64,000 nt of DNA from Natrinema sp. DC36 (lineage in GTDB: Archaea; Halobacteriota; Halobacteria; Halobacteriales; Natrialbaceae), in NCBI RefSeq assembly GCF_020405225.1, contig NZ_CP084472.1, positions 1,798,001-1,862,000 of the forward strand. Reading direction: 5' to 3'. The notes under the pieces are model-generated. The model was given only the letters and a program-made list of their open reading frames with translations. It had not been told where the DNA came from and made no database searches. A program made the translations under genes and the position numbers. Within the stretch, counting starts at the first letter, position 1; each line of letters starts with the position of its first letter. Shown one piece after another: positions 1-64,000 of the stretch.

Positions 1-354
1 TAACAGCAGGTACGCGGTGTAGAACGTGTTCCCGCGCGGGCCGCCGCGACGCGTGTACGCGAGGACGCCGGTGGCGACGACCGTGACGAGCAGAACGATC
101 AGCAGCGAGAACTCGTCGGCGACGAGTTCGATTCCGTACGTCCGGGGGTAGCCGCCGAGCGTATGGGTTACCGCTTCCCCACCGGTGTAGACGGCGCTCG
201 CGAGGGCGAGGGCTCCGGCGAAGAGCCCGGTCGTCGTGACCGCGGCGACGGACCATCCGGTCCGGTCGTACCGCAGGCCGAGCGCGATCGGAAGCGTCGC
301 GCTGATGATGGGGACCGCGATCAGCAGCGGCAAGAGCAGGTCGACGCTACTCAT
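1..354 (-). CDS. mnhD: Mrp Na+/H+ antiporter subunit D, 5' end only
   Basis: The minus-strand frame is open from an ATG at 354 to the window edge (118 codons visible), so this is the N-terminal part of a roughly 500-residue protein. It begins MSSVDLLLPLLIAVPIIS and continues as hydrophobic helices with a conserved-looking VADEFSLL segment, as in the NuoN/MrpD family of proton-translocating membrane subunits. It overlaps the end of mnhC by 8 nt and is the last visible gene of the Mrp operon. Identity as D rests on position and hydrophobic pattern; another NuoL/M/N-type subunit is possible. Confidence 0.8.
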   Translation of the reverse strand, partial: MSSVDLLLPLLIAVPIISATLPIALGLRYDRTGWSVAAVTTTGLFAGALALASAVYTGGEAVTHTLGGYPRTYGIELVADEFSLLIVLLVTVVATGVLAYTRRGGPRGNTFYTAYLLL

Positions 355-718
355 CGGCGCGCACCTCCCGAAGGGTGTCCTCGCGGAGCGTCCCGTACTC
401 CGCGTAGATCCGGATGATCAGGGCCAGTCCGACCGCCGTCAGCGCGATGCCGACGACGATGGCGGTCAACACGATGACCTGTGGCAGCGGGCTCGCGACC
501 ATGACCTCCCCCGGAACGCCCTCGTGAGGGACGATCGGTGCCGAGCCGCCCTCGATGTAGGCCATCGAGATGAAAAACAGGAAGATGGCCGACTGGAAGA
601 GGTTCACGCCGATCAGCTTCTTCACGAGGTTCTCGCTGGCGATCACCATGTAGATCCCGAGACCCAGCAGGACGAACAACAGCACGTACGTGTAGTGGCT
701 CGTCAGGAGATCAATCAT
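347..718 (-). CDS. mnhC: Mrp Na+/H+ antiporter subunit C (NuoK-like)
   Basis: A 123-residue membrane protein with three predicted helices, the size and layout of MrpC/NuoK. The stretch VKKLIGVNLFQSAIFLFF is the family's helix-2 signature (Gly, Asn and aromatic positions). In Mrp complexes this subunit sits between the large antiporter-like subunits and contributes to cation/proton exchange across the cytoplasmic membrane. It overlaps mnhB upstream by 8 nt and mnhD downstream by 8 nt, so translation is probably coupled. The C-terminus is a short charged tail. Confidence 0.93.
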   Translation of the reverse strand: MIDLLTSHYTYVLLFVLLGLGIYMVIASENLVKKLIGVNLFQSAIFLFFISMAYIEGGSAPIVPHEGVPGEVMVASPLPQVIVLTAIVVGIALTAVGLALIIRIYAEYGTLREDTLREVRADE

Positions 719-1244
719 CGTCGCTCACCTCCGCGTTGGACGAATCGGGAGTCTCGGCGGCGTCGGCACGGCTGCCGCCACCGGTCCCGCTCGGTCGGTC
801 GGGCGAGAATCCCGCTGCCATCGTAAAGAAGAGGCTGATGATGGTCCCGGAGACGATCAGCGAGATACCGGCGATCTCGACGGCCTCGAGTCCCCACTTC
901 GGCTTGATGTGGAAGACCTCTTTGAGCATGGTAAACTCGAGGAAGTCCCCGCCGAGGGCGACCATCGCGAGGCCGATAGCGCCGAAGATGACGACGCCGC
1001 CGGTGACGAGGCCGGCGAGGAACGAGTTCCGGAGCCACTGTCGGGTCGGTTCGATGCCGAAGGCGAAGGCGAGCATGAGGACGGTGACGCCGACGATGGT
1101 TCCGCCCTGGAAGCCGCCGCCGGGGGCGTCACCACCGTGGAACGTCATGAACAGCCCGTAGGTGAGCGTAAACGGTGCGATGATCTTGACGGCGGTCATG
1201 ATCACCTGACTCTCGGTGTAGGTATCGTCGATGGATCCAGACAT
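711..1244 (-). CDS. mnhB: Mrp Na+/H+ antiporter subunit B
   Basis: A 177-residue protein with the MrpB pattern: an N-terminal TESQVIMTAVKIIAPFTLTY helix, then FHGGDAPGGGFQGG, the strongly conserved MrpB glycine-rich turn, and two further helices. The open frame extends much further upstream to 2009, but that part lies opposite or out of frame with DUF4040 and mnhG and is basic and low in hydrophobicity, so the ATG at 1244 is the start. That ATG shares one base with the DUF4040 stop (TAATG). The last 35 residues are acidic and Ser/Asp-rich, typical of haloarchaeal tails. Confidence 0.93.
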   Translation of the reverse strand: MSGSIDDTYTESQVIMTAVKIIAPFTLTYGLFMTFHGGDAPGGGFQGGTIVGVTVLMLAFAFGIEPTRQWLRNSFLAGLVTGGVVIFGAIGLAMVALGGDFLEFTMLKEVFHIKPKWGLEAVEIAGISLIVSGTIISLFFTMAAGFSPDRPSGTGGGSRADAAETPDSSNAEVSDDD

Positions 1245-1783
1245 TAGGCGAACACCTCGCGTTTCAGGACGAGCAGCGTCGAGACGCCGGCGGCGAAGAC
1301 GACGACCGCTTCGCCGAAGGTGTCGAAGCCACGGTAGGCGGCGAGGACGGATGTCACCGCGTTCTCGACGCCGGTTTGGCTGTACGTCTCCGTGATGTAA
1401 TGTTGGGTCACGTCCGGGTTCGACCAGACCGGCGTCTCCGTGCCGCCGACCGCGTACATCTCGGGCAGGACGGCGGTACAGAGCAGTAGGACGAACGCCC
1501 CGACGACGACGACCGCCGGAACGTGAATTCGTTCCGCGAGCCGATCCGTCGAGGGCCGCGTCGTTCGCGCGATCGTCAGCAGTAGCAACAGCGTCGTCAC
1601 GCCGGCACCGATCGCGGCCTCGGTCATCGCGACGTCGGGAGCCAACAGGAACGTGTAGAGGATCGCCATTCCGAGACTGTAGGCGCCGAAGACGATGATC
1701 ACCGAGAGCACGTCGCGGAACAGCACCGTCGCAACGGCCGTCACCAGAATGAACGCGACGAGGGTATACGCGAACAGACTCAT
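1244..1783 (-). CDS. DUF4040 (MbhD/MbhE-like) Mrp subunit
   Basis: About 179 residues with five or so helices. Residues 1-80 match the DUF4040/MbhD pattern (VLSVIIVFGAYSLGMAILYT, then APDVAMTEAAIGAG), which in bacteria forms the C-terminal part of MrpA. The C-terminal part (GFDTFGEAVVVFAAGVSTLL) resembles MbhE. The gene therefore supplies the MrpA tail as a separate polypeptide. A GTG at 1786 could also start it, but the ATG at 1783 overlaps the mnhG stop (ATGA), the usual arrangement in this operon. Confidence 0.88.
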   Translation of the reverse strand: MSLFAYTLVAFILVTAVATVLFRDVLSVIIVFGAYSLGMAILYTFLLAPDVAMTEAAIGAGVTTLLLLLTIARTTRPSTDRLAERIHVPAVVVVGAFVLLLCTAVLPEMYAVGGTETPVWSNPDVTQHYITETYSQTGVENAVTSVLAAYRGFDTFGEAVVVFAAGVSTLLVLKREVFA

Positions 1784-2151
1784 CACGGCTCACCGTCCGT
1801 TTCGGTAGCGGCCTCGGTTTCGTCCGTCTCCGCGCCCGCTCCCTCCTCGGCGAGGATCGGCTCGACACCGGTCTCCGCTGCAGATCGGGCGATCGCGTGG
1901 GCCGCGGTCGGGTTCGTGACGAACACGAAGAACAGCAGGAGGACGGTGTAGATCGCCCCGTGCTGCCAGCCGAACGCCAACGCGACGCCGGCGAGTGCGA
2001 ACCCGGCACCGAGCGTGTCCGTCTGGGAGGCGGTGTGAGCCCGCGCGTAAATATCCGGGAGGCGGATGATGCCGACCGTCGAGACGAGCGTAAACAACAC
2101 GCCGAACCCGAGGAGGACGACGATCGCCCAAAAGCGGATCGTCTCGATCAC
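1783..2151 (-). CDS. mnhG: Mrp Na+/H+ antiporter subunit G
   Basis: A 122-residue protein with three helices and the MrpG/PhaG signature GIIRLPDIYARAHTASQTDT near residues 27-46. The C-terminal 30 residues are an acidic Glu/Thr-rich tail not usual in bacterial MrpG. It overlaps mnhF by 4 nt and the DUF4040 gene by 1-4 nt. MrpG is a small membrane subunit required for assembly of the multi-subunit antiporter. Confidence 0.93.
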   Translation of the reverse strand: MIETIRFWAIVVLLGFGVLFTLVSTVGIIRLPDIYARAHTASQTDTLGAGFALAGVALAFGWQHGAIYTVLLLFFVFVTNPTAAHAIARSAAETGVEPILAEEGAGAETDETEAATETDGEP

Positions 2152-2429
2152 AGCACGCCACCTCGCTCGACGGTGAACTTCGAGATCGCGATCGACATCA
2201 GGAAGTTCAGCAGTGCGTAGATCAGCGCCACGTCAAGGAACCACGCCTGATCGAGCCCCGCAGCCAGCAGAGCGAGGACGACGACCGTGTTCGTTCCGAG
2301 CACGTTCACTGCCAACAGCCGGTCCTGCGTCGTCGGGCCGACGATAGCCCGGTAGAACATCGCAATCGCGAGGATCACGAACAGCGCGGCCGCGGCGAGG
2401 AAGACGTCCTCGAGCGAAGCCGGCGTCAC
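2148..2429 (-). CDS. mnhF: Mrp Na+/H+ antiporter subunit F
   Basis: A 93-residue, three-helix protein with the MrpF motif AIVGPTTQDRLLAVNVLGTN at about residues 28-47 and a C-terminal DVALIYALLNFL helix. Length and pattern fit MrpF closely. ATGA overlaps join it to mnhE before it and mnhG after it. Confidence 0.93.
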   Translation of the reverse strand: MTPASLEDVFLAAAALFVILAIAMFYRAIVGPTTQDRLLAVNVLGTNTVVVLALLAAGLDQAWFLDVALIYALLNFLMSIAISKFTVERGGVL

Positions 2430-3493
2430 AGCTCGTCACCTCCGACGATTTCCGCGTCGCCGCGTTCGCGCGGCGAGGGGATCGCCGCCGAATCCCGGCC
2501 GTAGAAGACGAATCGAATCGCTCGCTCGAGTCCGCCGTCGAAGAGGTCGTCGCGGGCGGTGGGAATCAGCGTGTGGACGAGCAGCTGTTGGTTGGTCGCC
2601 CGAACGGTCAGGGTCCCCGGCGTGAGCGTGATACTGTTGGCCAGCGCGAGCAGCGGCAGGCCGCTTCGCACGCGGGAGTTGACGCGAGTCAGCGTGGGTT
2701 CGATCGGCATCGACGGTCGGAGTATCACGGCCGAGACCGCGAGATTGGCCTTGACGATCTCCCAGAGCAGGTACGGGATGTAGATGGTGAACCGAACGAC
2801 GCGGAGCGGCGACTGCACGCGGTCGAGCGGCACGGTAAACGTCACCCGTGCGAGCGTGACGGCGACGATACCGGCGACCGCAGCGCCGGTGAGGAGATCG
2901 AACCAGTAGGTCGGATCCCCGAGGACGAGATAGAAACCGTAGGAGAGCAGGAACGTCGCGAACAGACGGTCGAAGTCCTCGGTCCCGCCGGCGAGACGAC
3001 CGCGGCGGGCCGACCGCTCGACCGGAGCCTCGTCGTAGGCGACTCCGATGCGCTCGAGTTCGCGCTCGAGGGGCTGGAGCATCTGCGCGGTGACGCCCGG
3101 CTGATACTCCGGATCGAGCACGATGCGGTCGATCCCGTGTTCGTCGACGTAGGCGTCGAAGATTTCGGCGTAGTCTCGCGGCCCGAAGAGGTACTCGTCG
3201 GTCCCGAGCGTCGCCGTTTCGATCGTCACGTCGGCCTCGCCGGCGTCCTCTTCGACCCAGTTTCGGGCCCGCGAGAGCAGTCCGTTGGCATCTTCGCTGT
3301 ACTGGTCGCTCTCGGGGACGTCGGCGTCGTAGGGCATCGCGACGACGAGGTGACACTCGAGCGAGTCAGCGGTCTCGAGCCCCGATTGGACGGCGTAGCC
3401 GACCGTCTGGCGAACGGTCACCGTGTCCGACAGCGGGACGAGCAGGCGTTCAACCGCCACCGCGTTTCCCTCCTGACGACCGTCGTTGGACAC
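2426..3493 (-). CDS. mnhE: Mrp antiporter subunit E with N-terminal universal-stress-like domain
   Basis: A 355-residue protein, about twice the length of bacterial MrpE. Residues 12-155 look like a soluble universal-stress-protein-like domain (VERLLVPLSDTVTVRQTVGY, later DRIVLDPEYQPG). Residues 170-330 are the MrpE part: two N-terminal helices, then IPYLLWEIVKANLAVSAVIL and LANSITLTPGTLTV, both MrpE signatures. The start is the GTG at 3493; the nearby ATG at 3497 is out of frame. This is the first gene of the operon, so the promoter lies in the 238-nt gap shared with the divergent cbtB. Confidence 0.88.
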   Translation of the reverse strand: MSNDGRQEGNAVAVERLLVPLSDTVTVRQTVGYAVQSGLETADSLECHLVVAMPYDADVPESDQYSEDANGLLSRARNWVEEDAGEADVTIETATLGTDEYLFGPRDYAEIFDAYVDEHGIDRIVLDPEYQPGVTAQMLQPLERELERIGVAYDEAPVERSARRGRLAGGTEDFDRLFATFLLSYGFYLVLGDPTYWFDLLTGAAVAGIVAVTLARVTFTVPLDRVQSPLRVVRFTIYIPYLLWEIVKANLAVSAVILRPSMPIEPTLTRVNSRVRSGLPLLALANSITLTPGTLTVRATNQQLLVHTLIPTARDDLFDGGLERAIRFVFYGRDSAAIPSPRERGDAEIVGGDEL

Positions 3494-3731
3494 TCATGAC
3501 TCTGGTTGTTAGTCGAACCAAGCGGTAGCCGTAGGAAAACGATTTCGTTATTCGCCGGCAGTCGTCCGTTCCAGCTGGTTCGATTCGGTCGTGTTCCGTC
3601 GGTTCTGATTCGGTCGTTCGCGTCAGTTGAACTGCGTTCCCATCGTTCGTCCGACACGTGTCCAATCCACTGGCACCGCTGGACGATCGGTAGTTTTACA
3701 ATCGGACTTTCAGTAGAGAAAACTGACTTGC

Positions 3732-3917
3732 ATGACGACGACCGAAACCGTTCACGATCGAATCGGGACCGCACGCGATGACCTCACGACCGGCCAGCTC
3801 GTGGCCGTCTTCGCGTTCGTCGCGGCGATGACGTTCGCACTACTCTTCCTCCAGGAGCCGCTAGCCCACGACTCCATGCACAACTTCCGGCACGCGGCCG
3901 GCGTGGTCTGTCACTGA
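3732..3917 (+). CDS. cbtB: Cobalt transporter subunit CbtB
   Basis: A 61-residue protein with one helix (about residues 22-41) and the CbtB C-terminal metal-binding pattern: H46, H50, H54, then C60-H61 at the very end. CbtB partners CbtA in proposed cobalt uptake for cobalamin synthesis. Its TGA overlaps the cbtA start. A possible TATA element (TTTTACAA) lies about 37 nt upstream near 3694. No cobalamin riboswitch was recognised in the gap before it. Confidence 0.88.
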   Translation: MTTTETVHDRIGTARDDLTTGQLVAVFAFVAAMTFALLFLQEPLAHDSMHNFRHAAGVVCH

Positions 3918-4702
3918 TGCTCGTCGACTACCTCGAGCGCGGCGTCCTCGCCGGCGCGATCGCCGGAATCGCGTACGGCGCGTATATGGCGTTCGTTGCG
4001 AACCCGCTTATCGGGTACATGGAGACGCTCGCCGAGGGCGGGGAGCACGGCGAACACGCTCATGAAGCGGGCGAACATGCTCACGAGGCTGGTGAGCACG
4101 CCCACGCTGCCGGCGAACACGCCCATGCGGTAAGCGAGGCGACGACGGCCGCGGTGAGCATCGGCAGCGGCGTCCTCTGGGGGATCCTGCTGGGCGGCGT
4201 CTTCGCCCTGGGCTTCTACTTCCTCGAACCGGCGCTGCCCGGCCGCGGGAACGTCAAGGCCTACGTACTGGCCGGTGCCGGCTTCCTCACCGTCTCGGTC
4301 GCGCCGTGGCTGGTGTTGCCGCCGACGGCACCGGGGGCCGAACAGGCGTACGATCCGACGCTTCGGATCGCGATCTACGTCTGTCTCATCGCCGTCGGCG
4401 CAGTCGTCGCGGCGGCATCGATCTACGGGTATACCCGCGGGTCGGCTCGGAGTCTCCCGCTCGGAGTGGTCGCGGCGGCGGTTCCCATCGTCGCCCTCGT
4501 CGCGGCCACCGCGATCGCGGCGCCGACCATCGTCGAGTCCGGCGCGATGCCGGCCGATCTCGTCGCCGCGTTCCGCGGACTGACCGTCTTGAGCCAGGCC
4601 GCCCTGTGGGTCCTTGTAGCCGGCTGCTTCAGTTGGCTTCGACCGCGATCCGACGAACGAGCGACCGCCGAGCAACGCGAGGAACTACTGAGCAGTCCAT
4701 GA
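3917..4702 (+). CDS. cbtA: Cobalt transporter subunit CbtA with His-rich loop
   Basis: A 261-residue membrane protein of the CbtA family: first helix with GAIAGIAYGAYMAFVANPLI, four or more later helices including GFYFLEPALPG, and a short cytoplasmic tail. Between helices 1 and 2 (about residues 42-70) is a loop of repeated EHAHxAG units giving nine or more His residues, presumably for binding Co2+ or another divalent metal. It follows cbtB directly and shares an ATGA overlap with the ferredoxin-like gene. Confidence 0.88.
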   Translation: MLVDYLERGVLAGAIAGIAYGAYMAFVANPLIGYMETLAEGGEHGEHAHEAGEHAHEAGEHAHAAGEHAHAVSEATTAAVSIGSGVLWGILLGGVFALGFYFLEPALPGRGNVKAYVLAGAGFLTVSVAPWLVLPPTAPGAEQAYDPTLRIAIYVCLIAVGAVVAAASIYGYTRGSARSLPLGVVAAAVPIVALVAATAIAAPTIVESGAMPADLVAAFRGLTVLSQAALWVLVAGCFSWLRPRSDERATAEQREELLSSP

Positions 4703-5028
4703 AGAATCGGACCGAAGAACACCGCGAACGCCTCGAAGCCCACGTGTTCGTCTGCGCCACCGATCGCGATTCCGAACACGCGAGTTGCGGTAGCGCCGGG
4801 GCCGACGAGACTGTCGCCGCGGCGAAAGCGTGGTTACGCGATCGCGACGCGTTCTGGACGAGCGTCTCGGTCAGTACAACCTCGTGTCTGGGGCTGTGCA
4901 GCGAGAGCGGGACCGCGATCTCGATTCAACCGCGAAACGCGTGGTACTCGGACGTAACACCGGCGGACGTTCCCGAATTGCTCGCCTCGGAGTTCGGCCC
5001 GGACGCGGAGCACGTCGGCGATCGGTGA
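4699..5028 (+). CDS. [2Fe-2S] ferredoxin-like protein (thioredoxin fold)
   Basis: A 109-residue protein with four Cys (C19, C30, C63, C67) in the spacing of thioredoxin-like [2Fe-2S] ferredoxins: FVCA near the N-terminus, then TTSCLGLCSESG. Such proteins often sit in archaeal cobalamin clusters next to cbtA and may supply electrons for cobalt or corrin reduction. The frame is open far upstream, but the ATG at 4699 overlaps the cbtA stop and precedes the conserved region, so it is preferred. Confidence 0.85.
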   Translation: MKNRTEEHRERLEAHVFVCATDRDSEHASCGSAGADETVAAAKAWLRDRDAFWTSVSVSTTSCLGLCSESGTAISIQPRNAWYSDVTPADVPELLASEFGPDAEHVGDR

Positions 5029-5353
5029 CTGGCTTCCGTCTCCCGGGACTCGTACAGTCCGTCGCAGTCGTGTCGTCGGTTTCTCAGTGGAAACGAATCA
5101 CACGCATACACCAAACACTGTTGGTAGTAGAGTTATCACGCTCGCACCGTACTTTCAACCCAGACCGACACTACGAACGGTTGGACGGGACCGGCCGACA
5201 TCCGAGCGACCGCTTGTGCATCTTTACTAGATCATCTTCGATAAAAATCATTGATAGTAGTGTGCTACCTTATCATTCATATAGGAATATTTTAGTTAGA
5301 ATGAAGTCCCGAAGGATTTACGTAGGCATGGTTTCCTTTCCCGACCGTAGCGC
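5029..5353. other. Intergenic region, AT-rich second half
   Basis: No convincing gene on either strand. The part from about 5220 to 5300 is notably AT-rich and holds TATA-like runs (ATAAAAAT near 5243, ATATTTTAG near 5287) and an imperfect dyad around GTAG-TGTG-CTAC (5257-5270, flanked by TGATA and TATCA). It should contain the promoter of the downstream winged-helix gene. A short ORF at 5301-5357 is listed separately. Confidence 0.5.
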
Positions 5354-5357
5354 ATGA
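5301..5357 (+). other. Possible 18-codon leader ORF
   Basis: An ATG at 5301 opens an 18-codon frame whose TGA overlaps the ATG of the next gene (ATGA at 5354). It is one of six such short upstream ORFs in this window. The peptide (MKSRRIYVGMVSFPDRSA) shows no family resemblance. Coincidence is possible because many genes here begin ATGA. Confidence 0.25.
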
Positions 5358-5971
5358 CCTCCAGATTCGATATCCCATCCCGCACTTCGGATACGCCCTC
5401 CAGCGATCCGCAGTTCGACGAGACGGCCGTGCTATCCCCGGACGATATTTTTCACATTCTCCAGACGAACCGAAGACGAGAGGCGATCCGGTATCTGCTC
5501 GACGAGGACGAACTCGTCAAAATGCGCGACGTCGCCGAGCACGTCGCGGCGAAAGAACACGAGACGACGGTGGCGCAACTGACGTCTGCGCAGCGCCAGC
5601 GCGTCTACATCCCGCTGTATCAGTCCCATCTTCCGAAACTCGACAAGAAGGGAATCATCGAGTACGACCAGCCCCGCGGGGTCGTGCGACCGACCGATCG
5701 ACTGGAGATATTCCGACCGTATCTCGAGGCGTCGGACGACGAGCTCGAGCGACCGGGAACCGACGCCGATCGATCGGCCACTGCCCGCGTCGATAGCGCG
5801 TATTTCCGGACTGCGATCGGCGCGAGCAGTAGTCTTCTGCTCATCTCAGCGATGGGCGTGCTCTCGATCCCCGGATCGGTCCTCGGAGCGATCATCATGA
5901 CCCTGTTCGTGCTAGCCACGGTCGCCTCGAACGGCATCGACTCACCGCTCCCGATGCGATCGGCGAACTGA
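5354..5971 (+). CDS. Membrane-anchored winged-helix protein (DUF7344-like)
   Basis: A 205-residue protein. Residues 30-125 form a winged-helix domain of a haloarchaeal type: DIFHILQTNRRREAIRYL, then QRQRVYIPLYQSHLPKLD and GIIEYDQPRG. Two predicted helices follow (about 150-168 and 172-192). It probably binds DNA in the cytoplasm while tethered to the membrane; target and signal are unknown. Three paralogues with the same layout occur at 18693, 22615 and 54027. Confidence 0.8.
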   Translation: MTSRFDIPSRTSDTPSSDPQFDETAVLSPDDIFHILQTNRRREAIRYLLDEDELVKMRDVAEHVAAKEHETTVAQLTSAQRQRVYIPLYQSHLPKLDKKGIIEYDQPRGVVRPTDRLEIFRPYLEASDDELERPGTDADRSATARVDSAYFRTAIGASSSLLLISAMGVLSIPGSVLGAIIMTLFVLATVASNGIDSPLPMRSAN

Positions 5972-6057
5972 CGAGCGATACTAACAGCGTCTCCCGGCTG
6001 CCCGCTACTGGCGCGCAATGATTTTACGCTGATACTCCGTTGTCGAGCGTACCAGTC

Positions 6058-7701
6058 ATGCTTGCGTGGCCAGACGAGACTATCTACGAGGGGATCGCGT
6101 CAGTGGCGGCGACCGACCCGGAGCGGCGGGCCGTGGTCTTCGACGAAACAGTGTGGAGTTACGACGACCTGCTTGCGGAGAGTCGCGCGCTCGCCCGCGG
6201 GCTCGCCGATCTGGGCGTATCCCGGGGGGACGTCGTCGCGGTCTGGCTGGGAAACCGCCCCGAGTGGATCGCCTGTCAGCTCGCGACCTCGTTGCTGGGC
6301 GCGGCGATGGTCGCGGTCAACACCCGCTACCGAACCCACGAACTCGAGTACATGCTCGAGGACTCGGGCGCGAGCGTCCTCGTCACCGAGGACGCGCTGC
6401 TCGGGCGGGACTACCACGAGATGCTCGCGACGGCTGTTCCCGAGGTTCTCGAACAGTCGCCCGAGGAATTCGATCCCGATTCGATTCCCACCCTCGAGGC
6501 GATCGTGAGCCTCGAGCCGTCGGCCGATCTGCCGGCATTGCGAGCCTACGACGACGTCCTGGAGACGGGCCGAGCGCGGGATCGGGACGCTCTCGAGCCC
6601 GCGAGCGACCCCGAAGCCCCGGCAGCGATCTTCTACACGAGCGGGACGACGAGCGACCCGAAAGGCTGTCTCCAGTCGAGTCAGTCGCTGCTGAATCACT
6701 CCGCCCACGTCGCGGACCATCTCGGCGTGACCGAGGATGACGTCGGTGTCGCGACGCTCCCGTTCTGTGGCATCTGGGGGTACAATACGCTCTTCAGCGC
6801 ACTCGCAACGGGAGCGACGCTCGTGACGCAGACTCACTTCGACCCCGGCGAGACGATTCGGCTGGTCGACGAGTACGAGGCGACCTCCCTCACGGGGCTC
6901 GGCGTGATGTTCGAACGGATGCTCGAGCACGACGTCTTCGACCCGTCGCGGGTCGAGACAGTCGAGACGGGAGTCGTGGGCTTCATCAGCAAGGGGTTCG
7001 ACGAGAAGTCGTTCGAGCGCATCGAATCGACGTTCGGCTTCCCGGTAGTCCAGCCCTACGGACTCTCGGAGGCGAACAGCCAGATCTTCGTCGGCGACCC
7101 CGACGATCCGGCGGAGCGACGCAAACGCGTCGGCGGACCGCCAGTCCATCCCGAGATCGAAGCGACGATCGTCGATCCCGAGACGCGCGCGGAACTGCCG
7201 GCCGGCGAGGAGGGCGAACTGGCGATCAGGGGCTATCTACTGGCCGACGGCTACCTCGGTAAGCCGGCGGCGACGGCTGCAGCCTTCGACGAAGAGGGGT
7301 GGTTCTACACCGGTGATCTCGCCGAGACGGACGCTGACGGCTACGTCTACTATCGATCGCGGCTCGACGACGCCCTGCGAGTTCGCGGCTTCCTCGTCGC
7401 ACCCCGCGAGATCGGAGCCGCCGTCGAAGACCACCCCGACGTTCGCTCCTGCGAGGTCGTCGGCGCACCCCATCCCCGCCACGGCGAGGTGCCGGTCGCG
7501 TTCGTCGTCCCCGTCGCATCCGATGGCGACGAGCCCACGTCCGACATCCTCGAGGCGTTCCTCGAGTCCCGCGTGGCCGACTACAAGGTCCCCGAGGCGT
7601 TCGAGTTCGTGGACGGCTTTCCCACGACGGAGGGACCGAACGGGGAGAAGGTGCGAAAGACCGCGCTCAGGGAGCGGGTACGAGATCGATTTGGGGGATA
7701 G
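6058..7701 (+). CDS. AMP-dependent acyl-CoA synthetase/ligase (ANL family)
   Basis: About 547 residues. The ANL core motifs are visible: YTSGTTSDPKG at about residue 193 (ATP/phosphate loop), YGLSEAN (substrate/adenine motif), GWFYTGDLAETDADGYVYY (ribose-binding Asp), a hinge region RSRLDDALRVRGFLVAPREI, and a C-terminal GEKVRKTALRER lysine. It would activate a carboxylic acid to an acyl-adenylate and then acyl-CoA; the substrate cannot be told. A TTG at 6040 is in frame, but a TATA-like ATTTTACG near 6020 favours the ATG at 6058 as a near-leaderless start. Confidence 0.88.
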   Translation: MLAWPDETIYEGIASVAATDPERRAVVFDETVWSYDDLLAESRALARGLADLGVSRGDVVAVWLGNRPEWIACQLATSLLGAAMVAVNTRYRTHELEYMLEDSGASVLVTEDALLGRDYHEMLATAVPEVLEQSPEEFDPDSIPTLEAIVSLEPSADLPALRAYDDVLETGRARDRDALEPASDPEAPAAIFYTSGTTSDPKGCLQSSQSLLNHSAHVADHLGVTEDDVGVATLPFCGIWGYNTLFSALATGATLVTQTHFDPGETIRLVDEYEATSLTGLGVMFERMLEHDVFDPSRVETVETGVVGFISKGFDEKSFERIESTFGFPVVQPYGLSEANSQIFVGDPDDPAERRKRVGGPPVHPEIEATIVDPETRAELPAGEEGELAIRGYLLADGYLGKPAATAAAFDEEGWFYTGDLAETDADGYVYYRSRLDDALRVRGFLVAPREIGAAVEDHPDVRSCEVVGAPHPRHGEVPVAFVVPVASDGDEPTSDILEAFLESRVADYKVPEAFEFVDGFPTTEGPNGEKVRKTALRERVRDRFGG

Positions 7702-7776
7702 CGAACGGGTCCGGAATTCCGGAAATCGAGGGGGAGCGGCGCAACGCTTTTTGCCCGACTAGATGAGGCTAACCCG

Positions 7777-7941
7777 ATGGCCCGACTCTCACGCGACGTG
7801 GTCGAGCTGACGGAAAGCCAGCGGCTCGGTCGCTCGAGCGTTCGCGACATCGACTCCGAGTACGACGCCGAGTACCGGCGTCGACGCGCCGCGGAGCCAC
7901 CGGGCCGACCGGAGGACGGGACGCAACCGGAGGATCTGTAG
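7777..7941 (+). CDS. Small hypothetical protein (54 residues)
   Basis: A 54-codon ORF filling the gap between the ligase and the MmgE/PrpD gene, with its TAG only 2 nt before the next start. The product is charged and low in hydrophobics, rich in Arg, Asp and Glu, ending in an Asp/Glu/Pro-rich tail. A T-run at 7747-7751 about 30 nt upstream could be its TATA region or the terminator of the preceding gene. No family recognised; tight spacing to the next gene supports it being real. Confidence 0.5.
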   Translation: MARLSRDVVELTESQRLGRSSVRDIDSEYDAEYRRRRAAEPPGRPEDGTQPEDL

Positions 7942-7943
7942 CG

Positions 7944-9299
7944 ATGCCCGCGGCCGAGAACGGCGTCGCAACCGACCTCGCGGCGTTCGTGACATCGCTC
8001 TCGGACGACGACGTGCCCGACGACGCGCGTCGACTGGCCGAACGCGCGATCCTCGATACCGTCGGCGTGACCCTCGCGGGAGCGGGTGCCGAGGGCGGGA
8101 CCGTCGCCGCGAGTGCGACCGCCGCCGAAACCGGCGAAACGACGGTGCTCGGTCGCGACCGGCAACTCCCGCTGTCCGACGCCGTCCTGGTGAACGCGAC
8201 CGCCGGCCACGCGCTGGACTTCGACGACGTCGCGCTGGCGGCGATGGACGGCCACCCGAGCGTGCCGATGGTCGCCCCGCTGCTGGCCGTCGGCGAGCGC
8301 GAGGGCGCGACCGGACGGGACGTTCTCACGGCCTTCGTCGCCGGTTTCGAGGCGCAGCACTTCCTCTCGAGGCCAATCAGTCCCGGCCACTACGAGGGCG
8401 GCTGGCACGCCACCTCGACCGTCGGCCTCTTCGGTGCCGCCGCGGCCGTCGCGAACCTGCTCGGGCTTTCCCTCGACCGCGCCGAACACGCGCTCACTAT
8501 CGCCGCATCGATGCCGGCCGGCCTCAAGCGAAACTTCGGGACGACGACCAAGTCGATCCACGCTGGCCAGGCCGCTCGATCGGGTACGACCGCGGCCCTA
8601 CTCGCCGCCGAGGGCGCGACCGCCGATTCGAGAGCGATCGACGGAGACCGCGGCTTCTTCGACCTCTATCGCGGGGACCGCGAACCGGACCTCGAGCGGG
8701 TGCCCGACCTCGGCTCGCACTGGGCGCTGTGCGAGGACGGCATCGACGTCAAGAAGTACCCGTGCTGTTACTACACCCACGCCGCGATCGACGCCGCGAT
8801 CGAACTCGCCGAGGAGTACGACCTCGAGACGGACGATATCGACGAAGTTCGAGTGACGGCCTCCCAGGGTGCGGCCGACGCGCTCGCACACGACGACCCC
8901 GCGACGGGCCTCGAGGCGAAGTTCTCGATGCCGTACCTGATCGGGAGCGCGTTCGCCCGACGACGCGTCGGGCTCGCCGCATTCGACGAGGAGCGGATCG
9001 ACGATCCGGCAGTTCAGGCCGTCCGCGAGCGCGTGTCCCTCATCGTCGACGGGAACCTGTCGTACGACTCGAACGCCGCGCACGTTGCGGTGACGACTCG
9101 TGCCGGCGACGAGTACGACCGCAGCCAGGAACGGCCTCCCGGGACCCACGACGACCCGCTCTCGGACGACGAACTGCACGAGAAGTTCCGACTGTGCGCA
9201 GACCACGCCCCGGAAACGGTCGCGGTCGACGACGCGCTGGCTGCGCTGGACGAGCTGCGGACGGTGTCGGACGTGAACGACGTCCTCGAGTGGCTCTGA
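7944..9299 (+). CDS. MmgE/PrpD family protein
   Basis: A 451-residue protein of the MmgE/PrpD family (2-methylcitrate dehydratase, cis-aconitate decarboxylase and relatives). Visible signatures: ERAILDTVGVTLAG near the N-terminus, NATAGHALDFDDV around residue 89, GGWHATSTVGLFGAAAAVA, and GIDVKKYPCCYYTHAAIDA in the second half. The family dehydrates or decarboxylates tricarboxylic acids; no prpB/prpC neighbours are present, so the substrate is open. It begins 2 nt after the small ORF at 7777 and probably shares its transcript. Confidence 0.87.
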   Translation: MPAAENGVATDLAAFVTSLSDDDVPDDARRLAERAILDTVGVTLAGAGAEGGTVAASATAAETGETTVLGRDRQLPLSDAVLVNATAGHALDFDDVALAAMDGHPSVPMVAPLLAVGEREGATGRDVLTAFVAGFEAQHFLSRPISPGHYEGGWHATSTVGLFGAAAAVANLLGLSLDRAEHALTIAASMPAGLKRNFGTTTKSIHAGQAARSGTTAALLAAEGATADSRAIDGDRGFFDLYRGDREPDLERVPDLGSHWALCEDGIDVKKYPCCYYTHAAIDAAIELAEEYDLETDDIDEVRVTASQGAADALAHDDPATGLEAKFSMPYLIGSAFARRRVGLAAFDEERIDDPAVQAVRERVSLIVDGNLSYDSNAAHVAVTTRAGDEYDRSQERPPGTHDDPLSDDELHEKFRLCADHAPETVAVDDALAALDELRTVSDVNDVLEWL

Positions 9300-9375
9300 A
9301 CGCCGACGGTCCGGCGGTCACTCGGCCGCAGTCGTTTCGGGACGTTTACCTGCCGGCCGCCCCCACGTGACGGCG

Positions 9376-10446
9376 ATGACGCTGTACTCGCGGGTCAGGC
9401 CCCTCGCGTTCAAACTGCCGGCCGAGACGGCTCACGATCTCGGCAAACGGACGCTCCGGGCGACCCAATCGACCTGGCCGACGCGGGCGGCGCTGGCCGC
9501 CGCCTACCAGTACCGGCATCCCGCACTCGAGGTCGACCTGTTCGACGCGACGTTTCCGAACCCGGTCGGCGTCGCCGCCGGCTTCGACAAGAACGCCGAA
9601 GTGACTCACGCGCTCGAGGCGTTAGGCTTCGGCTTCGTCGAAGTCGGAACCGTCACACCCTATCCGCAGTCGGGTAACGACCGGCCCCGACTCTTCCGCC
9701 TGCGAGAGGACGAGGCGATGGTTAATCGGATGGGATTCAACGGCCAGGGAATGGAGCGCGTCAAATCGCGACTCGAGACCGACGGCACCCCGAATATCCC
9801 ACTCGGCGTCAACGTCGGCAAGATGAACTCCTCGAGCGAGCGCGAGGCGATCGAGGACTACCGACGCGTCTTCGATCGACTCTCGCCGTTCGCCGACTAC
9901 GTCGTGGTCAACGTCTCCTGTCCGAACACGCCCGACGAGTTCGACGAGGGCTCGCCCGAGCACCTCCGGACGATCTTCGAGACGCTCGAGGCCGAAAACG
10001 ATCGGGACGTGCCGATTCTGGTGAAAATCGGTCCAGACGAGCCCCAGGAGTCCGTCTTCGACCTGGTCGACATCGTCCACGAGTTCGATCTCGACGGCAT
10101 CGTCGCGACGAACACGTCGACGACCCGCGAGGGCCTCGAGTCGCCGAACCGCGAGGAGTGGGGCGGACTCAGCGGGAAACCGATGGCGGACCGCTCGACG
10201 GCGGTCATCCGCGCGATCGCGGAGTACACGGACGGCGACCTGCCGATCATCGGCGTCGGCGGCGTCGATTCGGCGGAGAGCGCCTACGAAAAGATCAGGG
10301 CCGGCGCGTCGCTCGTCCAGTTGTACACCGGTTTCGTCTACGACGGGCCGTCGACGGCCAAGCGGATCAACAGGGGACTGGTCGAATTGCTCGAGCGCGA
10401 CGGCTACTCGTCGGTCGAAGCGGCGGTCGGCGCGGATCTCGAGTAG
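9376..10446 (+). CDS. pyrD: Dihydroorotate dehydrogenase (class 2-like)
   Basis: A 356-residue FMN enzyme of pyrimidine synthesis, oxidising dihydroorotate to orotate with quinone. Class 2 features: an N-terminal membrane-associating segment (YSRVRPLAFKLPAETAHDLG), PNPVGVAAGFDKNAE, VGTVTPYPQSGNDRPRLFRL, NRMGFNGQG, and a C-terminal FMN-phosphate site around IIGVGGVDSAE. At the catalytic-base position the motif reads VNVSCPNTP with Cys182, whereas class 2 enzymes normally have Ser. A GTG at 9367 is in frame, but the ATG at 9376 matches the family N-terminus. A TATA-like GTTTACC lies near 9342. Confidence 0.93.
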   Translation: MTLYSRVRPLAFKLPAETAHDLGKRTLRATQSTWPTRAALAAAYQYRHPALEVDLFDATFPNPVGVAAGFDKNAEVTHALEALGFGFVEVGTVTPYPQSGNDRPRLFRLREDEAMVNRMGFNGQGMERVKSRLETDGTPNIPLGVNVGKMNSSSEREAIEDYRRVFDRLSPFADYVVVNVSCPNTPDEFDEGSPEHLRTIFETLEAENDRDVPILVKIGPDEPQESVFDLVDIVHEFDLDGIVATNTSTTREGLESPNREEWGGLSGKPMADRSTAVIRAIAEYTDGDLPIIGVGGVDSAESAYEKIRAGASLVQLYTGFVYDGPSTAKRINRGLVELLERDGYSSVEAAVGADLE

Positions 10447-10467
10447 CCGGGGAACGCGTCCTCGTGA

Positions 10468-10716
10468 TCAGTCGGCCGGTTCGGGGTCGTCGATCGCGTC
10501 GTCGAGTCCGTGGTGCTCCGCTGGGCCGACGACCTCGTCGGTCTGCTCCTCGCGGATCTCCCGGGAGTTGGAGTCCTGCCGTTGTGATTCGACCATCGGC
10601 TCGGTATCGCCGCCGGTGACGGAGAGGAAAACCGACCGCAACCGCTCGGTCTTGTCCGTCTCGGCCGTCCCGTCCGATTCGTCGCTCTCGTCCGCCGTGG
10701 CGTCTGTTTCGGTCAT
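10468..10716 (-). CDS. Acidic hypothetical protein (82 residues)
   Basis: An 82-residue, very acidic protein without membrane segments or Cys, convergent with pyrD 21 nt away. The composition (Asp/Glu/Thr-rich ends, middle section RLRSVFLSVTGGDTEPM) is typical of small haloarchaeal cytoplasmic proteins. No function can be assigned. The acidic composition and haloarchaeal codon use are the main reason for calling it a gene. Confidence 0.6.
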   Translation of the reverse strand: MTETDATADESDESDGTAETDKTERLRSVFLSVTGGDTEPMVESQRQDSNSREIREEQTDEVVGPAEHHGLDDAIDDPEPAD

Positions 10717-10981
10717 GGCGAGCGGTCCTCATCGAGACCTGACGAACGGGCAGTGAATATAAATCGGTCGCGACTTTCTCGGACTGAGAATCGTCACGGG
10801 AACCGACTGATCAAGGCTCGACGATCGTCGATGGTGAGACGATGGACGTCCGCCATCGGTCTCCCGGCCGTTCGAACGGAAGACGATCATACTCGAGAGA
10901 GGCGCAAGTCCCGACGTTCCCGCGGCGGCGGTCGGCGACGGCACATCGACGACCGTCGAGTCGAGGAACAGTTCGGGTCGA

Positions 10982-12190
10982 TTACTCCGTTGTGTATTTG
11001 ACGTCGTTGTTCGTTCCTTCGTCGACGAAGTAGGGGCACTCGTCGTCGGAGAGGAAGTTCCCCGTTCCCGTGGTATCGGACGACTCCTCGTCGAGGAACA
11101 GCTCCGCTTCGCCGTTACGAGTCGAGACGTTTTCGTTCAGCGCGCATTCGCTACCGCTAACCCGAATTCCGGCGAGGTCGTTCTCCGAAGTCGTGTTTTC
11201 CTCGATGCGACCGCGCTCGCCATCGATATTGAGCCCATCAGCGGCGCTACCGGTGATTTCGTTCCCTCTGACCAGGTTCTCGGTTCCGGAAACGATAAAA
11301 CCGTACCCTCGAGTGTCTCGTACCGCGTTCCGTTTGAACTCGTTGCCGGTGCCCGTCGCGCTGATTCCGACCCACCCAGAGCCTGTGACGGTGTTCTCGA
11401 GAAGCGCGTTGGTATCCGATTCCCGCAGCACGACGTTCTCGTGTTCGTTGTCGCGAATGTTGTTTTCCTCGAGTCCGTTTCCGTGCGAGTTCCCGAGTTC
11501 GACACCGGTGAAATTGTTCGAAAATATATTTTTCTCGATCGTATTCTGGTTCGAATTCAGCAGTTCGAGCCCGCGGGTGAGGTCGTGGTCCCCGTTATTG
11601 CTCGTGTTTTCGGTAACCACGTTGTCGTCCGAGTCGAACAGTGCGATTCCGCGCCACCCCGTGCGATCCACGGTGTTTTCGGCGACCGTGATCGCGGTCG
11701 AATTCTCGAGATAGATACCGACGTTGTTTTCGCGCACCGTCGTTGCTCCGATAGACCCGTCCCGCACGTCGTCGAAGTGAATTCCGGCCCCGAAGTTCGA
11801 GACCGTCACGTTCGTCACGGTGATATCGGAGAGGGGTTCTGAACCGGGCGCATCCGTACCGATACCGGCCGTGTCCGGGTCCGGACGGTCCGGGTCCGGA
11901 AGGGCGCGGTCACCGGTTCGAACGATCTCGTGTCCCCGTCCATCGAGCGTGACGTCGCTCGCCCGAATCGTGAGACAGGTCTCGTCGGCGACCGCCAGAT
12001 CGTCACCGAGCACGTACTCCCCAGGTTCGGTGATCGTCGTCCGCTCCGTGATGACGGTCGGTTCGTCCGTTTCGTCGCTCTGCGCGCTGGCACCCGCGCC
12101 GAGCGCGACGAGGCCAGTCGTAGCGACCGCACCTCCGCGAAGGAGCGTTCGTCGGTTCAGGTACGACTTCGCAGCGTTTTCGTCTCGCAT
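10982..12190 (-). CDS. Tat-exported right-handed beta-helix (NosD-like) protein
   Basis: A 402-residue secreted protein. It starts with a Tat signal (NRRTLLRGG at 12-20, hydrophobic stretch, GASAQSD cleavage region). From about residue 45 on it consists of parallel beta-helix repeats of the NosD/periplasmic copper-binding type: many turns with N(x)I/V(x)xN and G(I/V)xLxxS patterns such as VGIYLENSTAITVAENTVDR. Beta-helix proteins of this kind bind or cleave polysaccharides; catalytic residues are not evident. It lies between pyrD and the dihydroorotase-like gene without obvious operon partners. Confidence 0.85.
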   Translation of the reverse strand: MRDENAAKSYLNRRTLLRGGAVATTGLVALGAGASAQSDETDEPTVITERTTITEPGEYVLGDDLAVADETCLTIRASDVTLDGRGHEIVRTGDRALPDPDRPDPDTAGIGTDAPGSEPLSDITVTNVTVSNFGAGIHFDDVRDGSIGATTVRENNVGIYLENSTAITVAENTVDRTGWRGIALFDSDDNVVTENTSNNGDHDLTRGLELLNSNQNTIEKNIFSNNFTGVELGNSHGNGLEENNIRDNEHENVVLRESDTNALLENTVTGSGWVGISATGTGNEFKRNAVRDTRGYGFIVSGTENLVRGNEITGSAADGLNIDGERGRIEENTTSENDLAGIRVSGSECALNENVSTRNGEAELFLDEESSDTTGTGNFLSDDECPYFVDEGTNNDVKYTTE

Positions 12191-12232
12191 GGTCGTACCC
12201 TGTCGAGAGGGTCGTATTCCTATGGACCATTT

Positions 12233-12259
12233 ATTCGCTCATCGGAACGTTGAGCGAAT
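12233..12259. promoter_or_regulatory. 9-bp inverted repeat upstream of the NosD-like gene
   Basis: ATTCGCTCA (12233-12241) and TGAGCGAAT (12251-12259) form a perfect 9-bp dyad with a 9-nt spacer, 43-69 nt before the ATG at 12190. A third partial copy (ATTCGCTGA) follows near 12281. The dyad overlaps the AT-rich stretch where a TATA box for the minus-strand gene would be, so it may be an operator. Confidence 0.45.
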
Positions 12260-12359
12260 TAAAATAGAACAGACTTATATATTCGCTGACGGAATTACAA
12301 TGAAACGGACGTTCCGACGGGGGACTGTCGGCCCGGTCCGAGAGGACTCGAGCGGCGGG

Positions 12360-13727
12360 CTACGCGACGTCGACGCGCGTTCCGTGTCCCGCCTCGCCGA
12401 CGACCGCGACGTCCTCGTAGACGACCTCGCCGCGGACCACGGTCGCGACCGCCTTCCCCGTAAAGGACTCGCCCTCGAACGGCGTCACGCAGTTCTTCGA
12501 ATGCAACTCTCGCCGGTCCTCGAGCGTCCACTCCCGCTCCGGATCGACGATGGTGAAGTCGGCGTCGGTCCCGACCTGCAGCGATCCCTTCTGCGGGTAC
12601 ATCCCCCAGACCTGCGCCGGACGCGTCGAGTGGCGGCGGACCCACTCCTCGAGCGAGAGCCGTCCGCCATCGACGAAGGTGAGCATGGCCGGCACCTCGG
12701 TCTCGAGGCCGACGAAGCCCGAAATTGCGTTCCACGTGTTCCCGAAGGGGTCGTCGACTTTCTTCTCCGCGGGCGTGTGCGGTGCGTGGTCGGTGGCGAT
12801 GCAGTCGATCACGCCGTCGTCGATGCCGATCTCCCAGAGCCTGTCGCGTTCCTCGGCGTCCCGAATGGGTGGCTGAACACGCGCGACGTTCCCCTTCTCT
12901 CGCATGACCTCCTCGGTGAACCAGAGGTAGTGGGGCGTCGTCTCGGCGGTGACATCGACGCCGCGTTCTTTCCCGCGGCCGACAGCCTCTGCCGCCGATC
13001 CCGACGAGACGTGGAACATGTGGATCTTCGCGCCGGTCTCCTCGGCGAAGGTGATCATCCGCTCGACGGCCTCCCGTTCGGCGATCACGGGCCGCGAGTG
13101 GGAGTGATCGATCGGTTCGTTTCTCCCCTCGGCCTTGAAGCGCTCCGTGTAGTGATCGATGATCTCGCCGTTTTCCTCGTGGAATCCCAGTCGCTTGCCG
13201 GTCTCTCGGATCTTCTCCATGGCTTCGAGAATTTCGCCGTCGTTCGGCGGCGGGACGTCGCCGACCGTCGAGCCGAGGAAGACCTTGAACCCGAGCGGGC
13301 CGACTGCGTCGATCTCGGGAATGAGATCGAGATTCTCCGAGGTGACGACCGCGTAACTCTGAAAGTCCACGTGGGCCGAGGCCTCACCGCGCTCGAATTT
13401 GAGCTCGAGATTCTCGGGGCTGTCGATGACGGGGTCCGTATTCGGCATCCCGACGACGGTCGTCACGCCGCCGGCGGCCGCCGCTCGCGTCGCGGATTCC
13501 CAGTCTTCCTTGTACTCGAGGCCGGGTTCGCGGTTGTGGATGTGGCAGTCGACGATCCCGGGGACCAGCACGTTCCCCTCGGCGTCGAGGACGCGATCGG
13601 CGTCGGGAAGCCGGTCGCTCCGGCCGACGGCGACGATTTGTCCGTCCTCGACGGCGATGCCCGCGTCGGGCGTCCGGCCCGCGGGCGTGACGACGGTACT
13701 GTTACGCACGACGAGATCCACGGTCAT
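12360..13727 (-). CDS. pyrC: Dihydroorotase-like cyclic amidohydrolase
   Basis: A 455-residue amidohydrolase. The first metal motif is DCHIHNREPG with H62, H64 and R66; Arg after HxH is typical of dihydroorotase (substrate carboxylate), where allantoinase has Asn. K148 in GFKVFLGS is placed like the carboxylated lysine of hydantoinase/allantoinase relatives. MPNTDP and a C-terminal DHAPHT motif complete the site. It most likely closes carbamoyl-aspartate to dihydroorotate, upstream of PyrD; allantoinase or dihydropyrimidinase is the alternative. A TATA-like CTATAT lies about 26 nt before the ATG, suggesting a leaderless transcript. Confidence 0.85.
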   Translation of the reverse strand: MTVDLVVRNSTVVTPAGRTPDAGIAVEDGQIVAVGRSDRLPDADRVLDAEGNVLVPGIVDCHIHNREPGLEYKEDWESATRAAAAGGVTTVVGMPNTDPVIDSPENLELKFERGEASAHVDFQSYAVVTSENLDLIPEIDAVGPLGFKVFLGSTVGDVPPPNDGEILEAMEKIRETGKRLGFHEENGEIIDHYTERFKAEGRNEPIDHSHSRPVIAEREAVERMITFAEETGAKIHMFHVSSGSAAEAVGRGKERGVDVTAETTPHYLWFTEEVMREKGNVARVQPPIRDAEERDRLWEIGIDDGVIDCIATDHAPHTPAEKKVDDPFGNTWNAISGFVGLETEVPAMLTFVDGGRLSLEEWVRRHSTRPAQVWGMYPQKGSLQVGTDADFTIVDPEREWTLEDRRELHSKNCVTPFEGESFTGKAVATVVRGEVVYEDVAVVGEAGHGTRVDVA

Positions 13728-14407
13728 TGCCGTGGAATTGCCGAGGACCGCGCATATAGCTTCCCCAAACGGCTCGAGTCCGATCGGTCAACCGCCACGC
13801 GGTGGCGCGCGCTGTACCGCGGCGAATTGCGAGGCCTGAGCGAAGTGAAGGCCTCGGTAGTGTGAGCCGCGGTCCGACCTGCGCGAGGTCTTCGCGAACA
13901 GAGTGAGGGAAGGGTTGTCAGAGCGTGCTCTGACAGTGGATGAGGGAGGAGCACCGCAACGACCGAATCGATTGGGGGGGGCGTGGCGATCACTAGCCGC
14001 CAGGGTCGCAGAACACTCGGTACCACCCTCACTGCTACGAGAGCAAATTGATAGTTCACACGGACGCGGATCTCTCCACGCAGGCGATCCAGATGTCGAA
14101 GATACGTTTCCGTTCGAAAGCGTCCAAGCCGCCGATTCCGGGCCGACCGGCCGGTTCTCAGCCGCGACTCGAGCGCGAGTCCCGACCTACTCACCGCGCA
14201 GTTCTGCGAAAAATTCCAACGGCACCGAACAGCGTTCTCACGCGATCCGCCTCCGTCAGCGCTGCCCGACCGTATCCTTGGGTACCATGATTCCCGATCG
14301 AGGCCAATAAAGACGACGCTGTATGCGGTGCCTTACGCCGTCTCGAGCCCGAGTACGCGGGGGTACGAATCGGATACTAAACAGCGAGGTGGTGCTACCG
14401 CCAGGAA
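13728..14407. other. Intergenic region without a convincing gene
   Basis: Frames are open on both strands, but the products are basic and unlike haloarchaeal proteins. The section 13820-13935 has the purine/pyrimidine rhythm (GAGCGAAGTGAAGG, AACAGAGTGAGGG) seen in haloarchaeal intergenic repeats, and contains a 9-bp hairpin. The last 35 nt before the epimerase gene include an A-rich CTAAACAGC at 14377-14385 that may act as its TATA region. Confidence 0.45.
13916..13935. repeat. Perfect 9-bp hairpin
   Basis: TGTCAGAGC (13916-13924), a 2-nt loop and GCTCTGACA (13927-13935) form a perfect stem. It lies in an intergenic region and is not followed by a T-run on either strand, so a protein-binding site or a remnant of an intergenic repeat is likelier than a terminator. 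Confidence 0.45.
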
Positions 14408-15397
14408 ATGGACTCGCCAGCGATTCGCGACAGCACGGTGCTCGTGACCGGCGGCGCGGGCTTTATCGGTAGCCACCTCGTCGAGGCGCTGACGCCCCAC
14501 AACGAGGTCAGGGTCCTCGACAACCTCACGACCGGCGACAGAACCCACCTCCCCGACGGCGTGACGGTGATCGAGGGCGATATTCGGGACCCGATCGCGC
14601 TGCAAAAAGCGGCCCGCGGCGTCGACGTGATCTTCCACCACGCCGCACTCGTCAGCGTCGGACGGAGCGTCGACGCGCCACGACGGAGCAATCGCACGAA
14701 CCTCGAGGCGAGTCTGCTGGTTCTCGAGCAGGCCCGGCAGGAGGACGCCCGGGTCGTCGTCGCCTCGAGCGCGGCGGTGTACGGTCACCCCCAAGAGCTG
14801 CCGGTCACCGAAACGGCGCCGACGAACCCGACCTCGCCTTACGGCGTCCAGAAGCTCGCCCTCGACCAGTACACCCGCCTCTACGAGGAGCTGTACGATC
14901 TGCCGACCGTCGCGTTGCGCTATTTCAACGCCTACGGCCCGCGCCAACAGGGGCCCTACAGCGGCGTGATTTCGACGTTCCTCGAGCAGGCGCGGGCGGG
15001 CGAGCCGATCACGGTCGAGGGAGACGGCGAGCAGAGTCGGGACTTCGTTCACGTGAGCGACGTCGTCCGGGCGAACCTGCGGGCGGCGACGACCGACGCG
15101 GTCGGCGAGGCGTTCAACATCGGGACGGGCCAGCGAACGACGATCCTGGAACTCGCCGAGATCGTCCGGGATGCGACCGGATCGTCCTCACCGATCGTCC
15201 ACCGAGATTCTCGCCCCGGCGATATCAGACACAGCGGCGCGGACACCACGAAGGCGACGCGCGAACTCGGGTTCGACGCCCGGATCGATCTCGAGTCCGG
15301 AATCCGGTCGCTGGTCGACGGGGGCGAGCGGACGCCGCTCGAGGAAGACGCTGGCACGCTACTGGAGTCGAACCGGGAACACGGTTCGTACAGTTGA
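14408..15397 (+). CDS. NAD-dependent UDP-sugar epimerase (GalE/WbpP-like)
   Basis: A 329-residue extended short-chain dehydrogenase. Rossmann motif TGGAGFIGSHLVE at about 14-26, SSAAVYG (catalytic Ser region), YGVQKLALDQY with the catalytic Tyr-x-x-x-Lys, and ALRYFNAYGPRQ. The whole pattern fits UDP-glucose or UDP-GlcNAc 4-epimerases. It probably feeds the glycan genes further on, although it is separated from them by 8 kb. Catalytic residues look intact; substrate is inferred only at the level of UDP-hexose. Confidence 0.87.
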   Translation: MDSPAIRDSTVLVTGGAGFIGSHLVEALTPHNEVRVLDNLTTGDRTHLPDGVTVIEGDIRDPIALQKAARGVDVIFHHAALVSVGRSVDAPRRSNRTNLEASLLVLEQARQEDARVVVASSAAVYGHPQELPVTETAPTNPTSPYGVQKLALDQYTRLYEELYDLPTVALRYFNAYGPRQQGPYSGVISTFLEQARAGEPITVEGDGEQSRDFVHVSDVVRANLRAATTDAVGEAFNIGTGQRTTILELAEIVRDATGSSSPIVHRDSRPGDIRHSGADTTKATRELGFDARIDLESGIRSLVDGGERTPLEEDAGTLLESNREHGSYS

Positions 15398-15880
15398 TTC
15401 GATCGATATCACGGTACGGTTCGTATCCGCTGATGTATCGGGCCCGATATCAGTGCGACACCGAGACGGCTGTCGTCGAGACGAGCGCATCACTTCCCAT
15501 GTTCGATTCCTAGACAGTCGCGCCAATGTTTTGTTACTCGCTAAATCCGGAACGAATCCGCACTAACCGTTGGAAACGTCCGGACGAGTTTATCCGGTCT
15601 CTCGAACAAAGACTGCCTATACCATGACTGGCGAGTGTTCGGCTGCGGTGATCGCGGATCGAGTCGATCACTGCCCGCCATCGATAGGGAATGACTGTCC
15701 AGGACCCCATCACGGCATCCCACTGGTACCGATGGATTGGAACCGGTCAGCCGAGTGGAATTCACGTTCTGGAAGAGATATCGGTACCGTACTAACAGCA
15801 CATGGGTTATAAAAAGCGATTTGTAGAATGGTCACGAGGATACAGGATATGAACGACGTGAACACGGGTTTCCCACAGCC
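15398..15880. other. Intergenic region with promoter of the next gene
   Basis: No gene recognised. It contains a strong TATA-like element at 15807-15816 and a short ORF at 15849-15884, both described separately. The rest shows no repeats, RNA genes or haloarchaeal-like coding frames. Confidence 0.5.
15807..15816 (+). promoter_or_regulatory. TATA box (TTATAAAAAG)
   Basis: TTATAAAAAG is a near-ideal archaeal TATA element in a GC-rich setting. It lies 42 nt before the ATG of the short ORF at 15849 and 74 nt before the winged-helix gene at 15881, so transcription should start near 15835-15840. Confidence 0.6.
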
Positions 15881-15884
15881 ATGA
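15849..15884 (+). other. Possible 11-codon leader ORF
   Basis: ATG at 15849 opens an 11-codon frame (MNDVNTGFPQP) whose TGA overlaps the next gene's ATG (ATGA at 15881). It begins about 40 nt after a strong TATA box, so it would be the first start codon on the transcript. Confidence 0.3.
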
Positions 15885-16381
15885 GCATCCACCGACGAGC
15901 TCCCCGATCCATCGTCGCGCTCGTTCCGTCGACCAGTGGAGCCGTCGGATCAGCGGTGACCACGGGCGCTCGGCCGGGGTTCGTCTCGTGGTCAGCCCGA
16001 CCGCTCCAGCTAGAGGGAAGCGCCCACATCGCTGCGCTCGCTGGAATGATCGCGCTCGCGCTTCTCGGAGGGATACTCGTCGCTCGCAACCGGTACGAGG
16101 AACCGGCCTCGCTCGCGGCCGGTCCCGAGACGCATCCCGAGGAGTTCGTGACCGATCGGGAGCGCGTCCGACAACTCCTCCGGGAAAACGGCGGGCGGAT
16201 GAAGCAGTCGAGCATCGTCGACTCCGTCGACTGGTCGAAAGCGAAGGTCAGTCGACTGCTCGCAGACCTCGAGGAGGACGAACAGATCACGAAACTGCGT
16301 CTCGGACGGGAGAACCTGGTCTGTCTGCCGGGTCACGAACCGACGGCGTCGAAATCGCCCGAACAGGTGAACGACGATTAA
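15881..16381 (+). CDS. Membrane-anchored winged-helix regulator
   Basis: A 166-residue protein with one clear helix (about residues 47-67, HIAALAGMIALALLGGILVA) and a C-terminal winged-helix domain (residues 90-150: RVRQLLRENGGRMKQSSIVD, then SKAKVSRLLADLEEDEQITK). This MarR-like domain attached to a helix recurs in haloarchaea (DUF7343-like). It directly precedes the surface-protein gene at 16614 on the same strand, so it may control surface functions. The N-terminal 45 residues could also form a signal-like segment. Confidence 0.75.
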   Translation: MSIHRRAPRSIVALVPSTSGAVGSAVTTGARPGFVSWSARPLQLEGSAHIAALAGMIALALLGGILVARNRYEEPASLAAGPETHPEEFVTDRERVRQLLRENGGRMKQSSIVDSVDWSKAKVSRLLADLEEDEQITKLRLGRENLVCLPGHEPTASKSPEQVNDD

Positions 16382-16613
16382 TCACTCATCCCGACAGCGG
16401 GGCGCGATCCGCGTGTGGTGTCCCAGTTCTCGCTGCCGGTGCCGAGTGTACGGGAACTGACCGTCGACCGTTCCTATCAGCAATCGTTGTTTTCCGCGAA
16501 CGAACGAGACACTGAATACGCTACTGCTGGGCCGTAGTATCCGATTTCTCGCGTAATGGTTCCGCCGGTTTATGCGCCGAAGCAACGACGAAACTGGTGC
16601 CTTCACGGCAACT

Positions 16614-18422
16614 ATGAACGCACGCAATCAGTTACTCGTCGTACTTACCGCGCTGATGCTCGTTTGCTCGAGCGGGGCGATGGTCACTGCCGCGACATCC
16701 GGCAACACCATCGATCAGAGCAGCGAGTCCAGCACGAACGAGTACGACTCAGCGAACGAGACGACGAACGAAACGATAGACGACGAACAGGACGAGGCAA
16801 CCACGGGGATCGACGGAAACGAGACGGTCCCCGGCGACGATGACGCCGACAACGAAACCGCGGACGCGGACAACGACTCCCAGCCCGCGTACGTGACGTT
16901 CGAAGATCAGACGACCGAGGGCGAGACGGTCGTCGTCGAGAACGTGACGCTCGCGAGCCCCGGTTTCGTGACGATCCACGATAGCAGCCTCCTCGTGGGA
17001 GACGTCTTCGAGAGCGTCATCGGTACCTCGGAGTACCTCGAGGCCGGCACGCACGAACAGGTCGAAGTCACCCTCGACGAACCGCTCGAGGAGGACGAGA
17101 CCCTGATTGCGATGCCCCATCGCGATACGAACGACAATCAGACGTACGATTTCGTCGAATCGGAGGGGCAGTTTGACGGTCCCTTCCTCACGGCCGACGA
17201 CGAGCCGGTGACCGACGATGCAGTGGTCACCGTCGAGGGAGCGGCCGATGAGGAACCGGTCGAGGAGAACGAGACCGACGAGGACGTTCAGCAGCCGGAC
17301 GACAACGTCACTGACGAAGAACCAACTGACAACGTCACTGACGAACCGATTGACGACAACGAAACCGACGAACCGATCGGCGACAACGTCACTGACGAGG
17401 ATGAGGTAGTCGACGAAGAGCCAGCCGATGAGATGCCGATGGAGGATCTACCGGTCGATGGTGACGGACAGCCGATCTTCGTCACCGTCGAGAATCTCAC
17501 CATCGAGAACCTGAACGTCGAGAATGTAACCGTTTACGTCCTCGTCGTCGGTGAAGACGTTGACGGTGACGAGATCGCAGACCAGATCAACAACGTCACC
17601 GACGGTGAGATGCCGGTTGTCGACGAGACCGAAGACAACGTCACTGACGACAACGAAACGGAAGAGAACATCACGCCGATCGACGAAGAACCGATCGACG
17701 ACAACGAGACCGAGGACGACGTCATCGACGACAACGAAACGGAAGACGACCTCACGCCGATCGACGATAACGAGACCGAGGACAACGAGACCGAGGACAA
17801 CCTCACGCCGATCGACGAAGAACCGATCGACGAAGAACCGATCGACGACAACGAGACCGAGGACGACGTCATCGACGACAACGAAACTGAGGATAACCTC
17901 ACGCCGATTGACGACAACGAAACTGAGGACAACGAATCGGAGGATAACCTCACGCCGATCGACGAAGAACCGATCGACGACAACGAAACGGAGGATGACG
18001 CCGACGATGTTGCGGCAGCCGAATCCTTCAACGTCAGCGACCTCGAGGCGCCCAGCAGCGCCGCGATCGGTGAGAACATCACCGTGACGGCGAACGTCTC
18101 GAACCCCACGGACGAGGAACGCACCGAGGCGATCCAGTTCCGTCTCGACGGTGACCTCGTCGCCGAGCAGAACGTGACCCTCGAGAGTGGCGCGAGCGAG
18201 GACGTCGAGTTCGAGGTCGACACCACCGGCCTCGCTGCCGGCGAGTACGTCCACATGGTGCTGTCGGACGAATCCGGAGAGGTCGCAGCCCTCGAGCTGA
18301 CCGAGGAGACTGACACCGGACTCGACAACGAGACGAACGAGACTGAAACCGGACTCAACGAGACCGAAGACGGTCTCAACGACACCGGTGAGAACACCAC
18401 CGACGGTGTGACGGCCGGCTAA
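16614..18422 (+). CDS. DUF7282-like surface protein with sequon-rich repeat region
   Basis: About 602 residues, secreted. Signal peptide at 1-28 (LLVVLTALMLVCSSGAM). Residues 75-205 resemble the haloarchaeal DUF7282 domain (PAYVTFEDQTTEGETVVVEN, then LIAMPHRDTNDNQTYDF). An acidic repeat region of about 280 residues follows, built from degenerate IDDNETED and EEPIDDNETEDN units, interrupted by a short second DUF7282-like strand region (QPIFVTVENLTIENLNVENV). A CARDB-like domain near 470-570 ends the protein. I count about 38 Asn-x-Ser/Thr sequons. The ATG at 16614 is chosen because an upstream in-frame ATG (16572) overlaps the TATA-like GGTTTATG. No anchor is seen at the C-terminus. Confidence 0.8.
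   Translation: MNARNQLLVVLTALMLVCSSGAMVTAATSGNTIDQSSESSTNEYDSANETTNETIDDEQDEATTGIDGNETVPGDDDADNETADADNDSQPAYVTFEDQTTEGETVVVENVTLASPGFVTIHDSSLLVGDVFESVIGTSEYLEAGTHEQVEVTLDEPLEEDETLIAMPHRDTNDNQTYDFVESEGQFDGPFLTADDEPVTDDAVVTVEGAADEEPVEENETDEDVQQPDDNVTDEEPTDNVTDEPIDDNETDEPIGDNVTDEDEVVDEEPADEMPMEDLPVDGDGQPIFVTVENLTIENLNVENVTVYVLVVGEDVDGDEIADQINNVTDGEMPVVDETEDNVTDDNETEENITPIDEEPIDDNETEDDVIDDNETEDDLTPIDDNETEDNETEDNLTPIDEEPIDEEPIDDNETEDDVIDDNETEDNLTPIDDNETEDNESEDNLTPIDEEPIDDNETEDDADDVAAAESFNVSDLEAPSSAAIGENITVTANVSNPTDEERTEAIQFRLDGDLVAEQNVTLESGASEDVEFEVDTTGLAAGEYVHMVLSDESGEVAALELTEETDTGLDNETNETETGLNETEDGLNDTGENTTDGVTAG
17636..18000 (+). repeat. Degenerate tandem repeat coding for DNETED-type units
   Basis: About 365 nt of imperfect in-frame repeats based on GACAACGAGACCGAGGAC and ATCGACGAAGAACCGATC, lying inside the surface-protein gene. 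Copies differ mostly at third positions, suggesting old duplication kept by selection on the peptide. Length variation between strains is likely. Confidence 0.75.
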
Positions 18423-18692
18423 GCCGACCCCGCGACTGCGACCGGGTTCGGTAGCGAACGGCCGACAGATCCAACGGACGGCGCGTCTTTTCTCGCCGTC
18501 GCAGCGAGGGTTGCGACGGTATGCTGTCGTTCGCTCGGCGGACGGCGCCACTCGATTCGGCGGTCCCCAGGCACGGAGCGACGGCGTCGTACCGAACTGG
18601 CTGTCACCGACGGATAGACGTGCAGGTATGGGCGAGACGCACGGTGAGCGCCGCTGTTCGGGATCCGCCGGACGGGAGTTGCCGCATCCCGT

Positions 18693-19196
18693 TCAGCCGA
18701 GCAGCTGATAGAGGCTGCTCGCAGCGACGGCGAGAAACAGTAGCACGCTCGAGAGCACCGGATCGATGCTCGAGACGACCGGCAGTCCGAGGCCGACGAG
18801 CGCGATGATCGCGAGCCCGAGGAGACAGAGCCCGAGGTGCATCCCCAAGACGCGCGAGTGATCGTCTGTGTGCCCGTCGACGTACTGGAGGACCTCGTCG
18901 AAGTGACGACCGGGCTGGATCGTCTTCGCATCGGAGTCGTACTCGATCACGGCGTCTTCCTCGAGCTGGGGGAGATGCGTCTGTTGGAGGGAAACGTAGA
19001 CGCTCTTGTAGAGGTTGTTCGGGACGGGCGTGGTATCGGATTCCGTCGCAGCGATCTCGGTCGCGACATCGGAGACGTCGATCTGTCCGCCCTCCGCCGC
19101 GAGCAGCTGGACGATAGCCCGTCGTCTATCGTTACCGAGGATGTGAAATACCTCGCTCTCCTCGAGTGGCTCAGTTCTGTTCGTTTGAACTGACAT
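18693..19196 (-). CDS. Membrane-anchored winged-helix protein (DUF7344-like)
   Basis: A 167-residue paralogue of the proteins at 5354, 22615 and 54027. The winged-helix part covers residues 10-105 (EVFHILGNDRRRAIVQLLAA, later YVSLQQTHLPQLEEDAVIEY). Two predicted helices (about 120-138 and 143-164) close the protein. It is convergent with the surface-protein gene at 16614. Its function is likely transcriptional or sensory; no ligand is evident. Confidence 0.8.
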   Translation of the reverse strand: MSVQTNRTEPLEESEVFHILGNDRRRAIVQLLAAEGGQIDVSDVATEIAATESDTTPVPNNLYKSVYVSLQQTHLPQLEEDAVIEYDSDAKTIQPGRHFDEVLQYVDGHTDDHSRVLGMHLGLCLLGLAIIALVGLGLPVVSSIDPVLSSVLLFLAVAASSLYQLLG

Positions 19197-19552
19197 CGAT
19201 CAGAGAGAAAGGGCAAGGGTACTCGAACGGCCGTCCACCACCTGTGACCATGTCTCCCCATTTCTCCCACCACTACCTTTAACTTTTGCAGGTTACGCCA
19301 TCACTCGAGTCGGACCGTGTGACCGCGATCCGCGCGACGGGGAGTAGGAGACGGATACAGTCACTCGAGCCATCGGTTCCGCCCACCGGTCACATCGTGC
19401 CCGAAAGACGTGGCAAACCGCGTTCGGAAGACGTGACGAACGGCGAGGACGGGAGAAAAACCCTCGAAGCGCCGAGCGTATCGGTCACTCGTCTCGAGGG
19501 CGGACGGGAGAGGGGTGACGTCGAAACGAAAAACGAAGCGGTCCGGAGGCGA

Positions 19553-19744
19553 TCAGTCACCCGGGAGATGACCGCCGGATTGCATCTCCCGATAGGTCGT
19601 ACAGGATGGACAGCCGTGGACGATGTCGCCGTTGTCACCGAAGACACGCGCGAACTGCTGCGTTACGTGCGTTCCGCAGTTTCGACATCGAGCACCGGCT
19701 GTCGACGATTCCATGGGCTTCCAGTCGTGTTGTGTGGAGTTCAT
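19553..19744 (-). CDS. Small zinc-ribbon protein (DUF7563-like)
   Basis: A 63-residue protein with two CxxC pairs: CRNCGTHVTQQFARVFGD and CPSCTTYREM. The spacing and the FARVFGDN segment match a small haloarchaeal zinc-finger family. A shorter start at 19714 is possible and would be closer to the usual family length. It probably binds zinc and may bind nucleic acid or a protein; nothing in the neighbourhood points to a specific role. Confidence 0.75.
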   Translation of the reverse strand: MNSTQHDWKPMESSTAGARCRNCGTHVTQQFARVFGDNGDIVHGCPSCTTYREMQSGGHLPGD

Positions 19745-20301
19745 GGGTTGTAGGGGGTGTACTCGGACGGATACGATCGGGGACGCCACCGACCGGATGG
19801 ACCGACCGCCAGGCTTGATCCGGTCGCGACGCGGCCGATCTGCCGCAATACCCGTCCGGGCATCATCGTATCGAGGGGAGCAATCGCGAATAAAGGAGGT
19901 TGACCGTTCACCCGAGAAGCCGGTCTGAGAACCGGGAAATAACCGGTTTCCGGGCAGTTTGACCCCGTAGAAGCGCCGATACCGACGTGTAGTCGAACAG
20001 TCGTCGATCGACCTCAACCAGAATTCAGCCGTATTAGGTATTCAAACCGGGGATTGACTGGTTCGTGGAATCGTCGAAAGCTGTACTTTCCGGATCGAAA
20101 TACGATCTTACGTCGCGGAACGAAGTGGCGACGGAGAATAAGGTACATCGTTATAAAATACCACTATCGCTTACCGATTTTTGTGCTGGAATGTAATGGT
20201 GGAACTCCCGACAGTGGTGGTCCTGCGACAGACCCACTCGAATCGTCACCTCTCACACAGAGCGAACGGACCCTGCCCGTCCTGAACGGGTGACTACAAC
20301 T
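19745..20301. other. Intergenic region with a distant TATA element
   Basis: No convincing gene. A strong TATA-like TTATAAAATA occurs at 20151-20160, about 140 nt before the next gene, so that gene may have a long leader. A 29-codon ORF (20196-20285) lies inside this leader. The rest is unremarkable. Confidence 0.45.
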
Positions 20302-20634
20302 ATGTCAACGCAAGCAAGTAACACACGATCCGAGTCGACTGCCAATCCAGCGGCCAAACTCGATGTCCTCGGTGACGACTGCGCACGGACGATCCTCATC
20401 GCCACGAGCGAAGGGCCGAAGACCGCAAAGGAACTGACGAAACGAACGGACAGCTCGTCGGCAACGGTCTACCGACGAATCAACAACCTCCTCGAGAGCG
20501 ATCTCCTGGCGGAGTGTGTGCGGTTCGAGAACGACGGGTCCCATACGACCGCCTACGAGACGACCGTCGACGCCCTTCGCGTTCGGATCGACGCGGACGG
20601 GATTAACGTCGTCGTCTCTGATAGCGACGGCTGA
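20302..20634 (+). CDS. Winged-helix transcriptional regulator
   Basis: A 110-residue protein with an ArsR/TrmB-like winged-helix domain at about residues 20-85: KLDVLGDDCARTILIATSEG, KTAKELTKRTDSSSATVYRR, INNLLESDLLAECVRF. Helices match a DNA-binding regulator in which STVYRR is the recognition helix region. No effector domain. A GTG at 20290 is in frame and could start it four codons earlier. Similar small regulators are abundant in haloarchaea; the target is unknown. Confidence 0.8.
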   Translation: MSTQASNTRSESTANPAAKLDVLGDDCARTILIATSEGPKTAKELTKRTDSSSATVYRRINNLLESDLLAECVRFENDGSHTTAYETTVDALRVRIDADGINVVVSDSDG

Positions 20635-20820
20635 TTGGCCTCGGATGGGTCGCGGATGTGGTGTCTGTCTGCCCGGTGAAACGATTGTTTTCGACACCGC
20701 TGATGACCGCCTCGAGCGCCGCCCCGATCGACGCGTCGGAGATCGAGTAATATCCGGGAATATGTGGTTACGCTCGAGTAATACCGCACGAAATGACGGA
20801 ACGGACAGTGTATGAGACGG

Positions 20821-20830
20821 ATAACAAATA
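20821..20830 (+). promoter_or_regulatory. ATAACAAATA element upstream of the PadR gene
   Basis: ATAACAAATA, 43 nt before the PadR start. It matches eight positions of the element found before glycan genes in this window, but the 3' part is TA instead of GC and overlaps an ordinary TATA-like AAATATC, so membership in that class is doubtful. Confidence 0.35.
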
Positions 20831-20863
20831 TCTATTCACTGGAACGGTCAGTGTGATTGAGCA

Positions 20864-21139
20864 ATGCACGATCTGACCGGCTTCCAGCGCGACCTGCTGT
20901 ACGTGATCGCAGGTGCCGACCGACCGTCGGGGCAGACCGTCAAAGACGAAGTCGAGAAGTACTACAGTTCGGAGATCAACCACGGACGGTTGTATCCGAA
21001 TCTGGATACGCTCGTCAACAAGGAACTGGTCGAGAAGGGACAACTCGACAGGCGAACGAACTACTACGCGATCACTGATGCCGGTCGACAGCAGATCGAA
21101 GATCGTCGGGAATGGGAGGGACAGTATATCGACTTCTAG
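20864..21139 (+). CDS. PadR family transcriptional regulator
   Basis: A 91-residue, single-domain PadR-like winged helix: LTGFQRDLLYVIAGADRPSG, VKDEVEKYYSSEINHGRLYP (the GRLYPNLDTLV motif is diagnostic), then RTNYYAITDAGRQQIEDR. Haloarchaea have many PadR-like regulators of this size without the C-terminal dimerisation helix of bacterial PadR. It stands alone, upstream of the DUF1616 gene. Confidence 0.88.
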   Translation: MHDLTGFQRDLLYVIAGADRPSGQTVKDEVEKYYSSEINHGRLYPNLDTLVNKELVEKGQLDRRTNYYAITDAGRQQIEDRREWEGQYIDF

Positions 21140-21246
21140 GGCGACAGGTGGCCCTCGACGGCGGAAGACCGCGAGTACAGTCGATCTCACAGTGAGCCGT
21201 GTCTCTCCCACCGGACGATAGTTTTCACTCTCGCGGTAACACGGCC

Positions 21247-21256
21247 ATAACAAAGC
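21247..21256 (+). promoter_or_regulatory. ATAACAAAGC element (before DUF1616 gene)
   Basis: Exact ATAACAAAGC, 37 nt before the ATG of a short leader ORF (21284) and 99 nt before the DUF1616 gene. Same 10 bp as sites before several glycan genes in this window. Confidence 0.55.
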
Positions 21257-21283
21257 ACGGAAGAGTGTATCGCTCCAACGAGA

Positions 21284-21349
21284 ATGGCACCCGTCTTGTC
21301 CGCACAGGGATCGAACGTTGCACGACGAACCCCGGTGGATCGTCGATGA
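21284..21349 (+). other. Possible 21-codon leader ORF
   Basis: ATG at 21284, 37 nt after the ATAACAAAGC element, opens a 21-codon frame whose TGA overlaps the DUF1616 start (ATGA at 21346). The peptide is Arg/Val-rich without a recognisable family. Confidence 0.3.
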
Positions 21350-22335
21350 GTCATCGAACCAGTAGTCGGACGCGATTCGAGTTCGTTCGCCGGTACCCGC
21401 TCGATCTCGCGGCCGTCTCGATCAGCGCGGTACTCGCGTTCCTAATCGTGACGGCGTTCGAGTCCGGAACCGGCCTTCGATTGTTCGTTACGATGCCGCT
21501 TGCACTGTTTCTCCCGGGCTACGCGCTCGTTTCGGTCCTGTTTCCGGCCCGCGAGCGGGACGCGCGAGAAACGGCGGCGACGGCCGCCGAGGCCCGTCCC
21601 CGCGGAATCGACGTCACCGAACGCGTCGGTCTGGGATTCGTCCTCTCGCTCGCGATCGTTCCGCTGGCCGTGCTGCTGTTGCCGATCACCGGCTGGGGGC
21701 TGACCGCTGCGTCGATCGCAGGGGCGCTCGCTCTCGTGACGGTCGTCACCGCCCAACTGGGTGTCGTGCGACGGCTCCGGACTCCGGACGCCGATCGGTT
21801 CAGCGTCTCCCCGATCTCGAGTCTGGAGCGTCTCCGCGGCGACGATAGCGCGGTCGCGACGGCGTCGTCGGTACTGCTCGTAGTCGCGATCGGAACGGCG
21901 GTCGGCGCGTTACTCGTTGGATTTTTGCTGCCCGTAGCGGGCGGCGGGTACACCGAGCTCGCGCTGTACAGCGAAGACGAAGACGGCGAACTGGTCGCCG
22001 GCGCGCTGCCGAGCGAGGTCGAGCCGGGCGAGTCGATCCCGCTAACCGTCTCGATCGAAAACCAGGAGGGCGACCAACAGCGCTACACGGTCGTGGTCCA
22101 GGAACAGGTCGTCGAAGACGGCGAGGTGGTCGAACGAACGGAGTTACGACGGATCGACGCGACCGTCTCGGACGGCGCGACCGCGAGCGGGGAACGATCG
22201 GTGACGCCGACGGCAGGACCCGGCGAAACGGTCCGGATCAGTCTGTTGCTCTATCAGGGCGAACCGCCGGCCACGCCGACGAACGAAAACGCTGCGGAGG
22301 AGACCCACTTCTGGGTGGAAGTAACAGGAGCGTAA
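21346..22335 (+). CDS. DUF1616 membrane protein
   Basis: A 329-residue protein. The N-terminal half carries DUF1616 helices: DLAAVSISAVLAFLIVTAF, LFVTMPLALFLPGYALVSVL (the LFLPGYALV motif is typical), VGLGFVLSLAIVPLAVLLLP and two more up to about residue 210. The remaining 120 residues form an extracellular beta-domain beginning TELALYSEDEDGELVAG, an immunoglobulin-like fold by pattern. DUF1616 proteins commonly accompany archaeal glycan and EPS genes. The ATG at 21346 is preferred over the long upstream extension, which contains the promoter-like element. Confidence 0.85.
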   Translation: MSHRTSSRTRFEFVRRYPLDLAAVSISAVLAFLIVTAFESGTGLRLFVTMPLALFLPGYALVSVLFPARERDARETAATAAEARPRGIDVTERVGLGFVLSLAIVPLAVLLLPITGWGLTAASIAGALALVTVVTAQLGVVRRLRTPDADRFSVSPISSLERLRGDDSAVATASSVLLVVAIGTAVGALLVGFLLPVAGGGYTELALYSEDEDGELVAGALPSEVEPGESIPLTVSIENQEGDQQRYTVVVQEQVVEDGEVVERTELRRIDATVSDGATASGERSVTPTAGPGETVRISLLLYQGEPPATPTNENAAEETHFWVEVTGA

Positions 22336-22614
22336 CGACTCCCGCAGAGGACCCCGCCGTGGACGTGACCTCCGATCGGGACGGTATCGAGTTCCGAGGG
22401 AGAGCCACTCCGTTTTGGGGCGCGTTCGACGCGTTCGATGCGTACGACACACTGACTTACCGCCTCGAGACAGCAGTCTCAACTCGAGTCGGAGCGACCC
22501 TCCGAGCCGGAGCTATCCCTTCGAGACGGGCTGAGACGGCCAGAGGGGTAAGTCGGCGCGAACTGGGATGGCGAGGATAGCAAACGACGACGGAAGTCGG
22601 GCGCGGGAAACGCT

Positions 22615-23151
22615 CTACCGGCTCGCGAAGCCGAACGGAAAGTCCAGATCCGGACGGCGGGAGAGGTGTTGTACTGCTGAGAGGGCGAGGACGACGAAAC
22701 AGAGTACCAGTGCGACGACCGGTGCCAGACCGGTCGTCAGGGGACCGACTGCGAGCACCGACAGCCCGAGTGCGACGACGCCGACCGCCGTCACCGCCGC
22801 GTAGATGCGATGCCACGGCCGATCGTTCTCGAGGTGGCGGTCGAGGTACGGCTCGAACCGGTCCTCGCTCGGCAGCAGTTCGATCTTGTGCCCGTCGGGA
22901 TCCCAGTCGACGATGCCGTGGTCCTCGAGCATCGGCAGATGGGTCTGGTACAGCGAGATGTACACTCGCCGGCGCTGGGTCCGGGTCACGTCGTCGGGCT
23001 CGGTGTCGTTCTCCCACGCGGCGACCTGCTGGACGAGCGGCGCGAGATCGCAGGAGCCGCCCTGTCGTTTCAGGTACTGGACCGCCCGTCGTCGCCGCGC
23101 GTTACTGAAGACATCGAATAGCTCGGCTTGGGTGAGTTCAGTCTCAGACAT
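22615..23151 (-). CDS. Membrane-anchored winged-helix protein (DUF7344-like)
   Basis: A 178-residue member of the family seen at 5354, 18693 and 54027. Winged-helix region at 8-100 (ELFDVFSNARRRRAVQYLKR, RRRVYISLYQTHLPMLEDHG), two helices at about 114-132 and 138-157, and a short basic tail. It is divergent from the glycan operon starting at 23617, with 465 nt between, so it could act on that promoter; this is inference from position. Confidence 0.8.
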   Translation of the reverse strand: MSETELTQAELFDVFSNARRRRAVQYLKRQGGSCDLAPLVQQVAAWENDTEPDDVTRTQRRRVYISLYQTHLPMLEDHGIVDWDPDGHKIELLPSEDRFEPYLDRHLENDRPWHRIYAAVTAVGVVALGLSVLAVGPLTTGLAPVVALVLCFVVLALSAVQHLSRRPDLDFPFGFASR

Positions 23152-23616
23152 GTCTGCTCTCGTCGTGTCGTCTCGAGTCCCGATTCCGTCTGACGGGTGT
23201 AGTCGGATTCCTCACACCAGCGAATGCCAGACTGTGTCACTTTACTATCGCTCGGCTACCCCTGAGAAAGGGAATTGTACCAGTTGGCGTCCGTGACAGA
23301 CGCAAAATTCGATGTTTCAGCGCCCGAACGCACTCTGTACGCTCGTTCGCGGCCGCGAGCGACCGGCTCACGACGGTGACGGGGAGTGCCGTCCCGACGA
23401 GGCCGTAGTACGTGACTACGGGCCCTGCAAGCCGGGGATAACAAAGCCTCGCTACCGGCTGTTTCAGGACGATTACCCACGCGGGTATCGATTGACTATG
23501 AAACGAATACGCGACCGACCACGACGCCGAGTAGCGGCTCGAACGCACGCCACGATTCACCGTCGCGGTCGCTCGAGCGACGTCCGGGGGAGCCGTGACG
23601 ACGGAGGCAAACCACA
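23152..23616. other. Divergent intergenic region before the glycan operon
   Basis: Control region between the winged-helix gene (minus) and the operon at 23617 (plus). It holds the ATAACAAAGC element at 23438 and a 40-codon ORF reaching the operon's first ATG. No other gene is supported; open frames in the first half are basic and probably non-coding. Confidence 0.5.
23438..23447 (+). promoter_or_regulatory. ATAACAAAGC element (before Wbp-like operon)
   Basis: Exact ATAACAAAGC pointing at the operon, 60 nt before the leader-ORF ATG at 23498 and 179 nt before the acetyltransferase gene. It is the longest distance among the sites of this class. Confidence 0.55.
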
Positions 23617-23620
23617 ATGA
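23498..23620 (+). other. Possible 40-codon leader ORF
   Basis: ATG at 23498 starts a 40-codon, strongly Arg-rich frame ending in ATGA with the acetyltransferase start at 23617. The basic composition is unlike haloarchaeal proteins, so it is either a regulatory leader or chance. Confidence 0.2.
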
Positions 23621-24207
23621 GCGAAGCGGTACGAGAAGTCGTCCGCGGCGACGGCTGTACGATCGACGCCGACGCGACGGTCGGCTACGGCGAGTTCGAC
23701 GAGCCGACGCGGATCGGCGAGAACGCGACGATCCGCGCCGGCTCGATCGTCTACGGCGACGTGACGATCGGCGACGAGTTCGCGACCGGACACGACGTCC
23801 TCGTCCGCGAAGGGACGACGATCGGTGACGACGTGCTCGTCGGAACCAAGACGGTCATCGACGGGCAGACGACGATTCGTTCGCACGTCAGCCTCCAGAC
23901 CAACGTCTACGTGCCGACCGAGACGACGATCGGAAACAACGTCTTCGTCGGCCCGGGTGCGGTGCTGACCAACGACGAGTACCCCGTCCGGACCGACGAC
24001 GGACTCGAGGGGCCGACGATCGAGGACGGCGCGTCGATCGGCGCGAACGCGACGCTGTTGCCCGGCGTCACGATCGGCGAGAACGCGTTCGTCGCCGCCG
24101 GGGCCGTCGTGACGGACGACGTTCCGGCTGACAGTCTGGCCGTCGGCACGCCAGCGACCGTCCAGGAGCTACCGGACCCGCTCGAGGGGGCGAACCAGCT
24201 CGCATGA
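23617..24207 (+). CDS. Left-handed beta-helix N-acetyltransferase (WbpD-like)
   Basis: A 196-residue hexapeptide-repeat acyltransferase. Repeats of the (I/V)GxxxxI type run throughout (TIGDEFATGHDVLVREGTTI, TIGNNVFVGPGAVLTND, SIGANATLLPGVTIGENAFV). NDEYPVR matches the active-site loop of WbpD/WlbB, which acetylate the 3-amino group of UDP-3-amino-GlcNAc-uronate with acetyl-CoA. First gene of a five-gene operon; it overlaps the aminotransferase by 4 nt. Confidence 0.88.
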   Translation: MSEAVREVVRGDGCTIDADATVGYGEFDEPTRIGENATIRAGSIVYGDVTIGDEFATGHDVLVREGTTIGDDVLVGTKTVIDGQTTIRSHVSLQTNVYVPTETTIGNNVFVGPGAVLTNDEYPVRTDDGLEGPTIEDGASIGANATLLPGVTIGENAFVAAGAVVTDDVPADSLAVGTPATVQELPDPLEGANQLA

Positions 24208-25421
24208 CGGACACCGAAACGAACCGAGAGGCGGAGACGGGTATCGATGCCGCCACTGGTGCCGATGCCGGAGCCGAGACAGCGAACGCCGATACCGAAC
24301 CCGACCGCGACGCGACGCCCGTTCCGATCGCCGACCCCCAACTCAGTGCTGACGCCGTCCAGCGGGTCGAATCCGTCCTCGAGGACGGCCGACTGGCGGA
24401 CGGGCCGGAAGTCAGGGCCTTCGAAGAGGAGTTCGCTGCCTACTGTGGCACCGACCACGCGGTCGCGACGGCTAACGGGACGACCGCGTTACACGCCGCC
24501 CTCGAGGCGATCGGACTCGAGGACGGCGACGCGGTGATCACGTCGCCGTTTTCCTTCGTCGCGAGCGCGAACGCGATCCGACTGGCGGGCGGCACACCCG
24601 TCTTCGCCGATATCGACCCCGAGACCTACACGCTGGATCCGGCCGACGTGAAACGGGTGCTCGCCGAGCGCGACGACATCGCCGGAATCCTGCCGGTCCA
24701 CCTCTACGGATTGCCCGCGGATATGCCGGCGCTGTGTGACATCGCCGACGAGCACGATCTGTTCGTCCTCGAGGACGCGTGCCAGGCCCACGGCGCGAAA
24801 ATCGACGGCGAGCGAGTCGGCACGTTCGGTGACGCGGCCTGCTTCTCGTTCTATCCGACGAAGAACATGACGACCGGCGAGGGCGGAATGATCGTCACCG
24901 ACCGCGACGACGTCGCCGAGCGCGCCGCGAGCTACGTCAACCACGGCCGAAACGTGAACGGGACCGGCGGCTACGACCACGTCGCTCTCGGGCACAACTT
25001 CCGGATGACCAGCATCGAGGCGGCGATCGGTCGCGTCCAGCTCGAGCGACTATCCGAATTCAACCGTGCCCGTCGCGAGAACGCCGCCGCGTACGACGAG
25101 CGGTTCGCCGACCTCCCGCTCGAGACGCCGACGGAGCCGACCGGCTCTCGGCACGTCTACCACCAGTATACGGTTCGGACGGAAGATCGGGACGCCCTCG
25201 AGGCGGCCCTCGCGGATCGCGACGTCGGGACCGGGATCTACTACGAGACGCCGATTCACCACCAGCCGGCCTACGAAACGGTCAGTACGGCCGCGGCGCG
25301 GCTCCCCCACGCGGAACGGGCGGCCGAGGAGGTGCTCTCACTGCCCGTTCACCAGGGCCTGTCGACACGCGACAGGGAGACTGTCGTCGAAGCAGTGCGG
25401 GATCACGTTACCAGCCAATGA
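24204..25421 (+). CDS. DegT/DnrJ/EryC1/StrS aminotransferase (WbpE-like)
   Basis: A 405-residue PLP-dependent sugar aminotransferase with an acidic N-terminal extension of about 40 residues. Motifs: ATANGTTALHAALEAIG (phosphate binding), VLEDACQAHGAK (PLP Asp), SFYPTKNMTTGEGGMI with the Schiff-base lysine K220, and GHNFRMTSIEAAIGR. In context it would aminate the 3-keto sugar made by the oxidoreductase encoded next. ATGA overlaps on both sides show tight coupling. Confidence 0.92.
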   Translation: MTDTETNREAETGIDAATGADAGAETANADTEPDRDATPVPIADPQLSADAVQRVESVLEDGRLADGPEVRAFEEEFAAYCGTDHAVATANGTTALHAALEAIGLEDGDAVITSPFSFVASANAIRLAGGTPVFADIDPETYTLDPADVKRVLAERDDIAGILPVHLYGLPADMPALCDIADEHDLFVLEDACQAHGAKIDGERVGTFGDAACFSFYPTKNMTTGEGGMIVTDRDDVAERAASYVNHGRNVNGTGGYDHVALGHNFRMTSIEAAIGRVQLERLSEFNRARRENAAAYDERFADLPLETPTEPTGSRHVYHQYTVRTEDRDALEAALADRDVGTGIYYETPIHHQPAYETVSTAAARLPHAERAAEEVLSLPVHQGLSTRDRETVVEAVRDHVTSQ

Positions 25422-26443
25422 GTACGGACAGAACGACTGACGCGACGACCGACGAACAGATTCGAGCCGGCGTCATCGGCGTCGGCTCGATGGGCGAAAA
25501 CCACGCGCGCATCTACGCCGAACTCCCCCGCGTCGAACTCGCCGGCGTCACTGACCACGACGACGAGATCGCACGACGAGTCGCCGACGAATACGGGGCC
25601 GAACCGGTCGACCTCGAGACGCTGTGCGAGCGCTGTGATATCGTGACGGTTGCTGTCCCGACCCACGCTCACTACGAGACGGTCTCGGCCTGTCTCGAGG
25701 CGGGCGTCAACGTATTGGTCGAGAAGCCGATCGCGGAAACCGTCGAGCAGGGCCAGAAACTGGCCGAACGGGCCCGCGAGGCGGGGCTCGTCTTGCAGGT
25801 CGGCCACATCGAGCGGTTCAACCCGGCGGTGCAGACGGTCGCGGAACTGATCGACGATCTGGACGTGATCAGCATCGAGGCCCACCGGCTCGGCCCGCCG
25901 ATCGACCGGACCGCACCGGGCAACGTGGTCTTCGACCTGATGGTCCACGACGTCGACGTCGTCGGGTCGATACTCGACGAAAAACCGCACTCGGTCGCCG
26001 CGATGGGGGCCGAGAACGGCAACTACGCTACCGCGACGATCGAGTACGACGACGTCATCGCGACGGTGACGGCGAGCCGCGTCACCCAGAAGAAGGTCCG
26101 GAAACTCACCGTCACCGCCCGCGAGTGTCTCGTCGAGGTCGACTACCTCGAGCAGTCGGTGCTGATCCACCGCGATTCCTACCCCGAGTACCTCACGGAC
26201 GACGGCCAGTCCCGCTACCGCCACGAGAGCGTCGTCGAGCGACCTCGCGTCGACACCGGCGAGCCGCTTCGAAACGAACTCGAGTCATTCGTCGAGGCGG
26301 TTCGCACCAGCACCGAGCCGGAAGTGACCGCCGAGGACGGGATTCAGGCCCTCGAGACGGTCCAGTTGATCGATCGGCTCGCGATGGGGCCGCCGGACGA
26401 GACGGACGACGAACCGCCGCAGGAGCCGGAGGTGGAAGCCTGA
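25418..26443 (+). CDS. Gfo/Idh/MocA oxidoreductase (WbpB-like)
   Basis: A 341-residue NAD(H)-dependent oxidoreductase. GVIGVGSMGENHARIY at about 18-33 is the dinucleotide fold, VLVEKPIAE carries the family lysine K103, and VFDLMVHDVDVV holds the conserved His/Asp of the C-terminal domain. WbpB-type enzymes oxidise C3 of UDP-GlcNAc-uronate before amination. The start sits inside an ATGA overlap with the aminotransferase; the stop shares one base with the next ATG (TGATG). Confidence 0.9.
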   Translation: MSTDRTTDATTDEQIRAGVIGVGSMGENHARIYAELPRVELAGVTDHDDEIARRVADEYGAEPVDLETLCERCDIVTVAVPTHAHYETVSACLEAGVNVLVEKPIAETVEQGQKLAERAREAGLVLQVGHIERFNPAVQTVAELIDDLDVISIEAHRLGPPIDRTAPGNVVFDLMVHDVDVVGSILDEKPHSVAAMGAENGNYATATIEYDDVIATVTASRVTQKKVRKLTVTARECLVEVDYLEQSVLIHRDSYPEYLTDDGQSRYRHESVVERPRVDTGEPLRNELESFVEAVRTSTEPEVTAEDGIQALETVQLIDRLAMGPPDETDDEPPQEPEVEA

Positions 26444-27990
26444 TGCCGGACGTCTCTGGCGACGCCTGTGACGCGGCAGACAATCAGACTACTGGCGGAC
26501 TCTACGGCTCGAGCCAGTCCCCCGACCGTCAGCGCGACCGCCTGACGAGCGGCGAAATTCCGGTCGCCGTCTACGGTCTCGGAAAGATGGGGCTCCCGCT
26601 CGCGGCGGTTTACGCCGAGACGACGGGAAACGTAACCGGCGTGGACATCGATCCCGCCGTCGTCGAGACGATCACCGGCGGCGAGAGCCACGTCATCGGC
26701 GAACCCGGCCTCGCGGCTCTCGTCGCCGACCAGGTCGATGCGGGCCGACTCGAGGCCACGATCGACGGGTCGGCTGCGGCGTCTGCGGCACGGATTCACG
26801 TGATCATCGTCCCGACGCTGCTGGACGACGAGAACGATCCGGATCTAACGACGGTCGAGTCGGTCGTCGACGACATCGCCGCCGGTCTCGCTCCCGGCGA
26901 TCTGGTGATCGCCGAGTCGACGTTACCGCCGGGGACCTGTCGCGACGTGCTCGAGCCCCACCTCGCAAGCGAGAGCGGGCTCGCAACCGACGAGTTCGGG
27001 CTCGCGTTCTGTCCCGAACGGACGTCCTCGGGGACGGCGCTCCGGGATATCCGCGGTCAGTATCCGAAGGTCGTCGGCGGCGTCGATCCGGAGAGCACCC
27101 GGGCGGCCGCGGTCGTCTACGACGAACTCTCGGAGAACGATGTCCACCCCGTCTCGGACGCGACGACGGCGGAGGCCGTCAAGGTGTTCGAGGGCATCTA
27201 CCGCGACGTGAACATCGGCCTCGCGAACGAGCTGGGGCTGCTCGCGGACGAACTCGACGTTTCGACCCGCGAAGCGATGGACACGGCGAACGACCTGCCG
27301 ATGTGTCAACTCCACGATCCCGGCCCGGGCGTCGGCGGGCACTGCATTCCGTACTACCCGCACTTCCTGCTCGGCCGAACCGAGGAGCCGATGGCCGTCA
27401 CGGAGACGGCTCGCCGAGTCAACCACGAGATGCCGTCGGTCGTCGTCGATCGACTCGAGCGCGAACTCGAGCGGGTGGACACAGACATCACGGACGCCTC
27501 GATCGTCGTCCTCGGCGTCACGTATCGACCGGGCGTCGAGGAAACGCGCGCCTCGCCCGCGCTGGGGGTTATCGACGACCTGCTCGAGCGGGGGGCCGAC
27601 GTCGCGGGCGTCGATCCGCTCGTCGATCCGGCCGACTACGGCGCGCGCCCGGTGACAATTGAGGGGCTGTCGGACGAAGCGTTCGACGCCGCCGTGATCG
27701 TCACGCCCCACGAGGCGTTCGATCGAATCGACTGGGGCGGCCTCGAGCCGATGGTCGTCGTCGACGGGCGAGACGCGGTCGACCTCTCGGAGACGCCCCA
27801 TCGGGAGTACGACCTCGCCGGCTCGAGCGACGGCCGACCGCCGCGGGGATCGCGCGATCCCGACGACGGTATCGAACGCGATGGCACTGATCGCGATAGG
27901 ACTGATCACGATGGGACCGAGCGCGACGGAACCGAGCGCGAGCCGTCGGAGGCGGTGAGTGCGAGCACCGACGGAGGAAACGATGTATAA
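26443..27990 (+). CDS. UDP-sugar 6-dehydrogenase (WbpA-like)
   Basis: A 515-residue nucleotide-sugar dehydrogenase. GLGKMGLPLA (45-54) is the NAD fold, ESTLPPGT the substrate loop, and PGVGGHCIPYYP contains the catalytic cysteine C301. This pattern fits UDP-GlcNAc or UDP-ManNAc 6-dehydrogenases, giving the uronic acid that the other operon enzymes modify. The last 60 residues are a low-complexity tail with Asp-Gly-Thr-Asp/Glu-Arg units, not part of the enzyme fold. The frame extends upstream to 26125, but that part is the shadow of the preceding gene. Confidence 0.9.
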   Translation: MPDVSGDACDAADNQTTGGLYGSSQSPDRQRDRLTSGEIPVAVYGLGKMGLPLAAVYAETTGNVTGVDIDPAVVETITGGESHVIGEPGLAALVADQVDAGRLEATIDGSAAASAARIHVIIVPTLLDDENDPDLTTVESVVDDIAAGLAPGDLVIAESTLPPGTCRDVLEPHLASESGLATDEFGLAFCPERTSSGTALRDIRGQYPKVVGGVDPESTRAAAVVYDELSENDVHPVSDATTAEAVKVFEGIYRDVNIGLANELGLLADELDVSTREAMDTANDLPMCQLHDPGPGVGGHCIPYYPHFLLGRTEEPMAVTETARRVNHEMPSVVVDRLERELERVDTDITDASIVVLGVTYRPGVEETRASPALGVIDDLLERGADVAGVDPLVDPADYGARPVTIEGLSDEAFDAAVIVTPHEAFDRIDWGGLEPMVVVDGRDAVDLSETPHREYDLAGSSDGRPPRGSRDPDDGIERDGTDRDRTDHDGTERDGTEREPSEAVSASTDGGNDV

Positions 27991-29053
27991 GGGCAAGCGG
28001 ATCGGCGTCGTCGTGACGGCCTACGACGAAGCGTCGTTCGTCGGTCGTGTCATCGAAACCGTTCCGGACTTCGTCGATCGGATCTACGCTATCGACGACA
28101 GATCGCCGGACGAGAGCTGGCAGGTGATCCAGCGGGTCGCCGAGCGGGTCAACGCGGCGGCCGAAAGCGACGCGACCGAACCGGCGGTCGCGGTGGCCGA
28201 CGGCGGCGACGACCGGCGCGTCGTGCCGATCCGTCACGAGGAAAACCGCGGCTACGGCGCGGCGGTCAAGACCGGCTACCGCCGCGCGACGGAGGAGGGA
28301 CTGGACGTCGTCGCCGTCATGAACGGCGACGGCCAGATGGACCCCGCGATCCTCGATCGAATCATCGATCCCGTCGTGACCGGCGAGGCCGAGTATGCCA
28401 AAGGGAACCGGCTGCTCCGACCCGAAGACCGCGAGGACATGTCGACGTTCCGGTTCGTCGGGAACGCGATCCTCACCGGGCTCTCGAAGTTCGCGTCGGG
28501 CTACTGGTCGATCGGCGACCCGCAAAACGGGTACACCGCCATCTCGCGGGACGCGATCGAGCGACTCGATCTCGAGGCGATCACCGACCAGTACGGATTT
28601 CTGAACCACCTCCTGACGCACCTCAACGTCGCGGGCTGTCGGGTCGCGGACGTGCCCATGACGGCGGTCTACGGTGATGAGGAAAGCAGCATTCGGTACG
28701 TCCCCTTCGTCCGGTACGTCTCCCTGTTGTTACTCCGGAGCTTCTGCTGGCGGCTGAAAACGCGGTACGTGGTCCGATCGTTCAACCCGGCCGTCGTCCA
28801 CTACGCCGTCGGCTCCGTGGGGCTGGCCGGCGGGCTAGCGGGAGTGTGTGGCTCGCTCGTTCGAGTCGCCCGCGGCAACGAGGCCGCGACGGCGAGTCTC
28901 GCCTCGTTCGCCGCGATCCTGGTCGGACTCGTCTCGCTCGGCAGCGCCATCCAGCTCGACGCCGAGGCGAACGAGGGACTCGAGATTCCGTGCGACGAGC
29001 GCGACGCGACGACCGACCGCGACGATCGACCGGCGGCTCAATCGATCGAGTGA
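27983..29053 (+). CDS. Family 2 glycosyltransferase (polyprenyl-phosphate type)
   Basis: A 356-residue GT2 enzyme. GVVVTAYDEASFVGRVIET opens the nucleotide-binding fold; IDDRSPD and MNGDGQMDP are the acidic metal/nucleotide motifs; QNGYTAISRDAIERL follows. Two C-terminal helices (about 277-300 and 308-327) suggest membrane attachment, as in dolichol-phosphate sugar synthases. It closes the Wbp-like operon (8-nt overlap) and may transfer the uronic acid or load a sugar onto a lipid carrier. Its end overlaps the convergent zinc-ribbon gene by 16 nt. Confidence 0.9.
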   Translation: MYKGKRIGVVVTAYDEASFVGRVIETVPDFVDRIYAIDDRSPDESWQVIQRVAERVNAAAESDATEPAVAVADGGDDRRVVPIRHEENRGYGAAVKTGYRRATEEGLDVVAVMNGDGQMDPAILDRIIDPVVTGEAEYAKGNRLLRPEDREDMSTFRFVGNAILTGLSKFASGYWSIGDPQNGYTAISRDAIERLDLEAITDQYGFLNHLLTHLNVAGCRVADVPMTAVYGDEESSIRYVPFVRYVSLLLLRSFCWRLKTRYVVRSFNPAVVHYAVGSVGLAGGLAGVCGSLVRVARGNEAATASLASFAAILVGLVSLGSAIQLDAEANEGLEIPCDERDATTDRDDRPAAQSIE

Positions 29054-29244
29054 GTCACGATCGCGTCGCTCTCGCAGGTCGGACACTGAGTGGTTCCGGC
29101 CGAGACGTTCGTTCCGCAGTCACGGCACTCGTGGACGACCGTAACTGATTTGACGCCATCGCCGCTTTGTGCGGCGGTTTCTGGAGTGTCTGTCGTGGTT
29201 TCGGACCCGGAGAACAGTTGACTAAGTAGTGTGGAGAGACTCAT
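29038..29244 (-). CDS. Small zinc-ribbon protein
   Basis: A 68-residue protein with a double CxxC ribbon near the C-terminus (CRDCGTNVSAGTTQCPTC) and a Ser/Thr-rich N-terminal half. A TATA-like TTATACCT about 36 nt upstream (near 29276-29284, minus strand) supports the ATG at 29244. The role is unknown; similar proteins are common beside haloarchaeal genes of many kinds. Confidence 0.75.
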   Translation of the reverse strand: MSLSTLLSQLFSGSETTTDTPETAAQSGDGVKSVTVVHECRDCGTNVSAGTTQCPTCESDAIVTHSID

Positions 29245-29337
29245 AGAACGGGGTTGTCGGCCCTATTCCAGAGATAGGTATAAGCGTTTCGTGAGCCGGA
29301 CGATACTCTTATCGCTGCGTATCCTTCAGCACTGGAG

Positions 29338-30438
29338 TCACATCGTCTGCGAACGCGGCTGCAACGCTCGCTTCGTCGAACGGTCGAGACGGTCGACCGT
29401 CCCCCGAGAGCGGGCGACGTCGACGAGCAAATCGGTGAGGTTCACGAGATCGCCGACGTACTCCTGTCGACGACGCTGCCAGCGCTCGTCGGCCTCGTCG
29501 TCGGCGAGGACCTCGAGAGACCGCTCGCAGACCGCATCGTACTCGTCGAACTGCTCTGCGAGGCCGGCGCGCTCGAGTTCCTGGAACTCGCCGTACTCGT
29601 GACGGTCGGTGCCGCGGTAGCGAAAGGCAGGCGTACCGAGCAGTGCGGCCTCGTTGACCATCGTCCCGGTGTCGGCGACCAGGAGCGAAGCCTCGGCCAT
29701 CGCGTCGTGAATCAGTGCCGGGTGGAGGTCGTACGCCCGCGCGGGGAGGTCCCGGAGGTCCATCTCGTTCCCCTCGTCGGAGACGAAAACGGTCACCTCC
29801 TCGCTGAGGCGTTCGATCAGGTCGCGTCGCTGTTCGGGTCGGAACCCCTCGAGGTCGGCGTCGTGAAGGGCGTCGAGGGCGTTGAATCGGACGATTGCGT
29901 ACGGTTCGTCCGGAGCCACCCCGAGGTACTCCCGGATGTCTGCGTTCGGCTCGAAGACGTCGGGGTGGAGATAGGCGCACTCTTTGAAGCCGTCGAAGGT
30001 GTAGTGGGCGTCGCCGAGATCGCGGCGCGTTACCGCCGGAGAGAGAATGCAATCGGCGAACGGCCGAGAAACGGTGTGGTTGAAGTCACCGGGCTCGTCG
30101 TCCAGAACGAGGACGACCGGGGTTCTCGTCAGTATGCCGGCAGCGGCGGCGTAGGGTCCCCTGCCGAAGATCACGTCGGGATCGAACCGGATCGATTCGG
30201 TCGCGATCGTGCGGAACTGGCCACCTAACTCGCGTGCGAACCCCAGTTTCGAGTACCGCTCCGTTTCGTGATCGCCGTACACTCGGTACGGCATGTCGAA
30301 ATAGTCGAGTAGGTCGGTCGTACAGGCGTACCGCCGAGTGAGCACGAGCACGTCGTGGCCCGCTCGCTCGAGGCGGTCGACGGCGTGTCGATACAGATGG
30401 ACGTGAGCTGGCGTATTCGCCAAGACGAGGATCCGCAT
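29338..30438 (-). CDS. DUF354 protein (glycosyltransferase GT-B-like)
   Basis: A 366-residue protein with a GT-B fold pattern, related to UDP-GlcNAc 2-epimerase/glycosyltransferases. N-terminal RILVLANTPAHVHLYRHAVD, middle FGRGPYAAAAGILTRTPVVL, and C-terminal ASLLVADTGTMVNEAALLGT, where the TGTM and E residues match nucleotide-sugar binding in DUF354 proteins. The catalytic role in the family is unproven. It has its own ATTACAAAGG element 34 nt before the ATG. Confidence 0.85.
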   Translation of the reverse strand: MRILVLANTPAHVHLYRHAVDRLERAGHDVLVLTRRYACTTDLLDYFDMPYRVYGDHETERYSKLGFARELGGQFRTIATESIRFDPDVIFGRGPYAAAAGILTRTPVVLVLDDEPGDFNHTVSRPFADCILSPAVTRRDLGDAHYTFDGFKECAYLHPDVFEPNADIREYLGVAPDEPYAIVRFNALDALHDADLEGFRPEQRRDLIERLSEEVTVFVSDEGNEMDLRDLPARAYDLHPALIHDAMAEASLLVADTGTMVNEAALLGTPAFRYRGTDRHEYGEFQELERAGLAEQFDEYDAVCERSLEVLADDEADERWQRRRQEYVGDLVNLTDLLVDVARSRGTVDRLDRSTKRALQPRSQTM

Positions 30439-30462
30439 CGATAGTGGCTACCCCATCTCGAC

Positions 30463-30472
30463 CCTTTGTAAT
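30463..30472 (-). promoter_or_regulatory. ATTACAAAGG element (before DUF354 gene)
   Basis: On the minus strand 30472-30463 reads ATTACAAAGG, two changes from ATAACAAAGC. It starts 34 nt before the DUF354 ATG, the spacing seen at the best sites. Confidence 0.5.
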
Positions 30473-30563
30473 CCCATCGCTACGGGGGATTCCGACCGGA
30501 AGTCACCGTATACGAATCCCACATCTAGACGTACGTGAAGAAAAACTCGCGTGGGTCGGGCGG

Positions 30564-30573
30564 TTAACAAAAC
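30564..30573 (+). promoter_or_regulatory. TTAACAAAAC element (before GT4 gene)
   Basis: TTAACAAAAC, two changes from ATAACAAAGC, 40 nt before the ATG at 30604. It is divergent from the similar site before the DUF354 gene, with about 90 nt between them. Confidence 0.5.
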
Positions 30574-30603
30574 GGTCACAGTCCGTTTCGTCCGGTACTC
30601 GAA

Positions 30604-31593
30604 ATGGACGTCCTCACGCTCACTGCGTACGCCGACGCCCCGTTCATGGTCCAGCAGATGGACGCGCTCGAGGAGCGCGGCGTCTCGTTTACGACGATGT
30701 CGGTGGCCGGTGAGATCGACGCCGACACTGACCGGAGTCCGGTGGATTACATTCGGACGGTTCCAGAGGTCGTGCGGGAAGCGGGAAACGGCTACGACCT
30801 GATCCACGCCCACTACGGATTGACGGGGCCGATAGCCCTCGCACAGCTCCGCAAACCGGTCGTTCTCTCGCTGTGGGGATCGGACGTCCACGGCCCGGTC
30901 GCACCCGTCAGCCGGGCCTCCGCGCCGTTCTGTGACGAGGTGATCGTCATGTCCGAGGAGATGCGCGCGGCACTCGGACGCGATTGTCGGGTGATACCCG
31001 ACGGCGTCGACCTCGAGACGTTTCGGCCGGAGCCTCAGGATCGGGCCAGCGCGCGGGTCGGCTGGGACGACGATGAAGACGCGTACGAGGTACTCTTTCC
31101 CTACTCGCCCGCGCGCGACGTGAAGAATTACCCGCGGGCCGAGCGCGTGGTGACCGTGGCCGACAACCTCCTCGAGCGACCCGTGCGGCTCCGGACCGTC
31201 TCCGGCGTCGATCACGATGCGGTGCCGGACTATATGAACGCCGCCGACGCGCTCCTGTTGACCTCTCACAGCGAGGGATCGCCCAACTCGGTGAAGGAGG
31301 CGCTGGCCTGCAACCTCCCCGTGGTTGCCGTCGACGTGGGCGATGTCCGGGAGCGACTGGCGGGAGTCGAGCCTTCCCGCGTCGCCGCGAGCGACGAGGA
31401 ACTCGTCCGGGGACTCATCGCCGTCCTCGAATCCGGCGAGCGATCGAACGGCCGCGAGGCCGCCCGCGAGGTGAGCATCGACCGAACGGCAGATCGGATG
31501 CTCGAGGTCTACGAGGAGGTCGCGGGGCAGGTCATCGAAACAGAGGACGACAGGGAGAAACGGCGTGTGGCGGGAGCGGCTCGACTCGAATAG
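30604..31593 (+). CDS. Family 4 glycosyltransferase
   Basis: A 329-residue GT-B enzyme, somewhat short for GT4. VLTLTAYADAPFMVQQMDAL and IHAHYGLTGPIALAQL belong to the acceptor half; VIPDGVDLETFRPEP is the inter-domain hinge; LLTSHSEGSPNSVKEALACN carries the Glu motif that binds the donor nucleotide. It is divergent from the DUF354 gene and probably acts in the same glycan pathway. The C-terminal 25 residues are charged and non-conserved. Confidence 0.88.
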   Translation: MDVLTLTAYADAPFMVQQMDALEERGVSFTTMSVAGEIDADTDRSPVDYIRTVPEVVREAGNGYDLIHAHYGLTGPIALAQLRKPVVLSLWGSDVHGPVAPVSRASAPFCDEVIVMSEEMRAALGRDCRVIPDGVDLETFRPEPQDRASARVGWDDDEDAYEVLFPYSPARDVKNYPRAERVVTVADNLLERPVRLRTVSGVDHDAVPDYMNAADALLLTSHSEGSPNSVKEALACNLPVVAVDVGDVRERLAGVEPSRVAASDEELVRGLIAVLESGERSNGREAAREVSIDRTADRMLEVYEEVAGQVIETEDDREKRRVAGAARLE

Positions 31594-31680
31594 CTCTCGC
31601 AACACCGACCTCGAGCCGGTAGGGTTCGAAATTTAGTTTCCGGCCCAAAACATATCTTTCACCAACGCGTGGGAACCCGT

Positions 31681-32268
31681 ATGGGAGCGGACGATTCGAA
31701 AATGTCAGATTTCGACCCGTTTCCGGAAACGGGAACGGAAACCGAGGTCAACGACGCAGCCGAGCGGGAGTGGACGGCCACGACGACGGCGTTCGAGCGC
31801 GTCGAATCGGTTCTCGGTCGAACGACCGACTGGCAGAGCGCGAGCGAAATCGCTGACCGAGCCCGCGTCTCTGAACCGACCGCACGAAAGCATCTCACAG
31901 CGCTGGCCGAGACGGGGCACGCGGCGACGAGAGAGACCGGAAATGCGACCCGGTTCCGTCGCCATCCCGACCGACGGCGACTCGAGCGAGTGCAACGACT
32001 CGCCGACGATCACTCGCGCGGTGAGTTAGAGCGTTCGATCCGCGAGATGAAAGCGCGGATTCGGGCGTTCGAAGACGCGTACGAAGCGACGAGTCCCGAG
32101 GAACTCGTCGATAGTCTGGAACCGGACGACGAAGACGGGTGGAACGATCTCTCTCGGTGGAAGACGACGCGCCGAAATCTCGCGTTCGCGAAGACGGCCC
32201 TCTCGTTTACGGAAACGCGACTCGTCGACTCGAGGAGCACCGGTGAGGAACGCGCAGAGAATGCCTGA
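31681..32268 (+). CDS. Winged-helix protein, first gene of a two-gene module (DUF7342-like)
   Basis: About 195 residues. A winged helix occupies roughly 35-100 (TTDWQSASEIADRARVSEPT, ARKHLTALAETGHAATRE), followed by a long charged helical part (ELERSIREMKARIRAFEDAY). Possible starts are ATG at 31681 and 31702 or GTG at 31669. It overlaps the next gene by 8 nt. The pairing of such a regulator with a small partner resembles a toxin-antitoxin unit, in which this would be the DNA-binding antitoxin; that role is inferred. Confidence 0.78.
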   Translation: MGADDSKMSDFDPFPETGTETEVNDAAEREWTATTTAFERVESVLGRTTDWQSASEIADRARVSEPTARKHLTALAETGHAATRETGNATRFRRHPDRRRLERVQRLADDHSRGELERSIREMKARIRAFEDAYEATSPEELVDSLEPDDEDGWNDLSRWKTTRRNLAFAKTALSFTETRLVDSRSTGEERAENA

Positions 32269-32692
32269 CGAACGGGGACCGATCGACTGGGACGCGTTAC
32301 GCTCGGTCGAGCGCGTCTTTCGCGATCGACTCGACGGACTGGTCACGGACGTAACGTACGATCCGAGCGCTATCGACCCGGTCGAACTGCAGATCACGCT
32401 CGCCCTCGGCTTCGACGGAGACAGCTGCCGGTTCGACATCCAGTGGTGGATGAATCACGGATACAAGTACCACTACAGTGAATCCGATCTCGAGTTCCGA
32501 TTCGGCTGGGAAATCCGTCCGATCTACCCGGACAAACACTTCCACCCACCTGAAAACCCGGCCGAGCATCGCGAGTCGTGTATCACTCACGAGGAACCGG
32601 AACTGGTCACGCTCGCCGTCATCAAGTGCTGGTGGGACGCGCTCGAGGCCGACGATCCATCGCTACTGAATTCGCGCGAAAATCCGCCATAG
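32261..32692 (+). CDS. TumE-like partner protein of the winged-helix module
   Basis: A 143-residue acidic protein. Core strands and motifs: VELQITLALGFDGDSCRFDI, YKYHYSESDLEFRFGWEI, then the His-rich PDKHFHPPENPAEHRESC. This order (YHY, R-x-W/G-W, His cluster) resembles TumE/DUF6516 proteins, putative toxins of type II modules. The similarity is by eye and weak. The ATG at 32261 gives an ATGCCTGA overlap with the regulator's stop; a GTG at 32243 is the alternative. Confidence 0.65.
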   Translation: MPDERGPIDWDALRSVERVFRDRLDGLVTDVTYDPSAIDPVELQITLALGFDGDSCRFDIQWWMNHGYKYHYSESDLEFRFGWEIRPIYPDKHFHPPENPAEHRESCITHEEPELVTLAVIKCWWDALEADDPSLLNSRENPP

Positions 32693-32733
32693 CTGGACGA
32701 GACTCGATACTCGGTGGCCGTTGTATTCCAGCG

Positions 32734-33714
32734 CTACTGCACTTCCGCCTCGTACCACTCCATCACCTCGGGCACGTGCGCCTCGAGCGGCTGATACTCG
32801 TATCCGATCTCCTCGCTGGCCTTCCGCGAGCTGTAGAACAGTCGCTGGGTGGCGAGCGTCGCCATCTTCCGATCGAAGGGGAACATCCGGCGGTCGGCGA
32901 CGGCGTCGACGACCTCGGCGACCGGCCCGGCGGCCTGGATCGCCGCGGCAGGGACGCGGATCCGTGCAGGTGAGCCGCCGGCCGCGTCGGCGATCCGGGA
33001 GACCGCCCGGTCGTAGGTGAGGTTCTCGCCGCCGAGGATGTAGTGCTCGCCGCTGGTTCCGTGCTCGTACGCCGCCAGTATGCCGTCGACGACGTCGGAG
33101 ACGCCGACGATGCTCAGGCCGCCGGGGAGGTAGGCGGGCATCGTCGGCTCGACACCCATCGCGAGCAGTTGCGCGGTGAACTCCTCGTCGCCGGGGCCGA
33201 AGATCGACGTTGGATGGACGGTGACGGCGTCTCCGTCCGTTTCGGCGTACCGATCGACCAGTTCCTCCGCCTCGGCTTTCGAGGCCTGGTAGGCACCGAT
33301 CGGCTCGGAAACGTCCGTCTCGTCCGCGAAATCGCTCCCGTTCTTCGGGCGGCGCGTTCCGGAGGTACTGGTAAACACCACGCGACCGACGTCGCCGTCG
33401 CGACAGGCCTCGAGCACGCGCTCCGTCCCGTCGCGGTTGACCTCCCGGACGGTGTCGGGACCGGCGCTCCAGAGGCCGATTCCAGCGAGGTGGAAGACGG
33501 CGTCGGCCCCGTCGACGAGGTCGCGCAGCGTCTCGTCGTCGAAGATATCGCCGACGTACCACTCCACGTCGTCGAGGTCCCCCCGATCCGAGGTCGGTCG
33601 GCTGAGCCCGCGGACCGTCCAGCCCTCCGCGAGGAGGCGATCACAGAGCCGCGAGCCGAGGAAGCCGGTCGCACCGGTGACCGCCGCAGTGCGGGGCTCG
33701 GTCGTCGCGGTCAT
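32734..33714 (-). CDS. NAD(P)-dependent sugar epimerase/reductase
   Basis: A 326-residue extended SDR. TGATGFLGSRLCDRLLAEGW is the nucleotide fold; FTSTSGTRRPK carries the Ser region; YQASKAEAEELV the Tyr-x-x-x-Lys; HPTSIFGPGDEE follows. The pattern is between dihydroflavonol-reductase-like and UDP-sugar epimerase-like SDRs. It overlaps DUF362 by 4 nt at the end of a four-gene minus-strand set and probably alters a sugar precursor. Confidence 0.85.
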   Translation of the reverse strand: MTATTEPRTAAVTGATGFLGSRLCDRLLAEGWTVRGLSRPTSDRGDLDDVEWYVGDIFDDETLRDLVDGADAVFHLAGIGLWSAGPDTVREVNRDGTERVLEACRDGDVGRVVFTSTSGTRRPKNGSDFADETDVSEPIGAYQASKAEAEELVDRYAETDGDAVTVHPTSIFGPGDEEFTAQLLAMGVEPTMPAYLPGGLSIVGVSDVVDGILAAYEHGTSGEHYILGGENLTYDRAVSRIADAAGGSPARIRVPAAAIQAAGPVAEVVDAVADRRMFPFDRKMATLATQRLFYSSRKASEEIGYEYQPLEAHVPEVMEWYEAEVQ

Positions 33715-34685
33715 CGACCACCCTCGAGTTGCGGCGGGACGGCGTCGCCGGCGACCGCGGCGTACACGCGATAGGCGGTCGAGACGGCGGGATGGGGCTC
33801 ATCCGAGGGCGGGAGGTCGCCGTCGGGGATCCGCTCTCGAAGTCGCTCGAAGTCGACGCCGTCCCCCTCGACGGTGACCGGCCCCGCGTCCCCGCGGGCC
33901 GTCTGCAGCGCCGCGTCGGGCTCGAGCGATCGGCCGAGCAGCGAGGACGCCACGGCGTCGACGGCGGGAGCAGCGCCCGCGAACAGCGCGTTTCCTGCGG
34001 CGGGGTCGCCGCCGTAGGCGGTCGTCGCGTCCAGGACGGAGACGGCGGGGTCGATGATGCGCGTCGCCGCGACGGGAACTCGCTCGGGATCCGCCGTCGC
34101 ATCGCCGAGCGCGGCGAGCGTTCGCATCGCGCCGGCAACGGGCCCGTCCTCGGTCGGCCGCAGCGACGGCACGACGACGACGGTACTCCCGACGAGCCGC
34201 TCGGGCACAGAGAGCGCGACCGGACTGCCGTCGACGACACAGATATCGTCGGTCCGGGACTCGTCCGCCAGATCGACGAATTCGGCGTCGAAGCGCTCGA
34301 GCAGGCTCGCGTAGCCGAGATATTCAGCGGTTCGATCGACGGAGATCCGCTCGTCGCTCGCGCCGGCGACGGCGACGGCGGCGTCAGTCCGCCGCTCGAG
34401 ACGGGACACGATCGAGCCGATCACGGCCGGGTCAGTGACCATCCCCGACGACGGATGGAACGGGTAGTGGGCGTCGGGGACGAGCGTAATCCGATCGGCC
34501 CCGGCGAGCGTCTCGAGCGAGGGATCGAGCAGGTCTCGGACGGGTGACTCGAGCGCCGCCATGCGGGCGTCGATATCGGGATCCCACCCGCCGCGGCGTT
34601 CGGTGGCGTCGACGGCGGCCGCGCGGACCGGTGTCTCGTCCGTCGCGTCATCTGTCGTGCTCGTCGCGTCATCCGTCGCGCTCAT
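33711..34685 (-). CDS. DUF362 domain protein
   Basis: A 324-residue protein of the DUF362 family, without the ferredoxin-type Cys clusters that some members carry. An acidic N-terminus precedes the domain (DRITLVPDAHYPFHPSSGMV, TVVVVPSLRPTEDGPVAGAM, later AYGGDPAAGNALFAG). Function is unknown. ATGA overlaps link it to the oxidoreductase upstream and the epimerase downstream, so it is probably part of the same sugar pathway. Confidence 0.8.
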   Translation of the reverse strand: MSATDDATSTTDDATDETPVRAAAVDATERRGGWDPDIDARMAALESPVRDLLDPSLETLAGADRITLVPDAHYPFHPSSGMVTDPAVIGSIVSRLERRTDAAVAVAGASDERISVDRTAEYLGYASLLERFDAEFVDLADESRTDDICVVDGSPVALSVPERLVGSTVVVVPSLRPTEDGPVAGAMRTLAALGDATADPERVPVAATRIIDPAVSVLDATTAYGGDPAAGNALFAGAAPAVDAVASSLLGRSLEPDAALQTARGDAGPVTVEGDGVDFERLRERIPDGDLPPSDEPHPAVSTAYRVYAAVAGDAVPPQLEGGR

Positions 34686-35803
34686 AGCGTCACCTCGGGC
34701 GTCTCGAGTTCCCCGATCTCGTCGGCCGCGTCGTCGGTCTCCGCGGCTGCCAGTTCGTACGCTTGCTCGGCGAGCGCGAGCGTCCGGCGACCGTCGGCCC
34801 CGTCGACCGGCGGCTGCTCGTCCTCACGGATCGCCTCACAGAAGTCCGCCAGGGCGTCGTAGTGGGCCTGCAGATAGAAGGTCGGCCCGAAGACGTCCGG
34901 TTCGTCGCGCGTGAGTCGACTGGCGACGTTCGAGAGGGCGGACTTGGCCGCGCCGGCGTAGAAGTTCTGTGGCAGGTGGTCCTGATTGCTGATCGTCCCC
35001 GTCACGCCCTCGAGTCGCAGCCGGGTATTGACCTCCGGGAGCTGTTCCCACTGGTAGGAGCCACAGTGGAGCGTGATGGTCGTTCCCGTCTCCGGCGCTT
35101 CCATGAGGACGGTCGCGGCGTCCTCGACGTCGATCTCGAGCGTCTGTCCCATCGAGGCGTCCCGGACCCGGAGATCGCCGAACAGCCACTCGAGGACGTC
35201 GAAGCAGTGGACGCCGAGTTCGAGCAGGGAGCCGCCGCCGACCGCGTCGGCGTCGAGCGGCCACGACGGCGGCGCGTTCTCGACCGGTGGTCGGCCGAGC
35301 GGACCGTCGTTGAGCCGGGTGATCGAGGCGTAGGGAACGTGACCGACGCTCCCCTCGTCGTAGGCCGCCTTGACGCCGGCCATGTCCGGCTGGTAGCGCA
35401 GCGTGTGGTCGACGCCGATCGCGATACCCGCCTCGCGGGCCGTCTCGAGCATCTCGTCGGCCTCGTCGGTCGTCCGAGCCAGGGGTTTCTCGACGAAGAC
35501 GTCGACGCCGGCCTCGGCGGCCCGCTCGACGGCTTCGGCGTGAAGGAACGGCGGGAGTGCGACGACCGCCGCATCCAGATCCTCGGACGCGAGCAGCGTC
35601 GCGTAGTCGTCGTACGTGTTCGACGCGCCGGCGCGTTCGGCGCGCTCGCGGTTCTCGGGGACGGCGTCAGCGGCCGCCACGACCTCGACGCCGGGCATCG
35701 CGGCCGCCGACTTCAGGTGTACCATGCCGATATTTCCGACGCCGAGTATGCCCACCGACAGGGAACTCGAGTCGGTCCATCGATCCAGAAGCGTTGGTGC
35801 CAT
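34682..35803 (-). CDS. Gfo/Idh/MocA family oxidoreductase
   Basis: A 373-residue NAD-dependent oxidoreductase distinct from the WbpB-like one. GILGVGNIGMVHLKSAAAMP is the dinucleotide motif, VFVEKPLART the family lysine, GGSLLELGVHCFDVLEWLFG the conserved Glu/His helix. The open frame continues upstream to 36076 as a shadow of the deacetylase gene; the ATG at 35803 follows an ATAACAAAGC element by 35 nt and starts just before the fold. Confidence 0.88.
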   Translation of the reverse strand: MAPTLLDRWTDSSSLSVGILGVGNIGMVHLKSAAAMPGVEVVAAADAVPENRERAERAGASNTYDDYATLLASEDLDAAVVALPPFLHAEAVERAAEAGVDVFVEKPLARTTDEADEMLETAREAGIAIGVDHTLRYQPDMAGVKAAYDEGSVGHVPYASITRLNDGPLGRPPVENAPPSWPLDADAVGGGSLLELGVHCFDVLEWLFGDLRVRDASMGQTLEIDVEDAATVLMEAPETGTTITLHCGSYQWEQLPEVNTRLRLEGVTGTISNQDHLPQNFYAGAAKSALSNVASRLTRDEPDVFGPTFYLQAHYDALADFCEAIREDEQPPVDGADGRRTLALAEQAYELAAAETDDAADEIGELETPEVTL

Positions 35804-35828
35804 CTGCCCGAAAACGGGCCGGCTGCGG

Positions 35829-35838
35829 GCTTTGTTAT
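35829..35838 (-). promoter_or_regulatory. ATAACAAAGC element (before Gfo/Idh gene)
   Basis: Exact ATAACAAAGC on the minus strand (35838 to 35829), 35 nt before the ATG at 35803. It gives this gene its own promoter although the deacetylase gene ends only 92 nt upstream. Confidence 0.55.
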
Positions 35839-35895
35839 CGTCGTCGTACCGCGTCGAGCGGCCGAGTAGCGCGTCCCTTCGGTCGGTCTCGTCCG

Positions 35896-36840
35896 TCAGC
35901 TCCAGCTCGCCGTCGCCCGCTCGGTGGCTGACGACGGTCCCGCGACCCGGCGGGCGACATCGGCCATCGTCTCGACCGTGAGATCGGTCGCGGTCCGCCG
36001 GCGCTCGAGGTGAGAGAGAATCGCCCGCATGCGGTGATCGTCCCGCTCGTGGGTCAGGTTGTTCGGGTGGAGCCACATGTGGAAGAGCCCGTCGGTCCGA
36101 GTCGCCTCGTCGATCCCGCTGCGGGCCAACTCGACCATCGGGTCCGTCCAGATCGACTCCGCGACCGTCCGCGCCGGCCCCTCGAACCCGAAGAGGAACA
36201 TCGACGCCGGAACGTTGACCAGCCCGTACTCGTCGACGGCCGGTTCGACCAGCATCGACCGGTCCCGAACCGTCGAATCGAAGATCCCGCGCACGCCGTC
36301 CCGCGTCGGCGATCGTCCCCGATAGGCCGAGACGCCCTGCTCGGCCAGCACTTCCCGATGGCCGATATCGTTGCGCGGGTAGACGAACGAGTCGATCGAC
36401 TCGTTCCAGTCGGCCGCGATTTCGCGGCTGCGCTCGAGTTCGGCGACGGCGAACTCGCGATCCGTCTCCGGGCGGCCGAACAGGGCGTGCGAGAAGGAGT
36501 GGCTGGCGAACTCGTGGTCGGTGTCCGACTCGAGGAGGTCCGTCACGAGATCGGGGCCGTATCGGAGGTCATCGCGATCCGCCCAGTCGGTTCGCTCGCG
36601 GTCGAACCAGCCGTCGGGAGCCGGATGGTCGGCGTGGACACCGTCGCAGTCGTCGAGCATGAGATGACCGACGACCGCCCACGTCGCCGGGATATCGAAC
36701 TCCTCGAACAACTCGAGCATGACCGACCAGCCGCGGCGACCGGCCTCGACCCGCTCGGTCGGCGGATCGGCCAGATCGTGAAATCCCCAGCCGAGTTCGG
36801 CGTCGAGGGAGATTACGACGCTGCCCACGGTATCCACCAC
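35896..36840 (-). CDS. Polysaccharide deacetylase-like protein
   Basis: A 314-residue NodB-fold protein. SVVISLDAELGWGF holds the first motif (Asp-Ala-Glu instead of Asp-Asp), FASHSFSHALFG the HxxxH zinc motif, and FHMWLHPNNLTHERDDH the last His motif. These are features of carbohydrate esterase family 4 relatives found in O-antigen and EPS clusters. Start is GTG at 36840 (GTG at 36837 and 36828 are alternatives). Probable substrate is an N- or O-acetylated glycan. Confidence 0.85.
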   Translation of the reverse strand: MVDTVGSVVISLDAELGWGFHDLADPPTERVEAGRRGWSVMLELFEEFDIPATWAVVGHLMLDDCDGVHADHPAPDGWFDRERTDWADRDDLRYGPDLVTDLLESDTDHEFASHSFSHALFGRPETDREFAVAELERSREIAADWNESIDSFVYPRNDIGHREVLAEQGVSAYRGRSPTRDGVRGIFDSTVRDRSMLVEPAVDEYGLVNVPASMFLFGFEGPARTVAESIWTDPMVELARSGIDEATRTDGLFHMWLHPNNLTHERDDHRMRAILSHLERRRTATDLTVETMADVARRVAGPSSATERATASWS

Positions 36841-36880
36841 TGTTGAACTCGTTTCATATCGGGACGGTCCGCCCGGGATG

Positions 36881-36890
36881 ACTTTGTTAT
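36881..36890 (-). promoter_or_regulatory. ATAACAAAGT element (before deacetylase gene)
   Basis: Minus strand 36890-36881 reads ATAACAAAGT, one change from the consensus, 50 nt before the GTG at 36840. An ATG at 36857 lies exactly 33 nt downstream and opens a 14-codon ORF that overlaps the gene start in another frame. Confidence 0.55.
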
Positions 36891-37031
36891 GGATCTCTTG
36901 TCGGGACGGGGACCGAGAACCGTTGCGGTTCCCGCCGCCGCTCGAGCGCCTCCGAGCGCGGACGTGCTGGCGGAGGAATTAATCGGAGCGAACGGAATCG
37001 AGTGGGGGCGGCTACCGGGTGAAACCCCTCT

Positions 37032-37041
37032 ATAACAAAGC
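37032..37041 (+). promoter_or_regulatory. ATAACAAAGC element (before AlkP-like gene)
   Basis: Exact ATAACAAAGC, 64 nt before the ATG at 37096, divergent from the site at 36881-36890. An additional AT-rich ACATAAATC lies directly before the ATG. Confidence 0.55.
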
Positions 37042-37095
37042 GCTCGTCGGGCAATTTCTGTCCATAGGCGTCTTCGACGTCTCCCTACATAAATC

Positions 37096-38688
37096 ATGAG
37101 CGGATCTACAACACCCTCCGAGCGAGCGTTCGTGCTCGGACTCGACGGCGTACCGTGGAGACTCATCGAGCAGTGGAGCGACGAGGGCGAACTCCCGAAC
37201 TTCGCCCGGATGCGCGAGGAGGGCGCGTCCGGAACGCTCGAGAGCACTCGTCCGCCGACGACGCCGCTCGCGTGGCCGTCGATCGCCACGGGAGTCTGGC
37301 CGGACAAGCACGGAATCTACGGCTTTCAGAACCTCTCTTCGGAATACAGCCACGAGATGTACACGAGTCGAGATCTCCAACAGCCGGCCCTCTGGGAGCA
37401 ACTCGGGCCGGCCCACGTCGGGAACGTCCCGATGACGTATCCGGTCAGCGAGATCGACGGCACCATGGTCACGGGCATGATGACGCCTTCGACGGACCGG
37501 GAGTTCACCCATCCGCCGGATCTCCGGGACGAGATCGAGTCCCGGATCCCGAACTACGAGATCAGCCTCGATTACCCCAAGTACGCCGACCGACTGGACG
37601 ACTTCGAAGTCGCCGTCGACGACGTGCTCGCGAAGCGCCGCGAACTGATGCGGATTCAGATGGACCGCGCCAGCGACGACTGGCAACTGTTCTTCTTCGT
37701 CTACACCGCACCCGACCGATTCCAGCACCTCATCTGGGACATGGATCGGCTCCTCGCCCACTACAAGAAACTCGACAACGTACTCGGCGAGGTTATGGAC
37801 TACACGGACGATCACGACGCGGATCTTTACGTCGTCTCCGATCACGGCTTCGGTCCGATCGAGGACCTCGTCTACGTCAACCGCATCCTCGAGCAGGAGG
37901 GGTTCCTGTTCCGACGCGAAGACGACGGGACCCGCGGCGCGCTGGCGAGCCTCGGCATCTCCCGGGACGCCATCACCGGTGCGCTCAATCGGGTCGGGAT
38001 CACCGAAAAGGCCCTCGTCCAGTCACTCCCCCGACAGCTGGTCGACTCCGTCGCCGAGCAGATCCCCGGCGATCACGCCCTCTACGACGTCGATTTCGAT
38101 CGAACGGTCGCGTTCGTCCACGACACCGGAAATCTGTACATCAACGACACCGACCGCTTCGACAGCGGCGTCGTCGATCCCGGCGAGATATCGGAGATCA
38201 AGGCCGATATCAGGGCCGCCCTGGAGTCCGCGACCGACGCCGACGGGGAGGCGCTGCTCGAGGTGTCCGATGGGGACGAACTGTTCCCGACGGACGAGGA
38301 GTCACCGGACCTCGTCGTGAGCGGTCGGGGTACCTACGAGTCACGAAGCACGGTTGCCGACGACGTGATCGGCGACACCGGTGTTTACGACGCGAGCCAT
38401 CGCAGCGAGGGAATCGTCCTGTGTCGCGGGCCGTCGATCGACGCCGGGGCGACGCTCCGGGGGGCTCGCGTGGTCGACATCGCGCCGACGCTGCTCCACG
38501 GAATCGGCGAACCGGTCCCGGAAAACGCCGACGGACGGGTGTTGTTCGACGCGTTCGCCGAGGAAGCGCGCCCGTCCTCGAGGAAGGTCGACCGCACGAC
38601 GGTCAGCCGGACCGACAGCGACGACGCGGTCGACGAGGACTTCGACGAGGTCGAGGACCGATTGAAGGGGCTCGGCTACATGGAGTGA
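37096..38688 (+). CDS. AlkP-superfamily phosphodiesterase/transferase
   Basis: A 530-residue alkaline-phosphatase-superfamily protein of the type I phosphodiesterase group. D17 in LGLDGVPW, the nucleophile region PPTTPLAWPSIATG near residue 55, and VVSDHGFGP with D249-H250 mark the two-metal site. No signal peptide or helix is seen, so it should act in the cytoplasm. A second member lies at 61878; both occur with glycan genes, so transfer or removal of a phosphoryl substituent on a glycan or lipid carrier is plausible but inferred. Confidence 0.85.
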   Translation: MSGSTTPSERAFVLGLDGVPWRLIEQWSDEGELPNFARMREEGASGTLESTRPPTTPLAWPSIATGVWPDKHGIYGFQNLSSEYSHEMYTSRDLQQPALWEQLGPAHVGNVPMTYPVSEIDGTMVTGMMTPSTDREFTHPPDLRDEIESRIPNYEISLDYPKYADRLDDFEVAVDDVLAKRRELMRIQMDRASDDWQLFFFVYTAPDRFQHLIWDMDRLLAHYKKLDNVLGEVMDYTDDHDADLYVVSDHGFGPIEDLVYVNRILEQEGFLFRREDDGTRGALASLGISRDAITGALNRVGITEKALVQSLPRQLVDSVAEQIPGDHALYDVDFDRTVAFVHDTGNLYINDTDRFDSGVVDPGEISEIKADIRAALESATDADGEALLEVSDGDELFPTDEESPDLVVSGRGTYESRSTVADDVIGDTGVYDASHRSEGIVLCRGPSIDAGATLRGARVVDIAPTLLHGIGEPVPENADGRVLFDAFAEEARPSSRKVDRTTVSRTDSDDAVDEDFDEVEDRLKGLGYME

Positions 38689-38849
38689 TGGATCCCTCCG
38701 TCCGTCGCGTGTTCTCAGAATGACTATCGGTTCGACAGGTGCGAGTAACTACCGACGTATTCGTCGTGACAGGGGTCTCTCCCGGCGCTCTTCGATCTCG
38801 AATCCCTCCGGTCCGCTCGAACGGATACCAAACGACCGGCAGCCACCAA

Positions 38850-40247
38850 TCACGTCCGATCGCGGGGTAGCGTCAGCGTGATGGTGTTTCCCGTCTCGGA
38901 CCGGTCGAACGTGATATTGCCGTCCGAGAGGTCGACGACCCAGTAGACGAGCCACAGCCCCAGTCCGGACGTGTGATAGACGTCGTCCATCTTCCAGTCG
39001 CCGGTGAGAATGCGAAACTCGACTTCCGGGATCGGCGGGCAGTTATCCCGAATCGCGACGGAGATCGTTTCCGGGTGCGAACGGACGGTTACCGACAGTT
39101 CCGGCTCGCCGTGGGGTTCGTGTCGAACCGCGTTCTCGAGGAGTTCCGCCACGGCTAACTCGATTTCGGTCACTGCGCGGGCGATCGCGGTGTCCGGAGA
39201 TGTCGTCTCGATCGTCGCGTTCGGATGCCGGTCGCGTATCGTTTCGATTGACTCGGTTACGACCGGGACGAGGTCGACCGAGGCGGGCGCCGATCCCTCC
39301 GTCAGCAACTCGATGATCTCGCGTTGCTTGGCGGCGGTATCGAGGAGTTCCTGCCCCTGTCGACGGATGATCGCGGCGTGTTCGCGGGACGGGTCGTCCC
39401 CGTCCCTCGCGATGCACTCGGCGTTGCCGAGCATCACGGACAGATCGTTTCGTAAGTTGTGTCGAAGGAGATTGTCCATGATCACTAGCTGGCGTTCCCG
39501 GCGACGACGATCGGTGATATCCCGGGAGAATCCGACGATGCGGTCGACCTCTCCGTCTTCGATAATCGGTTCGGAACGCACCCAGACCCAGCGACTGTAG
39601 TCTGCGGTCGGATTGACGCGATACTCGATGTCGACCGATTCGCCGTCTGACACGCGCCTCATCGTCTCCGTGACCCGGGAAACGTCGTCAGGGTGGACGA
39701 CCTCAAGAAACTCACGGGGGTTTGCCTCGAGATCCTCGACCGGTTGGCCGAAGACCGCTTCGTAGGCCGGGTTGACGAACAGGAGCTCGGTCCAATCACT
39801 GTTGAACATCCAGAGGACGTCCCCGACCGTCCCGGCGATCGTCTGCAGTCGACTCTCGGCAGTGCGGCGATCGTGCTCCGCTGCGACCTGTCGGGAGATA
39901 TCCCGCGAGCTGACGACGTACCCCTCGAGCGTGTCGTCGGGTAGATCCGTAAACCGGCTCTCGAGCCACACCCATTCGCCGCTTCGGGTCGCGTGACGAT
40001 ATCGGACCGACGCGGATGACTTCCCCGCCCCACCGATCTGCTGGAACTTGTCCGCGACGGGTTGTCGATCGTCCGGATGAATGTATTCCTGGGAGCTCTC
40101 GCCGACGAGCTGATCCGGCTCGTACCCGAGGATGGAGCGGCTCGCCTCGTTGACGTAAAGGTACGTCCCCACCTCGTCGACGACGGCGAGTTTGTCCTGG
40201 GCGTTCTCGAGCAAAATCGAGGCCAGATCGCCGATTTCGACGGTCAT
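38850..40247 (-). CDS. PAS-domain sensor histidine kinase
   Basis: A 465-residue soluble kinase. Two PAS domains (about 8-120 and 132-248; QTIAGTVGDVLWMFNSDWTE opens the second), a HisKA-like helix with H263 in NLLRHNLRNDLSVMLG, and an HATPase domain from about 360 (AVAELLENAVRHEPHG, TSGLGLWLVYWVV). No membrane helix or response regulator gene is adjacent, as is usual for haloarchaeal PAS kinases. It presumably senses a cytoplasmic signal such as redox or light through PAS cofactors. Confidence 0.92.
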   Translation of the reverse strand: MTVEIGDLASILLENAQDKLAVVDEVGTYLYVNEASRSILGYEPDQLVGESSQEYIHPDDRQPVADKFQQIGGAGKSSASVRYRHATRSGEWVWLESRFTDLPDDTLEGYVVSSRDISRQVAAEHDRRTAESRLQTIAGTVGDVLWMFNSDWTELLFVNPAYEAVFGQPVEDLEANPREFLEVVHPDDVSRVTETMRRVSDGESVDIEYRVNPTADYSRWVWVRSEPIIEDGEVDRIVGFSRDITDRRRRERQLVIMDNLLRHNLRNDLSVMLGNAECIARDGDDPSREHAAIIRRQGQELLDTAAKQREIIELLTEGSAPASVDLVPVVTESIETIRDRHPNATIETTSPDTAIARAVTEIELAVAELLENAVRHEPHGEPELSVTVRSHPETISVAIRDNCPPIPEVEFRILTGDWKMDDVYHTSGLGLWLVYWVVDLSDGNITFDRSETGNTITLTLPRDRT

Positions 40248-40321
40248 CTCACTATTGTGTCATTCGTTCACGTAGGATGATGAAAAGCGTGGTGGGCGCG
40301 ACGCCGACCGGGCGCCTCGCT

Positions 40322-41629
40322 CTATCGACCCGACCGGACGAGTCGAAGGCCCGCTTTCGCCGTCGTCCAGGCCGGATACACGGCGTTGTAGACGCTGTTC
40401 GGCGCGTTTCGCGCGCCTGCCCAGAGGAGTCGGTGGACCAGCGGCGAGCCGGACGACGATATCAGGTCGGCCAGATCCGCGGTTTCGAGCCACTCGAAGA
40501 AGCGTCGCTCGGCCGGCGTCGCGGGTTCGGTCTCGCTGGCACGCTCGCGGATGTCGGCCCACATGTGGCGCTCGTCCTGCCCGAGCACCCACTCGCCGCG
40601 CTCGAGGGAGCGACGGAGGTCCCGGTAGTCCGCGTCCGAGAACGGATAGCCGTGGTTCGACGGCTCGAGGCCGGACAGGCGAAGGCCGACCGCCGTCCGA
40701 TAACACTTCTCGCATTCCCCGCAGTTACCGTCCATGCGGTCGTTACAGGTCTGGAGTTGCAGGTCGGGATCCTCGTCGCGAACGTAGTCGGCGATACTGT
40801 CGAGGCGTTCCTGCCGGGTGAGTTCGTAGGCGTCGTGGTGACACCGCGTCCCGGCCCACCGGACGTGCTCGTCGACGTCGGGGCGAGAACCCCACTCGAG
40901 GTCGATTCCGTCCCAGTGAGTCGCTGCGACGTAGAGGTCCTCCATTCCGCGCGCGTAGGCCATCGGCGCACAGAGGCCGAGCAGTCCCAGCCCGTGACCC
41001 ACGGAGCTGTACCAGCCGCCGTCGACGTAGCGCTTGTAGTGGGCCAACAGCATGGGATGATCGAGGAAGGAGAGCATGTTCGACTCGACGAACGCCGTCT
41101 CGCAGTCGCGGTCGGCGGCGAACTCCGAGACGCGCTCGCGGAGGGTGTCCCACTTCCCGTCGTCGGCGGCGTCCGGGGTGATCGTCCAGCCGCGAACGCT
41201 GATCAGCGTCGGCGACTCCTCGCGGTGGCGGACGTACGAGCACGTCGAGTCGACGCCGCCGGTGAACAGCAGGCCGCTCTCGCCGGTCGCGTCCGGCTCC
41301 GGTTCGATGGTTCGGCGCGCGTAGAGCGTTCCTCCCTCGAGGAAGTCGTGCATGTCACACAGCGACGCCTTCACGTCCTCGAGTGCGCGGGCGAACGTCG
41401 CGTCGACCTCGTCGACGTAGACGTCGGCTCCGTTGGCCCACGCGACCGGACAGACCTGCGCGAGGACGGGGATCGCGAGCACGCCTTCGGGAACGTCCCC
41501 GATCGGAACGTCGTAGCTGGTCCGAAACGGTTCGTCGGTGAAAAACCGCTCGAGGTCGGCCGAGCTGCGGACCGAGCACTCGAGGGTCGCCTCGCGAGTT
41601 GAGAGTTCGTCGATGATGATGGATGACAT
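40322..41629 (-). CDS. PP-loop ATP-pyrophosphatase-like protein (QueC/MurL-like)
   Basis: A 435-residue protein. The PP-loop reads LLFTGGVDSTCS (TGG in place of SGG) at 121-132. A Cys-rich motif CNDRMDGNCGECEKCYRTAV near residue 300 is typical of QueC-like enzymes that bind zinc. The N-terminal 110 residues are an extra domain. Such enzymes adenylate a carboxylate or carbonyl before amination or epimerisation; similar proteins occur in surface-glycan and cell-wall clusters. The substrate is unknown, and an amide-forming or epimerising role on the glycan is inferred from context. Confidence 0.75.
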   Translation of the reverse strand: MSSIIIDELSTREATLECSVRSSADLERFFTDEPFRTSYDVPIGDVPEGVLAIPVLAQVCPVAWANGADVYVDEVDATFARALEDVKASLCDMHDFLEGGTLYARRTIEPEPDATGESGLLFTGGVDSTCSYVRHREESPTLISVRGWTITPDAADDGKWDTLRERVSEFAADRDCETAFVESNMLSFLDHPMLLAHYKRYVDGGWYSSVGHGLGLLGLCAPMAYARGMEDLYVAATHWDGIDLEWGSRPDVDEHVRWAGTRCHHDAYELTRQERLDSIADYVRDEDPDLQLQTCNDRMDGNCGECEKCYRTAVGLRLSGLEPSNHGYPFSDADYRDLRRSLERGEWVLGQDERHMWADIRERASETEPATPAERRFFEWLETADLADLISSSGSPLVHRLLWAGARNAPNSVYNAVYPAWTTAKAGLRLVRSGR

Positions 41630-41805
41630 AGTGAGAGCGAGTTCGGGTGTCGTCTCGACCGATCACGACCGCCTACAAAAACCGGCGTAATCGTTGATCG
41701 ATTCCGACGCGAGAAATCAATGCGTAGCTGACCGTTCGGATTCGATAGGGATAGCATACTTCGGATGTAGGCCTCACAACGGCTGTTTTCGAAGGTAGGA
41801 AGCCT

Positions 41806-41815
41806 ATAACAAACC
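41806..41815 (+). promoter_or_regulatory. ATAACAAACC element (before membrane protein gene)
   Basis: ATAACAAACC, one change from the consensus, 38 nt before the ATG of a 14-codon leader ORF and 79 nt before the membrane-protein gene. Confidence 0.55.
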
Positions 41816-41843
41816 CCGACAGTGCCGACCACTGGCCCAACAC

Positions 41844-41888
41844 ATGCGTATCGAGACTGGTCCGGCCGAACTCGGTGAGAGGGCATGA
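41844..41888 (+). other. Possible 14-codon leader ORF
   Basis: ATG at 41844 opens a 14-codon frame (MRIETGPAELGERA), whose TGA overlaps the next start (ATGA at 41885). It sits at the distance from the ATAACAAACC element at which other genes of the class start. Confidence 0.35.
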
Positions 41889-43675
41889 GACGATCGACGC
41901 TCAACGTGACGGTCGCGATCGGCTTTCTCGCGGTCGCGATAGGGATCCTCGTGGCGAGGGCGAATCCCGCGACCGCCTACGAGCCGTCGGTCTACGCGGG
42001 CGCTCCGACGATCACCTGGTTCGGGTTCGCACTCGCGCTCGCGATCGCGGTCGGAGCAACCCTGTCCTGTCGCGGCGGTCAGCAGGGACTCGGAATCGGC
42101 CTCGGGGGACTGACGGTCACGGCCATCGTGAGCCTCCCGATACTCAGAAACTATCGGTTCGCCGGAATGGGCGACGCACTCACGCACCTCGGGTGGACGC
42201 GCGACATCGTCACCGGCGGAACCGCGCCGCACGAACTCTTCTATCCGGGACTCCACGCTATCGCGACGGTCCTGCACTTCGCCGGCGGTGTCTCGATCGA
42301 ACGCGGACTCCTACTCGGGATGGTCATCCTCTTCGTCCCCTTCGTCGTCTTCGTCCCGCTCGTCGTCCGCGATATGACCGGCGACGGGCTGGCGGTCGGC
42401 CTCGCCGCGATCGTCTCCTGGATGGTGCTGCCGATCAACAACATCGCGACGCACATGGGCGTCCACACTAACTCGAATGCGCTGTTCCTCGTTCCGCCCG
42501 TGCTCTTCGCGATCGTCGCGTACCTCCACCGGCGCTCGACTCTCGAGCGGCTCCCGCTCGACGTGTCGCCGTTCAGCGTCCTCGTCTTTCTCACCGGCCT
42601 CGCGCTCTTGCTGGTGCATCCCCAGCAGATGTTCAACGTCGTCGTTCTCATCGGCGCGATCAGCGGCGTCCAGTACCTCGCCAGCCGGCGCTACGACGAG
42701 CACCCGATGCTCGAGCACCCGACGACCCACGTCCACACGCTCTCCCTCGGGGCCCTCTTCGGGCTCTGGGCGCTCGGCAACGAGCGGTTCAGGCAGGCCG
42801 TCGGCGGCCTCGTCACCGGGTTACTCGCACAGGATATCGGCGGCGGCACCGAAGTCGACCAGCGGGGAACGTCGCTGACCGAGATCGGCGGCAGCCTCAC
42901 CGAGTTGTTCGTCAAGATGTTCCTCGATTCGGCGATCATCGGCCTCGTCGTCGGCTGTTTCATCCTGGTCGTCTGGCTCGGCCGGACGAGCCTCGACGGG
43001 GAGACCAGATCCCTCGTTAACTACTTCGCGTTCGCACTGTTCCCGCTCTCCGCGATGTTTCTCATCTACTTCCTCGGGACGCCGACGATGGCGTTCCGGC
43101 AGATGGGGTTCATCTACGTGCTCCTGACGATTCTGGCCGGTATCGCCCTCGCACAGCTCGTGGGTGGCCTCTCGAGCGTGATCACGAGACCGGGCGCGAA
43201 CGCGGTCACGGCGCTGGTACTCGGGGCGTGTCTCGTCCTCGGGCTCATGACGGTGTTCACGTCGCCGCTGATCTACAACCCGGGCCAGCACGTGACCGAC
43301 GAAATGATGAGCGGCTACGAGGACGGGTTCGATCACGGGGCCGAGGACGTTCCCTACGCAGGGATGGGGTACGACCCTTATCGATACGACCACGGCATCA
43401 ACGGAATTTCCGGCGGCGACACCATCAGCGGCGCGTCGGCCGCGACCGGCTCCGTCAACGCAACCGTGTTTTCGGAGGGGAACTACAGCGGGGCCTATCC
43501 CACCGACGAGTACTACTTCGTCGTCACCGACTGGGACGAGTCGAGGGAACTCGACGTCTACCGCGAACTCAACTACGACAGGAGTGCGCTCGAAGGACTC
43601 GACACCGAACCGGGCGCGAACAAGGTCATCTCGAACGACGATTTCGAGATGTACGCGATCGATAGTGCGCCATAG
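41885..43675 (+). CDS. Multi-pass membrane protein (GT-C-like)
   Basis: A 596-residue protein with about 11-13 helices up to residue 465 and a 130-residue extracytoplasmic C-terminal domain (from about 466, IYNPGQHVTDEMMSGYEDGF). A loop after helix 3 contains GMGDALTHLGWTRDIV, an acidic/His loop as in GT-C transferases that use polyprenyl-linked sugars. It resembles neither AglB nor a flippase clearly. Position in the cluster suggests a transfer step outside the membrane; this is inference. Confidence 0.78.
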   Translation: MRRSTLNVTVAIGFLAVAIGILVARANPATAYEPSVYAGAPTITWFGFALALAIAVGATLSCRGGQQGLGIGLGGLTVTAIVSLPILRNYRFAGMGDALTHLGWTRDIVTGGTAPHELFYPGLHAIATVLHFAGGVSIERGLLLGMVILFVPFVVFVPLVVRDMTGDGLAVGLAAIVSWMVLPINNIATHMGVHTNSNALFLVPPVLFAIVAYLHRRSTLERLPLDVSPFSVLVFLTGLALLLVHPQQMFNVVVLIGAISGVQYLASRRYDEHPMLEHPTTHVHTLSLGALFGLWALGNERFRQAVGGLVTGLLAQDIGGGTEVDQRGTSLTEIGGSLTELFVKMFLDSAIIGLVVGCFILVVWLGRTSLDGETRSLVNYFAFALFPLSAMFLIYFLGTPTMAFRQMGFIYVLLTILAGIALAQLVGGLSSVITRPGANAVTALVLGACLVLGLMTVFTSPLIYNPGQHVTDEMMSGYEDGFDHGAEDVPYAGMGYDPYRYDHGINGISGGDTISGASAATGSVNATVFSEGNYSGAYPTDEYYFVVTDWDESRELDVYRELNYDRSALEGLDTEPGANKVISNDDFEMYAIDSAP

Positions 43676-44239
43676 GGGTCCCTCGTCGCCCGATGCGAGT
43701 GCGTTTCTTCGGAGAGAGCGAACCGATACGTCGAGCGATGAAGTCGCCTCCCGTGCTCGGCATCGAATCGCCGCTCTCGTACCGTCGCGGTCGATCACGG
43801 TCCCTTCGGAGGAATGTCCGACTCGGCCGGGTCGTCCGACTCGAGATTAGGATAGATGATACGCGTGCGTTGGGCAGCGCCCCGACGCGCACTCGAGGGG
43901 CAAGTCGTCCGCCGAGTCTGGTATCGATGTCTTACTGGCGACCGCGGTGGTTCGACGCGTTCGTCGATCGTGCGGACGGAGTGACTGACGGGCGACGGTG
44001 GCCGTCGGTCGGCGTTCCGGCCGGTAATAGGGTATTACGACCGAGGAAACGGACTCCTGTCCGAATGAAACGGCGTCACCACCGAAGAAACGATGCGGGA
44101 AGCAACTCGTCGAATTCAGGTCGGAGTACCCCGGACACCGAAGAATTCTCTCGTTTCTCGAGAAAAGCCGTGATTGCACGCCGCAGTTACAGCGCGTGAT
44201 CATTCGTATGTTCGAGAACGAAGATGCATAGATTGTGCT

Positions 44240-44261
44240 AGTTTCTACAAAGTTAGAAACT
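44240..44261. promoter_or_regulatory. 8-bp inverted repeat, probable operator
   Basis: AGTTTCTA (44240-44247) and TAGAAACT (44254-44261) are perfect inverted arms with a 6-nt spacer. They lie directly before the GTCTGTAAATTT box (44264) shared with the second paralogue. An imperfect dyad occupies the same place there (ACTTTTACC near 45915 and GGTAAAG at 45940-45946). Confidence 0.5.
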
Positions 44262-44263
44262 AT

Positions 44264-44302
44264 GTCTGTAAATTTAAGCCATAGTGACAAGGAAAAGTTT
44301 AT
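44264..44302 (+). promoter_or_regulatory. Promoter of beta-helix paralogue 1
   Basis: GTCTGTAAATTTAAG (44264-44278) followed by the TATA-like GGAAAAGTTTATG (44291-44303). The TATA part ends 26 nt before the ATG at 44330. The same two elements in the same order precede the second paralogue, and the TATA part precedes the third. Confidence 0.6.
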
Positions 44303-44329
44303 GGGCGTAAGATGGTGTTACGAAAATGT

Positions 44330-45280
44330 ATGGCGCAGAATCCCCGTACGTCCGAAACGGAATCCGCTCCGACGACAGGCCGAAATTCCGGATTAACCCG
44401 CCGCAACTACGTTCGTTCGCTCGCCGCGGTGGCGACCGCGACGACCGCACTCGGCGGTGCCGGTGCAGCCTCGGCCCAGGACGACTACGAGGTCATCGAA
44501 GCCGAGGGACAGACGATCACCATCGACGCCGGTGAGACCTGGGAGAACAAGCTCATCGACATGACGACCGGACAGGACATCATCGTCACGGCCCACAGCA
44601 GCGACTGGACGATCCGAAACATCGGGTTCAAAGGCAAGAACACCTCCGGCACCGGCTCCGCCACCTTCGGTATCTCCGACACCGCCGGCGGGACCTGTAC
44701 CGTCGAGAACGTCTACCTCGGCGACGGCTCGAGCACGGGTAACGGCAACCCGAACGGGCACGGCCAGACCGCCTTCTGGGTCGCTCCCGACCACTCCGGT
44801 CACATCGACTTCAAAAACGTCAACATCCAGAACTTCGCGGACAACGCGATCTACGCCTCCGCCCCCGGCAACAAGGGCGGCGGGACGATCCACATCGACA
44901 GCAGCTTCGCCGCGAACTGTTACGTTTCGCACTTCCGGCTGGCCACTGCGGGCAGCAAGGTAACGAACTCCAGCGTCTACGTCGACAGCAGTGAAGGCTA
45001 CGTCGGCCGCGGTATCTGGGCGTGGGCTCCCGGCACGATCGAGGTCGACAACTGCCAGATCGAGATGAACGGCCAGAATTCCGCCATCGTCGCCGGTGCA
45101 AACGGAAGTCCCACCGAAGTCTCCGTGACGAACTCCGACTACGACGACAAAGCGGGCATCTCCGAAGAAGCGGGCTCGAGCGTCCAACTCGGTGACAGCG
45201 TCGGGACCGAACCCGAGGCAGTCATCCCGGACGGCGTCCCGACCTCCCCCGAAGACGCCGCATCGGGCGCTTCAAACTGA
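44330..45280 (+). CDS. Tat-exported beta-helix protein, paralogue 1 (short form)
   Basis: A 316-residue secreted protein. Twin-arginine R24-R25 (LTRRNYVRSLAAVA), hydrophobic stretch and AASAQDDYE cleavage site. Residues 50-295 are parallel beta-helix coils like those of pectate-lyase-fold proteins: DWTIRNIGFKGKN, GHIDFKNVNIQNFADNAIYA, GTIEVDNCQIEMNGQNSAIV. It ends at IPDGVPTSPEDAASGASN, precisely where paralogues 2 and 3 go on into a linker and repeats. The start at 44330 (MAQNP) matches MARDP/MARDE of the paralogues; the ATG at 44312 is less likely. Ligand unknown, probably a surface polysaccharide. Confidence 0.85.
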   Translation: MAQNPRTSETESAPTTGRNSGLTRRNYVRSLAAVATATTALGGAGAASAQDDYEVIEAEGQTITIDAGETWENKLIDMTTGQDIIVTAHSSDWTIRNIGFKGKNTSGTGSATFGISDTAGGTCTVENVYLGDGSSTGNGNPNGHGQTAFWVAPDHSGHIDFKNVNIQNFADNAIYASAPGNKGGGTIHIDSSFAANCYVSHFRLATAGSKVTNSSVYVDSSEGYVGRGIWAWAPGTIEVDNCQIEMNGQNSAIVAGANGSPTEVSVTNSDYDDKAGISEEAGSSVQLGDSVGTEPEAVIPDGVPTSPEDAASGASN

Positions 45281-45285
45281 ATCCG

Positions 45286-45377
45286 CCGCTGACGCGACCC
45301 TCCCCCCACGAATTCCGTCCCCGCTGACGCATCCCTCCACACGATCCGTTCCCTACTGACGCACCTTCCCTCCACAG
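45286..45377 (+). repeat. Imperfect tandem repeat after paralogue 1
   Basis: CCGCTGACGC at 45286 and 45321 and CTACTGACGC at 45353 head three units about 32-35 nt long that share a pyrimidine-rich CCCTCC(C)CAC part. They lie within 100 nt of the stop codon and could fold or be a remnant of duplicated sequence. Confidence 0.5.
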
Positions 45378-45425
45378 TGCGGATCGGTGCTGTCCACTCC
45401 CGCGATCCGCGCTGGCACACTCTCG

Positions 45426-45433
45426 CCTTTTTT
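45426..45433 (+). terminator. T-run terminator
   Basis: GCCTTTTTTGAC at 45425-45436, about 145 nt after paralogue 1. Archaeal transcription ends at short T-runs; no stem is needed. Confidence 0.45.
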
Positions 45434-45786
45434 GACTTCTCGTTCGATACCCGTCACGGACTCGAGCCGTCGCTCCAATAACGGGTATGGGAGTCACCGA
45501 AACGATTTCACGCTGATCGCACAACCCGCGGTTCTCGATCACAGTGCGGGTTCTCGCTCGCGGTGTTCGCTCACGGCTCGCTTCGCTCACCGTTCGCGTC
45601 CCCGCGGTTCTCGCTCACTACGTTCGCTCCGAACCGCGCTACTCTCGTGCGTGCAGGTGTGCAGTGACTTTCAGCGACTGTTCTGGTCCGTTTCGTCCGG
45701 ATTCGAGGTACCTGTTGCTCGAAGGGCAAAGCTGCGGAGATGATCGCTTCTTCCGGGTGTATTCGGAGTATCGTCTTCGGAGTAAT

Positions 45787-45853
45787 ATCGTATTACCAGC
45801 GAAAGCCCCCCGGAATCAACCGGTTTTCGGCGCCCGTTCCCTGGTAATACGAT
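45787..45853. repeat. 13-bp inverted repeat
   Basis: ATCGTATTACCAG (45787-45799) and CTGGTAATACGAT (45841-45853) are perfect inverted copies, 41 nt apart, about 160-225 nt before paralogue 2. The core TATTAC/GTAATA also forms a small dyad 300 nt before paralogue 1. It may be an operator pair or the ends of a small mobile-element remnant; no target-site duplication was seen. Confidence 0.5.
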
Positions 45854-45945
45854 TATACCCATAGAAAAGCGGGAATTTCCCAGACATATAATTCCGACAT
45901 TAAAAGCCACTCAAACTTTTACCAATAGTACAGATAATAGGTAAA

Positions 45946-45983
45946 GTCTGTAAATTTTAAGTGCAGAAATGCGGAAAGTTTAT
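45946..45983 (+). promoter_or_regulatory. Promoter of beta-helix paralogue 2
   Basis: GTCTGTAAATTTTAAG (45946-45961) and the TATA-like GCGGAAAGTTTATG (45971-45984), ending 26 nt before the ATG at 46011, closely matching paralogue 1. Confidence 0.6.
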
Positions 45984-46010
45984 GCCGGTAGTATCTAATT
46001 ACCTGATTGC

Positions 46011-47828
46011 ATGGCACGCGACCCTTCGGTTTTGGACGACGAGTCGTCCGCTTCCACCGACGCGGAGGCGACCAACGACGGCAGTAAAAACGTATTACTA
46101 CACCGGCGATCGTACATGAAGCTGGCCGGTACGACGACGGCGGCCGCGACGCTAACTGGAGCAGCGAGCGCCGTCGAAGACGACTACGAGGTCGTCGAGG
46201 CGCGCGGACAGACGGTGACGGTCAACCGCGGCGAAACATACGAGAACAAACTGATCGACCTCACGACCGGAGAGAGTTTTCTGATAATGGTCAATGGAGC
46301 CGACTCGGCGGTTCGAAATATCGGTTTCAAAGGTCTCTACCGCGGCGACTCGTTCATGATCTCGATCAACGCCGGGCAGGGAGACATCCTCTTCGAGAAT
46401 ATTTACCTGGGCGACGGCGCGACGAAGGAAGGCGCGAGCTTCGTTCACGGCCCCGGTGCCGTGTTCATGCACCGAGACAGCGAAGCGGATCTCACCTTCC
46501 GCAACTGCAACGTCCAGGGATACCCGAACAACGGCTTTTACTGTTCCAACACGCCGTACGGCGGCAGCGTCCGATTCGAACGCTGTTTCGGCAAGAACAA
46601 CGGCGTCGCCACCTTCCGATGCGGGAGCGAGGACGACGAGATCGTCGACTGCGTCGCCTACAACGACGATACGGACTACGGGCGCGGCTACGGCGGCTAC
46701 GGCGAGACCAACGGTCGCCCCGTCTGGGTCTGGAACGGCGGCACCGTGACCGTCCGCAACTCGCACTTCGCCGACGGTCCCTACCCGTACTCGCTCGTGG
46801 CCGGCGCGAACGGTTCCGCGGGCAGCGTCGACTTCCGGAGCGGCGGCTATCGCGGACAGATTCGGGAGGCGAACGGTTCCACGGTCTCCATCGGCAGCGA
46901 CGTCTCGAGGGAGCCCGATCTCTCCATCCCCGACGGTGTCCCGACGACGCCCGAGGAAGCCGCATCGGGCACCGAATCCGCTGGCTCGAGCCGCGGAGCC
47001 AGCGACGAGGCGACGAGCGACGAGGAGAGCCCGCAACTGCCGAACGTCCTCCTCGTCGACGGCGATCCGTCGGATGCGACCAGATACGAGTTCACAGTCG
47101 ACGGTGCGATCGAACACGCCAACTACGAGGGAGCCACGATCGACGACGAGGACACCATCGACGGCGCTACCGTGCAGGGCAGCGTGGCCGACTGGAAGGA
47201 CGCCTTCCGGTTCGACGGCGACCTCGCGGAACTCACCGTCGACGGCCCCGGAACGGTGCTCGTCAACGACGAGGCGGTCGATCCGGCCGACTTCGGGCGA
47301 CAGCTTCCACACGTCCTCGAGGTCGCGGGACAGGGGACGCCGACGAGCTACGAGATCACGGTCGACGGATCGATCGAACTCGCGACGGACGCGCAGCCGG
47401 AAACGGACGCGACGACGGTCTCGGGGTCGACGGTTCAGAGTTCGCTCACCGACGAAACCCAGTCCTTCCGATTCTCGGGTGCGCTGACGGACCTCACCTT
47501 TAGCGACGGCGCGGCGGACGTGATGGTCGACGGCGAATCGATCGATCCGAGCGAATACGGGGAGCACGAACTGCTTCCACACGCCCTCGTGATCGACGGC
47601 GTCGACGCCGACGGGCCGAGCACGTACTCCCTCGAGATCGACGGCGCGGTCGTCAAGTCGGAGTACCGGAACGCTTCGATCGACGACGAAGACGTGATCG
47701 AGGGGCGAGCCGTTCGCGGCGCCGTCGGCAACTGGCTCGACGCCTACTGGTTCGACGGCGACGTCACCGACTTCCAACTCCGTGGTGACGCGAGCGTCGA
47801 CGTCCAGTACAACGCGCGCGATCACTAA
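46011..47828 (+). CDS. Tat-exported beta-helix protein, paralogue 2, with three C-terminal repeats
   Basis: A 605-residue secreted protein. Tat motif R32-R33 (LHRRSYMKLAG). Beta-helix domain at about 60-315 (AVRNIGFKGLYRGDSF, ADLTFRNCNVQGYPNNGFYC), ending at IPDGVPTTPEEAASG. An acidic Ser-rich linker leads to three modules of about 89 residues, starting at 343, 432 and 521. Each has a PxVLxVxG start, a VDGxIE strand, an FRFxGDLxxLT strand and an IDPxDYG end; the last ends VDVQYNAR. The modules look like beta-sandwich ligand-binding units, not recognised by me. It lies 3' of paralogue 1 on the same strand. Confidence 0.87.
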   Translation: MARDPSVLDDESSASTDAEATNDGSKNVLLHRRSYMKLAGTTTAAATLTGAASAVEDDYEVVEARGQTVTVNRGETYENKLIDLTTGESFLIMVNGADSAVRNIGFKGLYRGDSFMISINAGQGDILFENIYLGDGATKEGASFVHGPGAVFMHRDSEADLTFRNCNVQGYPNNGFYCSNTPYGGSVRFERCFGKNNGVATFRCGSEDDEIVDCVAYNDDTDYGRGYGGYGETNGRPVWVWNGGTVTVRNSHFADGPYPYSLVAGANGSAGSVDFRSGGYRGQIREANGSTVSIGSDVSREPDLSIPDGVPTTPEEAASGTESAGSSRGASDEATSDEESPQLPNVLLVDGDPSDATRYEFTVDGAIEHANYEGATIDDEDTIDGATVQGSVADWKDAFRFDGDLAELTVDGPGTVLVNDEAVDPADFGRQLPHVLEVAGQGTPTSYEITVDGSIELATDAQPETDATTVSGSTVQSSLTDETQSFRFSGALTDLTFSDGAADVMVDGESIDPSEYGEHELLPHALVIDGVDADGPSTYSLEIDGAVVKSEYRNASIDDEDVIEGRAVRGAVGNWLDAYWFDGDVTDFQLRGDASVDVQYNARDH

Positions 47829-47986
47829 TATAGAAGCTCGATTTTTCCGTTTCTCTCGCCGTTGCTCGAGTGGGAGGCTCGAGCACGCCGAGCGATCCGG
47901 CCGCGGCTCGGAGTTCCACGCCGCGAAACCCCACAGCAGACGCGCAGCGGTATAGATAGGCGGGTTGTACTGTCGGTACGAGCGTA

Positions 47987-47996
47987 ATAACAAACC
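47987..47996 (+). promoter_or_regulatory. ATAACAAACC element (before GT4 gene)
   Basis: ATAACAAACC, one change from the consensus, exactly 33 nt before the ATG at 48020. Confidence 0.6.
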
Positions 47997-48019
47997 AGTT
48001 GATACGCGTCTACTGGCGC

Positions 48020-49180
48020 ATGCACATCGGGTTCTATCACGACGCTGCGGGAACGCGACACGCCGGGGGGATCGCCGTCTACACGCAGCGGATGGCGGTC
48101 GAACTCAGCGAGACGAACGACGTGACGCTGTATACCAGACGCGGTGATTTCTCCCCCGTGTTGCTCGAGTCGGACGTGCGGATCGTCGAGACCCCGTCGT
48201 TCGACGACCATCCCTCCCGGGTGATCGATTCGATCAATCCCCTCGGTACCCAGAACCGCAAGAAGTTCCTGATGACGCTGTGGGCGGCCCGTAACGACGT
48301 CATCGATCAGATGAACGAACGGCTCGACGTGCTCTGTACATCCCAGTTTCTGGACGACCTGCTCCTCTCGAACCTCGTCGACGTGCCGACCGTCTACACG
48401 TTTCACAAGGCCTCGACCGTCACCCCGGCGGCCTGGCTTCGCGACCGGTTTTCCCAAACGGATCTGCTGCTGGCCAACTCGCCGGATACCGCCCGGCGGC
48501 TCACCGAGACGTTCGGCTACGACTTCGAGGGCGTCGTCCCGCCCGGCATCGATCCCGAGGAGTTTCGGCCCGGTGTCGAGCCCGCCTTCGAGAGCGACGA
48601 CCCAGCAATCTTGTTCGTCGGCCGACTCATCGAATCGAAGGGGATCGACGACCTGCTCGAGGCGGTCGCGGCCCTCGACGGACGGCAGGAACTCCACTTC
48701 GTCGGACGGGGCGAGCGCACCCGGATTCGGGATCGGGCCGCGGCGCTCGGGATCGACGACGACGTGATCTGCCACGGTGAGGTCACCCATCCCGACCTCC
48801 CGGCGTACCACGCCGGAGCCGACGTGTTCTGTCTCCCGAGCCACCAGGAGAGTTTCGGAATGGCGAACCTGGAAGCCATGGCCTGTGGCCTCCCGGTCGT
48901 CACCACCGATCTCGAGGGAATCACGACCTACCTGTCCAACGGGGAGAACGGCCTGCTGGCCCGCACCGGCGATCCCCAGGATCTCGCGGACAAGTTGACG
49001 ATGCTCGTGGAATCCCCGTCGCTCCGGTCGCGCCTCGGTGCGCAGGCTCGCAAAGACGCGGACGCGTTTCGCTGGACCGCCCAAGCCGAGCGCTTCGAGC
49101 GAATCTGTCGCACCGCGCTCGAGTCGACCGAGGGGATCGATCGCCCGTCGAGCGAGCCGATCCGGGCGGACACGGTCTGA
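48020..49180 (+). CDS. Family 4 glycosyltransferase
   Basis: A 386-residue GT4 enzyme of full length. HAGGIAVYTQRMAVELS (acceptor domain glycine loop), VVPPGIDPEEFRPG (hinge), ILFVGRLIESKGIDDLLEAV (start of donor domain), HQESFGMANLEAMACGLPVV with the E-x7-E motif. The ATG at 48020, 33 nt after a glycan-type promoter element, is chosen over the upstream in-frame extension to 47999. It probably adds one sugar during repeat-unit assembly on the cytoplasmic face. Confidence 0.92.
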   Translation: MHIGFYHDAAGTRHAGGIAVYTQRMAVELSETNDVTLYTRRGDFSPVLLESDVRIVETPSFDDHPSRVIDSINPLGTQNRKKFLMTLWAARNDVIDQMNERLDVLCTSQFLDDLLLSNLVDVPTVYTFHKASTVTPAAWLRDRFSQTDLLLANSPDTARRLTETFGYDFEGVVPPGIDPEEFRPGVEPAFESDDPAILFVGRLIESKGIDDLLEAVAALDGRQELHFVGRGERTRIRDRAAALGIDDDVICHGEVTHPDLPAYHAGADVFCLPSHQESFGMANLEAMACGLPVVTTDLEGITTYLSNGENGLLARTGDPQDLADKLTMLVESPSLRSRLGAQARKDADAFRWTAQAERFERICRTALESTEGIDRPSSEPIRADTV

Positions 49181-49290
49181 ACTCGGCGGACGGTCGCGAC
49201 CGCTGTCGCGAACGCGATCACGCACAGGACACAGGGTCCGAACGCGATCGCTCGAGGAACGGTTCCGTCAGAAAAACCGGTCGAGACCGG

Positions 49291-51327
49291 TCAGTCGCTT
49301 CGGGCGTTGTACTGGACGTCGACGCTCGCGTTGCCGCGGAGTCGGAAGTCCGCGATGTCGCCGTCGAACCAGTAGGCGTCCAGTTCGTCGTCGACGCTGC
49401 CGGTGACGGATCGGCCGTCGATCTCGTCGCCGGGGTCGACCGACGCGTCGCGGTAGCTCGCGGTGACGACCTCGCCGTCGATAGCGAAGGAGTAGCTCGT
49501 CTCGCCGTCGGTGCCGGCGCCGTCGATCACGATGGCGTTGGGGAGCAGTTCCTGCTCGCCGTACTGATCGGGGTCGATTCGCCGGTCGTCGAGGTAGACG
49601 TGTGCCGAGCCGTCGATGAAGGTAACGTCGGTGAGCGTCCCGGAGAATCGGAAGCGCTGAGCGCCGCGTTCGATCGATCCCTCGACCGTGGTCCCGGAGG
49701 ATACCGTCGCGTGGTCCTCCGAATCGTCGCCGGCGACCGTCTCGATCGTGCCGTCGACCGTGATCTCGTAGTTTGCGGACGACCCGTTGCCGACCAGCGT
49801 CAGCACGTGTGGCTGCTCCTGGCCGTAGTCGGCCGGGTCGATCTGCTCGCCGTTGACCAGGACGCGGGCATCGCCGTCGACGGTGAGCTCCTCGAGATCG
49901 CCGCCGAACCTGAAGCCGTCGCGCCAGCCGGCGACGCCGCCCGTGACGTGACCGCCGTCGATGGCGTCCTCGTCGTCGATCGTGGCTCCCTCGACGGTCG
50001 CCTTTTCGACGGCCCCCGAGACCGCAAATTCGTAACTCGTTCCGCTCGCGGTGCCGATCCCGTCGACCAGCAGCGTGTTCTCGAGGCTGGGTTCGTCGCC
50101 GTTGTACTGATCGGGGTCGATCACCTCGCCGTTGACCTCGACGCGGGCCGAGCCCTGTCGGAACGCGACCTCGTGGAGGTCGCCGACGAAGCGGAACCCG
50201 TCGACGTGGGCCGACGTCGTCACCCAGCCTGACGCGCTCGTGCCGTCGATCTCGTCGTGAACCTCGAGCGAGCCGGCGTTCGGATCGGCGACGAGTTCGT
50301 CGGTGGTCTCGATGTAGTACTCCGTCGCGTCACCGGTCCCGGTGACCGTCAGAGTGTTCTCGGGGAGATCCTCGTCCGCATCACTCACGTCGTTCGAGGG
50401 CGGACTCGACGAACCACCGCCGCTGCCGCCGCTCGCTGCTTCCTCGCCGCTTTCCGGACAGCCGTCGGGAACGAAGTGTTGCGGGTTCGAGCCGTCGCCG
50501 CGGCCGTCGTCGGTGTGGACGTTATCGAGCGTCAGGTTCGGACTCCCGTTCGTCACGACCGAGCCGCCCGTGCCGTTCGTGATGAAGTGGGAGTTGCGGA
50601 CGGTCGCGCCGCCGCCGTAGTTGCCTTCCCAGACCCAGATGTTGCGGTTCGCCGCGCGCGTCCCGCTCTTGTAGCTCACGCAGTCCTCGATGGACATGCC
50701 ACAGTCACCGATTCGGAAGGCGGTGTGATGGCAGTCGTTGCCGTAACAGCCCTCGAGTGCGATCGTCCCGCCGTCGCCGTTGTAGGCGGGCGCGGAGCCG
50801 TAGATACCGTTATTTCCGGGAACGTTGAAATTGACGTTCGTCACGTCCAGGTGTCCCGAGTGGTCGGGGTCGACCCAGATGCAGATCGAGCGCTCGCTAC
50901 TCGGCTGTTCGCCGGTCGACTCGCCGAAGTAGACGTTCTCAATCACCGACGTTCCGGAGCCGGAATCGCAGACTCCGAAAATGGTCTCGTTGTAGGGAAT
51001 AGTGCCCGTAAAGCCGATGTTCCGGATCGTCCAGTTCGATCCCTTGGCGGCGATCGTGATGTTGTTTCGATCGCCGAAGTCGATGAGTTTGTTCTCCCAG
51101 GTCTCGCCCGAGTCGATCCTGATCGACTGGCCGCGCGCCTCGATGACCTCGTAGTCACCGTCGGCCGCGCTCGCCGCAGTCGTCCCGACGCCCGCTGCGA
51201 CGGCCGTCGCGCTGGCTAACTTCAGGTACGATCGTCGGTCGAGTATACTGTGTTCGTTCTGTTCGTCGTCACTAACTGTCGGTTCGGCGGGACCGTCTGT
51301 GTCCCGTACCGGTTCGTCGCGTGCCAT
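49291..51327 (-). CDS. Tat-exported beta-helix protein, paralogue 3, with four C-terminal repeats
   Basis: A 678-residue secreted protein. Tat motif R31-R32 (LDRRSYLKLASA). Beta-helix at about 55-295 (NWTIRNIGFTGTIPYNETIF, GHLDVTNVNFNVPGNNGIYG), then VPDGCPESGEEAASGGSGGG and a Ser/Gly/Pro linker. Four modules start at 321, 415, 506 and 594. The last three match modules 1-3 of paralogue 2 in order; the first is extra. The end VDVQYNARSD equals that of paralogue 2. It is convergent with the GT4 gene. Confidence 0.87.
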   Translation of the reverse strand: MARDEPVRDTDGPAEPTVSDDEQNEHSILDRRSYLKLASATAVAAGVGTTAASAADGDYEVIEARGQSIRIDSGETWENKLIDFGDRNNITIAAKGSNWTIRNIGFTGTIPYNETIFGVCDSGSGTSVIENVYFGESTGEQPSSERSICIWVDPDHSGHLDVTNVNFNVPGNNGIYGSAPAYNGDGGTIALEGCYGNDCHHTAFRIGDCGMSIEDCVSYKSGTRAANRNIWVWEGNYGGGATVRNSHFITNGTGGSVVTNGSPNLTLDNVHTDDGRGDGSNPQHFVPDGCPESGEEAASGGSGGGSSSPPSNDVSDADEDLPENTLTVTGTGDATEYYIETTDELVADPNAGSLEVHDEIDGTSASGWVTTSAHVDGFRFVGDLHEVAFRQGSARVEVNGEVIDPDQYNGDEPSLENTLLVDGIGTASGTSYEFAVSGAVEKATVEGATIDDEDAIDGGHVTGGVAGWRDGFRFGGDLEELTVDGDARVLVNGEQIDPADYGQEQPHVLTLVGNGSSANYEITVDGTIETVAGDDSEDHATVSSGTTVEGSIERGAQRFRFSGTLTDVTFIDGSAHVYLDDRRIDPDQYGEQELLPNAIVIDGAGTDGETSYSFAIDGEVVTASYRDASVDPGDEIDGRSVTGSVDDELDAYWFDGDIADFRLRGNASVDVQYNARSD

Positions 51328-51615
51328 GCGATCTGTGAGAGAACACTACCCGACCATAAACTTTCCTGCCTCAATATCAGTAAGATTTTGTGATTTTAAT
51401 TATATCATCGCAGATTTTTTCTCTAATTACGCAATTCGATCACGGTTTTTTATATTGAAAACCAGACGGCTGCGGCGGGGTGATGTATTTACTCATCAAC
51501 ATCTAATATTGTATAAAGATAGTAGCGGTATCGGAACTGTCAGAAGCGGGGAAACGAACGCGTACACCAGAATTGTGACCTGACGACTCACCTGTCGAAC
51601 AGGTAAACGAGACAG
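51328..51615. other. AT-rich intergenic region upstream of paralogue 3
   Basis: About 290 nt, with 51370-51540 strikingly AT-rich (TTTTTTCTC, TTTTTTATATTG runs). It separates paralogue 3 from the asparagine-synthase-like gene on the same strand. Besides the promoter next to paralogue 3 nothing is recognised. Confidence 0.5.
51353..51367 (-). promoter_or_regulatory. Promoter of beta-helix paralogue 3
   Basis: On the minus strand the region reads GCAGGAAAGTTTATG, ending 27 nt before the ATG at 51327. This equals the TATA element of paralogue 2 in sequence and spacing. The GTCTGTAAATTT box of the other two is not conserved here. Confidence 0.55.
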
Positions 51616-53442
51616 TCAGCCGAAGACGACATCCCGCCGCGACTCGAGGACGCTCTCCGTGGAGTGGATATCGTCGATAAACGAGGTGAGCGCGAAGAGG
51701 CGGTAGACCGACAGCCGATCGTGGTCCGCGTACGCGTCGAGGAACGCGTGGAGTTCGTCGGTCGAGAGCACGTCGTCGACGGCCTCGCACTGTTCGATCT
51801 GCGTTCGAATGCAGTCGACCGTGCTCGGTCTCAGTTGGGACTCCGTGTCGAGACCGTTGAGCGATTTGACGATCGGGCGCACGACGTCGAACGCCCGTGG
51901 ATACCGCGACAGCAGGTCGTCGACGAACGCCGCGGCTTCGTGGCGAGTCGAGGCGACGGGGACGCCGTAATCGGGGTGAGTCAACGCCGCGGCGGCGGGC
52001 GCGAGTTCCGTGAGGAACGAGCGATAGAGGTTGTAGCGGGCCTTCTGCTCGGGCGGGCAGTTCATCGCGTACCGGAAGAAATCGATCGAGTAGAACGGGG
52101 TCGTGCTCCAGAAGAAGAACCGATTCCGGTCCTCTCCCTCGAACAGGAAGTTGACGCCGCGCTCGTAGACGAGGAAGTGGACGTACTTCGCGTCGGGATC
52201 GGTCTCGGGGTACAGTCGAAGCCGATCACGAACGCTCCGGCGAATCGCGTCCACGGAGAGCCCCGTGATCTGAGCCACCTGCTCGAGCGAGAGAAAGCAG
52301 TTCTCCGCGATGACGTGGTCGACCAGCGCCGATTCGTCGTCGATCGGCGTCGCGGGAGTGAGATCGGGAAGTACCTTGTCCCCGCCGTCGCCGGTAACGT
52401 AGGTCAGGCCGGCGTCGTACTCCGCCCGAAGCTGTCGGAAGAAGTCGAGGATGAACGAAGTCAGGAGACCGATCTGTCCGTTTTTCGTCTTGATAATCCG
52501 GTCCAGATCCGACCCGTCGGGCGGCCCGACATCGTAGCGCTGCCAGTCGATATCGAACTCGTCGGCCAGCTCTCGAGCGAGTTCGACGTCGGACGGCGGC
52601 ACGAACTCGTCGGAGGCCATCGTCGCCGCAGTCGTCGGGATCCCTTCGGCGTGGTACCCGGCCAGCACGGACCGCGAGTCGAGCCCCCCGCTCAGCGAGA
52701 TCACGTCGCGAGTGCCGTCGCCCGACCGCTGGCGGCAGGCCCGTTCGAACCGATCGACTAGTTCGGCGGCGTTTCGCGAGCGGCTCCGATCCGCGTAGGC
52801 CGGCTCGCCGAAGTCGAACCGGTGGAGCGTCGTCTCCGTGATCGCGCCGCGCTCCGGATCGACGGTGAGTTTCGTCCCGGGACGCAGCCGGTTCGCCCCG
52901 TCGATCAGCGTCCGGTCGCCCAGCGAGTAGCCGAAGAGGAGACAGTGAGCGGCGCCCATCGGATCGAACCCCTCGATCGGCGCCTCGTTGATGAGATAGC
53001 GCAGTTCCCGCGAGAACAGAAACGTCTCCCCGTCGTGGAAGTAGTACGTCGGCAGCCGAGCGAGCGGATCGTTGAGCAAGCCGAGCCGGTCGCTTCCCTT
53101 GTCGGCGGCGACGAGCAGGAACTCGCCGTCGGTCTCGAGCACCCATTCGGTCAGGAACTCGTCGTCGCCGTCGGCCGCGAGGACGTGCGCCGCGACCTCG
53201 AGGAGTTCGCGTTCGAGCGTCTCGTCGTCGCGGTCGTAGATCCGGCCCTCGAGACAGACCCAGTACTCGTCGTTCTCGACGATTCGGATCGGATACTCGG
53301 GATACGCCGTCGTCCCGACCGAACGAGACGCCGATTCGAAGACCACGTCGGCCTCGTACCGATCCGTGTGAACGAGCGGCTCGAGCGATCTGGCGAACGT
53401 TCCGTCGTCCGCATCCGGCGTTCGCCCAGTGATGCCAACCAT
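51616..53442 (-). CDS. Asparagine synthase-like protein lacking the glutaminase Cys
   Basis: A 608-residue protein with the two-domain layout of class B asparagine synthetases. The N-terminal domain starts MVGITGR, where active glutaminases have Cys at position 2, so ammonia release from Gln is unlikely. The PP-loop VISLSGGLDSRSVLAG (SGGLDS at about 251-256) and YVTGDGGDKV are intact, so ATP-dependent adenylation should work. Relatives include beta-lactam synthetase and amide-forming enzymes in glycan clusters. Starts at 53469 and further upstream are in frame; MVGITG fits the family best. Confidence 0.82.
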   Translation of the reverse strand: MVGITGRTPDADDGTFARSLEPLVHTDRYEADVVFESASRSVGTTAYPEYPIRIVENDEYWVCLEGRIYDRDDETLERELLEVAAHVLAADGDDEFLTEWVLETDGEFLLVAADKGSDRLGLLNDPLARLPTYYFHDGETFLFSRELRYLINEAPIEGFDPMGAAHCLLFGYSLGDRTLIDGANRLRPGTKLTVDPERGAITETTLHRFDFGEPAYADRSRSRNAAELVDRFERACRQRSGDGTRDVISLSGGLDSRSVLAGYHAEGIPTTAATMASDEFVPPSDVELARELADEFDIDWQRYDVGPPDGSDLDRIIKTKNGQIGLLTSFILDFFRQLRAEYDAGLTYVTGDGGDKVLPDLTPATPIDDESALVDHVIAENCFLSLEQVAQITGLSVDAIRRSVRDRLRLYPETDPDAKYVHFLVYERGVNFLFEGEDRNRFFFWSTTPFYSIDFFRYAMNCPPEQKARYNLYRSFLTELAPAAAALTHPDYGVPVASTRHEAAAFVDDLLSRYPRAFDVVRPIVKSLNGLDTESQLRPSTVDCIRTQIEQCEAVDDVLSTDELHAFLDAYADHDRLSVYRLFALTSFIDDIHSTESVLESRRDVVFG

Positions 53443-54026
53443 GTGAGGAAACGTGAGAGTCAGCGGCATAGTAATGGCCGCGTTTATGACCGCCAGATCG
53501 TGGCTACCGAAAGCGGTAATCGGCTGCGGTCGACCCGAAGCGCGAGTTCTGTTCGATCGCCTGCCGTCCCGGGCGATCGCCTGCGGGGCAACCGACTCGA
53601 GACGGTATCGTAGCCACTGAAACACGAAATTTGCGCACCGGCCAAGCCGTTCGCGTTAGAAGGCTCCCGCGCCGAGAACAGCTGCTGGCACGCGACTGTT
53701 CCGGTACTGGATGACGGTCGTCGGGAGCCAGTTGAATGTACGGAAGCGGGTAATAAAAAGCCTTCTTAGCGGCCGACGGGAGACCGCCATGAGAGAGCGG
53801 ATTGATCCCGTCGTCCATCCGCGTGCGGCGAGCGCGATCACGGGGAGAGATGGTGACGAGTACGGCGACGAACACGGACCCCGACCGGACGAACGGATCG
53901 GCGTCCGATCGGCAGAGGATCGGCGTCCAATCGGCAGGAGATCAACGAACGCGTCGCTCGAGGAGCGAGGTCCCAACGCGAACTCGTTGCAGCCACGGAC
54001 GGGACCGCCGCCGCGTGGACGTGGGG
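53443..54026. other. Intergenic region, no gene recognised
   Basis: Contains a TATA-like GGTAATAAAAAG at 53746-53757 on the plus strand with no convincing gene behind it, and a 22-bp imperfect direct repeat at 53895-53938 (GGATCGGCGTCC...). Open frames on both strands are Arg-rich and probably non-coding. Confidence 0.45.
53895..53938. repeat. 22-bp tandem duplication
   Basis: Two adjacent 22-bp copies beginning GGATCGGCGTCC at 53895 and 53917 with two differences, in non-coding sequence. Confidence 0.55.
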
Positions 54027-54620
54027 TTACTCAATACGAGAGAGCTTTCCGTCGACGTTGCGTTCGTGATGACGGTTCCGGACGACGTGAGCGGTCGAGA
54101 GACAGAAGAAGGCGGCGACGACGAGGCCGGCGAGGACGGTCATCGGCACGGCCGACAGGAGCGGGACCCCCAGGAACGCCGCACCGATGAGGGACGCGCC
54201 GGTCACGCTAAGCCCGGCGTACCACCGATCCCACCGATCCTGTCGATGGGTATCCGTATCGAGGTACATCATCAACAGGTCGGCGTTGTCCGCGAGCGAG
54301 ATCAACCCCCGATCCTGGTCGTACTCGACGATACCCGCGTCGTCCATCTTCGGCAGATGGGTCTGATAGAGGGCGACGTAGACTCGTTTTCGCTGGTCGG
54401 AGCTGAGGGCGTTGATATCGGTGTCGTTCTCCCAGGCGGCGATCTGTTCCGCGAGTTCGCCGAGCGTCACCGTTTCGTCGGCGTCCAGAAGGTACGCGAG
54501 GACTTCTCGCCGACGGCGGTTCTTTAACAGCTCGAAAATGACGTCCTTCGAGAGCCGCTCGTCCGTCTCGTCGGTGACCGAGGCGATCTCGTCCGGAAGT
54601 GAGGTATCTACCGACGACAT
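54027..54620 (-). CDS. Membrane-anchored winged-helix protein (DUF7344-like)
   Basis: A 197-residue paralogue of the proteins at 5354, 18693 and 22615. Winged helix at about 25-115 (VIFELLKNRRRREVLAYLLD, RKRVYVALYQTHLPKMDDAG, IVEYDQDRG) and two helices at about 139-157 and 162-180. The ATG at 54620 is preferred; the open frame runs 40 codons further without family similarity. Its sequence is closest by eye to the copies at 5354 and 22615. Confidence 0.82.
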   Translation of the reverse strand: MSSVDTSLPDEIASVTDETDERLSKDVIFELLKNRRRREVLAYLLDADETVTLGELAEQIAAWENDTDINALSSDQRKRVYVALYQTHLPKMDDAGIVEYDQDRGLISLADNADLLMMYLDTDTHRQDRWDRWYAGLSVTGASLIGAAFLGVPLLSAVPMTVLAGLVVAAFFCLSTAHVVRNRHHERNVDGKLSRIE

Positions 54621-55440
54621 TATCGCGATCCTCCGATCGTAGCGACCCCATTCGCGTTCGTTGTCCCCAGTACCCGGCAGGAAAAGCCACCGGAGCATCG
54701 GCTCGACGGTGACCGCTGTACGTTCGAACGGCGGGTCCAAATCACGTTTGACACACCAAGTTGAACACCAACAGAGATACTCTTAAAAACGGCCACGTTT
54801 CGCACCGGCTGCAAAGGACGTACGGAACGGCTTCCCGAAGGAGTCACAGTGGTGACTTCTCGCCGTCGCGACAGCCGCTCTCGGTCGCCGGCGAAGTCGG
54901 TCGGTACCGATCGATTGTGGGCGCGTATCGACAGCGTACGGAGACGCGGACCGAGAACGGGTCTGATACCGACGCGACTCGGGGAACTGAGTAACAACAC
55001 GGCAGCGATACCGATCGTTCGGCCCAGCGGATATAAAGTCGATCGACAGTTCATACACGAACGACGGGTTTACACGCCGAATAGAGGGATTTACGCTGGC
55101 GGCTCGAGTCAACGATCCCCCCATTTCATGCGTCGCGATCACATACATCAATGCGGGTCGAAGCGACCGGTGACGGCCGTTTCACCCGGATACGACCGAT
55201 GGGACACGGTCTCGACGCGACCGTCACAGCTGTTTGCTCGAGGGAGTGACAGTCGCGTCGGTCGTCGCCGCTCGGTGTAGCGTCGGCGACGCGACTCCTT
55301 ACTGGCTGTCGCGGAGACGTTCCCCGAATCCATCCGGTGAATACGCTTCCTGACAGTCAGGCGTCAGAATAGTAAGTCGGTGTTTCCCGCGAAACCATGT
55401 GAACCCCTTACAGTGACTGCACGGTTTCGGTCGGATACTG
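54621..55440. other. Long intergenic region before the TFB gene
   Basis: 820 nt without a supported gene. Open frames are basic and show no haloarchaeal composition. There are scattered TATA-like sequences (ACTCTTAAAAAC near 54778, GCGGATATAAAGTC near 55028). Long leaders with regulatory content are common before tfb genes, but nothing specific is recognised. Confidence 0.45.
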
Positions 55441-56400
55441 ATGACGCGGTCTATAATCGATCACGCCAGCACCGAATCGGAGTCGGAGGCGGTCGAGGCT
55501 GGTCTCTGTCCAGACTGCGAGACCGATACGATCGTCCACGATCCGGACCGCGGCGAACGGGTCTGTGAGGAGTGCGGCCTCGTTCTCACCGAAGATCCCA
55601 TCGATTACGGCCCGGAATGGCGAGCGTTCAACGCCCAGGAGCACGACGAACTTTCGCGGGTCGGTGCGCCCCTGACCCAGTCAATGCACGATCGGGGGCT
55701 GACGACGACCATCGACTGGCGCAACAAGGACGCGAACGGTCACTCGATGTCGGCCGACAAACACGGGCAACTCCATCGACTCCGGGTCTGGCAGGAACGA
55801 ATTCGAACGAAAAATGCGGGCGAACGAAACCTCAAATACGCCCTCTCCGAGATCGATCGGATGGTCAGCGCGTTAGGCGTCCCCAAGCCGGTCAAGGAGA
55901 CCGCGAGCGTCATCTACCGACAGGCGCTCGAGCAGGATCTCATCCGCGGGCGATCGATCGAGGGTGTCGCGACCAGCGCGCTCTACACCGCGTGTCGTAA
56001 AGAGGACATACCGCGGAGCCTCGAGGAAGTAACGTCGGTTTCACGCGTCGACCAGCGCGAGATCGGTCGCACCTATCGCTACATTGCGGACGAATTGGAT
56101 ATTAACCTCGAGCCGACGAACCCTCGGCAGTTCGTCCCGCGATTTTGCTCGGATCTAGACGTCGACAAGGATGTCGAAACCAAGGCCGTCGAGATCATCG
56201 ATCTGACGACCGAGAAGGGGCTCCATTCGGGCAAGTCACCGACCGGGTTCGCCGCCGCGGCGATCTACGCCGCCGGATTGCTCTGCGACGAAACCATCCC
56301 GCAGCGAGCGGTCGCCGACACCGCCCAGACGACCGTCGTCACGGTTCGGAACCGGTATCGCGAGCAGCTCGAGGCGATCGACCAACAGCCGGCTACATGA
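55441..56400 (+). CDS. tfb: Transcription initiation factor IIB (TFB)
   Basis: A 319-residue TFB. Zinc ribbon with C23, C26, C42 and C45; the B-reader region (IDYGPEWRAFNAQEHDELSR, then GAPLTQSMHDRGLTTTI) follows; two cyclin folds cover about 115-205 and 212-305, the second ending with the HTH that reads the BRE (AVADTAQTTVVTVRNRYREQ). It recruits RNA polymerase to TBP-bound promoters. Haloarchaea carry several tfb genes that serve different promoter sets; which this one serves cannot be told. Confidence 0.95.
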   Translation: MTRSIIDHASTESESEAVEAGLCPDCETDTIVHDPDRGERVCEECGLVLTEDPIDYGPEWRAFNAQEHDELSRVGAPLTQSMHDRGLTTTIDWRNKDANGHSMSADKHGQLHRLRVWQERIRTKNAGERNLKYALSEIDRMVSALGVPKPVKETASVIYRQALEQDLIRGRSIEGVATSALYTACRKEDIPRSLEEVTSVSRVDQREIGRTYRYIADELDINLEPTNPRQFVPRFCSDLDVDKDVETKAVEIIDLTTEKGLHSGKSPTGFAAAAIYAAGLLCDETIPQRAVADTAQTTVVTVRNRYREQLEAIDQQPAT

Positions 56401-56602
56401 TCGAGCGGTCGTTCTCGTCTTCCTCGTAGACCTCCTCGTCGAGCAGCGCGTGGAGGTTGCTGTACGGAACGAACGCGAGGAACCGGTCGTCGTCGGCGTA
56501 CAGTTCGAGTCCGTTGTCGGTGTGATCGTAGCGCTCGCAGACGATCTGACCTTCGGGGAGGATCGCGCGGTACATACGACGACGTACGTTCTCATCCAGC
56601 AT
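56393..56602 (-). CDS. Conserved acidic hypothetical protein (69 residues)
   Basis: A 69-residue soluble protein (EGQIVCERYDHTDNGLELYA, FLAFVPYSNLHALLDEEVYE). It is convergent with tfb, overlapping its end by 8 nt, and its start lies 62 nt from the divergent helicase gene. Composition is typical for haloarchaea; the sequence suggests a small beta-rich domain. Function unknown. Confidence 0.72.
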   Translation of the reverse strand: MLDENVRRRMYRAILPEGQIVCERYDHTDNGLELYADDDRFLAFVPYSNLHALLDEEVYEEDENDRSIM

Positions 56603-56663
56603 ATCTGTTGGCCGTGATCGGCGAGCGAAATCGGTTTACCCCCACCGCCGCTACGACCGGGCA

Positions 56664-58604
56664 GTGACCGACGAACGTTCTTCGACGCCCGCCGACGAAC
56701 AGCGAAGCGAGCCCACAGCGGCGGGCGACGCGGAGCCGACGGACGCCGGCGTGGAGAGCGATTCCGGCGAGGAGAACGGCGCAGCCGAAGAACCCACCGC
56801 CGACGAGTTCACCATCGCCGACTTCCACGACGCCAGCCAGCAGGAGGGACGGCCCGTTCTCACCGCCGCGGCCGTCTCCCGCGCCCTCGAGCTCCCCCAC
56901 GAGGAAGCGAACGAGCGACTCGAGGCCCTCGCCGAACGCGGCGCACTCGAGCGACTGTCCGTCTCGACGGATCCCGTCGTCTGGTACCCGACCGAGCTCG
57001 AGGACCTGACGGACCGCGAACGAGTGGTAGTCTTTCCGAAACAGCGGGAAATCGTCGTCGATCGGCCCGACCAGTTCACGCGTGCGCAACTATCGCAGTT
57101 CGCTCACCTCGCGGATGCGAACGGTGAACAGGGCTACCGCTACGTCGTTCGACCGGCGGATATCTGGGGCACGCCTCACGACTCGTTCGAGGACCTCGCG
57201 CGGACGATGCGGCAGGCGCTGGGCCAGCGGTCGGACGCTCTCGAGGAGTGGGTCGAAAGCCAGTGGGACCGGGCCCACCAGTTCCGGCTGGTGACCCACG
57301 AGGAGGGCTACACCGTCCTCGAGGCGCAGAGTCCCGAGATAATGGGCAACGTCGCCCGGCAGAAACTCGACGAGGAACACGTCCACGCGCCGATTTCCGA
57401 GACCGAGGACTGGGTGCAGGAGGGGTCGGAGGCCGCGATCAAGCGCATCCTCTACGAGGCCGGCTATCCGGTTCAGGACCACCGCGAACTGGCCTCCGGC
57501 GAGGAACTGCCGATCGACCTCGGGGTGCGATTGCGCGACTACCAGCAGACGTGGGTCGATCGCTTCGCCGAGGCGGGTGAGGGCGTCTTCGTCGGCCCGC
57601 CGGGCAGCGGGAAGACGATAGCCGCGATGGGCGCGATGGCCCACGTCGAGGGCGAGACGCTCGTGTTAGTCCCGAGTCGGGATCTCGCACAGCAGTGGGC
57701 CGACGCGATCGGGGAGCACACTTCGCTCGAGCCCCACCAGATCGGCCAGTACCACGGCGGCCGGAAGGAAGTGCGGCCGGTGACCGTCGCCACCTACCAG
57801 ATCGCGGGGATGGATCGCCACCGCTCGCTGTTCGACGACCGCGAGTGGGGGCTGGTGATCTTCGACGAGTGCCAGCACGTCCCCTCGGACGTGTACCGGC
57901 GGAGCACGCACCTGCAGTCCAAACACCGACTCGGCCTGTCCGCGAGCCCCATCCGGGAAGACGACCGCCAGACCGAGATCTTCACCCTCGTCGGGCCGCC
58001 GATCGGCACCGACTGGGAGGCGCTGTTCGAGGCCGGTTTCGTCGCCGAACCCGAACTCGAGATCCGCTACGTGCCGTGGGGCGACGACGAACAGGCCAAC
58101 GCCTACGGCTCGGCCGAGGGCCGCGAGAAGTACCGCATCGCCGCGGAAAACCGGGGGAAGATCGACGAGGTCCGGTACCTGCTGTCGGCCCACCCCGACG
58201 CGAAAACGATCGTCTTCGTCGACTATCTCGATCAGGGCCGCGAGTTATCCGAGGCGCTCGAGGTGCCCTTCCTCAGCGGCGAGACCCCCCACCACGAACG
58301 GCGGCGGCTGCTCGAGGAGTTCCGCCGGAACGAGCGCGATCTCCTGCTCATCTCGCGGGTCGGCGACGAGGGGATCGACCTGCCGACGGCCGATCTGGCG
58401 ATCGTCGCCTCCGGCCTGGGCGGTTCGCGGCGGCAGGGAACCCAGCGCGCCGGGCGGACGATGCGTCCCGCCGGCGGCGCGCTCGTCTACGTCCTCGCGA
58501 CTCGAGGAACGCGCGAGGAGGACTTCGCTCGGAAACAGCTTCAGCATCTGGGTCGCAAGGGGATCACGGTCCGCGAGCAGGCCGTCGAGCGCGGCGAGGA
58601 CTGA
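56664..58604 (+). CDS. XPB/Rad25-like DNA helicase
   Basis: A 646-residue superfamily 2 helicase. An acidic N-terminus (1-60) precedes a winged-helix-like region (VSRALELPHEEANERLEALA) and a damage-recognition-like domain. GVFVGPPGSGKTIAAMGAMA is motif I, VIFDECQHVP motif II (DECQ instead of DEAH), GLSASPIRED motif III, and TQRAGRTMRP motif VI. Start is GTG at 56664. It probably unwinds DNA during repair or transcription; the XPF/Bax1 partner gene is not adjacent here. Confidence 0.9.
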   Translation: MTDERSSTPADEQRSEPTAAGDAEPTDAGVESDSGEENGAAEEPTADEFTIADFHDASQQEGRPVLTAAAVSRALELPHEEANERLEALAERGALERLSVSTDPVVWYPTELEDLTDRERVVVFPKQREIVVDRPDQFTRAQLSQFAHLADANGEQGYRYVVRPADIWGTPHDSFEDLARTMRQALGQRSDALEEWVESQWDRAHQFRLVTHEEGYTVLEAQSPEIMGNVARQKLDEEHVHAPISETEDWVQEGSEAAIKRILYEAGYPVQDHRELASGEELPIDLGVRLRDYQQTWVDRFAEAGEGVFVGPPGSGKTIAAMGAMAHVEGETLVLVPSRDLAQQWADAIGEHTSLEPHQIGQYHGGRKEVRPVTVATYQIAGMDRHRSLFDDREWGLVIFDECQHVPSDVYRRSTHLQSKHRLGLSASPIREDDRQTEIFTLVGPPIGTDWEALFEAGFVAEPELEIRYVPWGDDEQANAYGSAEGREKYRIAAENRGKIDEVRYLLSAHPDAKTIVFVDYLDQGRELSEALEVPFLSGETPHHERRRLLEEFRRNERDLLLISRVGDEGIDLPTADLAIVASGLGGSRRQGTQRAGRTMRPAGGALVYVLATRGTREEDFARKQLQHLGRKGITVREQAVERGED

Positions 58605-58735
58605 CGGAACAGACCGGCGAGGATGAGGAGGGGGCCGGGGGACGAAGGACGGAGGGGTGAGTCGGAACGGGCCGCGAAACCGGCTCCGAATCGAGGCCAA
58701 TATTCAAGGTCGCGTGTTCGAACTGTACTGATAGT

Positions 58736-58774
58736 ATGAACGAGCCACGCGGTCGCGGGGTGAGGTGGCGGTGA
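58736..58774 (+). other. Possible 12-codon leader ORF
   Basis: ATG at 58736 opens a 12-codon frame (MNEPRGRGVRWR) whose TGA overlaps the HerA-like start (GTGA at 58771). A TATA-like AATATTC lies about 37 nt upstream, making this the first ATG on the transcript. Confidence 0.3.
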
Positions 58775-60504
58775 GCGACGGACAGACCCAGCGCCAGATT
58801 CTCGTCGGCGAAACGGCCGACGGCGCGAACCTGAAACTGCCGGTCGTGGAACTGCTGACCGGTCGCGGGTTCGTGACGGGGAAATCGGGCTCCGGGAAAT
58901 CGAACACCGCGTCGGTCATCGCCGAGGAACTGCTCGAGGCCGGCTACCCCCTCCTCATCGTCGACACCGACGGGGAGTACTACGGGCTCAAAGAGGAGTA
59001 CGAGATGCTCCACGCCGGGGCCGACGAGGAGTGCGACATCCAGATCGGGCCGGAACACGCCGAACAGATGGCGACCATCGCCCTCGAGGAGAACGTCCCC
59101 GTCATTCTCGACGTCTCGGGCTACCTCGACGAGAGCGAGGCGGACGAGTTGCTCCGGGAGGTCGCCCGTCAGCTGTTCGTCAAGGAGAAGAAGATGAAGA
59201 AGCCGTTCCTGCTGGTGGTCGAGGAGGTCCACGAGTACATCCCGGAGGGCGGCGGCGTCGGCGAGACGGGAAACCTGCTGATCAAGATCAGCAAGCGCGG
59301 CCGGAAACACGGCCTCGGAATCCTGGGGATCAGCCAGCGACCCGCCGACGTCAAGAAGGACTTCATCACGCAGGCGAACTGGCTCGTCTGGCACCGGCTG
59401 ACCTGGGACAACGACACCAAGGTCGTCGGCCGGATCATCGACACCGAGTACTCGGAGCTCGTCGCCGACCTCGACGACGGGCAGGCGTTCGTGCAGACCG
59501 ACTGGACCGAGGTCGACGTCCGAAAGATCCAGTTCCGACGCAAGCGGACCTTCGACGCCGGCGCGACGCCCGGCCTCGAGGACTTCGAGCGCCCCGAACT
59601 CAAGTCCGTCTCGGACACGCTGGTCGGCGACCTCCAGGACATCTCGGAGCGAAAGGACCGCGAACAGGACCGAATTAACGAACTCGAGAACGAACTCGAG
59701 AAGAAGGAAAAACGGATCGAAACCCTCGAGGACGAGTTGTCCTCGGCGCGGGACGTCTCGAGTGCGGCCAGACAGATGGCCGACGCGTTGCAGAACACGG
59801 ACACGGTCCAGGCGGAGCTCCCCGGCTCGAGCGACGACCTGCGCCGGCTCCACGAGGAGATCGCCGAACTGGAGACCGAACGAGACGAGCTTCGGGAGGC
59901 GCTCGACGCGCGCGACGACCGGATCGAGGGCCTCGAGACCGAACTCGCGGCTCGCGAGGACGAACTGGAAACGCTTCGCACGGACAACGAACAGTTACGC
60001 GAGGTCGTCCGCGACCTCGAACGCGAGGGCACCGACGGAAACGGGGCTACCGAGAGCGGAACCGACGCCGAGTCACCCATTCTGCAAGCCGGCGGCGACG
60101 ACATCGAGTTCGGCTACACGCCCGTCGATGCTGCGGCCAGTTCGGACGGCGAGAGCGGGTCGAACGCGGCTGCGGCCGACGATTCGACGCTCGTCGTCGC
60201 GGACGAAGAGCGCGAACTCGCGGAGCTACTCGAGACCTCGTGGGTCCGTGCTCGAGTCACTCGAGCGTGCGAGGGATCGCAGTGCTCGGTCGGTGCGGCG
60301 CGCGAGATTCTGACCGTGTTCGCCGAGGACGGTCCGCTCGAAGCGGAGCCGATCGCGGCTCGGGTGAACCGATCGACGGTCGCGGTGCAGAGTCTCCTCT
60401 CGGAGCTGCGGACGGAAGGGATACTCGAGCGCACCGGCGAACGGACGTACGCGCTGTCCGACGACGTCCGCGCGGAACTGACTCCATCGGCCGCCGGCGA
60501 GTGA
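58771..60504 (+). CDS. HerA-like ATPase with coiled coil and winged helix
   Basis: About 577 residues. A FtsK/HerA-type ATPase fills the first 280: GRGFVTGKSGSGKSNTASVI is Walker A, PFLLVVEEVHEYIP Walker B, and GILGISQRPADVKKD the sensor region. A coiled coil follows (about 290-345 and 365-420), then an acidic linker and a C-terminal winged helix (VNRSTVAVQSLLSELRTEGI). HerA pumps DNA in double-strand-break resection with NurA; no nurA gene is adjacent. GTG at 58765 or 58771 are possible starts; the second overlaps a leader-ORF stop. Confidence 0.88.
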   Translation: MSDGQTQRQILVGETADGANLKLPVVELLTGRGFVTGKSGSGKSNTASVIAEELLEAGYPLLIVDTDGEYYGLKEEYEMLHAGADEECDIQIGPEHAEQMATIALEENVPVILDVSGYLDESEADELLREVARQLFVKEKKMKKPFLLVVEEVHEYIPEGGGVGETGNLLIKISKRGRKHGLGILGISQRPADVKKDFITQANWLVWHRLTWDNDTKVVGRIIDTEYSELVADLDDGQAFVQTDWTEVDVRKIQFRRKRTFDAGATPGLEDFERPELKSVSDTLVGDLQDISERKDREQDRINELENELEKKEKRIETLEDELSSARDVSSAARQMADALQNTDTVQAELPGSSDDLRRLHEEIAELETERDELREALDARDDRIEGLETELAAREDELETLRTDNEQLREVVRDLEREGTDGNGATESGTDAESPILQAGGDDIEFGYTPVDAAASSDGESGSNAAAADDSTLVVADEERELAELLETSWVRARVTRACEGSQCSVGAAREILTVFAEDGPLEAEPIAARVNRSTVAVQSLLSELRTEGILERTGERTYALSDDVRAELTPSAAGE

Positions 60505-60543
60505 GCGGCGGAAACCGCGTCGGGCGCCGATTGTCCCGTCACG

Positions 60544-61668
60544 TCACCGTCGGAGGCGACCGCCGACCGCTTCGATCGCGGACGGCTCGATCCCCTGGTG
60601 GACGGGAAGCACGACGAGCTCCCGCGAGAGCCGATTTGCGGTCTCGTACTCGTCGTTCCCCCGAACGGATTGTCGGAGTGTCGGCCAGGTGTGGGCCCCC
60701 GTAACGCCGGCCGCCTCGAGTTCCGCAAGAATCGCGGCCGAATCGTCGGTCCGGACGGGGAATTCGTACGGCGAGATCCCGGTCGGAAGCGAGTCGGACA
60801 GTAGCGTCACGTCGTTTCGATCGTCGAGGATATCTCGCCACGTTCGGTAGTTCTCCCGCCGTCGCTTCCGAATCGCGTCCGGATCTGCGGCGTCGGCGAT
60901 CGACGCCGAGAGCTTCGACATGGGTACTTTCGCGGCCTCGTATCTCGCTTTCGGATCGACCGATTTCGAGCCGTTTGAACCGTCGGAGAGGGCGGACTCG
61001 ACCGACCGGTAGAGCGACGGACTCGCCTCGAGGGCGGCTCCGGCGACCGACGTGGCAAGGAACCGGCAGTCGACGGTCCCGGCGCGATCGGCGCGCCCGG
61101 CGAACGACGAGGGGGAATACCGCTCGCGAATCTCCTCGTCGGTTCGATAGAGCAGGGCGCCATTGGGAACCGGGAGCAGCTTGCGCAGGGTCGTAATACC
61201 GAGATCGCCGTAGGTGCCCAGCAGCGTCCCCTCGTGGACGCTGAGTGGCGAATGCGCGTTGTCGTCGACGTGGTAACAGTCGTACTCGTCGGTCAGCGAT
61301 GCGATCCGCTCGAGACCGGGCTGTGGAAAGCCGAAGTAGTTGACGGACATGACCGCGACGGTGTCGTCGTCGATCCGTGCCTCGAGATCGGCGAAATCGG
61401 GAGCCAACGTCCCCTCGATCGCGTAGAACCGCGTCTCGAGCCCGAGGTCGTGGAACGGTTCGGCGATCGCCGGCGAGAGGTAGGCCGGAACGACGACGTT
61501 TCCGTCGGGATCGGCGACCCCGGCGAGCCCGTCTCTGAGCGCGGCTTTCCCGGAGCCGTAGTGCGTGTATTCCACATCGGGGGCGTGCCGGTCGACGAAG
61601 GAGTCGATTCCTCCCGTACTCGAGCGCGAGCGGGAGAGATCGAAGACGGAAGGGGTAGCTGTTATCAT
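60544..61668 (-). CDS. Divergent DegT-family aminotransferase
   Basis: A 374-residue PLP-fold protein. HYGSGKAALRDGLAGVADPD (phosphate-binding helix), YDCYHVDDNAHSPLS (PLP Asp) and LGITTLRKLLPVPNGALLYR, whose Lys should form the Schiff base. The usual GEGG after the lysine is replaced by PVPNGA, and the C-terminal half is remodelled. The ATG at 61668 is preferred over an upstream extension of 61 codons. Together with the AlkP-like and FemAB-like genes beyond it, it resumes the glycan region; the amino-sugar product is unknown. Confidence 0.8.
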   Translation of the reverse strand: MITATPSVFDLSRSRSSTGGIDSFVDRHAPDVEYTHYGSGKAALRDGLAGVADPDGNVVVPAYLSPAIAEPFHDLGLETRFYAIEGTLAPDFADLEARIDDDTVAVMSVNYFGFPQPGLERIASLTDEYDCYHVDDNAHSPLSVHEGTLLGTYGDLGITTLRKLLPVPNGALLYRTDEEIRERYSPSSFAGRADRAGTVDCRFLATSVAGAALEASPSLYRSVESALSDGSNGSKSVDPKARYEAAKVPMSKLSASIADAADPDAIRKRRRENYRTWRDILDDRNDVTLLSDSLPTGISPYEFPVRTDDSAAILAELEAAGVTGAHTWPTLRQSVRGNDEYETANRLSRELVVLPVHQGIEPSAIEAVGGRLRR

Positions 61669-61844
61669 ACGTGTGACCGCTGGTAGATCGATTCCGAGAG
61701 CGGCGGTTATCGAATCTGTTCGGAGTCGCGTGGTCTTAGTGAACCGGACGATACAGCTCGGGACCAGGTGGCAATGGCTACTTACAGCCGACGCTCGACG
61801 GCTCACTCGCTCCGCGATACCGAACTGACGGGCAAAGCACTCGC

Positions 61845-61854
61845 ATAACAAAGC
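61845..61854 (+). promoter_or_regulatory. ATAACAAAGC element (before second AlkP-like gene)
   Basis: Exact ATAACAAAGC, followed by CCGGG, exactly 33 nt before the ATG at 61878. No other TATA-like sequence is present at a usable distance. Confidence 0.6.
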
Positions 61855-61877
61855 CCGGGCGGGCAGATAACGCGTCC

Positions 61878-63506
61878 ATGGCAGGTTCGACTGACGACAA
61901 TGACCTTCGTCTGCTCGTCGTCGGGCTCGACGCCGGCTGTCGACCGGTGCTCGAGCCGATGTTCGAGTCGGGCGAACTCCCCACCGTACAGCGGCTGTTC
62001 GAAACGGGCACTTCGGGACCTCTCGAGTCCCAGATTCCGCCCTGGACGGCCAGCGCCTGGCCGTCGCTGTACACCGGGAAAAATCCGGGGAAACACGGTG
62101 TTTACGATTTCCTCTCCTTCGACGGCTACGATTGGGACGTCGTCAACGCGACTCACGTCCGCGAGCGGCCGGTCTGGGAACTACTGAGCGACAACGGGTT
62201 CTCGAGCGTCGTCGTCAACGTCCCGGTGACCCATCCGCCTCGGACGTTCAACGGCGCGTTGATCCCGGGACTGACCGCCCCGGAAGATCCGGACTGTCAC
62301 CCCGAAGGGATCCTCGAGGACGTCAAGCTGGCTTGTGGCGGCGAGTACTGGCTCTACCCCCAGAGCGCTCCCGCACCGGACCGGTCGATCGAGGGGTACG
62401 AACGAACGATCGAACTCCGGGGAACGGCCTTTCGCTATCTCTCTCGCCGGTTCGCCCCGGACTTCGGCTTCCTCCAGTTCCAGCAGACCGACTCGGTGTT
62501 TCACGAGCGACCGGGAGACAAGGAGGCGATCGAAGCGGTCTACCGGGCGGTCGACCGCCAGCTCGCGGAGACGCTCGAGCGGACGGACCCCGATAACGTC
62601 CTGATCGTCAGTGATCACGGCATGGGAAAAGTGACCGGCGACGAGTTCCGCGTCAACGAGTTCCTCCGGGACGCGGGGTACGTGTGCGCTCAGAGCGGGG
62701 GTAAAGGAATGCCCGACTGGTCGAAATCCTGGGAGAACGACCTGCTCGAGGGTTCGGCCGCCGGCGACTCCGGACCCGGTGCGCTCGAGCGGGCGATGAA
62801 CCTAGCCGCGACCGTCGGGTTGACGACCCAGCGGATCGCGGACGCGCTCGAGCGCGTCGGGCTGAAGGAACCGATCGGCAAGCGGGTGCCCAAGGATATG
62901 ATCCGGGCGGCGAGCGAACAGGTCGACTTCCCGAACTCTCGGGCGTACGTCCGCTCGAAGAGCGAACTCGGCGTCCGGATCAACCTCGAGGGACGCGAGC
63001 CGAACGGACAGGTTCCGGCTGCGGCGTACGAGCGCGTCCGCGATGAACTCATCGAGATGCTAGCTGCCGTCCGGACGCCCGACGGCGAGCCGATGTTCGA
63101 CGCCGTCGAACCCAGGGAGAGCTACTTCGAGGGACCGCACGTCGACGAGGCACCCGACGTTCTGACGGTTCCGGCGGGGTTCGACAACGCGATCGTCGCC
63201 GACCTCGGCGGTGAGCGCTTCGGCGAGCCGATGGAGCCGTGGAACCACAAGCCCACCGGCGTCGTCGCTGCCGCCGGGCCGGCGTTCGACGAGTCCGCCG
63301 CGCTCGAGGGGGCGACGATCTTCGATATCGCGCCGACGATCTGTTCGCTGTTCGACGTCCCCGTCGACGCCGCGATGGACGGCAACGCGCTTCCGGCCGT
63401 CGACGGGACCACCGAGCGACCGTACCCGGCCTACGACCCGGAGCCGATCAGGGCGACCGACGACGGGACCGTCGAAGACCGACTCTCCGATCTGGGCTAT
63501 CTATGA
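61878..63506 (+). CDS. AlkP-superfamily phosphodiesterase/transferase
   Basis: A 542-residue homologue of the protein at 37096. D18 in VVGLDAGC, nucleophile region PPWTASAWPSLYTG, VSDHGMGKVTGDEFRVNEFL as second metal site, and a C-terminal IFDIAPTICSLFDVPVD. No signal peptide or helix. It overlaps the FemAB-like gene by ATGA. Together with the first copy it suggests phosphoryl chemistry in the glycan pathway. Confidence 0.86.
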   Translation: MAGSTDDNDLRLLVVGLDAGCRPVLEPMFESGELPTVQRLFETGTSGPLESQIPPWTASAWPSLYTGKNPGKHGVYDFLSFDGYDWDVVNATHVRERPVWELLSDNGFSSVVVNVPVTHPPRTFNGALIPGLTAPEDPDCHPEGILEDVKLACGGEYWLYPQSAPAPDRSIEGYERTIELRGTAFRYLSRRFAPDFGFLQFQQTDSVFHERPGDKEAIEAVYRAVDRQLAETLERTDPDNVLIVSDHGMGKVTGDEFRVNEFLRDAGYVCAQSGGKGMPDWSKSWENDLLEGSAAGDSGPGALERAMNLAATVGLTTQRIADALERVGLKEPIGKRVPKDMIRAASEQVDFPNSRAYVRSKSELGVRINLEGREPNGQVPAAAYERVRDELIEMLAAVRTPDGEPMFDAVEPRESYFEGPHVDEAPDVLTVPAGFDNAIVADLGGERFGEPMEPWNHKPTGVVAAAGPAFDESAALEGATIFDIAPTICSLFDVPVDAAMDGNALPAVDGTTERPYPAYDPEPIRATDDGTVEDRLSDLGYL

Positions 63507-64000
63507 GCGTCGAAATCCGCACCCTCGATCCGCGAACCGACGATAACGAGTGGAACCGGTACGTCGAACGATCCGACGGATCGAACCCGTTCTTCCGAGC
63601 GGAAGCGCTCCGATTGCAGGCCGAATACACCGGAACGACTCCGCACCTGCTCGCCGGGTTCAAAGGGCAGGAGCCGGTCGGGATCTTCCCCGTCTTCGAG
63701 TACACCAAAGGCCCGGTGACCGGCGCGTTCTCCCCGGCACCACACTCCTGGACGTCGTACCTCGGACCCGCCCTGCTGAACGTCGACAAGCTCAAACAGC
63801 GCAAGGCCGATCGCCGGATCAAGCGATTCCTCGAGGGCTGTCTCGAGTGGATCGACGCCGAAATATCGCCGCTGTACAGCAAGTTCGTCACCGCCGAGTT
63901 CGACGACATTCGTCCGTTCGTCTGGAACGAGTACGATGTCAAACCCTGTCACACATACGTCGTCGACCTCGAGGGGACCGAAGAAGAGCTACTGGGGCGG
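63503..64000 (+). CDS. FemAB/GNAT-like acyltransferase, 5' part only
   Basis: 166 codons are visible before the window ends. The start MSVEIRTLDPRTDDNEWNRY and the stretch HLLAGFKGQEPVGIFPVFEY fit the FemAB-like GNAT fold used to attach amino acids or acyl groups to cell-surface precursors. It overlaps the AlkP-like gene by 4 nt. The C-terminal half, with the second acyltransferase domain, lies outside. Confidence 0.72.
   Translation, partial: MSVEIRTLDPRTDDNEWNRYVERSDGSNPFFRAEALRLQAEYTGTTPHLLAGFKGQEPVGIFPVFEYTKGPVTGAFSPAPHSWTSYLGPALLNVDKLKQRKADRRIKRFLEGCLEWIDAEISPLYSKFVTAEFDDIRPFVWNEYDVKPCHTYVVDLEGTEEELLGR

Follow-up and report, generated by a model that had tools for sequence, protein, structure and literature searches.

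A predicted beta-sandwich module, unnamed in the libraries searched, in tandem arrays on Tat-exported beta-helix proteins encoded among haloarchaeal glycan genes

RESULTS

Proteins A, B, and C

The window, by which we mean the whole stretch of 64,000 nucleotides of Natrinema sp. DC36 DNA analyzed here, contains three genes for related exported proteins, designated A, B, and C (Table 1). A preliminary description of this DNA had assigned a common Tat signal and beta-helix to all three, with A stopping at DAASG without a module, B continuing with three modules, and C with four. The open reading frames, which lie at the positions given there, bear this out, the signals being visible in the sequence and the beta-helix being backed by a structure model of C. 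The twin-arginine motifs (LTRRNYVRSL, LHRRSYMKLA, and LDRRSYLKLA in the three proteins) are followed by a short hydrophobic region and are kept across the family. The C terminus of A reads ...PEDAASGASN, with no module after the beta-helix, and in B and C a low-confidence linker lies between the beta-helix and the modules. Since neither a lipobox cysteine after the signal (sequence and hydropathy check) nor a hydrophobic C-terminal membrane segment was found in A, B, or C, the proteins would be released outside the cell. The gene at 10982-12190 on the reverse strand encodes another exported protein of the Tat type, the fourth in the window, in which Pfam marks three stretches of NosD-type beta-helix repeats; a search of the genome with A did not recover it.

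Table 1. Features of the locus, in positions of the window
Feature	Positions	Strand	Remarks
Polytopic membrane protein	41885..43675	+	596 aa; distantly DUF6541-like; opens the conserved block that includes A and B
Protein A	44330..45280	+	316 aa; Tat signal and beta-helix, without module
Protein B	46011..47828	+	605 aa; Tat signal, beta-helix, 3 modules
Beta-helix domain of B (approximate)	46143..46970	+	Based on alignment with C
Module B1	47037..47303	+	aa 343-431; profile E 1.7e-38
Module B2	47304..47573	+	aa 432-521; profile E 1.8e-34
Module B3	47574..47825	+	aa 522-605; terminal type, ...VDVQYNARDH; profile E 5.1e-32
GT4 glycosyltransferase	47999..49180	+	Glycos_transf_1, E 8e-43
Protein C	49291..51327	-	678 aa; Tat signal, beta-helix, 4 modules
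Module C4	49294..49545	-	aa 595-678; terminal type, ...VDVQYNARSD; profile E 1.5e-31
Module C3	49546..49815	-	aa 505-594; profile E 1.4e-33
Module C2	49816..50085	-	aa 415-504; modeled alone, pLDDT 92.8
Module C1	50086..50367	-	aa 321-414; extra, variable fourth position; profile E 2.1e-29
Beta-helix domain of C	50422..51159	-	aa 57-302; structure model; Z 16-18 to polysaccharide lyases, tailspikes, AlgE epimerases
Asparagine synthase-like amidotransferase	51616..53625	-	Upstream of C; Asn_synthase E 1.2e-7; GATase_7

Gene neighborhood

Between about 23.6 and 53.6 kb, the window holds genes for a hexapeptide acetyltransferase, a DegT aminotransferase, GT2, DUF354, and GT4 proteins, an epimerase, and polysaccharide deacetylase-like, phosphodiesterase-like, and Asn-synthase-like proteins. 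The linkage of the module to such genes was assessed with 16 glycan-gene queries in 12-kb regions (within about 6 kb) around 40 module loci and in 40 control regions of the same genomes, mostly of the same contig. Matches were found at 19/20 loci of the window's own family (Natrialbaceae) and 18/20 loci of other families (37/40), compared with 0/20 and 2/20 controls (2/40), respectively (Fisher P = 3e-10 and P = 5e-7). Because some queries had been taken from module neighborhoods, the count was repeated with window-derived queries only and gave 19 and 16 of 20 versus 0 and 2 controls. The own-family signal came mostly from homologues of the 41885 protein (16/20), so that the other-family group is the more independent test. 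Both the gene content of the window and these counts agree with the location among glycan genes given in the preliminary description.

The order 41885 homologue, module-less beta-helix protein, module-bearing beta-helix protein (B or a 4-module equivalent) was present in 16 of the 20 own-family loci, and plasmid pHTUR04 of Haloterrigena turkmenica has the window order membrane protein, A, B, GT4. Outside the family, a module-less beta-helix protein was encoded near a module-bearing one in 9/20 loci. One orthologue of the 41885 protein exceeds the DUF6541 cutoff, and the product is possibly a membrane glycosyltransferase. Homologues of the Asn-synthase-like protein adjoin module loci elsewhere too. 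At 23617-26443 of the window, the acetyltransferase and aminotransferase genes are adjacent to one for an oxidoreductase whose best match, below the cutoff, is archaeal UDP-GlcNAc 3-dehydrogenase; judged by sequence, these genes are likely to form a pathway that supplies the glycan with a 2,3-diamino sugar. For the same acetyltransferase, aminotransferase, and dehydrogenase genes, a uronic-acid glycan was weighed but not adopted, the dehydrogenase best fitting the UDP-GlcNAc enzyme at that sub-cutoff level. Also encoded in the window, at 16572-18422, is a very acidic protein (616 aa, 33% D+E) that has a hydrophobic region at its N terminus and matched nothing in NCBIfam.

Register and reality of the module repeat

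A module size of 85 to 95 residues had been proposed, which is roughly right, the measured range being 84 to 94 aa. The accompanying pattern VDGxIE...FRFxGDL...IDPxDYG is present in part but not in every module: B3 and C4 show YWFDGD and contain no IDPxDYG, and VDGxIE is absent from C1. Modules 1 to 3 of B do run in register with modules 2 to 4 of C, up to and including the VDVQYNAR end, as first described. Identities were 63% for B1/C2, 52% for B2/C3, and 62% for B3/C4, compared with 26 to 45% for all other module pairs of B and C, and VDVQYNAR plus two residues forms the C-terminal end of both proteins. A profile made from the B modules alone retrieved all four modules of C (sequence E = 4e-85), and one made from the C modules retrieved all three of B (sequence E = 3e-75), whereas the best of 500 shuffles in the control search reached only 5e-4; the repeat is therefore not due to chance. 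The module profile did not match protein A. The tandem modules are real and constitute a strong observation.

Beta-helix domain and conserved residues

In Pfam, A, B, and C matched beta-helix entries only below the cutoff. The model of full-length C (pLDDT 81.7, pTM 0.44) consists of confident domains in loose relative placement, with pLDDT mostly >90 in the beta-helix. This domain aligned with alginate, pectate, and rhamnogalacturonan lyases, VexL, tailspikes, and AlgE epimerases over about 180 to 240 residues (Z scores in Table 1), with 10 to 16% identity in the structural alignment. The top Foldseek rows for C included the K2-2 tailspike depolymerase and WceF (6tgf), and PfbA, an adhesin, was also among the beta-helix matches. 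The model thus places C among pectin-lyase-like right-handed parallel beta-helices, and N79, N103, and N131 are conserved on successive rungs, in the manner of an asparagine ladder. Membership in PL1, PL3, or PL6, or in any other one of the matched enzyme families, finds no support in sequence; Pfam gave no PL family match for A, B, or C and structural identity was confined to the range above.

Conservation was assessed in 60 beta-helix relatives, 41 from the own family and 19 from elsewhere, module-less A included. Y176, G187, R205, and R228 (C numbering) were invariant in 60/60, and most other family-wide residues drift. By the model strands E172-177, E202-207, and E228-233, Y176, R205, and R228 occupy consecutive rungs of one sheet, and from sequence and model they are the likely active-site residues of C; tyrosine and arginine on a beta-helix face would suit an enzyme, either lyase or epimerase, whose substrate is an acidic sugar. 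As A keeps all three residues, it is not a decayed copy.

Fold and classification of the module

The preliminary description could not assign the module to a known domain, and the library searches uphold this. The best E values were 0.011 in Pfam (54 modules, one member only), 0.016 in NCBIfam, and 0.03 in PHROGs (30 modules), none of them significant, and PDB sequences gave no significant match; no confident match to a characterized domain family was found in the libraries tested. Sub-threshold matches to ThiS, S4, and DUF4957 were taken as chance. Structure prediction of one module, followed by a structural search as the preliminary description had advised, returned a confident beta-sandwich with only weak CBM2/chitin-binding-like neighbors. 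Module C2 alone was modeled with confidence by AlphaFold as nine short strands (pTM 0.83), which we read as a beta-sandwich. Foldseek against PDB gave nothing below 1e-3, with CBM2 domains in the top rows (best E = 0.057 [6qfs]); against BFVD, the best E was 0.38. Z was at most 4.5 in VIA-align. Absence of a match in these structural searches is no proof of a new fold. Because the chitin-binding domains (ChBDs) matched weakly there (Z, 4.1 to 4.3) and were tied with TRAP and DUF4425, the module was not filed as CBM2. The module family has no invariant Trp, and no conserved aromatic strip was seen; its near-invariant residues are G, Y, G (54 modules) or G, Y, D (30 modules). No description of the module was found in open-access papers; in a comparison of cellulases from haloarchaea, long GH5 proteins are said to contain "yet undetectable domains," which could be this module or something else (PMC10267330). 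The module is a widespread domain family to which none of the searched libraries gives a name.

Age and order of the array

Trees were made from 20 loci of the Natrialbaceae and the window itself, the closest named relatives being Haloterrigena, Natronorubrum, and Halostagnicola. The last three module positions formed three clades with 23/23 copies each (support 1.0, 0.99, and 0.83), and the fourth position counted from the C terminus formed no single clade; the three-module core is therefore ancestral and the fourth position variable. These position-specific clades across 20 loci support the proposal that the array is older than the duplication of B and C, and the variation of the fourth position alone accords with the gain or loss of one module; an inference about array age drawn from two proteins is now widened to a whole family. 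Recent local amplification of the array was rejected, modules within a protein being only 26 to 45% identical and each position being an old clade. Module-less beta-helix proteins also formed one clade (18/18, support 0.984), so that A is a member of an old module-less branch.

Distribution of the module and its carriers

Searched with the seven-module profile, as had been suggested, 134 of 194 Halobacteria genomes (about 70% of those sampled) and 55 of 65 genera gave matches, and matches in the sets searched were confined to haloarchaea. A broader profile matched 36 genomes, all haloarchaeal, and 0/242 genomes of other groups of the phylum. Among the matches listed for 72,556 plasmid records, all were from haloarchaea and none was on a bacterial plasmid, and a narrow-pattern scan of genome contigs matched six loci, all haloarchaeal. 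Phage records and two scans of viral contigs gave no module match, and a phage origin was rejected on these grounds. In every search run, covering phylum genomes, plasmids, phage and viral sets, and the narrow-pattern contig scan, the module was haloarchaea only. Other families have it in long arrays, the proteins reaching 3050 aa. Within the class, arrays of five or more modules occur, and a genome can contain as many as about thirty copies. One 3050-aa open frame (L054/L122, G073:C4) contains several modules; its genome gave 34 module matches. Far from being peculiar to the window's locus, the module is an unnamed domain common in the class.

Outside proteins like B and C, the module was found on GH16, rhamnogalacturonase/epimerase-like (Pect-lyase_RHGA_epim), and glucose/sorbosone dehydrogenase (GSDH) proteins and, as one copy, on a DsbA-like thioredoxin protein; it is therefore an autonomous, shuffled domain. 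One genome encodes four stand-alone single-module proteins of about 104 to 134 aa without a visible signal peptide (L015, L016, L018, and L019; G000 contigs C2 and C3). Each adjoins a near-identical PadR-like regulator (MDDLTGFQRDLLYVIAG...), assigned to that family by reading its sequence, with no profile match. These signal-less modules argue that the module is not only extracellular and, together with the DsbA-like carrier, that it is not only a glycan accessory. Another single-module protein (L014, G000:C1:2257801-2261001), 142 aa long and with no obvious signal peptide, resembles the module type that stands second from the end in B and C. The window has a similar PadR-like regulator at 20864-21139.

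DISCUSSION

The module usually lies beside genes that build the sugar coat of the cell, so that the probable role of A, B, and C is enzymatic, in trimming or binding that coat. The reading that we put forward, at what we judge to be even chances, is that they are exported, self-directed polysaccharide-modifying enzymes with a C-terminal binding or spacing array and with A as a module-less partner; we infer the catalysis, the substrate, and the ligand of the modules. The three proteins would be exported by Tat and then released from the cell. There, the beta-helix would cut or modify, as a lyase, hydrolase, or C5-epimerase, an acidic polysaccharide, which would be the cell's own surface glycan or exopolysaccharide and the product of the surrounding gene island. 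Y176, R205, and R228 of C would serve in the active site. In B and C, the string of autonomous beta-sandwiches would anchor the enzyme to the polymer or keep it at the surface, by CBM-like binding or as a spacer, and A would be a module-less, more diffusible version. The modules may bind the cell's own exopolysaccharide, although action of the beta-helix on a glycan is the more likely of the two activities.

The lyase/epimerase-like fold, the invariant Y/R/R, the linkage to glycan genes, the block kept at 16/20 loci, the presence of modules on GH16, RHGA_epim, and GSDH proteins, as is usual for accessory domains, and the CBM2 and chitin-binding domains among the weak structural neighbors of the module count for this reading; the use of the beta-helix by nonenzymatic adhesins, the weakness of the CBM2 matches and their tie with TRAP and DUF4425, a conserved aromatic strip not having been seen, the signal-less modules, and the DsbA-like carrier count against it. 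One alternative is that of structural or adhesive surface proteins, in which the beta-helix would be a noncatalytic scaffold or adhesin head and the modules Ig-like beads holding it out from the S-layer or linking biofilm cells. The bead-on-string layout with its low interdomain confidence (pTM 0.44), weak module matches to cohesin, collagen-binding, and CLIPPER adhesin domains, PfbA among the beta-helix matches, and very long arrays such as that of the 3050-aa protein fit such a role; we nevertheless hold it to be unlikely, given that Y/R/R is fully conserved in module-less A and among families whose other residues have diverged, that the glycan-gene linkage is strong, and that modules are joined to genuine enzyme domains.

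An enzymatic beta-helix could also be directed at foreign polysaccharides such as plant or algal pectin and alginate, as in polysaccharide-degrading haloarchaea. Pectate and alginate lyases have the same fold, and growth of haloarchaea on polysaccharides has been described (PMC9726719). Yet the block occurs in most sampled family loci and travels with glycosyltransferases, flippases, and Asn-synthase-like genes, and no sugar uptake or catabolic genes are annotated beside it, which makes scavenging very unlikely. For the modules, the alternative to glycan binding is protein-protein interaction, within an extracellular glycan-processing complex or in docking to the S-layer, in which case the beta-helix may still be an enzyme. 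Weak cohesin-like matches, the signal-less single modules beside PadR-like regulators, and the distinct conserved type at each array position, as if each had its own partner, speak for it; no conserved partner protein was identified, however, and the module is associated with glycan genes of very different kinds, so that this too appears improbable. The modules could form an undescribed haloarchaea-specific carbohydrate-binding family in which every array position reads a feature of its own in the surface glycan of the cell, a tentative extension that we regard as somewhat doubtful; if it is true, A, B, and C are dedicated, array-targeted editors of their own glycan throughout a whole archaeal family.

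The assembly and turnover of haloarchaeal surface glycans are poorly known. The profile made here recovers the unnamed module at once and flags exported proteins predicted to act on these glycans, and the block of membrane protein, A, and B offers a small testable gene set, with A as a built-in module-less control, for the remodeling by archaea of their own polysaccharide coat.

Comparison with known systems

The CBM2 and chitin-binding domains of C. fimi, P. furiosus, and T. kodakarensis, which gave the top weak structural matches, are small beta-sandwich accessories of carbohydrate-active enzymes, as the module is predicted to be; the module differs in having no sequence match to them (Z at most 4.3, TM about 0.3) and no conserved aromatic strip that we could see. 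The AlgE mannuronan C5-epimerases consist of a beta-helix catalytic A-module followed by repeated accessory R-modules, which are calcium-binding beta-rolls. They share with C the layout of a beta-helix, catalytic in AlgE, and repeated accessory modules, and the A-module aligned with C at Z 16; unlike the beta-rolls of AlgE, the modules of B and C are predicted beta-sandwiches, and identity was 12 to 14%. In Pantoea stewartii, WceF is a beta-helix hydrolase encoded in the organism's own EPS cluster (PMC7949094). Like C, WceF is a beta-helix protein in an exopolysaccharide synthesis cluster, and it stood in the top Foldseek rows for C; WceF is, however, a tailspike-like trimer that hydrolyzes stewartan, whereas in A, B, and C the helix is shorter, the proteins are haloarchaeal and Tat exported, tandem modules are present in B and C, and the function is a predicted one. 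The periplasmic depolymerase VexL (6fi2), a monomeric beta-helix enzyme from a capsule pathway, resembles C in fold (Z = 17.3) and differs in its export, in the absence of such a module array, and in sequence (10% identity over the aligned part). WceF and VexL are precedents for an exported, self-directed polysaccharide-modifying enzyme.
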